This document shows, piece by piece, positions 1 to 43,820 of a stretch of 43,820 bases of DNA. Source of the stretch: Aurantimonas aggregata (GTDB lineage: Bacteria > Pseudomonadota > Alphaproteobacteria > Rhizobiales > Rhizobiaceae); contig NZ_JAAAMJ010000024.1 of assembly GCF_010500835.1 (NCBI RefSeq), positions 1 to 43,820 on the forward strand, given 5' to 3'. The position numbers and the translations under genes were made by a program. The notes beneath the pieces are model-generated. The model saw only the letters and a list, made by a program, of their open reading frames with translations, was not told the origin of the DNA and did no database searches. The stretch's first letter is position 1. Each line of letters begins with the position of its first letter.

Positions 1-332
1 GGGCGAACTACTGGTCCAGCATCCAGGGCAGCGGTGTCGCCACCTCGATCCTCGCGGGGGTCGCCGGCGGCGTCATCGTGTCGTCGCGGATGAAGGTCCT
101 CGCCACCGGCGTTATGGTGGCGCTGGCACTCATACCGAGCATGGCGCTGATCGGGATGGGACTCGCCATGGGCAACATGGAGCTCGCCGGCGGTGCCGCG
201 GCTAGGTGGGCGGTCGAGGTCGCCTGCGTCCTGTTCGGCGGTGGGGCGATTCTCGTGGCGAAACGGTTACTGCTGCACCGGCGGCGGCCATTGAGGGGGT
301 CGGGCCGGCGCGGCATGCCAAGCGCCAAGTGA
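1..332 (+). CDS. DUF389-type membrane protein, C-terminal part
   Basis: The frame is open from position 3 to the stop at 330-332, so this is the 3' end of a gene that starts outside the window. The visible residues form hydrophobic stretches typical of the last helices of DUF389 integral membrane proteins, including a segment around VALALIPSMALIGMGLAMG. A basic tail (HRRRPLRG) follows. The family's function is not established. The gene ends about 15 bases before the decayed transposase remnant, so the original downstream context has been replaced by insertion sequence debris. The family call is from recalled sequence style and is moderately secure. Confidence 0.55.
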   Translation, partial: ANYWSSIQGSGVATSILAGVAGGVIVSSRMKVLATGVMVALALIPSMALIGMGLAMGNMELAGGAAARWAVEVACVLFGGGAILVAKRLLLHRRRPLRGSGRRGMPSAK

Positions 333-344
333 GTGGTGCTCCGC

Positions 345-1195
345 AGGAGTGGATCAAAGATAGCCTTCCTACTGGAGCCGTTCGGCCGCCGTCAGGGGCT
401 GTGGGTCGACGATCGTTGCGCCCAACGCGGCACGGATCGCCTTCATGGACTTCGACACCGCCTCGAGAAAGGCGGCGCTGGCGTTCTCCATCAGGTGCCA
501 GCGGTCCGCGACCTGGATCGCATCGGGCGGCGCTCTCGCTGTCGCCTCGCCATAGCCACCGCCTCGATCGCGCGAGACCACCCGAATGCCGGGATGGGCG
601 CTGAGCCACGCGGCGACGGTCGCGATCTCACGGTCCGGCAGCAGCTTGACGATCTGGCGACGCTCGAGGTCGCAGACGATCGTTTCGTAGCGTTGGTTGC
701 GCCGAAAGGCCCAGTCGTCGACGCCGACAAAGCAAAGGGCATCGGTCCAGGGAACGAGCCCGGCGCCGTATGACGCGAAGCAGCGTATCGTTGCTCACCG
801 GCAGCATCAGTCTGGCAGCGAAGACGGCGCCCGGCCTACCGCCGAGCGCCAACCGAGGTGATGGACGATCCCCTCCATGCGATCGGCGCGACGGGCTCGT
901 TCCGGCACGGCTGTCCCGAAGCGCTCGGCGAAGATCTTCTGCCGACATGTCCGTCCGTCACACCGGAAGCGCGTGTCACCAGCCGAAGCTGGACGGCATG
1001 TCCGCCTAGGGGCAGGTCCGCCACGCGCCGATGGTAGCGGCTGTGGAACCGCTGCGAGAGGCGATCGCAGGCCGGGCATGGCGCAGAGGAGTTACGGGCG
1101 GATGCAGTGACGATCAGGATGCCGCCCGAATATTCCTGACGATCAACGGCAAGCCCTGCGGGCACAATGGACGAGAGCGAAAGGCTGCACGGCAT
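345..1195 (-). pseudogene. ISL3-family transposase, N-terminal half, frameshifted
   Basis: Reading the minus strand from 1195, an ISL3 zinc-binding head is visible (CPACDRLSQRFHSRYHRR, then DLPLGGHAVQLRLV). The homology then changes frame to RFRCDGRTC and IFAERFGTAVPERARR, and changes again to LPVSNDTLLRVIRR. The last part is DRGGGYGEATARAPPDAIQV and ADRWHLMENASAAFLEAV, which is characteristic of the ISL3 catalytic domain. After LTAAERLQ a TAG replaces the expected Tyr codon, then EGYL and another stop follow. At least two frameshifts and a nonsense change make this a pseudogene. The C-terminal part is missing here, but a matching part lies at 1300-1753 on the other strand. Confidence 0.8.
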
Positions 1196-1251
1196 CGCGA
1201 CGATCCCTATCGGAAATCGCCAATCCCACCGCCAAACTGCACCAGAGATGA

Positions 1252-1270
1252 GTCAGACCCAATCTTGGAC
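1252..1270. repeat. Probable ISL3-type terminal inverted repeat (left end)
   Basis: Read on the minus strand this is GTCCAAGATTGGGTCTGAC. It lies about 57 bases upstream of the N-terminal transposase fragment, where the element's left end is expected. It closely matches the minus-strand sequence at 1789-1770, GTGCAATTTTGGGGTCTGAC. Confidence 0.5.
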
Positions 1271-1299
1271 GCGGATCGCGGGTCATTTTTTGAAGGCCG

Positions 1300-1753
1300 T
1301 TTGACAGGCGAATGGGCGACGCGGCGACGGAGGTCGGAGCAAATGATGACCGCGCCGCTTCGCAAGGTCCCGTCAGCACGATCGATTGCTCGCCTGATGA
1401 CGCAGAAGCGCGATCATCTTACCAAGGCAGAGACGGTCATGGTCGCAGCCATCGAGGCCGGCGCCCCGACCTTAGCGGATGCGCGGGTTCTCATCGATCG
1501 TTTCCAACCTGTCGTCCGCGGTCGCGCCGTCTTGGATCTCGACCTCTGGATGGCCGACGCCAGCCCCAGTCTCCTGGCTTCGTTCGTCCGTGGTCTCCGA
1601 GACGATCTGGCCGCTGTCCGGGCCGCAGTGATCGAACCGTGGTCAAACGGCCAGACCGAAGTCCAAGTCAACAAACTGAAGCTCGTGAAGCGTCAGATGT
1701 ATGGTCACGCCAAGATCGATCTGCTGGAAGCGCGGCTTCTCGGCGCAGCATGA
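1300..1753 (+). pseudogene. ISL3-family transposase, C-terminal fragment
   Basis: An open frame ending at 1753 encodes the ISL3 C-terminus: GEWATRRRRSE, PSARSIARLMT, DHLTKAETVMVAAIEAGAP, PWSNGQTEVQVNKLKLVKRQ and MYGHAKIDLLEARLLG. Sequence before about 1300 does not match the family, so only the last third of a transposase remains and there is no credible start. It lies in the opposite orientation to the N-terminal half at 345-1195. Roughly 80 codons expected between the two halves are missing. It cannot encode an active enzyme. Confidence 0.8.
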
Positions 1754-1769
1754 TCGTCATCGGATATGC

Positions 1770-1789
1770 GTCAGACCCCAAAATTGCAC
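1770..1789. repeat. Probable ISL3-type terminal inverted repeat (right end)
   Basis: The plus strand reads GTCAGACCCCAAAATTGCAC, beginning 17 bases after the stop of the C-terminal transposase fragment. It is the near-identical partner of the repeat at 1252-1270, marking the right end of the broken element. Confidence 0.5.
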
Positions 1790-1806
1790 ACATGGAGTAA
1801 TTGCGG

Positions 1807-1875
1807 TGGCTGCGCTCCTGGAAGCGAGGTCCGGTAGGATCGGCCTCGTTGAAGAGCCAGCAAGGAGCGCAGCCA
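1807..1875 (+). promoter_or_regulatory. Hairpin covering the IS110 transposase ribosome binding site
   Basis: TGGCTGCGCTCCT at 1807-1819 is a perfect 13-base inverted repeat of AGGAGCGCAGCCA at 1863-1875. The right arm contains the AGGAG ribosome binding site and the A of the start codon at 1875. Transcripts entering from outside would fold this hairpin and hide the start. IS elements often use such an arrangement to limit transposase made from read-through. The IS110 guide (bridge) RNA is also encoded in the left-end noncoding region of this subgroup, so part of this segment may belong to it; that is inference. Confidence 0.5.
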
Positions 1876-2909
1876 TGAGTCAGTATGTCGGGATGTACCG
1901 CAGAAAGAGACGGCGATCTGCGTTGTCGACGAGACGGGTAAGGTCGTTTTCGAAAGGAAAGCGGCCTCAAATCCTGGCGTGCTAGCGAAGCTTATCGCCA
2001 AGCATGCGCCGGAGGCGGCGCGGATCGGCTTCGAAAGCGGTATGATGTCCGGCTGGCTCTGGCATGAGCTCGGCCGCTTGGGGCTGCCGGTCGTCTGTAT
2101 TGATGCTCGGCACGCGCACGCCGCGCTTTCAACCCGAATGAACAAGAGCGACGAGAACGATGCTCCGGGCTTAGCCCAACTCGTCCGCGTGGGCTGGTAT
2201 CGTGAGGTTAGGGTCAAAAGCCAAGAAAGCCAAGCAACGCGTTCGCTACTGACAGCGCGCTCGCGCCTGGTGATGATCCGCAAGGACCTACAGAACCAGA
2301 TGCGCTCGATGCTCGCCGAGATCGGGCAGCGGATGCCACGGGCGGTCGGACGAGCCTTCACGAGCCGGATCCGGGAGCTTCTCGTCGATCGCCCTGTCCT
2401 CTCGGGCATCATCGAGCATCTTCTCTCGTCTACGAACATATCCTCGCCGAGCAGGCCAGAATCGACAAGAAGCTTCGGAACGTCGCCCGGTCTGACGAGG
2501 CGGTTCGCCGCTTCATGACCGTTCCCGGCATCGGTGTCGTCACCGCGCTCGCCTATCGCCACACGATCGACGATCCGTCTCGGTTTGCATCCGCTCAGAC
2601 GGTCGGCGCCTACCTGGGACTGACACCGAGGCGGCACCAGACCGGCAAAACAGACACGCAGGGCCGCGTGTCCAATGGGGCGACCGCGCCCTGCGTGTCT
2701 ATCTCTACGAGGCCGCTACCGTTCTCCTGCACCGGACAAAGCGATGGTCTCGGCTGAAGGCTTGGGGCGAACAACTCGCCCGCCGTGTCGGCTTCAAAAA
2801 GGCCCACACCGCAGTCGCCCGGAAGCTCGCAGTCATCCTGCATTGTATTTGGACCGATGGCACTGAGTTCGATTGGGGCAAGGAGCCTGCGATGATCCCA
2901 ACCATCTGA
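1875..2909 (+). pseudogene. IS110-family transposase, multiply frameshifted
   Basis: Starting with MSQYVG, the frame shifts near 1890 to [20 protein letters not shown], the N-terminal DEDD RuvC-like region of IS110 recombinases. The frame then runs through [20 protein letters not shown] and [21 protein letters not shown] second shift near 2425 leads to [17 protein letters not shown] and [19 protein letters not shown] third near 2672 restores [16 protein letters not shown] and [19 protein letters not shown] before the stop at 2909. The C-terminal serine motif region (GRVSN) is still visible. The order and spacing match a full-length IS110 transposase of about 340 residues, so this is a recently inactivated copy. 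Confidence 0.85.
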
Positions 2910-3160
2910 CCGTCATTCTGATCGGCGTCGCATCGCAACCGAGGCGACCTGATGTCCCCGCCGGGACGACGGTGACGGCGACCTCGGTCATCCGGCTGAC
3001 GCAGGTATCCTGACGTCGTTGCACACATCGAGGCGTCCACCCCCGAAAACCATCATGAGGCAGTGACCTCGAAAAGGACCCTGACCCCGGCAGAGACGTC
3101 AAAGCAGGAGTTGACAGCGAGCCGCAATTAAAGGGCCGGATCACAGCCTGCCACGCGTCT
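2910..3160 (+). other. Noncoding tail after the IS110 transposase
   Basis: About 250 bases separate the transposase stop from the first recognisable VOC residues. No open frame with plausible protein content is seen. Part of it should contain the right end of the IS110 element, but IS110 ends lack strong inverted repeats and the boundary cannot be placed from one copy. Confidence 0.35.
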
Positions 3161-3164
3161 TGCC

Positions 3165-3640
3165 GACAAGCGGCGGGTGGGGCTCTTCCATGTCGCCTTC
3201 GTACTTCACAGCCGGGTCAGCCTCGCGCATTGTCTGTAGCACGCCGCCGATAACGGTGTCAGACGCCACGGCGCGTGCGACCACCTAGTGAGCGAGGCTC
3301 TCTATCTCTCTGACCCTGAGGGCAACGGGATCGAGATCTATGGCGACCGCCCGGGCGAGACCTGGAGTTGGCAGGACGGCATGGCCACCCGCAGGCTCGA
3401 CCTCGGCGCCCTCGCGACCGACGCTCCGGCGCGGCCCCGGCCAGGGATGCCTCCCGGCACGTCCGTCGGGCGCGTTCATCTGCAAGTGGGTGAAGGGCAG
3501 AGGCGGACATGTTCTACCCCAACCTCCTCGGCCTCGACAATGTGAACCGCTCTTCCGACGCCAGCTTCTACTCCAGAGGCGGCTTTCACCACAACATCGG
3601 CTCCTTTCGGAATGTCGCCGCCATCAGTTCAGAAGGCGGA
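3165..3640 (+). pseudogene. VOC/glyoxalase-family protein (ring-cleavage dioxygenase-like), decayed
   Basis: Across frames the segment reads GLFHVAFVLHSRVSLAH, a stop, HAADNGVRRHGACDHLVSEA, LYLSDPEGNGIEIYGDRP, ETWSWQDGMA, VGRVHLQVGE, and after a frame change ADMFYPNLLGLD and RGGFHHNIGS. This follows the two-module layout of bacterial VOC dioxygenases of the CatE type: H-V-A-F, LSDPEGNGIEIY and VHLQVG. The internal stop and at least two frame changes show it is dead, and the N-terminus is missing. The 3' end abuts the convergent response regulator gene. Confidence 0.75.
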
Positions 3641-4250
3641 TAGACTTGATCATGAGCTCTGGCAGGCTCCTTGCGGATAGCTTTGTTTTCAGGATCGATG
3701 AGGTGTTAGCGACTGTCTTGTAGCTGATCCCGAGTCGGCTCGAGATGTCCGTATAGGAATGGCCGCGGCTGATCAGGCCGAGTATCTCCATCTCACGGGA
3801 GGTAAGTCGGTCCAGCAATCCCCGGTCGCGCGGCTGATTTAACATCGCGACTTTGGTTGCCATTTCCGGCATGAGAAACGATGCTCCAGCGAGCACTGCA
3901 AGAAAAGCCTCGCGTATCACCTCCGGTGACACATCTTTCTGCACGTAGCCGTTCGCGCCGACATGCAGCACCTGCCGAACGATCGTGGGATCGTCATGCA
4001 TGCTGAAGACGAGGATAGGCGTGCTGGAGCCGAGCGCCCGGAAACGCCGCAGGAATGACAGGCCCGCAAAAGGGTCATCGCGGAAGGAAAGGTCGAGCAC
4101 GATCACGTCGGGTCGCCGCTGACGATAGGTACGGAATCCCTCGACAAGGCTGATCGATCCCACGACGTCGCAGACGCCTGTCGCCCCGACCGTGTGCATG
4201 AAACCCTTTACCACGATCGGGTGGTCGTCGATGATGAGAGCGAGCGGCAT
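3624..4250 (-). CDS. mxaX: NarL/LuxR-type response regulator, MxaX-like
   Basis: This 208-residue protein has a receiver domain with acidic pocket D8-D9, phosphoacceptor D53 (VLDLSF) and K105 (VQKD), followed by a LuxR-type helix-turn-helix at about 145-200 (LTSREMEILGLISRGHSYTD). It should bind DNA when phosphorylated by the kinase encoded just upstream (gap 21 bases). In Paracoccus a lipoprotein/kinase/regulator set, mxaZYX, lies divergent from mxaF and is needed for methanol dehydrogenase expression. The same order and orientation are seen here, so the name mxaX rests on family plus position. The HTH sequence has YKTVANTSS where the canonical family has KTVKNHVS-like residues. Confidence 0.75.
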   Translation of the reverse strand: MPLALIIDDHPIVVKGFMHTVGATGVCDVVGSISLVEGFRTYRQRRPDVIVLDLSFRDDPFAGLSFLRRFRALGSSTPILVFSMHDDPTIVRQVLHVGANGYVQKDVSPEVIREAFLAVLAGASFLMPEMATKVAMLNQPRDRGLLDRLTSREMEILGLISRGHSYTDISSRLGISYKTVANTSSILKTKLSARSLPELMIKSIRLLN

Positions 4251-4271
4251 CTGGCCTCCAAGAATACGTGC

Positions 4272-5708
4272 TTAAAGAAAAGGGGTCATCAGGGCGTGCT
4301 GACCCGCAGGTGCCGGCACGCAGATGACGATGACGGTTCGATCGTCCTGGCGCTCGGGACCGAAGACCTGCCCGCCCAGCGTCTCAACCCTCTCATGAAG
4401 GCCGCTGAGGCCGATTCCTCGCGCCTGATCGTCGCCCAGGCCGTGCCCGTTGTCGGTGACTGATGCAATGAGCGTACTGCATTTGCCATCCTGTTCCTCG
4501 AGATCGATCGTGGCGACGATCTCGGTCGCTTTCCCATGGCGCAAGGCATTGAGAATAGCTTCCGCGACAAAGCGGTGGATCGTGAGATCGACGGTCATAC
4601 CGAAGGTGAGGTCGTTCGTATTCGAATGGACCTCGATCGTCGGATAGGGGGCGAGCCGCCTGAATTCCGTCGCCAGGATATCGACGGCGCGTACCAGCGG
4701 TACGCTGCCGATGACCATCGGCTTAAGCTTCGACAGGATACGTCTCAGGAGAAGCTGAACATCCGCAATGCCCTTTTCGAGCGAGCCAAGCGGCGCCTCG
4801 ATTTGTTCGAGCACCTCGGGGCCCTGGTCGCCGACGGCGCGCTTGAGATCGGAAAGAGCGGCCCGCACGGCAAAAAGATTCGGGCCGATCTCGTCGTGCA
4901 GTTCGTTGGCCACCCTGCGGCGTTCTTCGTCATGCGCGGTCAGGAGACGATTGGCGAGGTGCTGGTTCGACGTCGTCTTGTTCATGAGCGATGCGGCGAG
5001 TTCGTTGAAGCCGCTGGCGACCGGCGCGAACTCGGCAAAGCCCGCCTCGGGCAGGCGCGTATCGAGATGGCCTTCCTTGAGGCGCAGAAGTCCCGAAGAC
5101 GTCTCCCGCAGGCGCCGGAATACGGTGTTCACGTAGAGCATCGCCACGAGCGAGATCAGGCCGCCATAGATCATCGTCATTGGCAGGACGAAGCGGAAGT
5201 CTTCCCACACTTCCTCGATCTCGTCCGAATCGTCTGACCTCAAGAGGATCTCGGCGAAGTGCCGCTCGTTTCGAGTCGCGACCGGAATGATGGCATGGAT
5301 ATCGGTGGACTGGATCAGGCGCGTGAAAAATGCGGGCGGGTCGCCATCGCCGTCGGTCTCGGTATCTGGCAGCGTGCCATCGAGGGAGGCCACCGGAATC
5401 TCGCGGCCGCCGCTGAAGGTCATATCCACCCGGACATGGCGAATCTGCTCGATCTGGGCGCGCAGAACCGACAGATCGTCCGCTGGGGTCGATGAAGCTT
5501 CGATGGCGTGCAGCCGCTCCCGCACAAAGCGCTCTGCGATGAAGAACGAGGCTTGTACCTCCCGCGTCGTGGCGACCCTTGCATTGACGATCATGACGAC
5601 CGCGAGGGCAAACCAAGCTGTGATGCTGACGAGCGCGAGGCCGATGGCGATCCGTCGCTGGAGGGTCGCGCGCGGCTTGCGCCCCGCCGAATCCTGAAAG
5701 TCGGTCAT
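4272..5708 (-). CDS. mxaY: Membrane sensor histidine kinase, MxaY-like
   Basis: Start ATG at 5708 is preceded by GAGGCG and gives 478 residues; longer versions overlap the lipoprotein gene. Transmembrane helices lie at about 19-41 and 173-193, flanking a periplasmic sensor of about 130 residues. A HAMP-like linker follows, then a HisKA_3 dimerisation motif with H271 (VANELHDEIGPNLFAV). The HATPase_c domain shows N387 (AILNALRHGKA), DNGHGLG and GIGLSGLHERV. This is the NarX/DegS-like kinase class that partners NarL-type regulators. It is the middle gene of a three-gene minus-strand operon divergent from mxaF. The signal sensed is unknown. Confidence 0.75.
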   Translation of the reverse strand: MTDFQDSAGRKPRATLQRRIAIGLALVSITAWFALAVVMIVNARVATTREVQASFFIAERFVRERLHAIEASSTPADDLSVLRAQIEQIRHVRVDMTFSGGREIPVASLDGTLPDTETDGDGDPPAFFTRLIQSTDIHAIIPVATRNERHFAEILLRSDDSDEIEEVWEDFRFVLPMTMIYGGLISLVAMLYVNTVFRRLRETSSGLLRLKEGHLDTRLPEAGFAEFAPVASGFNELAASLMNKTTSNQHLANRLLTAHDEERRRVANELHDEIGPNLFAVRAALSDLKRAVGDQGPEVLEQIEAPLGSLEKGIADVQLLLRRILSKLKPMVIGSVPLVRAVDILATEFRRLAPYPTIEVHSNTNDLTFGMTVDLTIHRFVAEAILNALRHGKATEIVATIDLEEQDGKCSTLIASVTDNGHGLGDDQARGIGLSGLHERVETLGGQVFGPERQDDRTVIVICVPAPAGQHALMTPFL

Positions 5709-5718
5709 TGCCGCCTCG

Positions 5719-6246
5719 TCAAAAGCCTTCGTCACGAGCTTCCCGAGCGAGTTGGCGGATTGCCTCGTCATGACCGACGCCGGCAACTCGCAGGTTGAGG
5801 TAGTGATGAAGGTCCGACGTGAAGGACCGTCTGGTCTGTCCGGCCGCCGACTCGATTGCATGGAGGAGTTGGGGGATCGGCATGGCCGCGTTCAGTTCAG
5901 CCAGCCGGTCGCTCCCCTGGATCAGCCGGTTTGCCAGCATGCGCGGGGTTTCGACATAGTAAGCCCGGGCATCGGTGAGCAGCGTCTCGTACTGGCTGAC
6001 GAGCGGCTCGCTCAGGCTGATGTCGTCGCGACTCTCGGCGACCCGGGCCAGAAAAAGTGCTGTCGGCGTCTTGTCGGTCACCTCCTGCCATCGTGCAGGT
6101 GCTGCGGATTGCTCGCGCTTTGCGCTGTCGGCCATCTGCGGAGGGCTCGGGTCGTCGCAAGCCGAAACGGCGAGCACGACGAGGGAAAGGAGCAGCAGGG
6201 GCGGGTGCGTCGGGAGCCTCGATGGCCACGGCCGCGAGTCGAGCAT
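5719..6246 (-). CDS. Predicted lipoprotein, MxaZ-like by position
   Basis: The start at 6246 follows GGAGGAG at good spacing and gives 175 residues. An upstream ATG at 6291 would spoil the signal peptide. Residues 15-30 form a hydrophobic segment ending in a lipobox (LAVSAC, lipid-modified C30), so the mature protein should be a membrane-anchored periplasmic protein. The rest is charged and mostly helical, without a domain I recognise. It ends 10 bases before the kinase start and is probably co-transcribed with it. In Paracoccus the corresponding slot is mxaZ, of unknown role. A function as periplasmic accessory to the sensor kinase is inference. Confidence 0.6.
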   Translation of the reverse strand: MLDSRPWPSRLPTHPPLLLLSLVVLAVSACDDPSPPQMADSAKREQSAAPARWQEVTDKTPTALFLARVAESRDDISLSEPLVSQYETLLTDARAYYVETPRMLANRLIQGSDRLAELNAAMPIPQLLHAIESAAGQTRRSFTSDLHHYLNLRVAGVGHDEAIRQLAREARDEGF

Positions 6247-6587
6247 GACGACGTCTCCTCCCTTGGCGCTGCGCTGCCGGATAGCAGGCAATACCTACCT
6301 CATCCGTTGTTGGGCCGACAGGGGAAGTATTCCTAATCTGGTTTGGTCGGGCGAGAGGCGACGTGACTGGATCCCGCACCGCTCGAAGCATTGTCGTGCC
6401 GGTTCGACAAGTGAACCAAGCTGGTAATCGACCGGGTATTTCTTCCCGAATATTCTGCCGTCGGCTCCTAATGACAGGTTGGCAGGCGCGTGACAGGTTT
6501 TTCTCTCCGCTCTGGGAGGAACGCAGAATCCGTAGTTCCGCAACCACTTATGGCCGACGCAGGAATTATGCGTGGCAAGGGGGAGAG
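6247..6587. promoter_or_regulatory. Divergent mxaZYX / mxaF intergenic region
   Basis: These 341 bases separate the divergent regulatory operon from mxaF and must contain both promoters. I see no open frame with plausible codon use in it and could not assign -35/-10 boxes confidently. A purine-rich AAGGGGGAG at 6578-6586 is the mxaF ribosome binding site. Binding sites for the MxaX-like regulator would be expected here. Confidence 0.5.
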
Positions 6588-8525
6588 ATGAAGAAATTCC
6601 TGAACTCGACGTCGGCGGTCACGCTCGCCATTGCACTTCTGGCGGCGGGTTCCGTCACGGCGATCGCCAATGATCGTCTCGTGGAACTCGCGGAGGATCC
6701 GGCAAACTGGGTAATGACCGGGCGCGACTACAACGCGCAGAACTATTCCCGCTCCACGGAGATATCGAAGGAAAACGTCGCCCAACTGAAGCCGGCGTGG
6801 TCGTTCTCGACGGGCGTCCTGCACGGCCACGAAGGCACGCCCTTGGTGGTCGACGGCATGATGTATATCCACTCGCCGTTTCCGAACACGACCTTCGCAC
6901 TCGCCCTCGACGATCCGGGAAAGATCGTATGGCAGAACAAGCCGCAGCAGGACCCGACAGCGCGTGCGGTGGCATGCTGCGACGTGGTTAATCGCGGTCT
7001 TGCCTACTGGCCCGGCGACGACGAGACGGACCCGCTGATCTTCCGGACCCAACTCGATGGCCTGATCGTCGCCATGGACGCGAAGACCGGCGAGACCCGC
7101 TGGCAGATGGAGAACTCGGATATCGCCGTCGGTTCGACGCTGACGATCGCGCCTTACGTCATCAAGGATCAAGTCATCGTAGGCTCCTCGGGCGCCGAGC
7201 TCGGCGTTCGTGGCTACGTGACTGCGTACGATGTGCGCAGCGGCGAGCAGAAGTGGCGTGCCTACGCCACTGGACCCGACGAGGACATTCGTCTGGCCGA
7301 GAACTTCAACGAACCGAACCCGCATTACGGTCAGTTCGGCCTGGGTCTGGAGACATGGGAGGGCGAAGCCTGGAAGATCGGCGGCGGCACCAATTGGGGC
7401 TGGTACGCCTACGATCCGGGTGAAGACCTCTTCTACTACGGATCGGGCAATCCGGCGCCGTGGAACGAAACCATGCGGCCGGGCGACAACAAGTGGACGA
7501 TGGCAATCTGGGGCCGCGATCCCGACGACGGCATGGCCAAATTCGCCTACCAGAAGACCCCGCATGACGAATGGGATTATGCCGGCGTCAACGTGATGAT
7601 GCTCTCCGATCAGGAGGATCGGGAGGGCAACATGCGCAAGCTGCTGACCCATCCGGACCGCAACGGCATCGTCTACACGCTTGACCGGACGAACGGTGAC
7701 CTCGTCTCGGCCGACAAGATCGACGACACGGTGAACTGGGTGACCGAGGTCGACATGGAGACCGGCATCCCGGTCCGCGACCCGGAATTTGGAACGCGGA
7801 TGGACCATGTCGGCCGCGACATCTGCCCCTCGGCGATGGGCTACCACAACCAGGGACACGACTCCTACGATCCCGAGCGTCAGTCCTTCTTCATGGGAAT
7901 CAACCACATCTGCATGGATTGGGAGCCCTTCATGCTGCCCTACCGCGCCGGCCAGTTCTTCGTCGGCGCGACGCTGAACATGTATCCGGGTCCGAAGGGC
8001 GACCGCCAGGCCAATCTGGGACTGGGTCAGGTCAAGGCTTACGACGCGATCAACAACGAGTTCAAATGGGAAGTCATGGAACGCTTCGCGGCTTGGGGCG
8101 GTACGCTCGCGACCGCAGGCGGCGTGATGTTCTACGGGACGCTCGACGGGTTCATCAAGGCGCGTGACTCCGATACGGGCGATCTGCTGTGGAAGTTCAA
8201 GCTTCCCTCCGGCGCCGTCGGCCACCCGATGTCGTACGAGCACGACGGGCGCCAGTACATCGCCATCTACTACGGCGTCGGCGGATGGCCGGGCGTCGGC
8301 CTGGTCTTCGACCTGAACGATCCCACGGCAGGACTCGGTGCGGTGGGTGCGTTCTCGGAACTCGCCAACTACACCCAGATGGGCGGCGGCGTCATGGTGT
8401 TCTCGCTGGACGGCGAGAGTGTCTACACCGACGACATCAATACGGGCGAGTACGAGCCGACCAGCCTGATCAGGGGTGATCGTGACGCGGCCAAGAAACA
8501 GCCTTCGGATCGCAATCCGAGCTGA
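6588..8525 (+). CDS. mxaF: PQQ-dependent methanol dehydrogenase, large subunit (calcium type)
   Basis: MxaF oxidises methanol to formaldehyde in the periplasm, passing electrons from PQQ to cytochrome cL. The ATG at 6588 gives 645 residues with a signal peptide ending near [10 protein letters not shown]. Key residues are visible: the adjacent disulfide C130-C131 (AVACCDVVN), metal ligands E204 ([11 protein letters not shown]) and N288 (GSGNPAPWN), and catalytic D330 in DEWDYAGVN. Residue 332 is Ala; lanthanide-dependent XoxF enzymes have Asp two positions after the catalytic Asp, so this is the calcium-type enzyme. Long blocks match Methylobacterium MxaF as recalled ([20 protein letters not shown]). 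It is first in the operon. The C-terminus is about 15-20 residues longer than usual and ends in a charged [17 protein letters not shown] tail. Confidence 0.97.
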
Positions 8526-8610
8526 AGCCTATTGCAACTGCAGGCCGGCACCTGACGCCCGGCCTGCAGCCCTCGCCCAGGATTTCTCATCAACCATCGG
8601 ACACGTTCTC

Positions 8611-9552
8611 ATGAGCACCCGCCGAGCCCGAACTTTGCCGCGCAGGACCCCACACGCTGCTTGCGTCTCCGCCGTCCTCGCCGCCTCTCTCGCCACGACC
8701 AGCCTGGCTTTGGCGCAGCCTGCGGACTCCGTCGTCACGTCGCCGACCCCGGCCGTTGCGAGCGGACCCAGCGAAACGTCCGACAGCGACATTCTCAAGG
8801 TGTGTGCCTCCACGAAGGAATCACCTTATTCGACGCGCGACGAGGACGGCTTCGAAAACCGCCTCGCCGAAATCCTCGCCGAAAGCATGGGAAGAACCCT
8901 CGAGTACGAGTGGATCAGCAAGCCCGCGATCTACCTCGTGCGCGACGGTCTGAACGAGAAGACATGCGACGTCCTTATGGGAACCGATGCCGGTGACGGG
9001 CGTCTTCTGACGTCGAACCCCTACTACCGGACGGCCTATGCCTTCGTCAGCCGATCGGACCGGGGGTTCGAAGGCACGCGCTGGCAGGATGTCGGTTCGA
9101 AGGAGCTTGGGCGATTTGCGACGCGCCTCTACTCGCCGGCTGAGACAATCCTGAAGTATTCCGGTAAGTACGAAGACAATCTGGCGTATCTCTACGGCTT
9201 GGTAGATTTCAAGTCTCGTAGAAACCAGTTCCTCGACGTTCCTGCGGACATGATCGTTCGAGAGGTGCGAGGGGGCGAAGCCGATCTCGGGATCGCCTTT
9301 GCGGCGGACGTTGCGCGCTACGTCAAGGCGTCCGGGGGCGAGCTGAAGCTCACGCTGATCGAGAACGATCTCGAACTACAGAACGGACAGACCGTCGAGC
9401 TGCAATATGCGCAGTCGGTCGCGGTTCGCCCGGGAGACGAAGCGCTTCTCGCCGAGATCAATGAAGCTCTCGACAAGGCCTCTTCGAGGATTACTGAAGT
9501 ACTTGTCCAGGAGGGCGTCCCTCTCTTGCCGCTCGAGGAGACGACGAATTGA
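8611..9552 (+). CDS. mxaJ: MxaJ, periplasmic solute-binding-like methanol oxidation protein
   Basis: The 313-residue product starts at 8611 with a signal peptide (cleavage near ALA-QPADS) and a periplasmic binding protein type 2 fold: [55 protein letters not shown] and [11 protein letters not shown]. MxaJ is essential for methanol dehydrogenase function or maturation in methylotrophs; its exact role is unsettled. It sits between mxaF and mxaG as in the canonical mxaFJGI order and ends with a one-base overlap with mxaG. The start lacks a strong ribosome binding site, and a proline/threonine-rich linker of about 25 residues follows the signal peptide. Confidence 0.95.
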
Positions 9553-10094
9553 TGCAGGGATCCGATGCATTCGGTATCAAGAAGCTCGCAATCGCCGCTT
9601 TTTTTGCCAGTACGACAGTCACGACCGCTTTAGGCTCGATACAATTCTATCACACAACGCAGGGAACGCCGCTCGATCTGTCTCTTGGCTCGGAGGAAGG
9701 GAGAGATACGGAAGCTGTGAAGCACTTTCTCGAGACCGGCGACAATAAATATATGAGCGACGAGTCAGTCCTCAAGAAAGGCGAAGAATTGTACCTGACC
9801 GCCTGTTCGGGGTGCCATGGCCACTACGGCGAGGGCAAGATCGGCCCGGGCCTCAACGATGATTATTGGACCTATCCGAAGAACGCCACCGACAAGGGGC
9901 TCTTCGAAACCATGTACGGCGGAGCTCAGGGCATGATGGGTCCGCAATATGGCCATCTGACGCTCGACGAGATGCTGAAGGTGTCAGCCTGGGTGCGCCA
10001 CCTCTACATCGGCGATCCGGCCAAGGCGAAGTGGCTGACACCGGAGCAACGCAAAACCTTCAAACCCTTCGATCCCGACGCGAACGAAGGCTGA
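9552..10094 (+). CDS. mxaG: Cytochrome cL, electron acceptor of methanol dehydrogenase
   Basis: This 180-residue c-type cytochrome has an N-terminal signal/anchor and a single haem site C85-S-G-C88-H89 ([19 protein letters not shown]). Family-specific features are [18 protein letters not shown] and [12 protein letters not shown]; a methionine in the last block should be the axial ligand. It takes electrons from MxaF-bound PQQH2 and passes them to a class I cytochrome c. The ATG at 9552 overlaps the mxaJ stop by one base, indicating translational coupling. Confidence 0.96.
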
Positions 10095-10201
10095 GATTGC
10101 CGTTCGGTGGAGGCATACAGGCCCGCCTGCCGAAAGGCACCGCAGAAGCAGGGCTCCCTTGGTCCCGCGAGAGGCAGAATTGAAAAGGAGGAGGAAAAGC
10201 C

Positions 10202-10576
10202 ATGAAGAAGATAGCGATACTGGGTGGTTTCGCGATAGCAGCAGCGTCGACGGCCTGGGTTCCGGCTCTCGCCTATGACGGCACCAATTGCCGCGCACCG
10301 GGCAATTGCTGGGAGGCCAAGCCGGGTTACCCGGAGAAGGTGGAGGGATCGGAATATGATCCCCAGCACGATCCGATGGAACTCAACAAGCAGCAGGAAT
10401 CCATCCAGGGAATGGAGGCGCGCAATGCACAGCGCCTGAACCACTTCAAGCAGACCGGCGAGTTCATCTTCGACGTGAGCGAGATCCCCGCGAGCAGCGC
10501 GGGCGCCGGCGAAGATACCGATGATGGCGATGCATCGGCGACCGATGCGAACGAGCCAGAGGCCTCCGGCCAGTGA
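10202..10576 (+). CDS. mxaI: Methanol dehydrogenase small subunit with an acidic tail
   Basis: MxaI wraps around MxaF in the alpha2-beta2 enzyme. The start follows AAAAGGAGGAGGAAAAGCC, a very strong ribosome binding site, fitting the high expression expected. The 124-residue precursor has a signal peptide cleaved near ALA-YDGTN. The mature part shows the family disulfide C30-C36 (NCRAPGNCWEAKPGYPEKV) and DPMELNKQQESIQGMEARN. Normal mature MxaI has about 72-76 residues and ends near residue 97 here. Residues 97-124 add an unusual Ala/Gly/Ser-rich tail with eight acidic residues. The family call is secure; the tail is odd. Confidence 0.95.
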   Translation: MKKIAILGGFAIAAASTAWVPALAYDGTNCRAPGNCWEAKPGYPEKVEGSEYDPQHDPMELNKQQESIQGMEARNAQRLNHFKQTGEFIFDVSEIPASSAGAGEDTDDGDASATDANEPEASGQ

Positions 10577-10719
10577 TTAGGCACCAACTGAGCCGGTAGT
10601 TCCTGCCGGGCGCGTCGTGGCGCATGCAAGGTCCTCCCAAAGGCACATGGGCTCGGGCCGTCCGGCAGGAATGTCTCATCGACCCGGTCAGTGTCGAATT
10701 CCCCTTTCCCCGACAACGC

Positions 10720-11763
10720 ATGATGGATGCGATCTTGCTTGAGCGTCCGAACATAGACCTGGCGGAATGGCGACAACGAACGCAGGATTTCGAGCGCGAG
10801 ATCGGAAGCGCGATCCTGGGTCAGTATGACGCCATCCGATTGTTGACGATCGCCACCCTGTGCCGGGGTCATGTGCTTCTGGAAGGCGATGTCGGTGTCG
10901 GCAAGACGACATTGCTGCGAGCAGTCGCCCGCGGATTGGGCGGACCCTACGAGCGGATCGAGGGAACGATCGATCTGATGCCGAACGACATGCTGTATTC
11001 GGCCTATGTTGCGGAGGATGGTCGTCCGCGCGTGGACCCGGGGCCGGCGCTCGCGCATGGCGAAAACCTCGCCGTATTCTTCTTCAACGAGATCAACCGC
11101 GCTCGTCCTCAGGTCCACTCGCTGCTGCTGCGCATGATGGCGGAGCGCAGCGTGAACGCCTTCCGGCAGGAGACGCGCTTCGTCCACCTGCAGGTCTTCG
11201 CCGACCGCAACAAGGTTGAGCGCGACGAAACGTTCGAGCTACCGGCAGCGGCGCGTGACCGCTTCTTCATGGAGATCGCAATCGCGGCGCCTCGTGATCG
11301 CGATGATCGGCGCCGCCTGGCTTTCGAGCCGGCCTTCCACGATGCCGATGCGCTGATCCAGGAGGTTCCGGAGGGGCTGCTTCCCTATCATCGCCTGAAC
11401 GACCTGGCCGTTGCGATTCAGAGGGCTGTCGCGGTCAGTCCGGCCATCGAGAACTATGTTCTGAACCTGTGGGACGCGCTCCGCGATCCGGTGGGCCATG
11501 GGATCGTGATCGAGAATGTAGACGTCTCCCGTCTCATCATCGGCGGCACCAGCCCGCGCGGATTTTCTGCCCTCGTCCGGGCTGCGCGCGCAAGAGCGTG
11601 GATGGAAGGACGCGGCAGCGTCGTGCCGGAAGACGTGCGGGCAATGTTCCCGTCGGTGATGGGGCATCGGATCTTCTTCGCACCGATCTACGAGATGCAC
11701 AGGGACAGGCTCGCGCCGGCGCTCCACGCCGCCGTGTTCGATGCCATCCCTGTTCCAGCCTGA
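10720..11763 (+). CDS. mxaR: MxaR, MoxR-type AAA+ ATPase
   Basis: The 347-residue protein has Walker A GDVGVGKT at 56-63 and the Walker B region LAVFFFNEINRARPQ near 117-131. The MoxR signature continues with HSLLLRMMAERSVNAF and a sensor-like FADRNKVERDETFELP. MoxR ATPases pair with von Willebrand A proteins; MxaRSACKL are linked to calcium insertion and assembly of methanol dehydrogenase. The Walker B aspartate position reads Asn (N123-E124) instead of the usual DE, which is unusual for this family as I recall it. I chose the tandem ATGs at 10720/10723; a start at 10624 would add 32 residues lacking family resemblance. Confidence 0.9.
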   Translation: MMDAILLERPNIDLAEWRQRTQDFEREIGSAILGQYDAIRLLTIATLCRGHVLLEGDVGVGKTTLLRAVARGLGGPYERIEGTIDLMPNDMLYSAYVAEDGRPRVDPGPALAHGENLAVFFFNEINRARPQVHSLLLRMMAERSVNAFRQETRFVHLQVFADRNKVERDETFELPAAARDRFFMEIAIAAPRDRDDRRRLAFEPAFHDADALIQEVPEGLLPYHRLNDLAVAIQRAVAVSPAIENYVLNLWDALRDPVGHGIVIENVDVSRLIIGGTSPRGFSALVRAARARAWMEGRGSVVPEDVRAMFPSVMGHRIFFAPIYEMHRDRLAPALHAAVFDAIPVPA

Positions 11764-11777
11764 GACCGAGTTCGCCG

Positions 11778-12680
11778 ATGGTTGTCGCACCGAACCTACC
11801 TGCCGCGACCGAGTCGGACCTCGAGGAGTTCGCCGACCTCATCTACGCGCTGAGGCACCGCGTGTCGTCTTCACGGCCCGGCAATCATGCCAGCAGAAGC
11901 CCCGGATCACACGGCCGGTTTGCCGGCCTCGACCGGTTGAGCGGCAATTCCGACATTCGCCGGTTGGACCTTCGCGCATCGATCGCCAACCCATTCGAAT
12001 CCGTCTGGGTGCGGCGGTATCTGCAGGCGGCAAGCGGCGTGGTCCACATCGTCGTCGATCTGTCCGGATCGATGGGATTTCGTGGGAGCGTTGCGCGTCA
12101 TGCCGTCGCCGCGACGCTCGCGGGCGGATTGACCCGAACGGCGATCCGGAGCGGAGACAGGGCGAGCGTCCGCGCCGCGACTGGCGACAGATCCGACGCC
12201 TTCGTCATGGAGCCGACACGCCGGGCGTCCGCGCCGTCGGAAGTCGCAATGGCGCTCGCGGCCATTGCACCGACGGGATCGGGTCTTGCTGCCTTGCGCG
12301 AATGTTGCTCGCAACTGTCGACGACGCCCGGCCTCGTCTTCCTGATCTCCGACTTCGCTGCCGCTGTGGACGAGATACGGCCGGTCCTCGACGCGCTAGT
12401 CATGCACGATGTGCGGGCCGTCGTCGTCGGCGACCCCGAAGCCGAGGTGCCTGCGGCACGCTTCGGACTGGCGCATCTGGACGACCTGGAAGACCGCCGG
12501 GGAGGAGTCGCTTTCCTGCGGCCTTCGCTCCTGAGGCGCTGGCGCGAACGTCGGCGCGAGCATGGCAGGGCGCTCGCCGGCCTCTTCGCCGAAGCGGGAT
12601 GCCTCGTGATCCCGGTCACCGGCCAGATCGACCTGGAGCAAATCACCGAGACGTTGATCGCCGGGCAGGCAACTCTGTGA
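11778..12680 (+). CDS. mxaS: MxaS, DUF58 / vWA-like assembly protein
   Basis: This 300-residue protein begins 14 bases after mxaR. It has the DUF58 pattern (SDIRRLDLRASIANPFESVW) followed by a von Willebrand A-like segment with a MIDAS motif, DLSGSMG at 94-100 (VVHIVVDLSGSMGFRG). A later strand is LVFLISDF. Such proteins are partners of MoxR ATPases, so MxaS probably works with MxaR in loading or activating methanol dehydrogenase. Its stop overlaps the mxaA GTG start (GTGA). Confidence 0.9.
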   Translation: MVVAPNLPAATESDLEEFADLIYALRHRVSSSRPGNHASRSPGSHGRFAGLDRLSGNSDIRRLDLRASIANPFESVWVRRYLQAASGVVHIVVDLSGSMGFRGSVARHAVAATLAGGLTRTAIRSGDRASVRAATGDRSDAFVMEPTRRASAPSEVAMALAAIAPTGSGLAALRECCSQLSTTPGLVFLISDFAAAVDEIRPVLDALVMHDVRAVVVGDPEAEVPAARFGLAHLDDLEDRRGGVAFLRPSLLRRWRERRREHGRALAGLFAEAGCLVIPVTGQIDLEQITETLIAGQATL

Positions 12681-13609
12681 TCGCGTGTCGCACAAGGTTA
12701 TGGGGAGCGGCACTCCTCTTGGCGCCTCCCTGCTTCTGCTGCCTGTCGGCCAGCGCCCAGGAACTGCTGATCGATGCCGATCCGCCGCGCCGCGTCGGCT
12801 GGTTCGTGGGCGACAGTCTGGACTGGTCGGGACACGTATCGGTCCCCGTGGGGCTCGAGCTGGACAGCGCGTCTCTGCCCGAACCCGGTCCTTTGGACAA
12901 CTTCACCGAGATCAGCTCGATCACGGTCGCCGGGGAGGCGGAAGGCGATGCAACGCGCTATGATTTCCACGTCGTCTATCAGAGCTTCTACGTTCCGCTG
13001 GAGCCCCGCGAGATCACCATCCCGCCGCTGAACATCGGCTTCCGCGCGACCGACGAGAATGATCAGACGCGCCGAGACGTCGCCTTCCCCGCCTGGCCAG
13101 TCGTGCTCTCGCCGCTGCGTCCGATCCTGGAGCGGTCGTCAATGGAAGCGATGCGCCCGGACAAGCTGCTGACAGTCATCGATACGACCCGGCGGCAGGG
13201 CGTGGTTGCAACCTCCTGGGCGGCCCTCGCCATCCTCGTCGCGGCTTTCGGCTGGCATCGCGGCTGGGGACCCGCACGCTATCGCAGGTCACGCCCGCTT
13301 GCCCGAGCCTGGCGCGACATAAGGCGAGCTCAGCTTGCGGAGGTGCAGGGCTACGAGACTGCTCTCCTGAGACTGCATAGGGGCCTCGACGAGGCCTTCG
13401 GGCACCGGATCCTGGCTGACGACCTCGATCGGCACCTGCTGGGGCGTCCGGCCTTCGGCGACGTGTCCAGTGACCTCCATCGCTTCTTCGCGGCTTCGCG
13501 CGCGCATTTCTTCGCCGGTCGGACGAGTGCTGCCGCGAGCGTTCTTCCCGGCAACCTCCTTCGCGAGCTTGCGCGTCGTCTCAGCGCCATCGAACGGGGC
13601 AGTCGCTGA
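12677..13609 (+). CDS. mxaA: MxaA, membrane protein of methanol dehydrogenase maturation
   Basis: I chose the GTG at 12677, overlapping the mxaS stop; it gives 310 residues and a signal peptide ending near ASA-QELLIDADPPRR. A periplasmic beta-rich domain follows (VGDSLDWSGHVSVPVGLEL, VVYQSFYVPLEPREITIPP), then a transmembrane helix around SWAALAILVAAFGWHRGWG and a cytoplasmic helical tail with repeated arginines. MxaA is required for calcium-dependent methanol dehydrogenase activity. The position between mxaS and mxaC matches the canonical order. Confidence 0.88.
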   Translation: MIACRTRLWGAALLLAPPCFCCLSASAQELLIDADPPRRVGWFVGDSLDWSGHVSVPVGLELDSASLPEPGPLDNFTEISSITVAGEAEGDATRYDFHVVYQSFYVPLEPREITIPPLNIGFRATDENDQTRRDVAFPAWPVVLSPLRPILERSSMEAMRPDKLLTVIDTTRRQGVVATSWAALAILVAAFGWHRGWGPARYRRSRPLARAWRDIRRAQLAEVQGYETALLRLHRGLDEAFGHRILADDLDRHLLGRPAFGDVSSDLHRFFAASRAHFFAGRTSAAASVLPGNLLRELARRLSAIERGSR

Positions 13610-14637
13610 TGTTCGCGCTCGAATTCGATCATCCATGGTTGCTCCTGGCGCTGCCGATCATGTTCGCGCCTTTTCTGGTCTCGGCGCTCCGGCGCTCGCC
13701 GCATCCTTATCGCCTCAACGCCCCGCTCGACCGGGCGTCGCAGGCGCTCTCATTGGCCTTGCCGGTCCTTGGATCAATCGCGCTGCTCCTCCTGCTCCTC
13801 GGCTTGGCAGGACTTCATCGTACCGATCAGGTCCTCATGCGGGAGGGGTTGGGTGCTCACCTCATGATCCTCATCGACCGTTCGTCCTCGATGGAAAGCA
13901 CCTTCGCCAACCGCCGTCCTGATGGCGAGGAAGAGTCGAAGGCGGAAGCTGCGAAACGTCTGCTGACCGCGTTCATCGAGCGACGCCCGCATGACCGGGT
14001 GGGCGTGGCAATGTTCTCCACCGCGCCGCTGCTGGCGGTGCCGCTGACGGGCCAGCACGAGATCGTCAAGGCGGCGATCGCCACCATGGGCTTCCCGGGC
14101 CTTGCCCAGACCAATGTCGGAAGAGGGCTCGCGCTGGCGGCTGGCAGCTTCGGTTCGGAGACGGCGTCGGCTTCGCGCGCCGTCCTCCTCGTTTCGGACG
14201 GCGCGGGGGTGATCAGCCGCGAAGTTCAGGCGCAGCTTCGCGATATTATCGCAAGGCAGCCGGTGAACGTCTACTGGCTCTTCCTGCGCACCGAAGGAGC
14301 GAAGGGAATATTCGAGGTGCCCGCAACTGGCGAGCGCGACACGCCACAGACACGGCCCGAACGGCATCTGCATCTGTTTCTGCAAACGCTGGGCGTTCCC
14401 TATCGCGCGTTCGAAGCCGATAGTTCGGACGCGGTGCGCGAGGCGATCGGCGAAATCGACCGGCTGGAGGCGCGTCCTCTCCTTTACGAGGAGCAGGTGC
14501 CTCGTCGCGAATTCGATCGTCTTGCCTATGCCGGTGCCGCGGTCTGCCTGCTTTTCCTGGTCCTCATGAAGTCTTTCGAGACGACGCTCGTGGTTCGCTC
14601 CGTACCGCTTCCGGCGATCAGGAGGGTCGTGAGGTGA
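13609..14637 (+). CDS. mxaC: MxaC, membrane-anchored vWA protein
   Basis: The 342-residue product resembles BatA-type proteins: N-terminal helices at about 9-25 and 49-69, a von Willebrand A domain with MIDAS D90-R-S-S-S (LMILIDRSSSMESTF), a later metal-site segment (GLAQTNVGRGLALAAGSFG, VLLVSDGAG), and a C-terminal helix (LAYAGAAVCLLFLVLMKSF). It is needed for calcium insertion in the methanol dehydrogenase system. Its start overlaps the mxaA stop by one base, and its end overlaps mxaK (GTGA). Confidence 0.9.
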   Translation: MFALEFDHPWLLLALPIMFAPFLVSALRRSPHPYRLNAPLDRASQALSLALPVLGSIALLLLLLGLAGLHRTDQVLMREGLGAHLMILIDRSSSMESTFANRRPDGEEESKAEAAKRLLTAFIERRPHDRVGVAMFSTAPLLAVPLTGQHEIVKAAIATMGFPGLAQTNVGRGLALAAGSFGSETASASRAVLLVSDGAGVISREVQAQLRDIIARQPVNVYWLFLRTEGAKGIFEVPATGERDTPQTRPERHLHLFLQTLGVPYRAFEADSSDAVREAIGEIDRLEARPLLYEEQVPRREFDRLAYAGAAVCLLFLVLMKSFETTLVVRSVPLPAIRRVVR

Positions 14638-15266
14638 CGGCGCTGCGAGTGATGTTTTCCACCGGTGAGACGACCACGCGGCGTAAGGGCCGAAGACTGA
14701 TGACGGCGTCGCTGCGCGACAGCCTGCAGACGGGGTTGTTCGCTATTGCGCTGATCTGCCTGTTTGCCTTTGCCGCCTACCAGACGCTGTCGCTTCTACA
14801 GGCGTGGCAAGCGAACCGGTCAGTCCATGCGCTGGCCTCCGGCGCTGCCGTGTCGCTGGATGAGGATGCACCTGCCGAAGTCGTTCTCGCGGCAACCTAC
14901 CGTCATCTGCGTCTGCGCGACGTCGCTGCGGCCGAAGCGCTTGGTCCGCGGTTTCAAGCCTACGACTCGCCCGACGTCGAGGCGGCATACCGCTTCGCCA
15001 TCGCCAATGCGCGGATGAACGAGGCATTCGACCAGATCACCGCCAACCAGATCGACGAGGCGACTGTCACCGTCCGGCTGGCCCAGCAGGACTACCGCGC
15101 GGCGATGCGGCTCGTGCCCGGGGATTTCGATCTCAAGTACAATTTCGACATCGCGAGCCGGCTCGTCAGGGTCTTTCCGCGACCGGCAATCGAACCGGAA
15201 GAAGAGGGCCAGCGGCCCCGCGACGTCTGGACCGACCTGCCCGGTGTTCCACGGGGGCTGCCATGA
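14634..15266 (+). CDS. mxaK: MxaK
   Basis: The GTG start at 14634 overlaps the mxaC stop. The 210-residue product has one N-terminal transmembrane helix (LQTGLFAIALICLFAFAAYQ) and a helical periplasmic part with TPR-like character (AATYRHLRLRDVAAAEALG, AIANARMNEAFDQITANQID). A proline/glutamate-rich C-terminus follows. An internal ATG at 14700 would remove the first 22 basic residues and is an alternative start. The name comes from position between mxaC and mxaL and from size and topology. MxaK belongs to the MxaACKL set involved in calcium insertion. Confidence 0.85.
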   Translation: MTALRVMFSTGETTTRRKGRRLMTASLRDSLQTGLFAIALICLFAFAAYQTLSLLQAWQANRSVHALASGAAVSLDEDAPAEVVLAATYRHLRLRDVAAAEALGPRFQAYDSPDVEAAYRFAIANARMNEAFDQITANQIDEATVTVRLAQQDYRAAMRLVPGDFDLKYNFDIASRLVRVFPRPAIEPEEEGQRPRDVWTDLPGVPRGLP

Positions 15267-16804
15267 ACTGGCTCGGGCGGCGCGGCATCGCCTTCTGGCT
15301 CCTGGCCGCTGCCTTTCTCTCTGCCACGGGCGCGGCCTTCGGACCGACGCTTGCGCGCGAACGAGACGTCCTGACGCTGTTCTTCGTCATCGACATCACC
15401 CGCAGCATGCTGGCACGCGACCATGGGACGACGGATGCACCACTGAGCCGGCTGGAACAGGCCAAGCGAACGATCGGCGGGGTGACACGGCGACTTCCCT
15501 GCGGCTCGAAGGTCGGCCTCGGCGTCTTCGCAGAGCGCCGTAGCTTCCCGCTGATCGAGCCGGTGGAGGTATGCGCGAATTTCGGCCCATTCAACGAGGC
15601 GGTGGCAGGGCTCGAGTGGCGCATGGCGTGGGAAGGCGACAGCCGGATCCTGAGTGGGCTCGCCTCGGCGCAGGATGTTGCGCAGAAACTCAGCAGCGAC
15701 CTGGTGTTCATCACCGACGGCCACGAGGCGCCGCCGGCGCCGATGGAGGGGCGTCGCACCGCTCCCCGCTCCGATACGACGGCCGGCCTGATCCTGGGGG
15801 CCGGTGGAAGCGAACTGGTGTCGATCCCCAAGTTCGACGACCTCGGCAATCTCGACGGTTTCTATTCGCTTCAGGACATCGCCGCAGGGGCGCGAGTGAG
15901 CATCGTGCCGCCCGGCGCCAGCAAGAGCGGGAACTATCATCCTCGGAACAATCCGGTCGGCAATCTCGCGGCGACGTCCACTGAGCACCTCACCAGTGTC
16001 CGCGAGAGATATCTTCGGGAAATCGGGGGCGAGGCGGGGCTGGGCTACGCGCCATTGAGCGACATCGGCGCGATCACGACTGAGATCGACATCCATACGA
16101 GCGCCCACCGTCTGGACGCCTCGGTGGACCTCTCGCCTGGCCTCGGGGCTCTGTCCCTCTTCTGCATCCTGGTAGCCTACGCCTGGAATGCTTCTGTCGT
16201 GTGGCGTGTGAAACCCGCTACCCGGCCATCCCATACTCGCACACAGGATCGTAATATGACCTTCAACCGACGCAACCTTCTAGCCACGGCGACACTGGCA
16301 GCCCTCACCGGCGCTGTCTTCACTTCGCCTGCCTTGTCCCACGGACCGACCCCCCAGAAGACCGATGCGAGCGTCGAGATTGAGGCACCCTTCGACGCGG
16401 TCTGGAACGTCCTGGCCGACTTCGCTTCGATTGCCGACTGGCACCCGGCCGTCCACTCCGCCAGCCCCGGAGAGGATGGCAAGAGCCGGGTACTGATCCT
16501 CGATGGCGGATCGATCATCGAGACGCTCGACGTATCGAGCAAGGAGCGCGGCGTGGTCGCTTGGCGGTTGGCTACCCCTAACCCCGACGCGCTGGCGGTG
16601 AGCTCCTACAATGACAAGCTGATGGTGGAGCCGACCGGCGATCAGATGACCACCGTGCGGTGGATAGGGCGCTTCTACCGGGCGGATACCAGCAACTTCC
16701 CGACGGAGGGGCAGACGGATGAGGCGGCGATGGAAGACATGACGCGCTATGTGGAGAGCGGCCTTGCCGGGCTGAAAGCTTATTTCCCCGTGCGACCCAA
16801 CTAG
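15263..16804 (+). CDS. mxaL: MxaL fused in frame to MxaD
   Basis: The first about 330 codons are MxaL: a signal anchor, a vWA domain with MIDAS D44-I-T-R-S (TLFFVIDITRSMLARDHG), VFITDGHEAPPAP, and a C-terminal helix (LGALSLFCILVAYAW). No stop follows. After RPSHTRTQDRN the frame runs directly into the MxaD start and continues to 16804, giving 513 codons. A one-base shift would create a TAA two bases before the mxaD ATG, which suggests the fusion arose from a small indel. The ATG overlaps the mxaK stop (ATGA). The product may be a fusion, or MxaD may be made by internal initiation. Confidence 0.85.
   Translation: MNWLGRRGIAFWLLAAAFLSATGAAFGPTLARERDVLTLFFVIDITRSMLARDHGTTDAPLSRLEQAKRTIGGVTRRLPCGSKVGLGVFAERRSFPLIEPVEVCANFGPFNEAVAGLEWRMAWEGDSRILSGLASAQDVAQKLSSDLVFITDGHEAPPAPMEGRRTAPRSDTTAGLILGAGGSELVSIPKFDDLGNLDGFYSLQDIAAGARVSIVPPGASKSGNYHPRNNPVGNLAATSTEHLTSVRERYLREIGGEAGLGYAPLSDIGAITTEIDIHTSAHRLDASVDLSPGLGALSLFCILVAYAWNASVVWRVKPATRPSHTRTQDRNMTFNRRNLLATATLAALTGAVFTSPALSHGPTPQKTDASVEIEAPFDAVWNVLADFASIADWHPAVHSASPGEDGKSRVLILDGGSIIETLDVSSKERGVVAWRLATPNPDALAVSSYNDKLMVEPTGDQMTTVRWIGRFYRADTSNFPTEGQTDEAAMEDMTRYVESGLAGLKAYFPVRPN
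16256..16804 (+). CDS. mxaD: MxaD, SRPBCC-fold periplasmic protein (internal start)
   Basis: Starting at the internal ATG 16256, which has AGGA eight bases upstream, this 182-residue part has its own export signal with an RR pair (FNRRNLLATATLAAL, cleavage near LSHGPTP), hinting at Tat export. The mature SRPBCC/START-like domain shows VEIEAPFDAVWNVLADF, DWHPAVHSA and a C-terminal amphipathic helix (DMTRYVESGLAGLKAYFP). MxaD stimulates the interaction between methanol dehydrogenase and cytochrome cL. Because it is in frame with mxaL it may also be made as the C-terminal part of a fusion. It is the last mxa gene here. Confidence 0.8.
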   Translation: MTFNRRNLLATATLAALTGAVFTSPALSHGPTPQKTDASVEIEAPFDAVWNVLADFASIADWHPAVHSASPGEDGKSRVLILDGGSIIETLDVSSKERGVVAWRLATPNPDALAVSSYNDKLMVEPTGDQMTTVRWIGRFYRADTSNFPTEGQTDEAAMEDMTRYVESGLAGLKAYFPVRPN

Positions 16805-16874
16805 GTCATAGACCCATAAAGCTCTTCCGGTGATGTGCGTGTTCTGATTCACTTCCCATTTTGGGGAGGTTCCG

Positions 16875-17646
16875 ATGGCACGTTTTGATCTGACGGATTT
16901 CGAGTGGTCGGTGATCGAGCCGCTTTTGCCCAACAAGGCGCGGGGCGTGCCGCGGGTGGATGATCGGCGGGTGCTGAATGGCATCTTCTGGCGGCTGCGC
17001 ACCGGTGCGCCCTGGGCCGACATCCCGGCGCGCTACGGCCCGCATACGACCTGCGTCAACCGCTTCAACCGGTGGCGGAAGGCCGGCGTCTGGGATCGGC
17101 TTCTGGACGCCGTTTCAAAGGGCTTACGATGGCGATATCCAGATGATCGACTCGTCCTCGATCCGTGTCCACCAAGCATGGCGCCAACGCGGAAAATAAG
17201 ACGGACGATCCCGTTGCATGGGTTGCTCGCGCGGCGGGCTCACCACCAAGATCCATGCCCTCGTCGATGCCTGCGGCTTGCCCCTTGCGCTGAAGCTGAC
17301 CGAGGGCCAGGCGCACGACGGACGCAGTGCCCGCGACATGCTGGACGAGATCGGAGCAGGTCAGATCCTGCTCGCCGACAGAGCTTATGACGCCGACGCA
17401 CTGCGGCGCAGCCTGACGGAATGTGGCGCCTGGGCCAACATCAAGCCGATGCCGCGCCGGCGCAACACTCCCGCCTTCAGCCGCTTCCTCTATCGCTACC
17501 GCAACCTTCTCGAGCGCTTCTTCAACAAGATCAAGCACTTCCGGGCCGTCGCGACACGATAGGACAAACGCGACGACAACTTTCTTGCCGGCATTAAACT
17601 CGCTTCATTCCGGATCTGGTGTCGGTTTAATGAGTCGATGCCCTAA
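16875..17646 (+). pseudogene. IS5-family (IS427-like) transposase, inactivated
   Basis: The first frame encodes MARFDLTDFEWSVIEPLLPN, the IS5/IS427 N-terminus, followed by GIFWRLRTGAPWADIPARYG. The frame changes near 17110 to AYDGDIQMIDSSSIRVHQ. IS427-type elements normally shift frame at an A-rich site, but here an extra base and a TAA disrupt this area (17175-17202). The catalytic part resumes with GGLTTKIHALVDACGLPLA and LADRAYDADALR, and FFNKIKHFRAVATR is cut by a TAG where Tyr is expected (17560-17562). Homology continues in the same frame to the stop at 17644-17646. The element lies 70 bases after mxaD. Confidence 0.85.
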
Positions 17647-17734
17647 GCCGCGGAAGCCTATCGATGCCGCGCTGCTTCAATCGCTGACGGCCGCGATGCC
17701 GCCCCAGTCTCAGAGCGCCCGCTGATGTTGCGGC

Positions 17735-18223
17735 TCATGTCGTACCGTCAGGAGCCGATCCGCAGAGGCGACTGCTCTGCGTCAGCGGCGAATGGTAAAG
17801 GCCAGTCAGGACGAGGGCCGAGGGCGACCAGGAAAGGTAGGCGCGCACGAGGTCGAACTCCGCTTCCTCGTCGTAATCGGTGTTGCCGAACATGATCTGA
17901 AAGCCGCGAGCCGACAGGATGGCCTGCAGGGCGGAGGCGGTCTGTGCGAAGAAGGCGTTGCTCATTGACGGGACGATTACGCCGACGACACGCGAGCGCG
18001 CAGCGGCGAGGCCGCCCGCCATCAGGTTCGGGACGTAGCCGAGCGTCTCGATGGCGTTGGCAATCGCCGCACCTGCCTTCTTCGACACGGCCTTCGGCCT
18101 TCGCAAATAGAGCGAAACCGTCGAGGGCGAAACATTCGCTGCCTCCGCGACGTCGCTCATTTTCACGTTTCGACGGTTACGGCGGGTTCGCCGTGTCGAT
18201 GCTTCGTCCACCCCCGCTCCCAA
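17735..18223 (-). pseudogene. LacI-family regulator, truncated after the DNA-binding half
   Basis: The 162-residue product has a clear LacI helix-turn-helix (KMSDVAEAANVSPSTVSLYL) and the start of a periplasmic-binding-protein-like domain (VVGVIVPSMSNAFFAQ, GFQIMFGNTDYDEEAE, PSALVLTGLYHS). A full protein would have about 340 residues. After TGLYHS the sequence loses similarity and ends at 17735, near the IS5 remnant. It keeps the DNA-binding domain but not the effector domain, so it is probably non-functional, though a constitutive repressor cannot be excluded. It lies downstream of the enolase-superfamily gene on the same strand. Confidence 0.75.
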
Positions 18224-18299
18224 CTGCCGTGGTTCGACGTCTCGCTCCGACGCCCATCATCCACCATCACATGATTCGCCACGAAGATGTTACGATGCT

Positions 18300-19442
18300 T
18301 CAGCCCGGCAATGGCACCGCGTAGCGCTTCAGGGCGGCGAGATCGGGCGAGACGCCAAGGCCGACCCCCTGCGGCACCAGCATGTCTCCCTCTATCACTG
18401 GCGGAAAGCCGAGGATCAGCTCTTCCCGCAGAGGATTGGGGTTCGCATCGACCTCGAGAAGCCCGCCACCGCCGACGGCGGCGAGCAGGTGCAGCGATCC
18501 GATCAGCCCGATGCCTCCGCCCAGCCAATGCGGGCAATAGACCACGGCGTGGTCTAGGGCATTCCTTGCGATCGGCAGGCAGCCCGAGATGCCGCCCCAC
18601 TTGCCGATGTCCGGCTGCAGATATCGGACGGCGCCACTTTGCGTCATCGCCGCGAATGATGTCGCACCTCTGAGGTTCTCCCCGTTCGCGAGCGGGACGC
18701 CGCAGTCGGCGGCGATCGATCGCCATACGTTGATGGGCGTATCGGCTCGGACCGGCTCCTCCAGCCATCTCGGCTGAAGCGGTTCAAACAGCTGTGCCAT
18801 GTGTATGGCGGTCTCGGCATCCCAAGCCTGGTTCGCGTCGACCATAAGATCGGTGTCTCCGCCGAAGGTCTCGCGCATCGCCTCGAGATTGCGGCAGTCG
18901 CGTTCCTCGCCGAATCCGACTTTGATTCTGAACCGACGATGGCCGGCCTCAGCCTTCTCCGCAGCGAGTCGCTCGGGCGCATCGGCATTGAGTCCACTCG
19001 CATAGGCTTTGACTTGCGTGACATCCGGCCCGGCGAGGAACCGATGCAATGGCTTGTCGTCCCGTCGCGCGAGCATGTCCCAGATGGCGATGTCGATGCC
19101 GGCGATCGCCTGCGCCAGCGGACCCGGTTCTCCGCTCTGGATGGCAAGAACCGCCGTGGCGTCACTGAGGAAAGCGAATGCAGCGTTGGGATCGTCAAAG
19201 GGGCGCCGCGTCACGAGTGGAGCCAGCACTGAGGTGATCAGTCGCGCCCGATGCTCGGCCCCGACGGCAGGAAAATTGCACCAGACCTCGCCCCAACCCT
19301 CCGCTCCGTCCGTTCCGATGACGCGAACGAACACGGCAGGCCTGTCCCGCATCACGCCGAAGGACGTCACGACCGGAGTCTCGATCGGCACCCGAAAGAC
19401 CAGCGGCACAACATGCGCGATGGAAAAGGCGTGGGAGGACAT
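18300..19442 (-). CDS. Enolase-superfamily (mandelate racemase subgroup) sugar-acid dehydratase
   Basis: The 380-residue protein has the capping domain and barrel of the MR subgroup. Metal ligands are D202 (LMVDANQAW), E228 (WLEEPV) and E255 (NGENLRG). The Asp-His dyad is D278 (LQPDIGKWGG) and H305 (CPHWLGGG). The usual KxK motif reads R172-I-K174, keeping the second lysine. Such enzymes remove water from aldonic acids to give 2-keto-3-deoxy acids, or epimerise acids; the substrate is unknown. It lies 70 bases downstream of the LacI gene and is probably co-transcribed with it, which ties it to the divergent transport and catabolic operon. Confidence 0.85.
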   Translation of the reverse strand: MSSHAFSIAHVVPLVFRVPIETPVVTSFGVMRDRPAVFVRVIGTDGAEGWGEVWCNFPAVGAEHRARLITSVLAPLVTRRPFDDPNAAFAFLSDATAVLAIQSGEPGPLAQAIAGIDIAIWDMLARRDDKPLHRFLAGPDVTQVKAYASGLNADAPERLAAEKAEAGHRRFRIKVGFGEERDCRNLEAMRETFGGDTDLMVDANQAWDAETAIHMAQLFEPLQPRWLEEPVRADTPINVWRSIAADCGVPLANGENLRGATSFAAMTQSGAVRYLQPDIGKWGGISGCLPIARNALDHAVVYCPHWLGGGIGLIGSLHLLAAVGGGGLLEVDANPNPLREELILGFPPVIEGDMLVPQGVGLGVSPDLAALKRYAVPLPG

Positions 19443-19511
19443 CTTAGATCCTTCGTCAGGTTCGGCGTCGGGCTGGGGGACTGAAGGCCCTTCCAGCGCG
19501 CGGGAGAAGAT

Positions 19512-20567
19512 TCATGCCCACTTCGGCGGTGACGACGATTCGCGGACGACCAGGGAGAAATCGATCTCGCGATGCATCATCGCCGGATGCCCAGCGAGCG
19601 TCTGCACCAGATATTCGCCGGCCCTCGTCCAGATCTCGTCGGTAGGCATATGGATGGTCGTCAATGCCGGCTGCAGATGCCGGCTCCATTCGAGATCGTC
19701 GAACCCGACCACCGAGAGGTCCTGCGGCACGGCAAGACCCAGCTTTTGGGCTTCCAGCATGACACCATAGGCGATGACGTCGTTGCCGCAGACGATGGCC
19801 GTCGGGCGCTCGGAGCGCTGCAGCAGCGTCCGGGCCGCCTGCCGGGCTTCGTCGAGCTTGTAGTTCACCTGGATCTGCCATTCGGGCGGAGGCGTCGCGC
19901 CGGCTTCCGCCAGAACCGATATGATGCCGCGCAGACGCGCCTGGGCACGGTCGTTGTTCCGCTGCAGCGCCGCGACGATGCCGATCGATCGGTGTCCGAG
20001 ATCGATGAGATGGCGCACGATGCATCGTCCGGCGGCTTCATTGTCGACGCCGATGCTCGGATAGGGCTTGTCCGGATCGTAGACGCCGACATTGACGAAA
20101 TCGATCTGCTGGGACTGCAGCAAGTCACGCAACGCCTCGTGATGGGCGTCGCCGCGCAGCAGCAGCCCGTCAATCCCCCGGCTGACCAGATTGCGCGCCT
20201 GTGCAAGCTCCACATCGAGATCGTACTCGTTAGTCGCCAGGAGGAGGAGATAGTTCTGACTTGACAGATAGCGCTGGAGGGACTGGAGCCCTTGCGCGAA
20301 CATCGCATTGTCGATGGTCGGGATGATCGCCCCGATCGTGCGGGTTCGCCTGGAGGACAGGGCCCGGGCTGAGGCATCGGGAATGTACCCGACCTCGTCG
20401 ACGATCGCACGGATACGCGTGCCGAGCTCGGCGCTTACGGATTCGGGGCGATTGAGAAACCGGGACACCGTCGCCGTCGACACGCCGGCCTGCTTGGCGA
20501 CGGCTCGAATGCCGATGCCGCGTGCGCGACGGGTGGTCGTGTCGATATCTGAAGTAACCGATTTCAT
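19512..20567 (-). CDS. LacI-family transcriptional regulator
   Basis: I chose ATG 20567 (351 residues) because the helix-turn-helix then begins at about residue 18 (IRAVAKQAGVSTATVSRFLN); the ATG at 20612 would add 15 residues of no family character. The effector domain has TIGAIIPTIDNAMFAQGLQ, GIDGLLLRGDAHH, SIGVDNEAAGRCIVRHLIDL and LSVVGFDDLEWSRHLQPALT. It most likely represses the divergent binding-protein operon through the palindrome at 20709-20722 and is relieved by the transported sugar or a metabolite. The downstream gene on the same strand encodes the dehydratase. Confidence 0.92.
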   Translation of the reverse strand: MKSVTSDIDTTTRRARGIGIRAVAKQAGVSTATVSRFLNRPESVSAELGTRIRAIVDEVGYIPDASARALSSRRTRTIGAIIPTIDNAMFAQGLQSLQRYLSSQNYLLLLATNEYDLDVELAQARNLVSRGIDGLLLRGDAHHEALRDLLQSQQIDFVNVGVYDPDKPYPSIGVDNEAAGRCIVRHLIDLGHRSIGIVAALQRNNDRAQARLRGIISVLAEAGATPPPEWQIQVNYKLDEARQAARTLLQRSERPTAIVCGNDVIAYGVMLEAQKLGLAVPQDLSVVGFDDLEWSRHLQPALTTIHMPTDEIWTRAGEYLVQTLAGHPAMMHREIDFSLVVRESSSPPKWA

Positions 20568-20682
20568 AAGGCGTGCGTAATCCCCAATGTTGATGTCGAA
20601 TAGCCGAACCATCACAGCTGGCGCAACCTAGCTCTATGACGCAGTGCAGCGACGATTTTGCCTCGGTTTATCCTCGTCGAGA

Positions 20683-20722
20683 TTGACGAACGGTTTCCGT
20701 AAGGCGTATGTAACCGGTTACA
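20683..20722 (+). promoter_or_regulatory. Promoter with overlapping LacI-type operator
   Basis: A -35-like TTGACG (20683-20688) is followed after 18 bases by TATGTA (20707-20712). The perfect 14-base palindrome TGTAACCGGTTACA (20709-20722) overlaps the -10 box and has the central CG typical of LacI-family operators. It lies about 60 bases before the binding-protein gene. Repressor binding here would block RNA polymerase directly. Confidence 0.75.
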
Positions 20723-20783
20723 AAAGCGGCCCGGGATCGGGGAGGAATCGATCCGGGAGCCGTCGGTGCAACGGGAGGAAACC

Positions 20784-22088
20784 ATGGCATCACGTGAACG
20801 CAACGCATTGGGCTGCATTCTCGCCGCGCTGACGCTTTCGACCACGGTCGGAGCGGCGTCCGCGCAGACCTTCGACTGGAAGGCTCACGAAGGCGAAACG
20901 ATCACCTTCCTGGCCAACAACAATCCGGTCGCCACGGCGCTCCTCAAGCATCAGGACGAGTTCGAGGAACTGACCGGCATCGACCTGCGGGTCGACAGCT
21001 ATCAGGAACAGCAGATGCGCCAGCGCCTGCTCACGGTCCTCAACGCGCGATCGGACGAAGTCGACGTCTTCATGACGCTCCCGTCGCGTGAAGGCATGCA
21101 ATATTCCGCGGCCGGTTGGTATGCCGACCTGACGCCATTCACGACGGACAGCGTCTCCCCCGACTATGATTTCGACGGATTTGGAACGGCCCTGGTCGAT
21201 GCGGCGAAGTTCGACGGCGTCCTGACCGGCATCCCGCTCAATATCGAGGGGCCGGTCCTCTACTACCGGACGGACATCTTCGAGACCTGTAACGTCCAGC
21301 GGCCCGAGAGCATTGCCGACATCGAGGCGGCCGCGAAGACCATCAAGAAATGCGATTCCTCGATCACGCCTTTCGCCTCGCGCGGCCTGAAGCCGGCTGT
21401 CCCCTACACCTTCTCCAATTTCCTGCACAATATGGGCGGGCAATACATGAGGGACGGCAAGTCCAACCTCTGCTCGGCAGAGGGCAAGGCGGCGCTGGAG
21501 ACCTATGCGAACCTTCTGAAGGACTACGGCCCTCCAGGCGCGGTCAACTACTCCTTCTACCAGCTGACGTCGCTCTATCGTGCCGGTCGGTCGGCGATGA
21601 GCTTCCAGTCGTCGAACGAGTTTCCCTCGGTGATGGAGGGTGGCGAACGCCTCGAGGACACGGCCATCATGCCCCTGCCGAAGGGCGACGGCGGATCGGT
21701 CCCGACCACCATAGGCTGGGCCATTACGATCTCGGCCTTCTCGGGCAATCAGGATGCAGCCTGGTATTTCGTGCAATGGGCGACGAGCCCTGAAATGCAG
21801 GCGAAGCTCGCCCTCGAAGGGATTGCGCCGCCGCGCCAGTCGGTTTCGCAGGACCCGGCCTACAAGGCCTGGCTCGAAGATCAGCCGCTTCGCAAGCAGT
21901 GGCAAGAGACGCTCGATGAACTCGCACAGACCGGCAGCTCGGAAGTCGGCTTCCCGATCATCCAGAACCCCGAATCGCGCGAATATATCGGGCAGGCGGT
22001 CAACCAGATCCTGCTTGGCGAGGCCGATGTGGACACCGCTTGCGCGGCTGCCGACGAGGCGCTCGATGCCTTGATCGCGCGGGAATGA
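20784..22088 (+). CDS. ABC transporter sugar-binding protein (family 1)
   Basis: The ATG at 20784 follows GGGAGGAAACC and gives 434 residues, with a signal peptide cleaved near ASA-QTFDW. The rest is a family 1 extracellular solute-binding protein: ITFLANNNPVATALLKHQDE, FEELTGIDLRVDSYQEQQM, VDVFMTLPSREGMQYSAAGW, GIPLNIEGPVLYYRTDIFE, and PTTIGWAITISAF near the C-terminus. It captures the substrate in the periplasm for the two permeases and ATPase encoded downstream. It is the first gene of the catabolic operon, and strong hairpins follow it, a common way to keep binding protein mRNA abundant. The ligand cannot be read from sequence. Confidence 0.92.
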   Translation: MASRERNALGCILAALTLSTTVGAASAQTFDWKAHEGETITFLANNNPVATALLKHQDEFEELTGIDLRVDSYQEQQMRQRLLTVLNARSDEVDVFMTLPSREGMQYSAAGWYADLTPFTTDSVSPDYDFDGFGTALVDAAKFDGVLTGIPLNIEGPVLYYRTDIFETCNVQRPESIADIEAAAKTIKKCDSSITPFASRGLKPAVPYTFSNFLHNMGGQYMRDGKSNLCSAEGKAALETYANLLKDYGPPGAVNYSFYQLTSLYRAGRSAMSFQSSNEFPSVMEGGERLEDTAIMPLPKGDGGSVPTTIGWAITISAFSGNQDAAWYFVQWATSPEMQAKLALEGIAPPRQSVSQDPAYKAWLEDQPLRKQWQETLDELAQTGSSEVGFPIIQNPESREYIGQAVNQILLGEADVDTACAAADEALDALIARE

Positions 22089-22103
22089 TTTCCACTCCCC
22101 ATC

Positions 22104-22177
22104 GACCCTCGTGATCGGCGGCACGAAGCAAGCCGATCACGAGGGTCCTCGCGTGCCTCGCCTCGGGCGAGGCACGC
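22104..22177 (+). terminator. Two strong tandem stem-loops after the binding-protein gene
   Basis: Stem 1 pairs GACCCTCGTGATCGGC (22104-22119) perfectly with 22132-22147. Stem 2 pairs GCGTGCCTCGCC (22151-22162) perfectly with 22166-22177 around a three-base loop. No T-run follows either, so they more likely protect the upstream mRNA and attenuate downstream expression than fully terminate it. Confidence 0.7.
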
Positions 22178-22205
22178 CTCTCGATGAACATGCGAGCCGT
22201 CCGCC

Positions 22206-22931
22206 ATGAACAAGTTCGCCCTTGCACCCGGATTCCGGGCCGCCGTGATCGGTGGTGCCGGCGGCATCGGTCTTGCGATCCTGCGCCAGCTCGATGACCT
22301 CGGTGCGGAACTCCACGCAACCGGGATCGGCACGGCTGAACTCGCCGACTGCGACGCACCGCAGGGCACCCGGCTCTCCGTCCTCGACATCACTGACCAG
22401 AGCGCTGTCGACGCCTATGCGAACGACGTCGGTCCGGTCGACCTCCTGGTAAATTGCGCAGGCATCCTGAAGCGGGACGAGGAATACACGATCGACATCT
22501 TCCGCGAGGTAATCGAGGTCAATCTCATCGGCACCATGGCGACCTGTCTTGCCTTCCGCCAGGGGCTTTCGACCCGCAAGGGCTCCATCGTCAACATCGC
22601 GTCGATGAACGCCTTCGCCGGCCTGCCCCGTCTTCCGGGATACTGCGCCTCGAAGGGCGGCGTCGTCATGCTGACGCGGTCGCTGGCGCTCGCCTGGGCG
22701 GCCGAAGGCATCCGCGTCAACGCCGTCGCGCCCGGCTTCATCGAGACGAACATCAACGCCGAGGGCCGCAAGGACGCGGCCCACTACCAGAAGATCGCCG
22801 AACGGACCGCTTTCAAGCGTTGGGGCCAACCTGACGAGATCGCCGGCACGGTCGCCTACCTCGCAATGCCCGCCGCGTCATACGTGACCGGCGCGGTCTA
22901 CGCCGTCGATGGCGGCTTTCTGGCGGGATAA
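22206..22931 (+). CDS. Short-chain dehydrogenase/reductase
   Basis: This 241-residue classical SDR has the dinucleotide motif GGAGGIG (16-22), NCAG (83-86), structural N106, the catalytic S133-Y146-K150 (IASMN, YCASK) and PGFIETN after the active site. It should oxidise a sugar, polyol or sugar-acid hydroxyl with NAD(P) or carry out the reverse reaction. It lies within an ABC transporter operon, between the binding protein and the first permease, so its substrate is probably the transported compound or its first intermediate. Family is certain; substrate is unknown. Confidence 0.9.
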   Translation: MNKFALAPGFRAAVIGGAGGIGLAILRQLDDLGAELHATGIGTAELADCDAPQGTRLSVLDITDQSAVDAYANDVGPVDLLVNCAGILKRDEEYTIDIFREVIEVNLIGTMATCLAFRQGLSTRKGSIVNIASMNAFAGLPRLPGYCASKGGVVMLTRSLALAWAAEGIRVNAVAPGFIETNINAEGRKDAAHYQKIAERTAFKRWGQPDEIAGTVAYLAMPAASYVTGAVYAVDGGFLAG

Positions 22932-22938
22932 GACAACG

Positions 22939-23799
22939 ATGCAAACTGCCAAGGGCCAACTTGCAGCGCTCGGTGCGCCGGCCGTCCTCTTCACCGTAGC
23001 GATGATCGCCTTCCCAGTCGTCTACACCCTGTATCTCAGCATGGAGGCCTTCAGCGCCACCGGCACGACGCGGTTCGTCGGCGCCGAAAACTACACGCGC
23101 ATGATGAGCGACGAGAATTTCTGGGATGGCCTCGTCATCACCTTCTACCTCTACGCCCTGTCGCTGACGCTGCAGCTGATCTTCGGCACCGGTCTGGCGC
23201 TGCTGCTCTTTCGTGCCAAACGGCTGCCGGGTGTCGTGAGATCGCTCTTCATCTCGCCCTTCATGATGCCGCCGGTCGTTGCCGGAATGATGTGGCTCGT
23301 CATTCTGGACCCCTCGCTCGGAGCTGCGAACTACATCCTCACCTCCTTCGGGTTGCCGCCGTCCGAATGGCTCGCGTCGCCGCAATGGGTCGTGCCGACG
23401 CTGGCGCTGATCGATACCTGGCAGTGGAGCCCCTATGTCGCGCTGATCGTGCTGGGTGGCCTGCAATCGCTGCCGCCCTCCGTCTACGAAGCTGCCGAAA
23501 TCGACGGCGCCTCGGGCTGGAAGCGCTTCTGGCGCATCACCCTGCCGCTGCTGCTTCCGACGCTGGTCACGGCCATGGTGCTGCGCTCGGTCGATCTCCT
23601 GCGGTTCTTCGACCTGATCTACATCACCACTCAGGGCGGTCCGGCCAATGCCTCGCTCACCCTCAACATTTACGGCTTCCGCACCGGTTTCGAGTTCTTC
23701 CAGCTTGGCTATGCCAGCGCACTGATGGTGACCCTGTCCGTCATCGTGCTCGGCGTCACGCTCGTCCTCAACCGTCTGCGCCACGCCGTTGCCTGGTAA
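22939..23799 (+). CDS. ABC sugar transporter permease (MalF type)
   Basis: From ATG 22939 (7 bases after the SDR stop) the 286-residue protein has six predicted transmembrane helices and the EAA loop YEAAEIDGASGWKRFWRITL that contacts the ATPase. The conserved segment LRFFDLIYITTQGGPANAS near the C-terminus is typical of MalF/UgpA permeases. It pairs with the permease encoded 5 bases downstream. Confidence 0.93.
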   Translation: MQTAKGQLAALGAPAVLFTVAMIAFPVVYTLYLSMEAFSATGTTRFVGAENYTRMMSDENFWDGLVITFYLYALSLTLQLIFGTGLALLLFRAKRLPGVVRSLFISPFMMPPVVAGMMWLVILDPSLGAANYILTSFGLPPSEWLASPQWVVPTLALIDTWQWSPYVALIVLGGLQSLPPSVYEAAEIDGASGWKRFWRITLPLLLPTLVTAMVLRSVDLLRFFDLIYITTQGGPANASLTLNIYGFRTGFEFFQLGYASALMVTLSVIVLGVTLVLNRLRHAVAW

Positions 23800-23803
23800 C
23801 GCC

Positions 23804-24637
23804 ATGTCATCGCTCGCCAACCGCCCTTCCGACCGGTTCGTCACCATCATCAACGTCGTCCTGCTGGTCGCAGCCGGCATCGCCGTCCTCGCACCGGTCG
23901 CATGGATGGTGCTGTCGTCCTTCAAGCAGAGCTTCGAGGTCACGGCCTACCCGCCGACGATTGTCTTCGAACCGACCCTGGACAACTACCGCTCGCTCTC
24001 CGAGACGACGCCCTTCATTCAGTTCGGGTTGAACTCGCTGATCGTGACGATCGGATCCACCGCGCTCGGCTTGCTTCTGGGTGCGCCGGCCGCTTTCGCG
24101 GTTTCCTGGACGCGGATCACCTGGCCGGCGATCGTCACGCTGCTGGCGCGCATGGCACCGGGCACGTTGTTCCTGCTGCCCTGGTACGTGATGTTCCGGC
24201 AGGTCGACATGATCGGGACCTATAGCGTTCTGATCCTGACCCATGCCGTGATCACCATGCCGATCGTCATCTGGGTCCTGCTTCCGTTTTTCGATAACAT
24301 TCCAAGAAGCGTCTTGGAAGCAGCCCAAGTCGACGGATGCACGCCGGTCCGCATCTTCTGGCGCATCGCATTGCCGCTGGTCGTCCCCGGACTTGCGGTC
24401 TCGTCGATTCTCGCCTTCGTGTTCTCCTGGAATTACTTCCTCTTCGCGCTCGTCCTGTCGAATTCCGAAACCAAGACGCTGATCGCCGCTTCCTTCAATT
24501 TCATCGGCGAGGGCTCGACCAACTGGGGCGGGCTGATGGCGGCCGCGACCCTGATCGCCCTGCCCCCGCTCGCCCTCGCCCTCGTCGTCCAGCGCTGGCT
24601 GATTTCGGGCCTGACGCTCGGCGCTGTGAAAGGCTGA
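23804..24637 (+). CDS. ABC sugar transporter permease (MalG type)
   Basis: The start at 23804 gives 277 residues; in-frame sequence upstream overlaps the previous gene. Six helices are predicted, with the N-terminal VAWMVLSSFKQSFEVTAYPP typical of MalG/UgpE proteins and the EAA loop LEAAQVDGCTPVRIFWRIAL. It forms the channel with the preceding permease and is energised by the ATPase encoded at 25645. Confidence 0.93.
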   Translation: MSSLANRPSDRFVTIINVVLLVAAGIAVLAPVAWMVLSSFKQSFEVTAYPPTIVFEPTLDNYRSLSETTPFIQFGLNSLIVTIGSTALGLLLGAPAAFAVSWTRITWPAIVTLLARMAPGTLFLLPWYVMFRQVDMIGTYSVLILTHAVITMPIVIWVLLPFFDNIPRSVLEAAQVDGCTPVRIFWRIALPLVVPGLAVSSILAFVFSWNYFLFALVLSNSETKTLIAASFNFIGEGSTNWGGLMAAATLIALPPLALALVVQRWLISGLTLGAVKG

Positions 24638-24640
24638 ACC

Positions 24641-25645
24641 ATGATGTCGACCAAGGATCAAATGCGAGCCGCCGATTTCCAGGGCAGCGACGTGATCACC
24701 ATCACATCCACGACAAAGCCCGTGCCCGGCCCCGGTGAAGTGCTGCTGCGCGTTTTGCGCACGGCCCTTTGCGGCTCGGACTTCAAGCTCTGGCACAAGG
24801 GCGCGGAGTTCATCGCCGGACACGAGATCTTCGGACGTGTCGAACAGCCGGGCCATGCCATGGATGGCAGGCGCTGTGCCGTCTACATCCCGTTGCATTG
24901 CGGTCGCTGCGAAGCCTGCCGAGCCGGCAACACCCAGATGTGCATCGAGGTCTCGTCGCTGATCGGCTGGAACCGCGACGGTGGCTATTGCGAATTCGTC
25001 TGCGTCCCGGACAACTGCCTTCTCCCGGTTCCGGACGACATCGACGACGATCTCGGCCCTCTCCTCCTCGATACGATCGGAACCTCGGCCCACGCCGTGC
25101 GTGAGGCGGAGCGCTTCCTGCCGCGCGAGGCCGACCGCAGCGTCCTCGTCACCGGCGCAGGCCCTGTCGGGCTCGGCGTCGTCCTCGCATTGAAGGCGCT
25201 CGGCTACGAGGATGTCTTCGTTTCGGATCCGAACGAGGCACGGCTTGCCATAGCGCAGGATTTCGGCGCGAAGCGCTATGCCGTGGGCAGCAAGGACAAG
25301 CGCTTTTCCCTGATCGTCGAATGCTCGGGCGCCCATCCTGCCCGCAATCTAGCGATCGAACTCGTCCTGCCGAAGGGAGTGATGGTCCTCGTCGGCGAGA
25401 ATGCCGCGCCCTGGACGATCACCGAAGACAAGATCTTCAGACGAAAGGATTTCGCGATGCTGCGGACCTTCTATTTCCCGAAGTCCGACTTCGAACCCAA
25501 TATCGAGCTTCTGCGGGCGAACAAGGAGCGATACCGGCGCCTCGTCGACGACGCCTTCGGGCTCGACGCATTGCCGGAGAAATTTGCCCGCTTTGCCGCA
25601 GGCGAGACGATCAAGCCCGTCCTGGCTTTCGCGGAGGCACGCTGA
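24641..25645 (+). CDS. Zinc-dependent medium-chain alcohol/polyol dehydrogenase
   Basis: The 334-residue MDR enzyme starts 3 bases after the permease stop. Catalytic zinc ligands are C44 (ALCGSDFK) and H61-E62 (AGHEIFG). The structural zinc site is C87, C90, C93 and C101 (CGRCEACRAGNTQMC). The nucleotide-binding motif is GAGPVG at 172-177. It belongs to the sorbitol/threonine dehydrogenase-like group and probably interconverts a hydroxyl and a ketone on the transported sugar or polyol. Its stop overlaps the ATPase start by one base. Together with the SDR it gives the operon two NAD(P)-linked sugar dehydrogenases. Confidence 0.88.
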   Translation: MMSTKDQMRAADFQGSDVITITSTTKPVPGPGEVLLRVLRTALCGSDFKLWHKGAEFIAGHEIFGRVEQPGHAMDGRRCAVYIPLHCGRCEACRAGNTQMCIEVSSLIGWNRDGGYCEFVCVPDNCLLPVPDDIDDDLGPLLLDTIGTSAHAVREAERFLPREADRSVLVTGAGPVGLGVVLALKALGYEDVFVSDPNEARLAIAQDFGAKRYAVGSKDKRFSLIVECSGAHPARNLAIELVLPKGVMVLVGENAAPWTITEDKIFRRKDFAMLRTFYFPKSDFEPNIELLRANKERYRRLVDDAFGLDALPEKFARFAAGETIKPVLAFAEAR

Positions 25646-26715
25646 TGGCCTTGATCCGCATGCAGCAACTCGTCAAGAAATATGGCGACCTGACCGTCAT
25701 CCCCGGTCTCGACCTGGACATCGCCGACCATGAATTCGTCGTGCTCGTGGGCCCATCCGGATGCGGCAAGTCCACGCTCCTGCGCGTGCTTGCCGGCCTG
25801 GAACCCATCGACGGCGGCGAGCTTTATATCGGCGACCGCAAGGTCAATGATGTTCCCGCCGCACAGCGCGACATCGCGATGGTCTTCCAGGACTACGCCC
25901 TCTATCCGCACATGACCGTCCGCCAGAACATGGCTTTCGCGCTCGAAATGCGCGGCATGGGACGCAGCGAAATCGCAACGCGTGTCGAGCATGCCGCAAG
26001 GCTTCTCGACATCGGCCCCTATCTGGATCGCCGGCCGAAAGCGCTTTCGGGAGGACAGCGCCAGCGTGTCGCCATGGGACGGGCAATCGTCCGCGATCCT
26101 CAGGTGTTCCTGTTCGACGAACCCCTGTCCAATCTCGACGCCAAGCTGCGTGCGCAGGTCCGCACCGAGATCAAGGCGCTCTCCCAGACGCTCCGCACGA
26201 CCATGGTGTTCGTCACCCACGACCAGATCGAGGCCATGACCATGGCCGACAGGATCGTCATCATGAAGTCCGGCGTGATCCAGCAGGTCGGAACACCGGA
26301 GGAAGTCTACGAGACGCCCGCCAACCAGTTCGTCGCGAGCTTCATCGGTTCGCCCTCGATGAACTTCATGCCGGTCACCCGCGACGGCGAGCAGCTGGTG
26401 CTTGCCGATGGAAAGCATCTTGCCGACACGGCCGATCTAGCCCGGCGGATGCCCGCCAATGGCAGTGCGGTCCTAGGCGTGAGGCCGGAGCATTTCCTCG
26501 TTGTTCCGGAGGCGAGTGCCGCGATCTCGGCACGGATCGATCTCGTCGAGCCGCTCGGCTCGGACACGCTTATTCACCTCAAGATCGCTGGAACCGACGC
26601 CATAGCCCGCGTCGAACCCGATCTTCGGCCGCGCCCCGGTGATGTCGTCTCGCTGGCTCCGGTTCCCGGCAAGACGCATCTCTTCGAGGCAAGTTCAGGT
26701 GCGGTCATCCTCTGA
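25645..26715 (+). CDS. ABC sugar transporter ATPase (MalK/UgpC type)
   Basis: The 356-residue protein has Walker A GPSGCGKS (36-43), Q-loop VFQDYALYPHM, signature LSGGQ (134-138), Walker B FLFDEP (155-160) and switch H in FVTHDQ. A C-terminal OB-type regulatory domain (GVRPEH) is typical of the MalK group. It energises import through the two permeases. Its ATG overlaps the dehydrogenase stop. A 120-base gap without a gene separates it from the aldehyde dehydrogenase. Confidence 0.95.
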   Translation: MALIRMQQLVKKYGDLTVIPGLDLDIADHEFVVLVGPSGCGKSTLLRVLAGLEPIDGGELYIGDRKVNDVPAAQRDIAMVFQDYALYPHMTVRQNMAFALEMRGMGRSEIATRVEHAARLLDIGPYLDRRPKALSGGQRQRVAMGRAIVRDPQVFLFDEPLSNLDAKLRAQVRTEIKALSQTLRTTMVFVTHDQIEAMTMADRIVIMKSGVIQQVGTPEEVYETPANQFVASFIGSPSMNFMPVTRDGEQLVLADGKHLADTADLARRMPANGSAVLGVRPEHFLVVPEASAAISARIDLVEPLGSDTLIHLKIAGTDAIARVEPDLRPRPGDVVSLAPVPGKTHLFEASSGAVIL

Positions 26716-26835
26716 TTTCGGGACGGCTGCCACCGGCATTTCCCGTCCGAGACCGACGACGGACTGCAATGCCGACACCCAAACCAGACGACAGGGCCGC
26801 ACGGTTCGACCAAATCCCAAGGAGGTACAGCCACA

Positions 26836-28296
26836 ATGTCCATCGACGGTCTGAAAGACCCTTCCCTATTCACCCAGTGTTGCCTCGTCGCAGACCGCTG
26901 GATTGCCGTGGACGGCGACAATGGCATCGCGGTCATCAATCCGGCGGACGGCGCACTGGTCGGTACGGTCCCCAGCATCGGCATCAAAACGCTGCGCGAG
27001 GCGATCGACGCGTCCGAGGCCGCGCAGAAGCTCTGGGCGCGCAGGAGTGCCAAAGAGCGTGCCGGCCTGATCCGACGCTGGTACGAGCTGATCGTCGAAA
27101 ATGCCGACGATCTCGCGCGCATCCTTACCGCGGAACAGGGCAAGCCCCTGGCCGAGGCGAAAGGCGAGATCGTCGCCAATGCAGCCTATCTCGAATGGTT
27201 CGCCGAAGAGGCCAAGCGCGTCTATGGCGACATCGTCCCGCCGCCCGGCAACGATCGCCGCGTCCTCGTCATGAAGCAGCCGGTGGGCGTCTGTGCCGCA
27301 ATCACGCCGTGGAACTTTCCCAATGGCATGATCACCCGCAAGGCAGGTCCGGCCCTTGCAGCCGGATGCACGATCATCGTCAAGCCGGCTTCGCAGACAC
27401 CCCTTTCGGCGCTGTCGCTCGGCGTTCTGGCCGAGCGCGCCGGTATTCCCGCCGGCGTCTTCCAGGTCGTCACCGGCAAGGCCGCGATGATCGGAGAGGA
27501 GCTCTGCGCCAACACCAAGATCGCCAAGATCAGCTTCACCGGCTCGACCGAGGTCGGCCGCTGGCTGATGCGCAAGGGCGCCGACACGATCAAGCGCCTG
27601 TCCCTGGAACTCGGCGGCAACGCACCCTTCATCGTTTTCGAGGATGCCAACATCGATGCTGCCGTCTCGGGCGCGATGGTCGCGAAGTTTCGGAATTCCG
27701 GGCAGACCTGCGTCTGCGCGAACCGCATCTATGTCCATGAGACGATTGCTGCGGAATTCACCCGCAAGCTCGCAGCCGAGGTGGATCGCCTGACCGTCGG
27801 GCGCGGCGATGCGGACGGCGTCATGCAAGGCCCGCTGATCGACGACGCTGCCGTCGCCAAGATGGAAGAGCATCTGAAGGATGCACTCGACAACGGCGCC
27901 GAACTCGTGACCGGCGGCAAGCGTCACGCGCTGGGCGGCACCTTCTTCGAACCAACGGTGATCACGAAGGTGACCCAGGCGATGAAGCTCGCCCATGAGG
28001 AGACCTTTGCGCCGCTGGCGCCGGTCATCGCCTTTTCGAGCGAAGCCGACGTGATCGAGATGGCCAACGACACCGAATTCGGGCTGGCTGCTTATTTCTA
28101 TACGAAGGATCTCGCCCGCACCTTCCGGGTCGCCGAGGCGCTCGAAAGCGGGATCGTCGGCGTCAATTCCGGGCTGATCGCCAATGAGATGGCGCCCTTC
28201 GGCGGCTTCAAGCAGTCCGGTCTCGGACGCGAGGGCTCCAAATACGGGATCGAGGAATATCTCGAAACCAAATATGTCTGTGTCGCCGGCCTATGA
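26836..28296 (+). CDS. GabD-like semialdehyde dehydrogenase
   Basis: This 486-residue NAD(P)-dependent aldehyde dehydrogenase follows a perfect AAGGAGGT site. Catalytic residues are C292 (SGQTCVCANR), E258 (LSLELGGNAP) and N160 (TPWNFPNG). R168 (MITRKAG) and R297 (CANRIYV) match the arginines that hold the distal carboxylate in succinate semialdehyde dehydrogenase GabD, so the aldehyde probably carries an anionic group at its far end. GabD-like enzymes also oxidise sulfolactaldehyde in sulfoglycolysis. Here it is coupled by ATGA overlap to a kinase, with an aldolase following, so it probably oxidises the aldehyde the aldolase releases. That role is inference. Confidence 0.9.
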   Translation: MSIDGLKDPSLFTQCCLVADRWIAVDGDNGIAVINPADGALVGTVPSIGIKTLREAIDASEAAQKLWARRSAKERAGLIRRWYELIVENADDLARILTAEQGKPLAEAKGEIVANAAYLEWFAEEAKRVYGDIVPPPGNDRRVLVMKQPVGVCAAITPWNFPNGMITRKAGPALAAGCTIIVKPASQTPLSALSLGVLAERAGIPAGVFQVVTGKAAMIGEELCANTKIAKISFTGSTEVGRWLMRKGADTIKRLSLELGGNAPFIVFEDANIDAAVSGAMVAKFRNSGQTCVCANRIYVHETIAAEFTRKLAAEVDRLTVGRGDADGVMQGPLIDDAAVAKMEEHLKDALDNGAELVTGGKRHALGGTFFEPTVITKVTQAMKLAHEETFAPLAPVIAFSSEADVIEMANDTEFGLAAYFYTKDLARTFRVAEALESGIVGVNSGLIANEMAPFGGFKQSGLGREGSKYGIEEYLETKYVCVAGL

Positions 28297-29228
28297 GCGG
28301 CAAACACCCGACATGGCCGCGCAAAGAGGCGCGCGTCGCCTGCCTCGGCCTCTCGGCGCTCGACTATATCTGGGTCGTCGACGAACTGCCGGGCCATGCG
28401 AGCGCGAAGGTCCGTGCGGACGACTTTGCGGTGAAGGGCGGTGGCATGGCTGCGACGGCGGCCGTCACAGTCGCCCGTCTCGGCGGCCACGCGTCCTTCG
28501 TCGGCCGCGCGGGCGCCGACCGCGAGGGTGAACTGATGCGCGCCGAACTCTCGGCGGAAGGCGTCGACATCGAGCATTTTCGGCTCTTCGAGGGCGCGCG
28601 CTCGTCGATCTCGGGCATCTTCGTCGACAGGAACGGCGAGCGACAGATCGCCAATTTCCGCGGCGCGGACTTGCCGGCGGGCACGGATTGGCTGCCCTTC
28701 GGGGTATTCGGCAGTTTCGGTGCCCTCCTGTGCGATCCGCGTTGGCCGGAAGGCGCGAGCGCAGCCTTCGGCGCCTGCCGAAAGCTTGGCGTTCCCACGA
28801 TCCTCGACGGCGATGTCGCGGAGGCACAGATCTTCGACGCGCTGCTGCCGCTCGCCGATCATGCGATTTTTTCAAAGCCCGCGCTTGCCGGCTATGCCGG
28901 CAGCGCCGACGGAGCAGCCTTGCAAGCGATAGCCGAACGCCACGGCTGCACCGTGTGCGCGGTGACTCTGGGCGAAGCCGGCGTCCTCTATTTGGAAAAC
29001 GGCGAGTTCCACAGCGTTGACGCCTTCCGCGTCGATGCAATCGACACGACGGGTGCCGGCGACGTCTTCCACGGCGCCTATGCCTATGCCGTCGCGCGCC
29101 GTGCGCCGACGAGCGAGGCCATGACATTCGCGGCCGCCGTCGCAGCGCTCAAATGCACGCGCCCGGACGGGCGCAGCGGAATCCCAACCCTCGAAGCAAG
29201 CCTATCATTCTGGAGACACCAATCATGA
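28293..29228 (+). CDS. PfkB-family sugar kinase, sulfofructose kinase (YihV)-like
   Basis: The 311-residue ribokinase-fold protein ends with the PfkB signature DTTGAGDVFHGAYAYA (251 onward, catalytic D257). It aligns by eye along its length with recalled E. coli YihV: VKGGGMAATAAVTVARLGG, LDGDVAEAQIF and AALKCTRPDGRSGIP. Positions recalled as sulfonate-binding in YihV (K27, N109, R138) are K39 (SAKVRA), N121 (QIANF) and R150 (CDPRWPEG) here. It should phosphorylate a ketose or keto-acid for cleavage by the aldolase that follows. It overlaps both neighbours by ATGA. Sulfosugar specificity is inference; another C6-anionic sugar is possible. Confidence 0.9.
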   Translation: MSGKHPTWPRKEARVACLGLSALDYIWVVDELPGHASAKVRADDFAVKGGGMAATAAVTVARLGGHASFVGRAGADREGELMRAELSAEGVDIEHFRLFEGARSSISGIFVDRNGERQIANFRGADLPAGTDWLPFGVFGSFGALLCDPRWPEGASAAFGACRKLGVPTILDGDVAEAQIFDALLPLADHAIFSKPALAGYAGSADGAALQAIAERHGCTVCAVTLGEAGVLYLENGEFHSVDAFRVDAIDTTGAGDVFHGAYAYAVARRAPTSEAMTFAAAVAALKCTRPDGRSGIPTLEASLSFWRHQS

Positions 29229-30262
29229 CGAGCATCGGAAAACTGCGCGGACTGACCCGCCTGGCGGATGACGACGGCCATTTTACGATGGTCGCGCTCG
29301 ATCAGCGTCCGCCGCTGATTTCGGCGATCGCAAAAGCCAAGAATATCCGGCCCGAAAACGTGACTTTCAAGGACATGCTGGCCGCCAAGCGCATGCTGGT
29401 CCAGGCCCTCGCCGGCGACGCAAGCTCGATGCTCCTCGATCCGAACTTTGCGGTGCCGGCAGCCCTTGACATCCTTCCTGCCCGAACCGGCCTCATCGTC
29501 ACGCTCGAGGAACATCGTTTCGTCGAGACGCTCGGGGGGCGGCTGTCGCGTTCGATCGACAACTGGTCGGTCGGCAAGATCCGTCGCCTCGGCGGCGACG
29601 CCGTCAAGGTTCTCGCCTGGTACCGCCCGGATGCCTCGCCGGAGGTGATCGAGCATCAGAGAGACTACGTCCGCACGGTCGGCGCCGAATGCCGCCGGCA
29701 CGACATTCCTTACGTTCTCGAACTTCTGGTCTATCCATTCCCCGACAGCGCCGGCCACACGACGGATTACGTCGAATCCCCAGATAAGCGTGCCGAACTC
29801 GTTATCGACAGCGTGCGGGAATTCGCAAAGCCGGAATACGGCGTGGATCTCTTCAAGCTCGAGACGCCGCTGCCCGGCTCTTCCTTGCCAGAATGGTCGG
29901 ATGCGGCGGATTCGAAAGCGGCGGCAGCCGAATTTGACGCGGTGGGATCGATCTGCCGCGACGCAGGCATTCCCTGGGTGCTTCTCTCGGGCGGGGTGAC
30001 GCCGGATCAGTTCGGCCGTGTCCTCAACTACGCCTATGCCGCCGGTGCGCAGGGGTTCCTGGCGGGCCGCACGATCTGGCTCGACGCGATCCAGTCCGCT
30101 TTCCCGGACGAGGCAAAGGTTCTTTCGGAGCTGAAGGCCGACGGCAAGCAGCGCTTCGAACGCCTGACGCAGATCACCCGAAGCCACGCGAAACCCTGGC
30201 TTTTTCCGGCCTCGGAAGTCGCCTATACACGCGAGGGCGCCTTCGCGGCTGCCTACGCCTGA
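29225..30262 (+). CDS. Class I LacD/YihT-type ketose-phosphate aldolase
   Basis: The 345-residue product begins MTSIGKLRGL, with the ATG overlapping the kinase stop. The family pattern is visible: VALDQRPP (D26), DAVKVLAWYRPD (K128), Schiff-base lysine K211 in DLFKLETPLPG, and LLSGGV with AQGFLAGRTIW at the phosphate-binding end. LacD cleaves tagatose 1,6-bisphosphate; YihT cleaves 6-deoxy-6-sulfofructose 1-phosphate to DHAP and sulfolactaldehyde. The enzyme should thus give DHAP plus an aldehyde, which the GabD-like enzyme could oxidise. It is the last gene of the operon, and a stem-loop follows. Confidence 0.88.
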   Translation: MTSIGKLRGLTRLADDDGHFTMVALDQRPPLISAIAKAKNIRPENVTFKDMLAAKRMLVQALAGDASSMLLDPNFAVPAALDILPARTGLIVTLEEHRFVETLGGRLSRSIDNWSVGKIRRLGGDAVKVLAWYRPDASPEVIEHQRDYVRTVGAECRRHDIPYVLELLVYPFPDSAGHTTDYVESPDKRAELVIDSVREFAKPEYGVDLFKLETPLPGSSLPEWSDAADSKAAAAEFDAVGSICRDAGIPWVLLSGGVTPDQFGRVLNYAYAAGAQGFLAGRTIWLDAIQSAFPDEAKVLSELKADGKQRFERLTQITRSHAKPWLFPASEVAYTREGAFAAAYA

Positions 30263-30287
30263 CGGCGGACTTGCAGCCGTCACCATG

Positions 30288-30319
30288 GTCCCAGGGCGAC
30301 AGATGCGCTGTCCTGGGAC
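30288..30319 (+). terminator. Stem-loop after the catabolic operon
   Basis: GTCCCAGG (30288-30295) and ACAG (30299-30302) pair with CTGTCCTGGGAC (30308-30319), with a three-base bulge and a five-base loop. It starts 26 bases after the aldolase stop. There is no T-run, so it is a likely operon-end structure but not a textbook terminator. Confidence 0.55.
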
Positions 30320-30732
30320 GAGCGCGAGTCGTGCGAGATGAAAAATTAAGCAGCCAACAGGTAGTGCTTCGGCCGTAGTCCAAAGTCGGCGCGAGCGACG
30401 CGGGCCCGCTGGCAGGCCCACTAAAACACTGCCCGTCCCCAGTCCGCGCTCGGCTGGAGCACCCCGTCCGCCTTCGCCGCCACCTTCCTTCCATCCCCGA
30501 CGGGCGCCGACGCTGCGCCTTGGCAAGGGCTCCGCGCCGACGCCCGTCGCTCAACCCGCAAACGAACTCAGCAAAACCGCCGGGAGCGAACTCACGACTG
30601 GATAAAAATTAGGGGCAACGTCAATCGTCCTCGAAACCCATTGCCCAAACTCCCGCGAAACTTGCGGATTCGTACCCGGAAACGAGCCGCCGAACTTGTG
30701 GCTTTTGCTACCTAATGCCGGGGTTATCGGCG
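30320..30732. other. Intergenic stretch without a recognisable gene
   Basis: About 410 bases separate the catabolic operon from the integrase fragment. Open frames here are short and have no recognisable content. A GC-rich segment is at 30470-30550 and an AT-richer segment at 30575-30730. This may be the left boundary of the island, but I see no tRNA gene or clear direct repeat to define an attachment site. Confidence 0.4.
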
Positions 30733-31175
30733 TCCAAAAATTGCACGCCGGATCACAAAGGGACCACCTCATTCCGCTCTCGCGTCAGGCTGCCGAGACG
30801 ATCGGCGTCCTCAGGACCATAACCGGCCGAGGCCCCCTCGCCTTCCCGAACAGCCGTCACGCACATCGCCCTATGAGCGAGAACGCAATCGGCTATCTCC
30901 TCAACTGCGCCGGATACCACCACCGACACGTGCCGCACGGTTGGCGATCGACTTTCTCCACGGGGATGAACGAGCGCTTCCCCGCAGATCACCGCATCAT
31001 CGATCTGATGCTGGCCCACACGCCGAAAGACAAGGTTGAGGCGGCCTACAATAGAGCGGCGCACCTCAGGCGACGCCGCGAACTTTATCAGGCGTGGGCA
31101 GATCTGCTGATGCAGGAGCAGAGGCCGACGGCAGATCTACTGATCCTGCCGCGGCGAACAAGCCGCGCCGCCTAA
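30733..31175 (+). pseudogene. P4-type tyrosine recombinase (integrase), C-terminal fragment
   Basis: The recognisable part begins at HLIPLSRQAAETIGVLRTI and continues FPNSRHAHRPMSENAIGYLL, then HGWRSTFSTGMNE with the H-x-x-R motif, and MLAHTPKDKVEAAYNRAAHL. These are the second half of the catalytic domain of P4-type integrases. The N-terminal DNA-binding domain and the first catalytic Arg are missing. A Tyr in AAYNRAAHLRRRRELYQAWA matches the nucleophile position. The fragment marks the edge of an integrative element that extends to the AlpA gene at 41909-42145. Confidence 0.85.
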
Positions 31176-31222
31176 GCGTCCACAAGCAGAGCGGTTTTCA
31201 AGCACCCGGCAGGAGGTCCGAA

Positions 31223-31291
31223 ATGGACCTTCTCCCGATGAACGCCCGGGCTCTGTCCGGTTTTTGGTCAACGAAGGAGGTATTCCTATGA
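31223..31291 (+). CDS. Possible 22-residue leader peptide
   Basis: A short frame, MDLLPMNARALSGFWSTKEV plus FL, is preceded by AGGAGG seven bases before its ATG. Its stop TGA overlaps the ATG of the next gene (ATGA at 31288). It also spans the AAGGAGG ribosome binding site of that gene, so its translation would affect initiation downstream. No homology is recognised. Confidence 0.35.
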   Translation: MDLLPMNARALSGFWSTKEVFL

Positions 31292-31998
31292 GACATTGGG
31301 CATTCGATAAGGACATCACCAAGGAGCTGAGCGCGGCCTGTTCCACAGCCGGCATCCCAGCCAGCCGGATGCGCAAAGGCGGGCTGCCGCACATAGCAAC
31401 GATCCGGCGGTGGCGGACAACAGACCCACAGTTCGACGCGCGGCTCGAGGCCGCTTCTGGTGCGCAGCCGAAGGTGTATGATTGGGAGCAGGTCCGGCGT
31501 GAACTGCTGGCGGGCCACTCGCTAAGCGGCTTGCATAAGCAGGTTCCCAATATGCCGATGTGGTATGAAATTGCGGCCCGCGGCAGGGCTGAACCGGCCT
31601 GGTATGCGCCTATCAGAGAGGCCTTGGTCGAGAGAGAACGTGAGCGTCTGCGTCGTCGCGCTGAGCGGAAGAGTGATCTGCTGTGTCGGCTCCACCGCGG
31701 CGAAACACTGGCCGAGATGCTCAGTCGCGGTCTGATCGGCAGGTCGCTACTGGTCAAATGGCGGGCCGGAGATGCCGACTTCGACTCAGCGATCAGGACC
31801 ACGATCGCCGATCGCCAGGCTGTGGAGGCAGCCCGAACAGCGGCAGCAACCGAGGCCAAGCGGACGCAGCGATTTTTCCAAAGGGAGCAAGCCAGGCAGC
31901 GCCGGCTAGGAAAGCGCGGCCCTCCATGGATCCGGTTTATGCCTCCGCCGAGAAAGCCGTTCCACGAACGTATCCTAGGGAGGCTCGAGATGACGTGA
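31288..31998 (+). CDS. Protein with three terminase-small-subunit-like repeats
   Basis: The start at 31288 follows a perfect AAGGAGG and gives 236 residues. Three segments resemble the homeodomain-like unit of Sf6-type phage terminase small subunits. The first is LPHIATIRRWRTTDPQFDAR. The second is LLAGHSLSGLHKQVPNMPMW followed by Y-E-I. The third is LHRGETLAEMLSRGLIGRSL then VKWRAGDADFDSAIR. A basic, arginine-rich region (RERERLRRRAERK) lies between repeats 2 and 3, and the C-terminus is also basic. A DNA-binding role is likely. A true terminase small subunit normally has one such unit and a large-subunit gene next to it; neither applies here. Confidence 0.6.
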   Translation: MRHWAFDKDITKELSAACSTAGIPASRMRKGGLPHIATIRRWRTTDPQFDARLEAASGAQPKVYDWEQVRRELLAGHSLSGLHKQVPNMPMWYEIAARGRAEPAWYAPIREALVERERERLRRRAERKSDLLCRLHRGETLAEMLSRGLIGRSLLVKWRAGDADFDSAIRTTIADRQAVEAARTAAATEAKRTQRFFQREQARQRRLGKRGPPWIRFMPPPRKPFHERILGRLEMT

Positions 31999-32183
31999 TC
32001 TCCAGCATCTTCCTAGCGGTACTTGAGGGCGAGATACGCCCGGACCAGATACCGCCCAAGGCGAAGAACTACATCACCGCCTACTGGCGCGGTCGGCCGG
32101 AGTTTCATGCCCTGTCGTTTGACGCCCCTGTCGGCGGCAGCGGTGGGACGCTCACCCTGCACGACGTCATTGCTCAGCAGTAG
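31926..32183 (+). CDS. Small sigma-70-like protein
   Basis: An 85-residue frame starts inside the end of the previous gene in a different frame (73-base overlap). It contains YPREARDDVISSIFLAVLEG, reminiscent of the sigma-70 region 2 segment found in small phage and island sigma-like proteins. Then come KAKNYITAYWRG and LSFDAPVGGSGGTLTLHDVI, where LS-DAPV and TL-D-I are typical of short sigma-factor-like proteins. No region 4 is present, so it cannot be a complete sigma factor. There is no good ribosome binding site; expression by coupling to the upstream gene is likely. Confidence 0.5.
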   Translation: MDPVYASAEKAVPRTYPREARDDVISSIFLAVLEGEIRPDQIPPKAKNYITAYWRGRPEFHALSFDAPVGGSGGTLTLHDVIAQQ

Positions 32184-32439
32184 ACGGCCTCACTCCCGGC
32201 AACATCGCGCTGGCGTTCGTCGGTGCCGGCGCGAGCCCTCGGCCGAAAGTCTGCTCGGTTATCACGAAGTGCCGTTCCACCGCCGTAGCCATCGCCTCAG
32301 CCATCTCTGCTTGAGCGAGGTCGTGGTCCTGCCAGGACACGCGCGGCCGCTTTGCAGCGCAGCGCTGCCGCGTCTCCGGCGGCACACCGGCAAGGGCGAG
32401 CTTTATGACAGTCCGGAGTTGGCGGGCAGTATGCGACAT
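32167..32439 (-). CDS. Hypothetical protein
   Basis: A minus-strand frame of 90 residues begins MSHTARQLRTVIKLALAGVP after GAGGA, with charged helical content (WQDHDLAQAEMAEAMATAVE). No family is recognised. It converges with the sigma-like gene, overlapping its end by 17 bases. Codon content is acceptable but not decisive. Confidence 0.3.
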   Translation of the reverse strand: MSHTARQLRTVIKLALAGVPPETRQRCAAKRPRVSWQDHDLAQAEMAEAMATAVERHFVITEQTFGRGLAPAPTNASAMLPGVRPSTAEQ

Positions 32440-32782
32440 GGAGTCCTCGTCGAGAATCAGGGTCGAAGGTCTGCCGCACGACAACAATTCTCCCCTCCGC
32501 CTTCTCGTCGTCAATCCCTCGATTATCAGCTGCCCAAGTAGCTTTTTGGGCGCCACTCGCTGGACACATAGATCTTACGGGGCTGGCTGAAACCGCTGAC
32601 GCACCGAGCCCAAGGGGCGAGCTGAACGTCAGCTAAACGGCGCGTTCCGGAGCTGTTCGGTTCGGCTGTGGCCTATTCCCCGACGAACCAGCGAGTTTCG
32701 AGTCTACGAGGACGGCGCACACGAAAATGCTGGCTCTCTGCACTTCCCGGAACATCGCTGCCACATCGAATTGGAGACTAGG
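32440..32782. other. Stretch without a supported gene
   Basis: I see no frame here with convincing start, codon use or homology. The last 20 bases hold the ribosome binding site (GGAGACTAGG) of the following small membrane protein gene. Confidence 0.4.
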
Positions 32783-32962
32783 ATGGGCAAGAAGAGGGCT
32801 CCGAAAGCCGTACGCATGATTGTAGGCGCGTTGGCATTCATGACCGTCTCCGTCTTTATTCTTGCGGCCATGGGGGCTTATTTGGTCGTCGGACTGCAGA
32901 CTGATACGTCTCTCGTTCCCCGCTCTGACGGTGGTGAGCTGGAAGCCTCCTGGGTCGAGTGA
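32783..32962 (+). CDS. Small single-helix membrane protein
   Basis: The 59-residue product starts at 32783, with GGAG ten bases upstream. It has a basic N-terminus (MGKKRAPKAVRM), one hydrophobic segment (IVGALAFMTVSVFILAAMG) and a polar acidic tail. It could be an uncleaved inner-membrane protein with the C-terminus outside. No family is recognised. Confidence 0.45.
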   Translation: MGKKRAPKAVRMIVGALAFMTVSVFILAAMGAYLVVGLQTDTSLVPRSDGGELEASWVE

Positions 32963-33129
32963 AGGGGCCGCCCGACGCGGTCCGAGGGCGAAACGAGGAT
33001 GTCCGCACTGCCACCCGCTTTAGCGAGCTCTCCCCCTCATTCCGCACGAAGCAATATCGGAGCGGGAAGCAGGAGAGGCAAAGTCGGCGCCCAGACAGAC
33101 GATGCACGAGTAATTGGGCCGATTAGAAG

Positions 33130-33325
33130 TCAGGTTGCGGCATCCGGCAGCAGAGCGGCGACTTGCCGCTTCATCGAGCCGAGCCAGCTTCTCTTTGAAA
33201 TGGTCCGGGAGATGAGGGTCAGCCTGCGAGCCAGCTCGGTTTGCAAGGTGACGACACGCCTGGGGATTCTTGATTAATTCGAACAGGAACGACTTCTGGA
33301 GGTCATTGGGGCGCCTAAATTCCAT
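33130..33325 (-). pseudogene. Possible decayed small protein gene
   Basis: On the minus strand the frame opens MEFRRPNDLQKSFLFELIKN and PQACRHL. Downstream, better GC-biased codon use switches to another frame, encoding TLQTELARRLTLISRTISKR and SWLGSMKRQVAALLPDAAT before the stop at 33130-33132. The switch near 33240 suggests a small deletion. I do not recognise the family, and the call rests on codon pattern only. Confidence 0.3.
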
Positions 33326-33556
33326 CTGGTCCCATCTTCGTTATTAAACAACGAGATAATACCCGGTCCGTTCCGGCTCCCCTCACCTGGCCGTGGACCG
33401 AGTTATCGGACGGTCGGCGAGATCGACCCGGCACGACGTCATAGCCTAACAGGAGGCGATGTTGGCTGACTGCTTGATTTTCAACCTGTTCCTGTAACAC
33501 TTGGCCCGCCTGCGCGACACGGAGTGGATCATGACACGCGTTGGGAGAGCGAACTG

Positions 33557-33766
33557 ATGGCGCGTTCGCGTGGAATCTGGTCGACGAGCAGCGTCCTCTA
33601 CCAATCCCGAGCAGACGCCGCCGAGGCCGATGCTGCAAACGCCGAGACGGACGGTCAGCGACAGCGGCATGAGGAATCACGAAAGAACTGGCAGCGTCTA
33701 GCCGACCAGGCGCGGCGGCTTGAAGCTGAAAAAGCGCGCAGGCTGACGGGGAGCTCAGATGACTAA
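33557..33766 (+). CDS. Small coiled-coil protein
   Basis: The 69-residue product starts at 33557 after GGGAGAGCG. It is dominated by Ala/Glu/Arg heptad-like sequence (YQSRADAAEADAANAETDGQ, WQRLADQARRLEAEKARRL) and is probably one long helix or coiled coil. Similar short helical proteins with a Y-x-x-R-A motif are common in alphaproteobacterial genomes, with unknown role. Confidence 0.5.
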   Translation: MARSRGIWSTSSVLYQSRADAAEADAANAETDGQRQRHEESRKNWQRLADQARRLEAEKARRLTGSSDD

Positions 33767-33799
33767 AGTGCATGAGCGACGTCCTGGGGACGATCAGTA

Positions 33800-34240
33800 A
33801 TGTCTGAGAAGCCAGCTATTCGCCATCTCGGGCTCACCCCTTCCCGGGTTGCCTTGATGCACCGCCTCAACGACAGCCCGGTCGAGGATTCGGTGGGGCT
33901 CGAGATGAACGAGATGACCGGACACGAGTTGCGGGCGGCGGACCATCTGACGCGTGCGAAGATCGCTGAGGTTGTTCCGGGCTGGCGGATGACATTCTGG
34001 TACCGCCTGACGCCGCGAGGCCGCGAGGCCGCGAGATGCTGCAGGTGCTGTTATCGCTGGGGCTATGAGAACGTTGCGGATGGGCGGGCACCTCGCTCGC
34101 CCTTGGCTGCTAAGCGCGACATGGCGCTTCGTCGGTCGATGATGCGCCGTCTGCTCTCACTTCTCTTCGGACCTTCAGCCGAAACCCGGCAGCAAGCGAG
34201 AGTCCTGATTGTTCTTCACGGACCTGAGAGGGCGTGCTAA
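33800..34240 (+). CDS. Hypothetical protein, winged-helix-like N-terminus
   Basis: The 146-codon frame begins MSEKPAIRHLGLTPSRVALM. The segment LRAADHLTRAKIAEVVPGWR followed by MTFWYRLTPRGREAAR resembles a small winged-helix unit ending in the usual Y-x-L-T-x-x-G-x-x-A pattern. The last about 20 codons (ETRQQARVLIVLHGPE) instead belong to the first copy of a repeated small family (34178-34383), where a GA duplication shifts the frame. So the true gene may end earlier, or may once have been fused to that copy. Confidence 0.4.
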   Translation: MSEKPAIRHLGLTPSRVALMHRLNDSPVEDSVGLEMNEMTGHELRAADHLTRAKIAEVVPGWRMTFWYRLTPRGREAARCCRCCYRWGYENVADGRAPRSPLAAKRDMALRRSMMRRLLSLLFGPSAETRQQARVLIVLHGPERAC

Positions 34241-34383
34241 GGGCGCGCGACAAGCTGCGGATGGCGGGTGTGGTGGATGCGGAAGATGACCGCCGCTACG
34301 GGGGCGATGTCATGCGCGAGATCGAGCGGCGCACCGGCTATCGGCATGACAAGGACACTGCAAAACCGACGGACGAGCGGTAA
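34178..34383 (+). pseudogene. Copy 1 of a repeated small protein family, frameshifted
   Basis: AETRQQARVLIVLHGPE reads in one frame up to about 34226. Removing a duplicated GA restores GVLRARDKLRMAGVVDAEDD and RRYGGDVMREIERRTGYRHD, ending at 34383. This aligns with the proteins at 35158 and 36182: LHGP, R-x-R-D, the D-A-E/T-E-V-R block, Y-W/G, then E-I-E-x-x-T/S-G-Y-x-H. Function is unknown. A noncoding repeat follows at 34417. Confidence 0.55.
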
Positions 34384-34416
34384 TAGCCGCGGGGGATTGC
34401 CCCGCCGCGTGATCGC

Positions 34417-34466
34417 GGCAGGGCGCCGAGCGCGCGTGGGTTGGGTTTAACGCGCTCGCAGCCCCC
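34417..34466 (+). repeat. Noncoding repeat following small-family copy 1
   Basis: GGCAGGGCGCCGAGCGCGCG begins a 50-base element that is closely matched at 36418-36465. It contains a hairpin GAGCGCG ... CGCGCTC and a pyrimidine-rich CCCCC end. It lies 34 bases after the stop of small-family copy 1, as its partner lies 42 bases after copy 3. Confidence 0.55.
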
Positions 34467-34522
34467 GCCGTGCTCTTCGTCGGAGGCCGGCCGGGAGACT
34501 AATCAGTCAGGCGCTAAATACA

Positions 34523-34651
34523 ATGCCGCTGTCGGCTCTCGTCCTGCGCGAGGTCGCCGGGCCCTCCTGCCTGGTCGCCCGCTCCGATGGCGCCCGAGGC
34601 ATCGCGATGTTGCTCCGCGCCATCCGCTATGCTGACGTGGCCCACGCATGA
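34523..34651 (+). CDS. Possible short protein, 42 residues
   Basis: MPLSALVLREVAGPSCLVAR is followed by SDGARGIAMLLRAIRYADVA and H-A. Codon use is GC-rich at third positions, but there is no clear ribosome binding site and no recognised family. It ends just before the HD-domain gene. Confidence 0.2.
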   Translation: MPLSALVLREVAGPSCLVARSDGARGIAMLLRAIRYADVAHA

Positions 34652-34674
34652 AACGCCGCGAGATTGGAGTACTC

Positions 34675-35100
34675 ATGACCACGATCGAACGGGCAGCGGC
34701 CATCGCTGAGCAAGCTCACGCGGATCAGGTCGACAAGGCCGGTGCTCCATACATCACCCACCCGATCCGGGTTGCACTCGCTGTCGAGGGTGAGGAGGCA
34801 AAGATCGTCGCGCTCCTTCACGACGTCGTCGAGGATAGCGAATGGACGCTCGACCAGCTCAGCGCTGCCGGCTTCTCGGATGCCGTTGTCAAAGCCGTTG
34901 ATGCACTCACCCATAAAGACCGCGAAGATTATTTCGACGCTGTTCGGCGCGCTAAGGCGAACCCGCTGGCCCGGGTCGTGAAGTTGGCCGATCTCGCCGA
35001 CAATTGTGATCGGACGCGCCTGGGGGAGATAACCGAACAAGACGAGCGGCGCCTGGAGAAGTACGCTAGAGCCCGTGACATGCTGCTGGAGGAGGAATGA
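34675..35100 (+). CDS. HD-domain protein, small alarmone hydrolase / MESH1-like
   Basis: I chose ATG 34675 (GGAG five bases upstream), giving 141 residues; an ATG at 34648 is an alternative. The motifs match the hydrolase domain of SpoT/MESH1: AEQAHADQVDKAGAPYITHP, VALLHDVVEDSEWTLDQL with the HD and ED pairs, VDALTHKDREDY, and VKLADLADNCD. Metal-dependent hydrolysis of (p)ppGpp or a related nucleotide is the likely reaction. No synthetase domain is attached. It is cargo of the integrative element; a role in modulating the host stringent response is inference. Confidence 0.8.
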   Translation: MTTIERAAAIAEQAHADQVDKAGAPYITHPIRVALAVEGEEAKIVALLHDVVEDSEWTLDQLSAAGFSDAVVKAVDALTHKDREDYFDAVRRAKANPLARVVKLADLADNCDRTRLGEITEQDERRLEKYARARDMLLEEE

Positions 35101-35157
35101 TCCGCCGGCTGCACTCCCGTCCCATCCATCCATCCCTCCTCTGAGATCCGGCAGGAA

Positions 35158-35631
35158 GTGGCTCTGCTCGTTGCAACGCATGGGGCGCAGGCAGTATGGC
35201 TGATAGCGCGTGATCGCCAGCGGGACGCTTTAGATAATCAGCACTGGCTCGACGGGACGGAGGTGCGCCGCCGCAGCCGCTACTGGAGTAGCGTATTATC
35301 GGAGATCGAGCGCCAGTCCGGATACTCGCACCAGCCGGACACGGCCATGCGATATTTGGATATTGCTGAAGAGAAGCGGCGCTCTCGGAAGAAGGCGGCG
35401 GAGACGATCACGTTAGACGCAGATTTCCCGTCTTTCCGCTCACCAGCACGTTCTAGATGTCTGCCCGCAACCGTGGACGAATACCCTCTGCGCGACGTTG
35501 GCTCCCTTCCGCGCGGCGCGGGCGCCGCTGCATCACGCGGTTCAAAGGAGACGACGGATGCGCTTGCTAGTGCCGCTTATCATCCTGCTCCAACTGCTTG
35601 TACTACCGGCGCACGCCGAAGCAGAGTCTGA
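35158..35631 (+). CDS. Copy 2 of the repeated small protein family, with C-terminal extension
   Basis: From the GTG at 35158: LLVATHGAQAVWLIARDRQR, DALDNQHWLDGTEVRRRSRY and WSSVLSEIERQSGYSHQPDT. Similarity to copies 1 and 3 ends about here (near 35340), and codons after about 35410 look random and run into the LprI-like gene, so the original stop may have been lost. Family positions upstream of the GTG (EIRQEV) suggest the real start is earlier, with no clear ATG. Function is unknown. Confidence 0.5.
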   Translation: MALLVATHGAQAVWLIARDRQRDALDNQHWLDGTEVRRRSRYWSSVLSEIERQSGYSHQPDTAMRYLDIAEEKRRSRKKAAETITLDADFPSFRSPARSRCLPATVDEYPLRDVGSLPRGAGAAASRGSKETTDALASAAYHPAPTACTTGARRSRV

Positions 35632-35962
35632 CGCGGAGTATGATGCCTGTGTCGAACAGGCCGACGCCGTCATGCCGGAATACGGCGAGTGCGGCGGCGC
35701 TTTCCTGGACCGGAAGGACGAGCGCCTCGATCGAATTTTGCAGGCGGTGATGGAAGCCATCGGCGAAAACAGCAAGGAGCCTTTGCGGGATGAACAGCGG
35801 GCATGGCTGGCCTACCGCAACAAGACCTGCCTGTTCTATTTGAACGAGATGGAATACGGCCAGAACGGCCGCTATCTCTCGTACTATGCATGCCGCGCAG
35901 CGGTTATTCATTCGCGCATAGATGCACTCGAAGATGTCCTGGCGACCCTTGCGCCGCAGTAA
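35558..35962 (+). CDS. LprI-like (DUF1311) secreted protein
   Basis: The start at 35558 follows AAAGGAG and gives 134 residues with a signal peptide (LLQLLVLPAHA-EAESD). The mature part has the DUF1311/LprI pattern: paired cysteines (YDACVEQADAVMPEYGECGG), an L-D-R-I-L helix, EQRAWLAYRNKTCLF and a final cysteine in YYACRAAVIHSR. LprI of Mycobacterium inhibits lysozyme, but many family members have no known role. It should be periplasmic or secreted. Confidence 0.7.
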   Translation: MRLLVPLIILLQLLVLPAHAEAESDAEYDACVEQADAVMPEYGECGGAFLDRKDERLDRILQAVMEAIGENSKEPLRDEQRAWLAYRNKTCLFYLNEMEYGQNGRYLSYYACRAAVIHSRIDALEDVLATLAPQ

Positions 35963-36181
35963 CACGCGCAGGCGGCGGTAGCTTGAACGCTGGGGTCGCA
36001 AAAAGATGTATGTGCAATGGGATGCTCCTGTACGATGCTCCCAATGCAGAAATCGAAAGGTCAGCATGCCCATCCGAGCAAACATGACTATCGATCAAGA
36101 CGCCGGAACACCGTTCGGGCTCTCGTGATACTCCATCGGCTCACGCGATCGCCGGTCGAGACCACACCGGAGGTAACGGTG

Positions 36182-36376
36182 ATGGTCATACTGCACGGCC
36201 CGCAGGGCGCATGGATCAGGGTGCGCGATCGTCGGCAGGATGCGTTGGAGAGCCTGCACTGGCTAGACGATGCGGAGGTGCGCACCCGCAACCGATACTG
36301 GCACGGCGTAGCGCGCGAGATAGAGAACCAGACCGGTTACCAGCATGAAACGAACGCTGGAGAACCAGTTGAGTAG
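36182..36376 (+). CDS. Copy 3 of the repeated small protein family
   Basis: ATG 36182 (or GTG 36179) follows GGAGG at good spacing and gives 64 residues: MVILHGPQGAWIRVRDRRQD, ALESLHWLDDAEVRTRNRYW and HGVAREIENQTGYQHETNAG. It is the only copy with a clean start, an intact frame and a stop in the expected place. It aligns with the sequences at 34178 and 35158. It is small, charged and probably cytoplasmic, of unknown function. The shared downstream repeat follows at 36418. Confidence 0.6.
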   Translation: MVILHGPQGAWIRVRDRRQDALESLHWLDDAEVRTRNRYWHGVAREIENQTGYQHETNAGEPVE

Positions 36377-36417
36377 CGGTGGTAACCACTGAAGCGCGCC
36401 CTGCCGCGCGGAGGTGA

Positions 36418-36465
36418 GGCAGGGCGCCAAGCGCGCGTTGGTAGGGCGAAGCGCGCTCATCCCCC
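36418..36465 (+). repeat. Noncoding repeat following small-family copy 3
   Basis: GGCAGGGCGCCAAGCGCGCG begins an element matching 34417-34466 over nearly its whole length, including AGCGCGC ... GCGCGCT pairing and a CCCCC end. The two copies differ by scattered substitutions and a short gap. Confidence 0.55.
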
Positions 36466-36561
36466 GTCTGGTCTGCGGCAGGGGCAAGATGAAGCTTATC
36501 CGTTCGGGGGTGGATTACAACGCCGCCGAGGACGACGGTGCACCATGGAGGTTGACGGCGC

Positions 36562-37224
36562 CTACATTGCCGCCTCCCCGTCTTTCCGCTCGCCCCGCGC
36601 CACGATCCGCAGCACGTCGTCCGGCAGCGGCCGCTGCAGCGCCGACGCCTCTGCCCACTCCGCCTGCAACCAGACCTCGATCTCCTCCGGCTCGGTCAGG
36701 ATCACCGGCATCGCCTTCGGGTGAATCGGCCCGACGATGGAGTTCGGCTCTGTTGTGAGAAAGCCGTAGAGGTCGGCGTTCACCTCCCCCTCCTTCACCT
36801 TCCGAACGCTGGTCCAGTTCGTCCAGATCCCGGCGAAGACCATCAGCGGCCGGCTCTCGTCCCGGGCGAACCAGGTCGGCACCTTCTTGCCGTCGATCGT
36901 GTCATATTCGCAGAACGACGTGAGCGGCACGACGCAGCGGTTGGCCGGCCCGAGCCAGCGGCGCCAGTGCGGGCTGTTGGTCCGCCGGATGTTCGTCACG
37001 CCCGGATCCGTCTTCTTGCCCTCAAGCGCGTATTTGGGTGACGGCATACCCCAGCGCGCCATCGTCAGCTCGCGCACGCCATCCTCGCCGTTGCACACGA
37101 TCGGCGCCGTCGTATCGGGAAAGACGCCCGGCAGCGGTGGCATGTTGCCGGTCCTATCCCGCATGGCCCGGGTGAACTCGAGGATGGCTGACTGGCCCTT
37201 GGTGATGGAGAAAAGATTGCACAT
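36562..37224 (-). CDS. SRAP-family (YedK/HMCES) abasic-site peptidase-like protein
   Basis: The 220-residue product has the family's catalytic C2 directly after Met (MCNLF), N78 (VTNIRRTN), E106 (SFCEYD) and H168 (PIHPKAMPVIL). SRAP proteins crosslink through Cys2 to abasic sites in single-stranded DNA and shield them. All key residues are present and length is normal. It is encoded alone on the minus strand of the island; phages and mobile elements often carry such genes. Confidence 0.92.
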   Translation of the reverse strand: MCNLFSITKGQSAILEFTRAMRDRTGNMPPLPGVFPDTTAPIVCNGEDGVRELTMARWGMPSPKYALEGKKTDPGVTNIRRTNSPHWRRWLGPANRCVVPLTSFCEYDTIDGKKVPTWFARDESRPLMVFAGIWTNWTSVRKVKEGEVNADLYGFLTTEPNSIVGPIHPKAMPVILTEPEEIEVWLQAEWAEASALQRPLPDDVLRIVARGERKDGEAAM

Positions 37225-37275
37225 CGCAGCAGGAGAGCACGGCGTCGAAGCGCCGTCGAGCGGCCCCGAAACGAC

Positions 37276-37307
37276 AAAAGCCGCCGTCCCGGTGATGAGA
37301 CGGCGGC
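37276..37307 (-). terminator. Minus-strand intrinsic terminator
   Basis: Minus-strand transcript: nine-base stem GCCGCCGTC/GACGGCGGC (37307-37299 with 37288-37280), then TTTTGTCGTTT. It lies 29 bases after the stop of the WGxxGxxG gene and should end that transcript before the SRAP gene. Confidence 0.75.
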
Positions 37308-37335
37308 ACCTGCAGGGCAGGCAAGCAGGTGGCGG

Positions 37336-37599
37336 CTAGACCCGCGGGCGGTTTGCCGGATCGATCGGCCGGTTGACGGTATCAACATGCGCAGTGCGCT
37401 TGCGCCCTGCCAAACCGGCCAGGCCCAAGAGGCCGATGAGCCCGAACCAACCAAGGTCGAAGCCGTCGTCGTCGTTCTGATTCGTCATTGGCTGCACCGT
37501 TTCAGTATCTGGCGCAGTGGCCTGAGCGAGGGCGGCGGTGCCGGTCGAGGTGAGGAGGACAGCGGCAAGAGCTGCTGCATAGAGAGGATTGCGTAGCAT
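37336..37599 (-). CDS. Small exported protein with WGxxGxxG-like C-terminal motif
   Basis: The 87-residue product starts after GGAGAAAATCGAA with a signal peptide (cleavage near ALA-QATAPDT). It then has an acidic linker (NQNDDDGFDLG) and a C-terminal hydrophobic segment GWFGLIGLLGLAGLAGRKR. The glycine-spaced helix followed by basic residues matches the WGxxGxxG family, whose helix is thought to act in membrane retention or sorting. The role is unknown. Confidence 0.6.
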   Translation of the reverse strand: MLRNPLYAAALAAVLLTSTGTAALAQATAPDTETVQPMTNQNDDDGFDLGWFGLIGLLGLAGLAGRKRTAHVDTVNRPIDPANRPRV

Positions 37600-37752
37600 T
37601 TCGATTTTCTCCAGCGGTCACGATTTCCCGGAATGACAACGCGCTGAAAACGTTCCTGTGAAGTCGCCGTGAAGTGCGGTGGCAGCTACGTTCCGGACGA
37701 ACCAATCCTCGTGGGCCGCGTTGGGTACGGCGATCAACATCGGGTGCGACAG

Positions 37753-37851
37753 ATGTTCTTTTTCTTCTCAAACGGCATCGGCTGCCTGGGCTCCATCATC
37801 GCCTCCATCATCCTCAACCTTGTGGTAATGGCAGTTCTCGGCATCTTCTGA
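37753..37851 (+). CDS. Very small hydrophobic protein
   Basis: A 32-residue frame, MFFFFSNGIGCLGSIIASII followed by LNLVVMAVLGIF, matches a widespread type of tiny membrane proteins beginning M-x-F-F-x-S-N-x-x-G-C-L-G-S. The ribosome binding site is weak; a longer in-frame start at 37669 exists but its added residues look random. Probably a single transmembrane helix. Confidence 0.45.
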   Translation: MFFFFSNGIGCLGSIIASIILNLVVMAVLGIF

Positions 37852-37863
37852 GGCGGAAACGAC

Positions 37864-37900
37864 GAAAGCCGCCGACACCCAATCAAGGGCACCGGCGGCT
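37864..37900 (-). terminator. Second minus-strand terminator-like hairpin of the same type
   Basis: Stem AGCCGCCG (37900-37893 on the minus strand) pairs with CGGCGGCT (37874-37867), followed by TTCGTCGTTTC. The tail GGCGGCTTTCGTCGTTTC matches the hairpin at 37276 (GGCGGCTTTTGTCGTTTC). It lies downstream of the HNH remnant, the probable original user. Confidence 0.6.
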
Positions 37901-37927
37901 CTGTCACAATGGCGAAAGGATGATGTT

Positions 37928-37969
37928 ATGAGCGAGTGGCAGCCGATCGAGACGGCGCCGGTGCGCTAG
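37928..37969 (+). pseudogene. N-terminal stub of a WQPIETAP-type phage protein
   Basis: The 13-codon frame MSEWQPIETAPVR ends in TAG. W-Q-P-I-E-T-A-P is the diagnostic start of a common family in phages and islands (DUF551-like). The rest of the protein is missing; the stub runs into the antisense HNH remnant. Confidence 0.55.
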
Positions 37970-38207
37970 GAGGAGCGGCCAGACTTTTCAGTCCCGCCCC
38001 CGGCCTCATCACGCTGCTTCACGCGGGAATGGCAGCCCGTGCAGAGGCCCTATCGCTCTCCGTGCCAGAAGATGACCGGATCACCACGATGCGGCTCTAC
38101 GTGGTCGCAGACGGCTGCTGCAGTGGTTCGTCCATTACGCTCGCATTCGGCGCAGAGGGGATGCTCGGCGAGTTAGGCCTTGGCTATCCGGCGCCATGCT
38201 GCTGTTC
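37966..38207 (-). pseudogene. HNH endonuclease remnant
   Basis: On the minus strand a single frame reads WRRIAKA, stop, LAEHPLCAECERNGRTTAAA, VCDHVEPHRGDPVIFWHGER, stop, GLCTGCHSRVKQRDEAGG. This is the phage-type HNH domain with its zinc cysteines (C-x2-C and C-x2-C), the D-H pair and the P-H-R-G-D signature. Two in-frame stops stand where Tyr and an aromatic or polar residue are expected. Phage HNH nucleases of this type normally sit next to terminase genes; no large terminase is present. Confidence 0.75.
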
Positions 38208-38389
38208 AGTACCAGCGCCGCCAAGGTTGCTCTTGGGTGCGCTGGCGATCGTACTGCCTGTTGGCTTCTCGCTTGGTGCGCTGGCCTGATGGGCGATGGA
38301 TCGGTGGTCGGGTGGGCAAGTCGCGCCTCATGCTTGCCAACGCGCATTACGTTTGATTTTCTGCGACGGGAGGTTGCGGAGGAATGGCA

Positions 38390-38912
38390 ATGACCAGTGC
38401 CCTCGTTTCGACGGTGACCGGCCTGGCTCGCGCGATGCAAATCCTCGGCCTGTCTTTGCTTGCTGGAGCCGCACCCGTTTCCGCTCAAACTGCATCCCCC
38501 GTTCCCGGCGAAGAACACTGCGTGGTCAACGTTGCCGCGGATGACGTGCTCAACCTGCGAGAGGGCCGCGGCACGTCGGCACGCGTGTTGACGGGAAAGC
38601 GGTATGGATCCTGCGGCATTATCGTTACCGACCCATGCCAGGGGAGTTGGTGCCGAGTGGATGACGGCCACTATCAGGGCTGACGCTTCATCGCCATGGT
38701 TTCCCCCTGCCCGCTACTGCGTTACCGGCGTCTCTCCCGGCGACAAGCTGAGCCTTCGCGCATTTCCCTCATCGCAAAGCCGGGTCCTTCATCGCCTCGG
38801 TCGAAACCAGTGCTCCATCTCTTTCCTGCCCTACGCCAAAAGCGGGTGGCAGAAGATCCGCGTCGACGGCTGGGAAGGCTGGGTGAGCGAGCGGTACTTG
38901 AGCGGGCAATGA
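38390..38912 (+). pseudogene. Secreted two-SH3-domain protein, interrupted
   Basis: ATG 38390 has GGAGGA at ideal spacing. A signal peptide (LSLLAGAAPVSAQ) is followed by a first bacterial SH3 unit: CVVNVAADDVLNLREGRGTS, GSCGIIVTDPCQGSWCRVDD and GHYQG. A TGA then replaces the expected Trp, and one base later in the linker shifts the frame. The second SH3 unit follows: RYCVTGVSPGDKLSLRAFPS, then SGWQKIRVDGWEGWVSERYL, ending at 38912. Without the two lesions it would be a periplasmic protein of about 170 residues. As it stands only the first domain can be made. Confidence 0.7.
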
Positions 38913-39488
38913 CAGCACTGGTTCGCTTGGCCTCGGCTAAGATCCTGCGACGCTCGGCAGATGGATTGCTTGCAGCGAGCAGCTGTTGGCGCAAGCGGGC
39001 TGTGATGATTCGTTAACTTCGAGTTGAACTAGTTCGCGCCGGTAGCCGAAACCCACAGATCGATGTCAGATATCTGGTATCAACAGCCCTCTGACTTCCT
39101 TGATCCGCCGCATTAGTCGATCGAAGAGGTAGCCGAACAGTCAGGCCACGCCCGGTGGTTCGCGGCCCGCCTTGTATGAGGGCTTCAATGACCACTAGCT
39201 CGAAACGCCAACTCCGCACCAAGATCCTCGGGCTTTCGCTTGAGGTAAGGAATTGCGAAGGCAGGTTCGGCGGATGGGAGGGACCGCTGACAGCGGGAGT
39301 CGAGCAGCCCATCATGGAATCCGATCGGCGCCGGTTTCCACTGTGACTGCGCCCCCTATCGCCGCGTCACTCTCGGATTTACTGAAGCGCTGAGCGTTCC
39401 CATACTCGCGATGCGGGGTGGCCTGGCACCTGCCAACGCGGAAAGCGATTGCTCTTCTCAGAACAGGGTGTCGGGCGTACCGTGCGTC
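38913..39488. other. Stretch of about 575 bases without a supported gene
   Basis: Several short frames cross this region, the longest on the minus strand (39013-39315). That frame contains FELVVIEALIQGGPRTTGRG, and an adjacent frame reads GYLFDRLMRRIKEVRGLLIP. The two together could be a decayed gene, but I do not recognise it and will not assign a function. Confidence 0.35.
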
Positions 39489-39907
39489 ATGACGAACGAT
39501 GACAACGCTTATCACGACGTTCTAACCGGTGGGTGCCTTTGCGGCGCCGTGCGCTATCGGGCCGAATACAAACCGATCAACGTTCGTGTCTGTCATTGCC
39601 GCCTCTGCCAGAAGGCAGTCGGTGCCGCCTTCAACGCCCGTATCCTGCTCGACGGGAGCTTGGTGGACTTCGAAGGACCCTACGCGACAGCTCAGTCGTC
39701 TCGGACCTTCTGCGCGGATTTTGCCCGAGCTGCGGAACATCGCTCTTCACCCATCGGCTCTCGAGCGGCTGGACCGGCCTGACCAGCGGATCGCTCGACG
39801 ATCCAGACCGATTCAAGCCTGAGGCACACACCTGGGTCTCGGCCAAACAGCCCTGGGTCGTCATCGCCGATCAACTGCCTCAATACGACGAGATGCCGCC
39901 CACTTAG
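39489..39907 (+). pseudogene. GFA / CENP-V family protein (formaldehyde-activating enzyme-like), frameshifted
   Basis: Starting MTNDDNAYHDVLTGGCLCGA, the protein shows the GFA zinc cysteines: GGCLCGAVRYRAEY and VRVCHCRLCQKAVGAAFNAR. The frame breaks near 39695. The next frame continues DLLRGFCPSCGTSLFTHRLS, then LTSGSLDDPDRFKPEAHTWV and AKQPWVVIADQLPQYDE. All cysteine pairs of the fold are represented, so a single indel separates this from an intact gene of about 140 residues. Despite the family name, its link to the methanol locus is not established. Confidence 0.75.
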
Positions 39908-40080
39908 AAGACACCCACCGCTAGATGAGCCCATATTGCCAGTGTGACCACGAGGACGACGCCGGCCAGAAGAACCCGCGGCAGAGGGCTGCGCACGGTT
40001 TCAAAGACAAGAACCAGAGCGACGCCGGCCCCGCCCAAAAGCGCTGCTGCCGTGGCGAAATCCTCGGAACCCCAATTCAT
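39904..40080 (-). CDS. Small two-helix membrane protein
   Basis: A minus-strand frame of 58 residues starts MNWGSEDFATAAALLGGAGV, with GGGAG nine bases before the ATG. It continues with LVLVFETVRSPLPRVLLAGV and VLVVTLAIWAHLAVGVF. The opening M-N-W-x-x-E-D-F and two helices separated by a short basic loop match a widespread proteobacterial small membrane protein type. Its stop overlaps the end of the convergent GFA gene by four bases. Function is unknown. Confidence 0.6.
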   Translation of the reverse strand: MNWGSEDFATAAALLGGAGVALVLVFETVRSPLPRVLLAGVVLVVTLAIWAHLAVGVF

Positions 40081-40196
40081 GACGGTAACGCTCCCACCAG
40101 CAGCCTGATGTAGGCCGCGAGAGCGGCACCGCCATCCTTCTTTACCGCGGCAACGCGTTGGGTTCTAAGGGCCACTCAGCATGAAAAGGACTCAGC

Positions 40197-40382
40197 ATGG
40201 CCGCTTCGCCCGGGCGACAGCATTTCGTCGACACCAACAATCAGAAAATCGTCGCGGTCGTTCAGATGATCACCCACCTGAAGCAGGCGGGCGCAGAACG
40301 CACCGAGGTCTTCTTCGTCGGCGGAAACAGCGTCGTTGTCCAAGGGGCGATCGATGACGTCTTCGGGCGCCTCTGGCCCTGA
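40197..40382 (+). CDS. Small hypothetical protein
   Basis: The 61-residue frame has AAGGA upstream of the ATG and good codon use. It reads MAASPGRQHFVDTNNQKIVA, VVQMITHLKQAGAERTEVFF and VGGNSVVVQGAIDDVFGRLW. A helix followed by two strands is likely. No family is recognised. Confidence 0.5.
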   Translation: MAASPGRQHFVDTNNQKIVAVVQMITHLKQAGAERTEVFFVGGNSVVVQGAIDDVFGRLWP

Positions 40383-40515
40383 AACACGTCCGCAAGCAGC
40401 TCCGCGCGGTTAATCTGAACGGTCGATGAACAGGCCGTTCGTGACCCGTTAACCCACATAGACGCATCCCGCTTCACGTGGTTGCAGCATCCCGTCCCTA
40501 TCGGTGCAACCACCA

Positions 40516-40544
40516 GGCCGGATCGTCCCCAAGGCGATCCGGCC
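40516..40544 (+). terminator. Perfect 10-base stem-loop
   Basis: GGCCGGATCG (40516-40525) pairs with CGATCCGGCC (40535-40544), with TTA following. It lies between two small plus-strand genes and could end the transcript of the first or insulate the second. Confidence 0.55.
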
Positions 40545-40567
40545 TTACCATGCTGGAGTGACAATGA

Positions 40568-40786
40568 ATGGATGCGGAGCGGGAACTTCGGGAAGCCGTC
40601 AACGGAATGCTAGACTCGCTTGATGCCGTCGTTAAGACCTACGGGGGGCTAGACCCTTACCTGCTCGTCGACCTGATCTCTGAGCAGATCGAATTCTCGC
40701 ACGACAGGATCGAGGCAGTTATCAGAGAAGAAGCGAGCAAACGGGCAATCCCGCTGCTCCCTGCTCGCCCGCAGACACAGCACTGA
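40568..40786 (+). CDS. Small acidic helical hypothetical protein
   Basis: The 72-residue product begins MDAERELREAVNGMLDSLDA after GGAGTGACAA. Its middle reads YLLVDLISEQIEFSHDRIEA and it ends in a proline-rich tail. It is probably all helical and cytoplasmic. No family is recognised. Confidence 0.5.
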   Translation: MDAERELREAVNGMLDSLDAVVKTYGGLDPYLLVDLISEQIEFSHDRIEAVIREEASKRAIPLLPARPQTQH

Positions 40787-40889
40787 GCGTGGCGGAGCGG
40801 CTGAAGCAGCAAGCTTGCCCCCACCGCCGCAGCAATGCCACCTTCTTCCGTCTATAGCTTGGCCAACGTCACACGTATGAGGGTCCACC

Positions 40890-41105
40890 ATGTCCATTGT
40901 TGAGACCAACGAAGCGGAGCGATCCCTCGCCAAGGGCTCCGACGGCAAGGCCTACGATGTTCATCAGGTCGTTGTTCCCGAAACCGAGGGCGGTCCGGAG
41001 AAAACGGAGTGGCTGCTTTCCTCGGGAATCAAGCTGGCGACTAGCGATGGCAGTTCGTTCACGGTGCCGGGCGAAGATCTTGTCCTGACGAAGGTCGGCG
41101 GATAG
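40890..41105 (+). CDS. Small hypothetical protein
   Basis: The 71-residue frame has GAGGG before its ATG and reads MSIVETNEAERSLAKGSDGK, AYDVHQVVVPETEGGPEKTE and WLLSSGIKLATSDGSSFTVP. A beta-rich small domain is likely. No family is recognised. A strong hairpin follows at 41170. Confidence 0.5.
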   Translation: MSIVETNEAERSLAKGSDGKAYDVHQVVVPETEGGPEKTEWLLSSGIKLATSDGSSFTVPGEDLVLTKVGG

Positions 41106-41163
41106 ACTTCTGGTTCGATCGTAGCTGCAAGGCCGGGAGGTCTCGCCTACCCCATGCAGATAC

Positions 41164-41187
41164 AAAAAAGGCCCGCCGAAGCGGGCC
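41164..41187 (-). terminator. Intrinsic terminator for minus-strand transcription
   Basis: GGCCCGC (41170-41176), loop CGAA, GCGGGCC (41181-41187). On the minus strand the stem is followed by TTTTTT (41169-41164), a textbook terminator. It faces transcripts coming from the possible minus-strand gene ending at 41279. Confidence 0.8.
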
Positions 41188-41278
41188 CTCAAACACATTT
41201 TCCGACCTTAGAAGCGCTTATCCCTGTTCTCGGCAGAAAGGTCAATAGTCCTACTGCCCGCGCCGAATAGGAACGAAT

Positions 41279-41460
41279 TCACTTTCTGCGCTTGCTGTCC
41301 AAGAAGCGCCGGGCGTCGGCTTCGAGGGTGGATGTGAGGCGAGTTAGGTCCGCAAGCTCGGCATCGGGTAGCGTCGGGATCGGCTCTCGGCTCTCACCCG
41401 GCGCGGCTCGGATTGGTGCCGGTCGCAGAGGGTGGAGAGCTCTCGCATTTCATCCACCGC
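41279..41460 (-). pseudogene. Possible remnant of a minus-strand gene
   Basis: The last part reads PTLPDAELADLTRLTSTLEA then DARRFLDSKRRK with a stop at 41279-41281, a helical C-terminus. Upstream, another minus frame gives YSRIWRRGYFLAEAAVDEMR then ELSTLCDRHQSEP, so a frame change near 41400 is needed to join them. A canonical terminator at 41164 in the right orientation supports a former gene here. A plus-strand gene competes for the same DNA, so the call is weak. Confidence 0.3.
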
Positions 41461-41919
41461 CGCCTCTGCAAGAAAGTAGCCACGCCGCCAGATGCGGCTG
41501 TATGCGGCTTCGTAGCTGGTCTGGAACTGCTGGGATACCGGCTCAGCGTAGCCGAAGATGCTCAGGGCTCCGCGCGGATCACCATCGCGGAGCCGAGGGA
41601 GCCCATCCCGCCCTCTTGGACAGAATTCGCCTACCGGCTGATGGCGGCGATGCCGATCGAGCGGGATGACGAGGTAGTAAGCTTCCTCGCTGTCCGAAAT
41701 CTCATGTTCCGCAAGCGGGAGATCGTGAAGGCCCTCGTCGAATGGGTCGACCACGGCTCAGGCGGAAATGACGAGGCCGTCACCTTTGTCCGCGCCTCGG
41801 TACCCGACGCCACCGGTCAAGAGGTCGAAGCCACAACACACTGGATGGCAGACACACTGGCGGGCGATCGACGCGGCCCGAGCCATCAGCCGAGGGAGGG
41901 ATACCACCATGCAGCCTAA
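41413..41919 (+). CDS. Hypothetical protein upstream of alpA
   Basis: The open frame of 168 residues has best coding quality from about 41540 on: RITIAEPREPIPPSWTEFAY, RLMAAMPIERDDEVVSFLAV, RNLMFRKREIVKALVEWVDH and GNDEAVTFVRASVPDATGQE. The start is uncertain because the first 40 codons overlap the possible minus-strand remnant. The stop overlaps the AlpA start by 11 bases, so the two are probably translated together. No family is recognised. Confidence 0.45.
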   Translation: MVPVAEGGELSHFIHRRLCKKVATPPDAAVCGFVAGLELLGYRLSVAEDAQGSARITIAEPREPIPPSWTEFAYRLMAAMPIERDDEVVSFLAVRNLMFRKREIVKALVEWVDHGSGGNDEAVTFVRASVPDATGQEVEATTHWMADTLAGDRRGPSHQPREGYHHAA

Positions 41920-42145
41920 TCAGGAGCGGGCGATGAGCCAGACGGTCGAGACCACCACCCTCACCCGCGGAGACCGCCTCCTCCGCCTGAGCGAGGTGAA
42001 GGGCAAAGTCGCTCTGGGCTCATCGACGATCTACCGCCGCATGTCGGCCGGTACGTTCCCGAAGCCGATCTCCCTCGGCCTCGGCACGGTGCGGTGGAAG
42101 GAGAGCGAGATCGAAGCGTGGATCGCGGAGCTGACCGTGCAGTGA
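41909..42145 (+). CDS. AlpA-family excision regulator
   Basis: The 78-residue protein starts at 41909 after GGGAGGG; an ATG at 41933 with AGGAG is an alternative. It has the AlpA/MerR-like winged helix: RLLRLSEVKGKVALGSSTIY, RRMSAGTFPKPISLGLGTVR, WKESEIEAWIAELT. AlpA proteins activate or direct excision of P4-type prophages and islands, fitting the integrase fragment at the other end of the region. It is small, basic and intact. Confidence 0.85.
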   Translation: MQPNQERAMSQTVETTTLTRGDRLLRLSEVKGKVALGSSTIYRRMSAGTFPKPISLGLGTVRWKESEIEAWIAELTVQ

Positions 42146-42186
42146 AGCTGCGCATGATATTCAAGGTGCCCCGTGCCCGGGCTTCT

Positions 42187-43694
42187 CTAAGCGAGTGCGA
42201 TGCTCAGCGCGCGCTTCCCGTCTTTAACGGGTTGATGCCTATCGTTCAGCAGGAATGCGGCCATCTCAATCGGTGCCAAGGGTTTTGCAAAGAGAAAGCC
42301 CTGGAACTGGTTGCACATCAGCGTGCGGAGGAAAGCCGCCTGTTCTTCCGTCTCGACGCCCTCCGCGGTGATCCGCATCTTGAGTGAACTGCCGAGCGTC
42401 GTAATAGCCTGACGGATGTCCCGGGCCGCTTGATCCCTTTCAATTGCAGAGACAAACGAGCGGTCGATCTTGATTTTGTCGAACGGGAACTGCCAGAGGT
42501 ACGACAAGCTGGAGTAGCCCGTCCCGAAATCGTCCATTGCGATTGATACCCCTAGCGCTTTCAGTTGCTGCAGCTTCTCTAGGACCGCCCCCGGGTGCTT
42601 GATGAAGAGGCTCTCCGTTATCTCCAGTTCGAGGCGGCTTGGTTCCAGTCCAGATGCGACCAGGGCGTCCCGCACGATTTCGGCGATGCTGCTCCCGACG
42701 AACTGGGTCGGTGAAAGATTGACAGCGACCGTAAGGTGATCCGGCCACACGGCAGCAGCGCGGCACGCTTCTTCGATCACCCATCTGCCGATCGCGCGGA
42801 TCTGACCCGTGCCCTCTGCGATCGGAACGAATACCGCCGGTGAGACCATTCCGCGTCGGGGATGCTCCCAGCGGAGAAGCGCCTCGAAACCCATCGTTTC
42901 TGACGTCTGCGCATCAACCAGCGGCTGGAAATGGAGACATAGCTGCTGGCATGCAGCGGCCTTTGACAGGTCCGACTCGATCGCCTGGCGTTCTTGAGCG
43001 ACGCGATCCATGTCTTCCTGAAAGAAGCGAAATCCTCCGCGCCCATCGTCCTTCGCCCTGTACAGCGCGAGGTCGGCACTACGCAGGAGTTGTTCGCCCG
43101 TCTTACCGTCGGTTGGAGCCATCGCGACGCCGATTGAGACGCCTACGGTGAATTGATTCCCGCCGACTTCTATCGGAGGTCCAAGTGCCTCGATCAATCG
43201 TCTGGCCAGTCCCGATGCGGCATCCTGGTCGGCATTGAACTGAAGGACCCCGAATTCATCGCCACCCAGGCGGGCCAGCATGTCATTCTGCCCGATGCAG
43301 ATCTGGAAGCGCTGGGCTACTTCAATCAGCAAGGCGTCGCCGATTGCGTGCCCCTTGGTGTCGTTGACCAGCTTGAAGTGGTCGAGGTCGATGAAGTGAA
43401 CGGCATAGGTCTGGGAGGCTGCATGCCGGTCCTCAACAGCTGCCGCGAGTAGCTCATTGAAGCGGGCCCGGTTGGCGAGCCCGGTCAGGACGTCGTTGTG
43501 CGCGAGATAGTTGATGCGCTCTTCCGCCAGTTTGGCGTCCGTCACATCGGAACCGACGCCCCTGTATCCTGCATAAACGCCGCTATCGTCGTAGTGGGGC
43601 TGCCCGGTCACTCGCCACCAACGTCGCTCTCCCTCTCGGCATAGCGGAACCGTGACATCCTTGAAGGGCTGGCGCGCATCAATCTCACAGAACA
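42187..43694 (-). pseudogene. PAS-GGDEF-EAL protein, 5' end removed by an IS3 element
   Basis: Reading leftward from the IS boundary: a PAS end (RRWWRVTGQPHYDDSGVYAG, YRGVGSDVT), a GGDEF domain (NDVLTGLANRARF, RLGGDEFGVLQF) and a complete EAL domain (FEALLRWEHP, NLSPTQF, LELEITES, MDDFGTGYSSL, KIDRSFV, AEGVETEEQA). The active-site residues of both are intact, so the intact protein could make and degrade cyclic di-GMP. The RxxD product-inhibition site is absent (GQND before GGDEF). The N-terminal sensory part is lost at 43694. An internal ATG at 43611 could still give a 475-residue protein starting within the PAS domain. Confidence 0.85.
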
Positions 43695-43820
43695 GTGAAC
43701 CGCACCGGGTTTCCCGGAGGCCATTTGGTTTGAGTCCTACGCGGCGATGGGCATGGCCTCAAGCTGCGCGTAGTAGGCGGCTTCCGCTTCTGCGGGCGGG
43801 ATGTTTCCGATCGGCTCGAG
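43695..43820 (-). mobile_element. IS3-family insertion sequence, right end, continues outside window
   Basis: The element begins TGAACCGCACCGGGTTTCCC followed by GGAGGCC, the terminal inverted repeat type of an IS3-family group. The transposase stop lies about 40 bases inside. It interrupts the PAS-GGDEF-EAL gene. Confidence 0.75.
43737..43820 (-). CDS. IS3-family transposase (OrfB), C-terminal end
   Basis: Only the last 27 residues are in the window: LEPIGNIPPAEAEAAYYAQL then EAMPIAA and TAG. N-I-P-P-A-E-A-E-x-x-Y-Y is the conserved C-terminal signature of IS3-family OrfB integrase-type transposases. The rest lies beyond 43820. Confidence 0.8.
   Translation of the reverse strand, partial: LEPIGNIPPAEAEAAYYAQLEAMPIAA

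Follow-up and report, generated by a model that had tools for sequence, protein, structure and literature searches.

A conserved operon of Aurantimonas aggregata with a YihV-type kinase, a LacD-like aldolase and two dehydrogenases is probably devoted to EMP-type breakdown of a sulfosugar

A large share of biological organosulfur is carried in sulfosugars, and the catabolic routes that we found described are those for sulfoquinovose (SQ) and, recently, sulfofucose. In the sulfo-EMP pathway of E. coli (YihQ/S/V/T/U), a YihV-type sulfofructose (SF) kinase and a class I aldolase yield DHAP and sulfolactaldehyde (SLA), and the SLA is reduced. In the sulfo-ED pathway of R. leguminosarum and P. putida, KDSG is cleaved instead and SLA is handled by a GabD/SlaB dehydrogenase. 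Here we analysed a window of 43,820 nucleotides, positions 1 to 43,820 of contig NZ_JAAAMJ010000024.1 of A. aggregata, and found an operon that resembles sulfo-EMP in its kinase and class I aldolase and sulfo-ED in its GabD. It differs from the E. coli system in its LacD-type aldolase, its ABC importer, its additional Zn-dependent alcohol dehydrogenase (Zn-ADH) and SDR, and the fact that no YihS or YihQ was found; SLA would be oxidised by a GabD-type enzyme rather than reduced. Unlike in sulfo-ED, the aldol cleavage would act on a ketose phosphate. Of the sulfofucolytic ED enzymes, searched for in positions 15001-36000 of the window, SfcF (28%) and SfcH (34%) had no more than distant matches, and SfcD and SfcE had none.

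The operon lies on the forward strand. A gene for an ABC transporter sugar-binding protein (20784..22088; PF13416/PF01547), whose solved relatives are remote (5iai, and 4rya, a binding protein annotated for sorbitol), is followed by an SDR dehydrogenase (22206..22931; PF13561), two ABC sugar permeases (22939..23799 and 23804..24637; both by synteny with the annotated permeases of loci L001, L002, L006 and L008), a Zn-dependent medium-chain alcohol dehydrogenase of the threonine/polyol dehydrogenase type (24641..25645; PF08240/PF00107) and a UgpC-type ABC ATPase (25645..26715; by synteny with ugpC-annotated genes). Then come the GabD-type aldehyde dehydrogenase (26836..28296), the PfkB kinase (28293..29228; PF00294), whose ATG overlaps the GabD stop codon, and the aldolase (29225..30262; PF01791). 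The positions of the last three genes and the presence of two dehydrogenases agreed with a preliminary description of this DNA, which had suggested a variant sulfosugar pathway.

As that description had noted, the kinase tracks E. coli YihV (PDB 7ag6) over most of its length, with 44% identity and an E value of 2e-68 over residues 14-306. In the sequence alignment K27, N109 and R138 of YihV, which we take to be the sulfonate-binding residues, fall on K39, N121 and R150, the equivalents named earlier, and all 86 kinases of the operon retain this triad (the kinase sequences of L009 and of the sister locus L112 in the comparison were partial). Just two positions are common to YihV and 97% or more of these kinases yet differ in all four comparators (L010-L013), and N109 is one of the two. 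Since it is Gly in two isomerase-bearing sister loci (L112 and L119), N109 would not serve as a strict marker. A structure model of the kinase (pLDDT 94.4) gave YihV with SFP/SF as the top Foldseek matches, with a TM score of 0.90 and an rmsd of 1.5. In a tree that took in 35 of the 86 operon loci, the operon kinases formed a clade apart from YihV. The kinase is of the SF kinase type found in sulfo-EMP, and we propose it as a sulfoketohexose 1-kinase. The Sulfo-EMP2 combination of a PF00365 kinase (SqiK) and a class II aldolase (SqiA) was not found, the families here being PF00294 and PF01791.

The aldolase had been described as a class I enzyme of LacD/YihT type. The Schiff-base lysine of LacD and YihT, presumably catalytic, aligns at K211, which upholds the class; the likeness to YihT did not stand, since the protein is LacD-like (112-134 bits against LacD entries vs 61-65 bits against YihT), in contrast to the YihT-family aldolase of sulfo-EMP. 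In a tree with 28 of the 86 operon loci, the aldolases of the operon and of the sister clusters discussed below formed neighbouring groups, and YihT was far away; no use was made of where the LacD row fell, as its branch (7.8) is unreliable. The enzyme, a proposed sulfoketose-1-phosphate aldolase, matched PDB 8TNF with 572 bits. That entry, labelled merely DUF2090 domain-containing protein, is identical over 345 residues to the aldolase MDP0926269 of Paracoccus strain Merri, and is the same enzyme from that strain. A literature search on 8TNF returned nothing on the topic, judged by title.

By gene order, including the kinase MDP0926268 and the aldolase MDP0926269, gene cluster 2 of strain Merri contains the operon (locus L023), there without GabD (PMC12421959). 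The pathway proven in that cluster is the adjacent sulfofucolytic ED route (SfcH/D/F/E), and the accessible parts of the paper leave the operon itself without assignment. Our reading is partly in print already, as the same parts of this 2025 mBio paper on sulfofucose name the Merri kinase and aldolase as a possible sulfotagatose branch; they report that neither was significantly raised during growth on sulfofucose, and show no enzyme activity for either. Our literature search, with subscription papers mostly outside its scope, found no paper assigning the operon, and sulfotagatose terms occurred in PMC12421959 only.

The GabD is 70% identical to RlGabD (8c54), a proven SLA dehydrogenase, and 60% identical to E. 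coli GabD. Its R168, R286 and C292 align with R171, R289 and C295 of RlGabD. Of the two anion-binding arginines named earlier, R168 was correct, and the equivalent of RlGabD R289 is R286 rather than R297. Both arginines also occur in E. coli GabD, so the pair does not discriminate and was discarded as evidence for an SLA dehydrogenase; it is the clustering with RlGabD that points to this function. In a tree without the rows of L031, L008 and L089, 22 GabDs from operon loci or sulfo-ED-like clusters formed a clade with RlGabD (support 100/99), with E. coli GabD outside. This supports the assignment of the operon GabD to the SLA-dehydrogenase type, as judged from sequence. Just 25 of the 86 loci have a GabD gene in the flank, and this number includes two remote GabDs, that of L031 (42%) and that of L080 (55%), the latter of which falls with E. 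coli GabD.

Eighty-five fetched loci carry the operon again, with LacI, the ABC importer, SDR, Zn-ADH, kinase and aldolase and often with GabD, an MR/MLE enolase and an exporter of the TauE type; locus counts are on n=86, and several loci are near-copies. In 14 sister clusters, which share a hybrid sulfo-EMP layout with an SftI/SqvD-type isomerase, a YihV-like kinase was recognised in 12 and a LacD-like aldolase, 46-51% identical to that of the operon, in 13 (gene calls at L108 and L112 being incomplete). Here an isomerase-family gene, often with a Gfo/Idh protein, stands in lieu of the Zn-ADH and SDR. In the two clusters scanned, the sole NCBIfam match of the next gene was SftI, an SQ isomerase, with E values of 3.5e-79 and 1.6e-73 that stay under the cut-off of that model, and an SftI-like gene was present in 12 of the 14 loci, counting L107, the locus of the query itself. 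As further likenesses to the operon, SuyA, SuyB, SlcC and ComC adjoin two sister clusters (L106 and L107) and GabD lies beside one.

Among the 86 loci of the operon, 21 also have genes for TauE, SuyB, ComC or SlcC in their flanks, a count that leaves out the SuyB of L031, truncated at the locus edge. A TauE-type exporter, present in the Shinella example L003, is a further feature in common with sulfo-ED; the operon-linked TauE proteins are 52-60% (Shinella type) or 34-39% (Variovorax type) identical to that of a Shinella sulfo-ED-like cluster. The host genome encodes SuyA (80%), SuyB (88%), SlcC, ComC and a TTT transporter outside the operon. At the family level the operon co-occurred with SuyB (5/7 vs 10/54, p 0.008; Fisher test, phylogeny ignored). 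At the order level, with the sister type counted, the numbers were 17/26 vs 51/271 (p 1e-6; same test, phylogeny ignored), a signal owed to the sister type (16/21) and not to the operon type (1/5). Taken with the triad, the sister clusters support the sulfoketose logic of the preliminary description, and the assignment of the two enzymes as sulfoketose kinase and aldolase is quite likely.

No SftI-like isomerase was found in any of the 86 operon loci. In the host genome, the YihS family (PF07221) gave no match in a search that found matches in 2 of 14 control genomes, and YihQ and SftI-type isomerases gave none in searches that had no positive control. The absence of YihS and YihQ, noted earlier within the locus, thus extended to the genome search. 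The SDR, together with the ADH, was in the flank of 81 of the 86 loci (genes counted anywhere in the fetched flank by similarity label, some SDRs perhaps non-orthologous). C44/H61/E62 and C87/C90/C93/C101 of the Zn-ADH, which we take to be its zinc ligands, are almost invariant among 84 aligned sequences. These results favour the earlier suggestion that the pathway is new or the sugar different. That the ADH and SDR stand in place of the isomerase is close to an even call, leaning slightly against.

A LacI-family repressor gene (19512..20615, reverse strand; Pfam LacI/Peripla_BP_3) diverges from the operon, and a perfect palindrome, TGTAACCGGTTACA (20709..20722), is its proposed operator. Of the other fetched loci, 28 have an exact copy, which in 27 cases lies inside the gap between lacI and the binding-protein gene (78 other gaps examined). 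In the host genome it is the single site at up to one mismatch, so a larger LacI regulon was rejected. Among nine other genomes, extra sites occurred in G298 and G328 (partly inspected). Three genomes that lack the operon were included, and as one of them (G313) also has a one-mismatch site, single sites of this kind mean little. An MR/MLE enolase-superfamily enzyme of the acid-sugar dehydratase/epimerase type, not mentioned earlier (18300..19442, reverse strand; Pfam PF13378/PF02746), lies 69 bp behind lacI in the same direction. Its closest solved structure is 3ddm (402 bits), a 'putative' enzyme, and the first lysine of its KxK motif is replaced by Arg (1 of 46).

An MR/MLE gene flanks the operon at 48 of the 86 loci; the sulfosugar reading leaves it unexplained, and it counts against that reading. 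It would fit an operon for a uronate- or aldonate-derived ketose, whose carboxylate would occupy the K/N/R site and whose cleavage would give DHAP and an acid aldehyde such as tartronate semialdehyde, to be oxidised by GabD. GabD-type enzymes accept carboxylated aldehydes, and the L-idonate/5-ketogluconate pair resembles the Zn-ADH and SDR. The Bradyrhizobium loci are also in keeping with a carboxylate: TauE, SuyB, ComC or SlcC was in the flanks (about 10 kb or less) of 0 of 40. Four operon-type genomes, probably Bradyrhizobium, had no SuyB (0/4) and GabDs of only 56-58%, which also counts against the sulfosugar reading. Against a carboxylate stand the SQ-isomerase family gene of the sister clusters, two of them beside SuyAB, the grouping of GabD with RlGabD, and the sulfonate genes or TauE exporter adjoining the operon elsewhere, and we regard a carboxylated substrate as unlikely.

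A tagatose or polyol operon without any sulfonate would follow the database name of the aldolase, as the sole curated aldolase model that it passed is NF009498 (tagatose 1,6-diphosphate aldolase; 362 vs 184 bits), and polyol-type enzymes are among the relatives of the ADH and SDR, besides others. The tagatose-6-phosphate pathway would bring both a tagatose kinase and LacD over their curated cut-offs; here the kinase model scored 50 bits against a cut-off of 420 and the LacD model 134 against 432, both under, and NF009498 is a broader subfamily, so an identity taken from the name alone was rejected. No second kinase for a bisphosphate was seen in the operon, and with the YihV triad and the sulfonate linkage this makes a plain sugar very improbable. 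Ordinary sulfo-EMP on free SQ, with an unrecognised isomerase elsewhere and the two dehydrogenases put to other use, would account for all remaining steps with SlaB-type oxidation, and hybrid sulfo-EMP clusters are known (accessible parts of PMC9594981 and PMC12890257). It is disfavoured by the host genome, which lacks a PF07221 or SftI-like match, by the conserved place of the ADH and SDR inside the operon, and by strain Merri, which carries a PF07221 gene elsewhere in its genome and yet does not grow on SQ (PMC12421959, in its accessible parts). Free SQ is therefore probably not the substrate, and this explanation is quite unlikely.

We thus consider it probable, by a modest measure, that the operon is an EMP-type sulfoglycolytic one that converts a sugar, entering via two dehydrogenases, to DHAP and SLA, with every reaction deduced from sequence and context. 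The ABC transporter would bring in a sulfosugar or derivative, from which the Zn-ADH and SDR would jointly form a 6-deoxy-6-sulfo-ketohexose (SF or an epimer such as sulfotagatose). They might epimerise a ketose, or they might oxidise one carbon and reduce another and so do the work of an aldose-ketose isomerase. The YihV-type kinase would phosphorylate C1, the LacD-like class I aldolase would split the product into DHAP and SLA, and GabD would oxidise SLA to sulfolactate, which may be exported or cleaved by the SlcC/ComC/SuyAB encoded elsewhere in the genome. The observation of the preliminary description was confirmed and its interpretation partly supported: the SLA-dehydrogenase-type GabD fits its route to sulfolactate and DHAP, but with SuyAB, SlcC and ComC in the same genome the route need not end at sulfolactate.

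The analysis provides a proposed function for the aldolase of PDB 8TNF. The conservation, across soil, rhizobial and marine genera, of an operon that bears signatures of SF kinase and SLA dehydrogenase and a proposed operator points to an unrecognised substrate pool. Tentatively, and with some doubt, we suggest an 'oxidoreductive sulfo-EMP' as a third entry into sulfoglycolysis, in which an NAD-dependent Zn-ADH/SDR pair would replace the isomerase and form the sulfoketose; the starting compound would be a sulfosugar, or a glycoside of one, whose catabolism has not been described. Such an entry would occur widely among Alpha- and Betaproteobacteria, many Bradyrhizobium among them, and in bacteria with SuyAB it would lead on to the complete mineralisation of sulfolactate. 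The dehydrogenase pair, where known pathways have an isomerase, suggests an uncharacterised route of the sulfur cycle that may be common to many soil and marine bacteria.

The window holds one operon, in the order binding protein, SDR, two permeases, Zn-ADH, ATPase, GabD, PfkB kinase and LacD-like aldolase, with a lacI gene diverging from its head. At position 20709, in the gap between lacI and the binding-protein gene, is a perfect palindrome, TGTAACCGGTTACA, the sole site in the host genome at one mismatch or fewer. Identical copies stand in 28 other loci, in 27 of them within the same gap, out of 78 further gaps inspected; many Bradyrhizobium gaps carry a shorter palindrome, TGTAACGTTACA, in its stead. 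One genome (G298) has a second site, with one mismatch, between a binding-protein gene and a lacI gene backed by an MR/MLE gene. Downstream of the operon, an ORF at 30696-31175 resembles by eye the C-terminal part of a tyrosine recombinase, and the operon may end there at a mobile-element junction.

The kinase had been described as YihV-like, and its sequence and modelled fold agree with this. Its closest solved relative by sequence is YihV (7ag6, 234 bits), followed by 2rbc (161 bits), and the top PDB match of its AlphaFold2 model (pLDDT 94.4) is YihV with bound sulfofructose phosphate (TM 0.90, rmsd 1.5, 44% identity). YihV K27, N109 and R138, which we take to be its sulfonate-binding residues, align with K39, N121 and R150 as proposed. 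The K-N-R triad is present in 86/86 operon kinases. Ten of the 19 further rows in the alignment share it, namely L032, YihV itself and eight sister loci, which have related kinase and aldolase genes; it is missing from nine, including L112 and L119, both sister loci with an isomerase gene. F57 and N109 are the only YihV positions that 97% or more of the operon kinases keep while the four comparators (L010-L013) all differ. A 58-row tree that included 35 operon kinases placed these in one clade (SH-aLRT 99), distinct from YihV's clade and from the sister kinases, with no firm branching order among these groups.

The aldolase was not YihT-like, as had been suggested, but LacD-like, with only a weak YihT match. 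Its best PDB relative, 8TNF, is titled merely 'DUF2090 domain-containing protein' and matches the aldolase encoded in strain Merri's copy of the operon (Paracoccus) at 345/345 aligned residues; a literature search for '8TNF' returned no paper on the topic, judged by title. GabD is 60% identical to E. coli GabD and 70% to RlGabD, the sulfolactaldehyde dehydrogenase characterised in PMC10599462. In a 29-row tree, which left out the GabD of L031 (42% identical), RlGabD and 22 GabDs of operon or sulfo-ED-like loci formed a clade (support 100/99) with E. coli GabD outside, and the GabD of L080 grouped with the E. coli enzyme. The preliminary description had assigned R168 and R297 to anion binding; R168 corresponds to RlGabD Arg171, whereas RlGabD Arg289 aligns with R286 rather than R297.

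An aldolase-alignment scan of genome contigs found 118 relatives. Among the best 80 of these, plasmid loci and the window, ADH, kinase and aldolase occurred together in 86 loci (the window and 85 fetched). Their fetched flanks contained SDR (81), MR/MLE (48), GabD (25), TauE (15), ComC (5), SlcC (5) and SuyB (2), and since flanks were about 10 kb or less, absences are weak evidence. TauE, SuyB, ComC or SlcC was found in 21/86 loci, 21/46 outside Bradyrhizobium versus 0/40 within it, and the Bradyrhizobium copies may have some other role. Near the Variovorax copies (L004, L082, L084) are HpcH-type aldolases and a dehydratase 64-65% identical to one in a Shinella sulfo-ED-like cluster.

An order-level search of 297 genomes found the aldolase in 26, which split into five operon-type genomes and 21 with a second type that scored lower. 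Sister loci were fetched from 14 of the 21; 12 had a recognisable YihV-like kinase, and 13 an aldolase 46-51% identical to the window's, L108 being poorly called. An SftI-like gene (query from L107) was present in 12/14 sister loci and in 0/86 operon loci within the fetched flanks, and this contrast is the chief argument that the ADH/SDR pair may occupy the isomerase's place. In the two sister loci scanned, the sole NCBIfam match of the isomerase gene was sulfoquinovose isomerase SftI (E 3.5e-79 and 1.6e-73, under the curated cut-off). L106 and L107 adjoin SuyA, SuyB, SlcC and ComC, L106 also GabD; within the fetched stretches, SuyB was found in L108 and SlcC in L113. L106 and L107 bring SlcC/ComC/SuyAB together with a YihV-like kinase, a LacD-like aldolase, an SftI-like isomerase and a Gfo/Idh protein that may be GH188-like, and are candidates for full sulfoquinovose (SQ) mineralisation.

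YihV-like kinases also occur in other gene settings. On a Cereibacter sphaeroides 2.4.1 plasmid (L012, 1328-10942), an ABC importer, Zn-ADH, GabD, tartrate dehydrogenase and YihT-type aldolase accompany a kinase with K-L-R, with no isomerase annotated; this is possibly a parallel dehydrogenase-entered route. In L111 and L116 a kinase with K-A-R and a LacD-like aldolase follow a tripartite tricarboxylate transporter, and neither an isomerase nor an ADH was matched in the vicinity. A kinase on the YihV branch adjoins an iron-containing alcohol dehydrogenase on Zymomonas mobilis ZM4 plasmid pZZM402 (L120, 63-959), where other sulfo-EMP genes are absent from the annotation across the 9.9 kb fetched.

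For sulfolactate, another host contig, C34, encodes SuyA (80%), SuyB (88%), SlcC, ComC, a YeiH-type exporter, a GntR-type regulator and a TTT transporter. Their best matches come mostly from Nitratireductor, where ComC, SlcC, TTT transporter, SuyB, SuyA and YeiH-type exporter adjoin the operon. The host locus (L105, C34:176000-194000) also holds a tartrate dehydrogenase (13132-14208; 54% identical to that of the Cereibacter cluster) and another MR/MLE gene (11687-12901). With kinship ignored, SuyB was found within the family in 5/7 operon genomes versus 10/54 others (p 0.008), and within the order in 17/26 aldolase genomes versus 51/271 (p 1e-6), the latter signal being carried by the sister type (16/21; operon-type genomes alone 1/5).

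The strongest argument for a carboxylated substrate is an MR/MLE enolase gene (18300-19442, minus strand), absent from the preliminary description, which lies behind lacI on the opposite side of the palindrome and is left over by a sulfosugar reading. Enzymes of this superfamily have carboxylates as substrates. Where 45 of 46 relatives have a K-x-K motif, the window enzyme has R-I-K and so lacks the leading lysine. In strain Merri the operon adjoins proven sulfofucolytic genes (PMC12421959). According to that paper, the strain does not grow on SQ, and therefore free SQ is unlikely as the operon's substrate; on sulfofucose the kinase and aldolase did not rise significantly, and therefore sulfofucose is not their main inducer there. 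The same paper reports a raised 'threonine dehydrogenase' that did not oxidise sulfolactaldehyde; matching the paper's gene numbers to the Merri locus by gene order, we infer that this is the operon's Zn-ADH. A sulfatase gene lies near the operon in four loci (L002, L006, L060 and L080; 52-100% identical to the L060 copy), accompanied in the first three by a formylglycine-generating-enzyme cluster gene, hinting at a natural substrate with a sulfate ester. The candidate substrates left for the operon are a sulfosugar epimer, glycoside or polyol.
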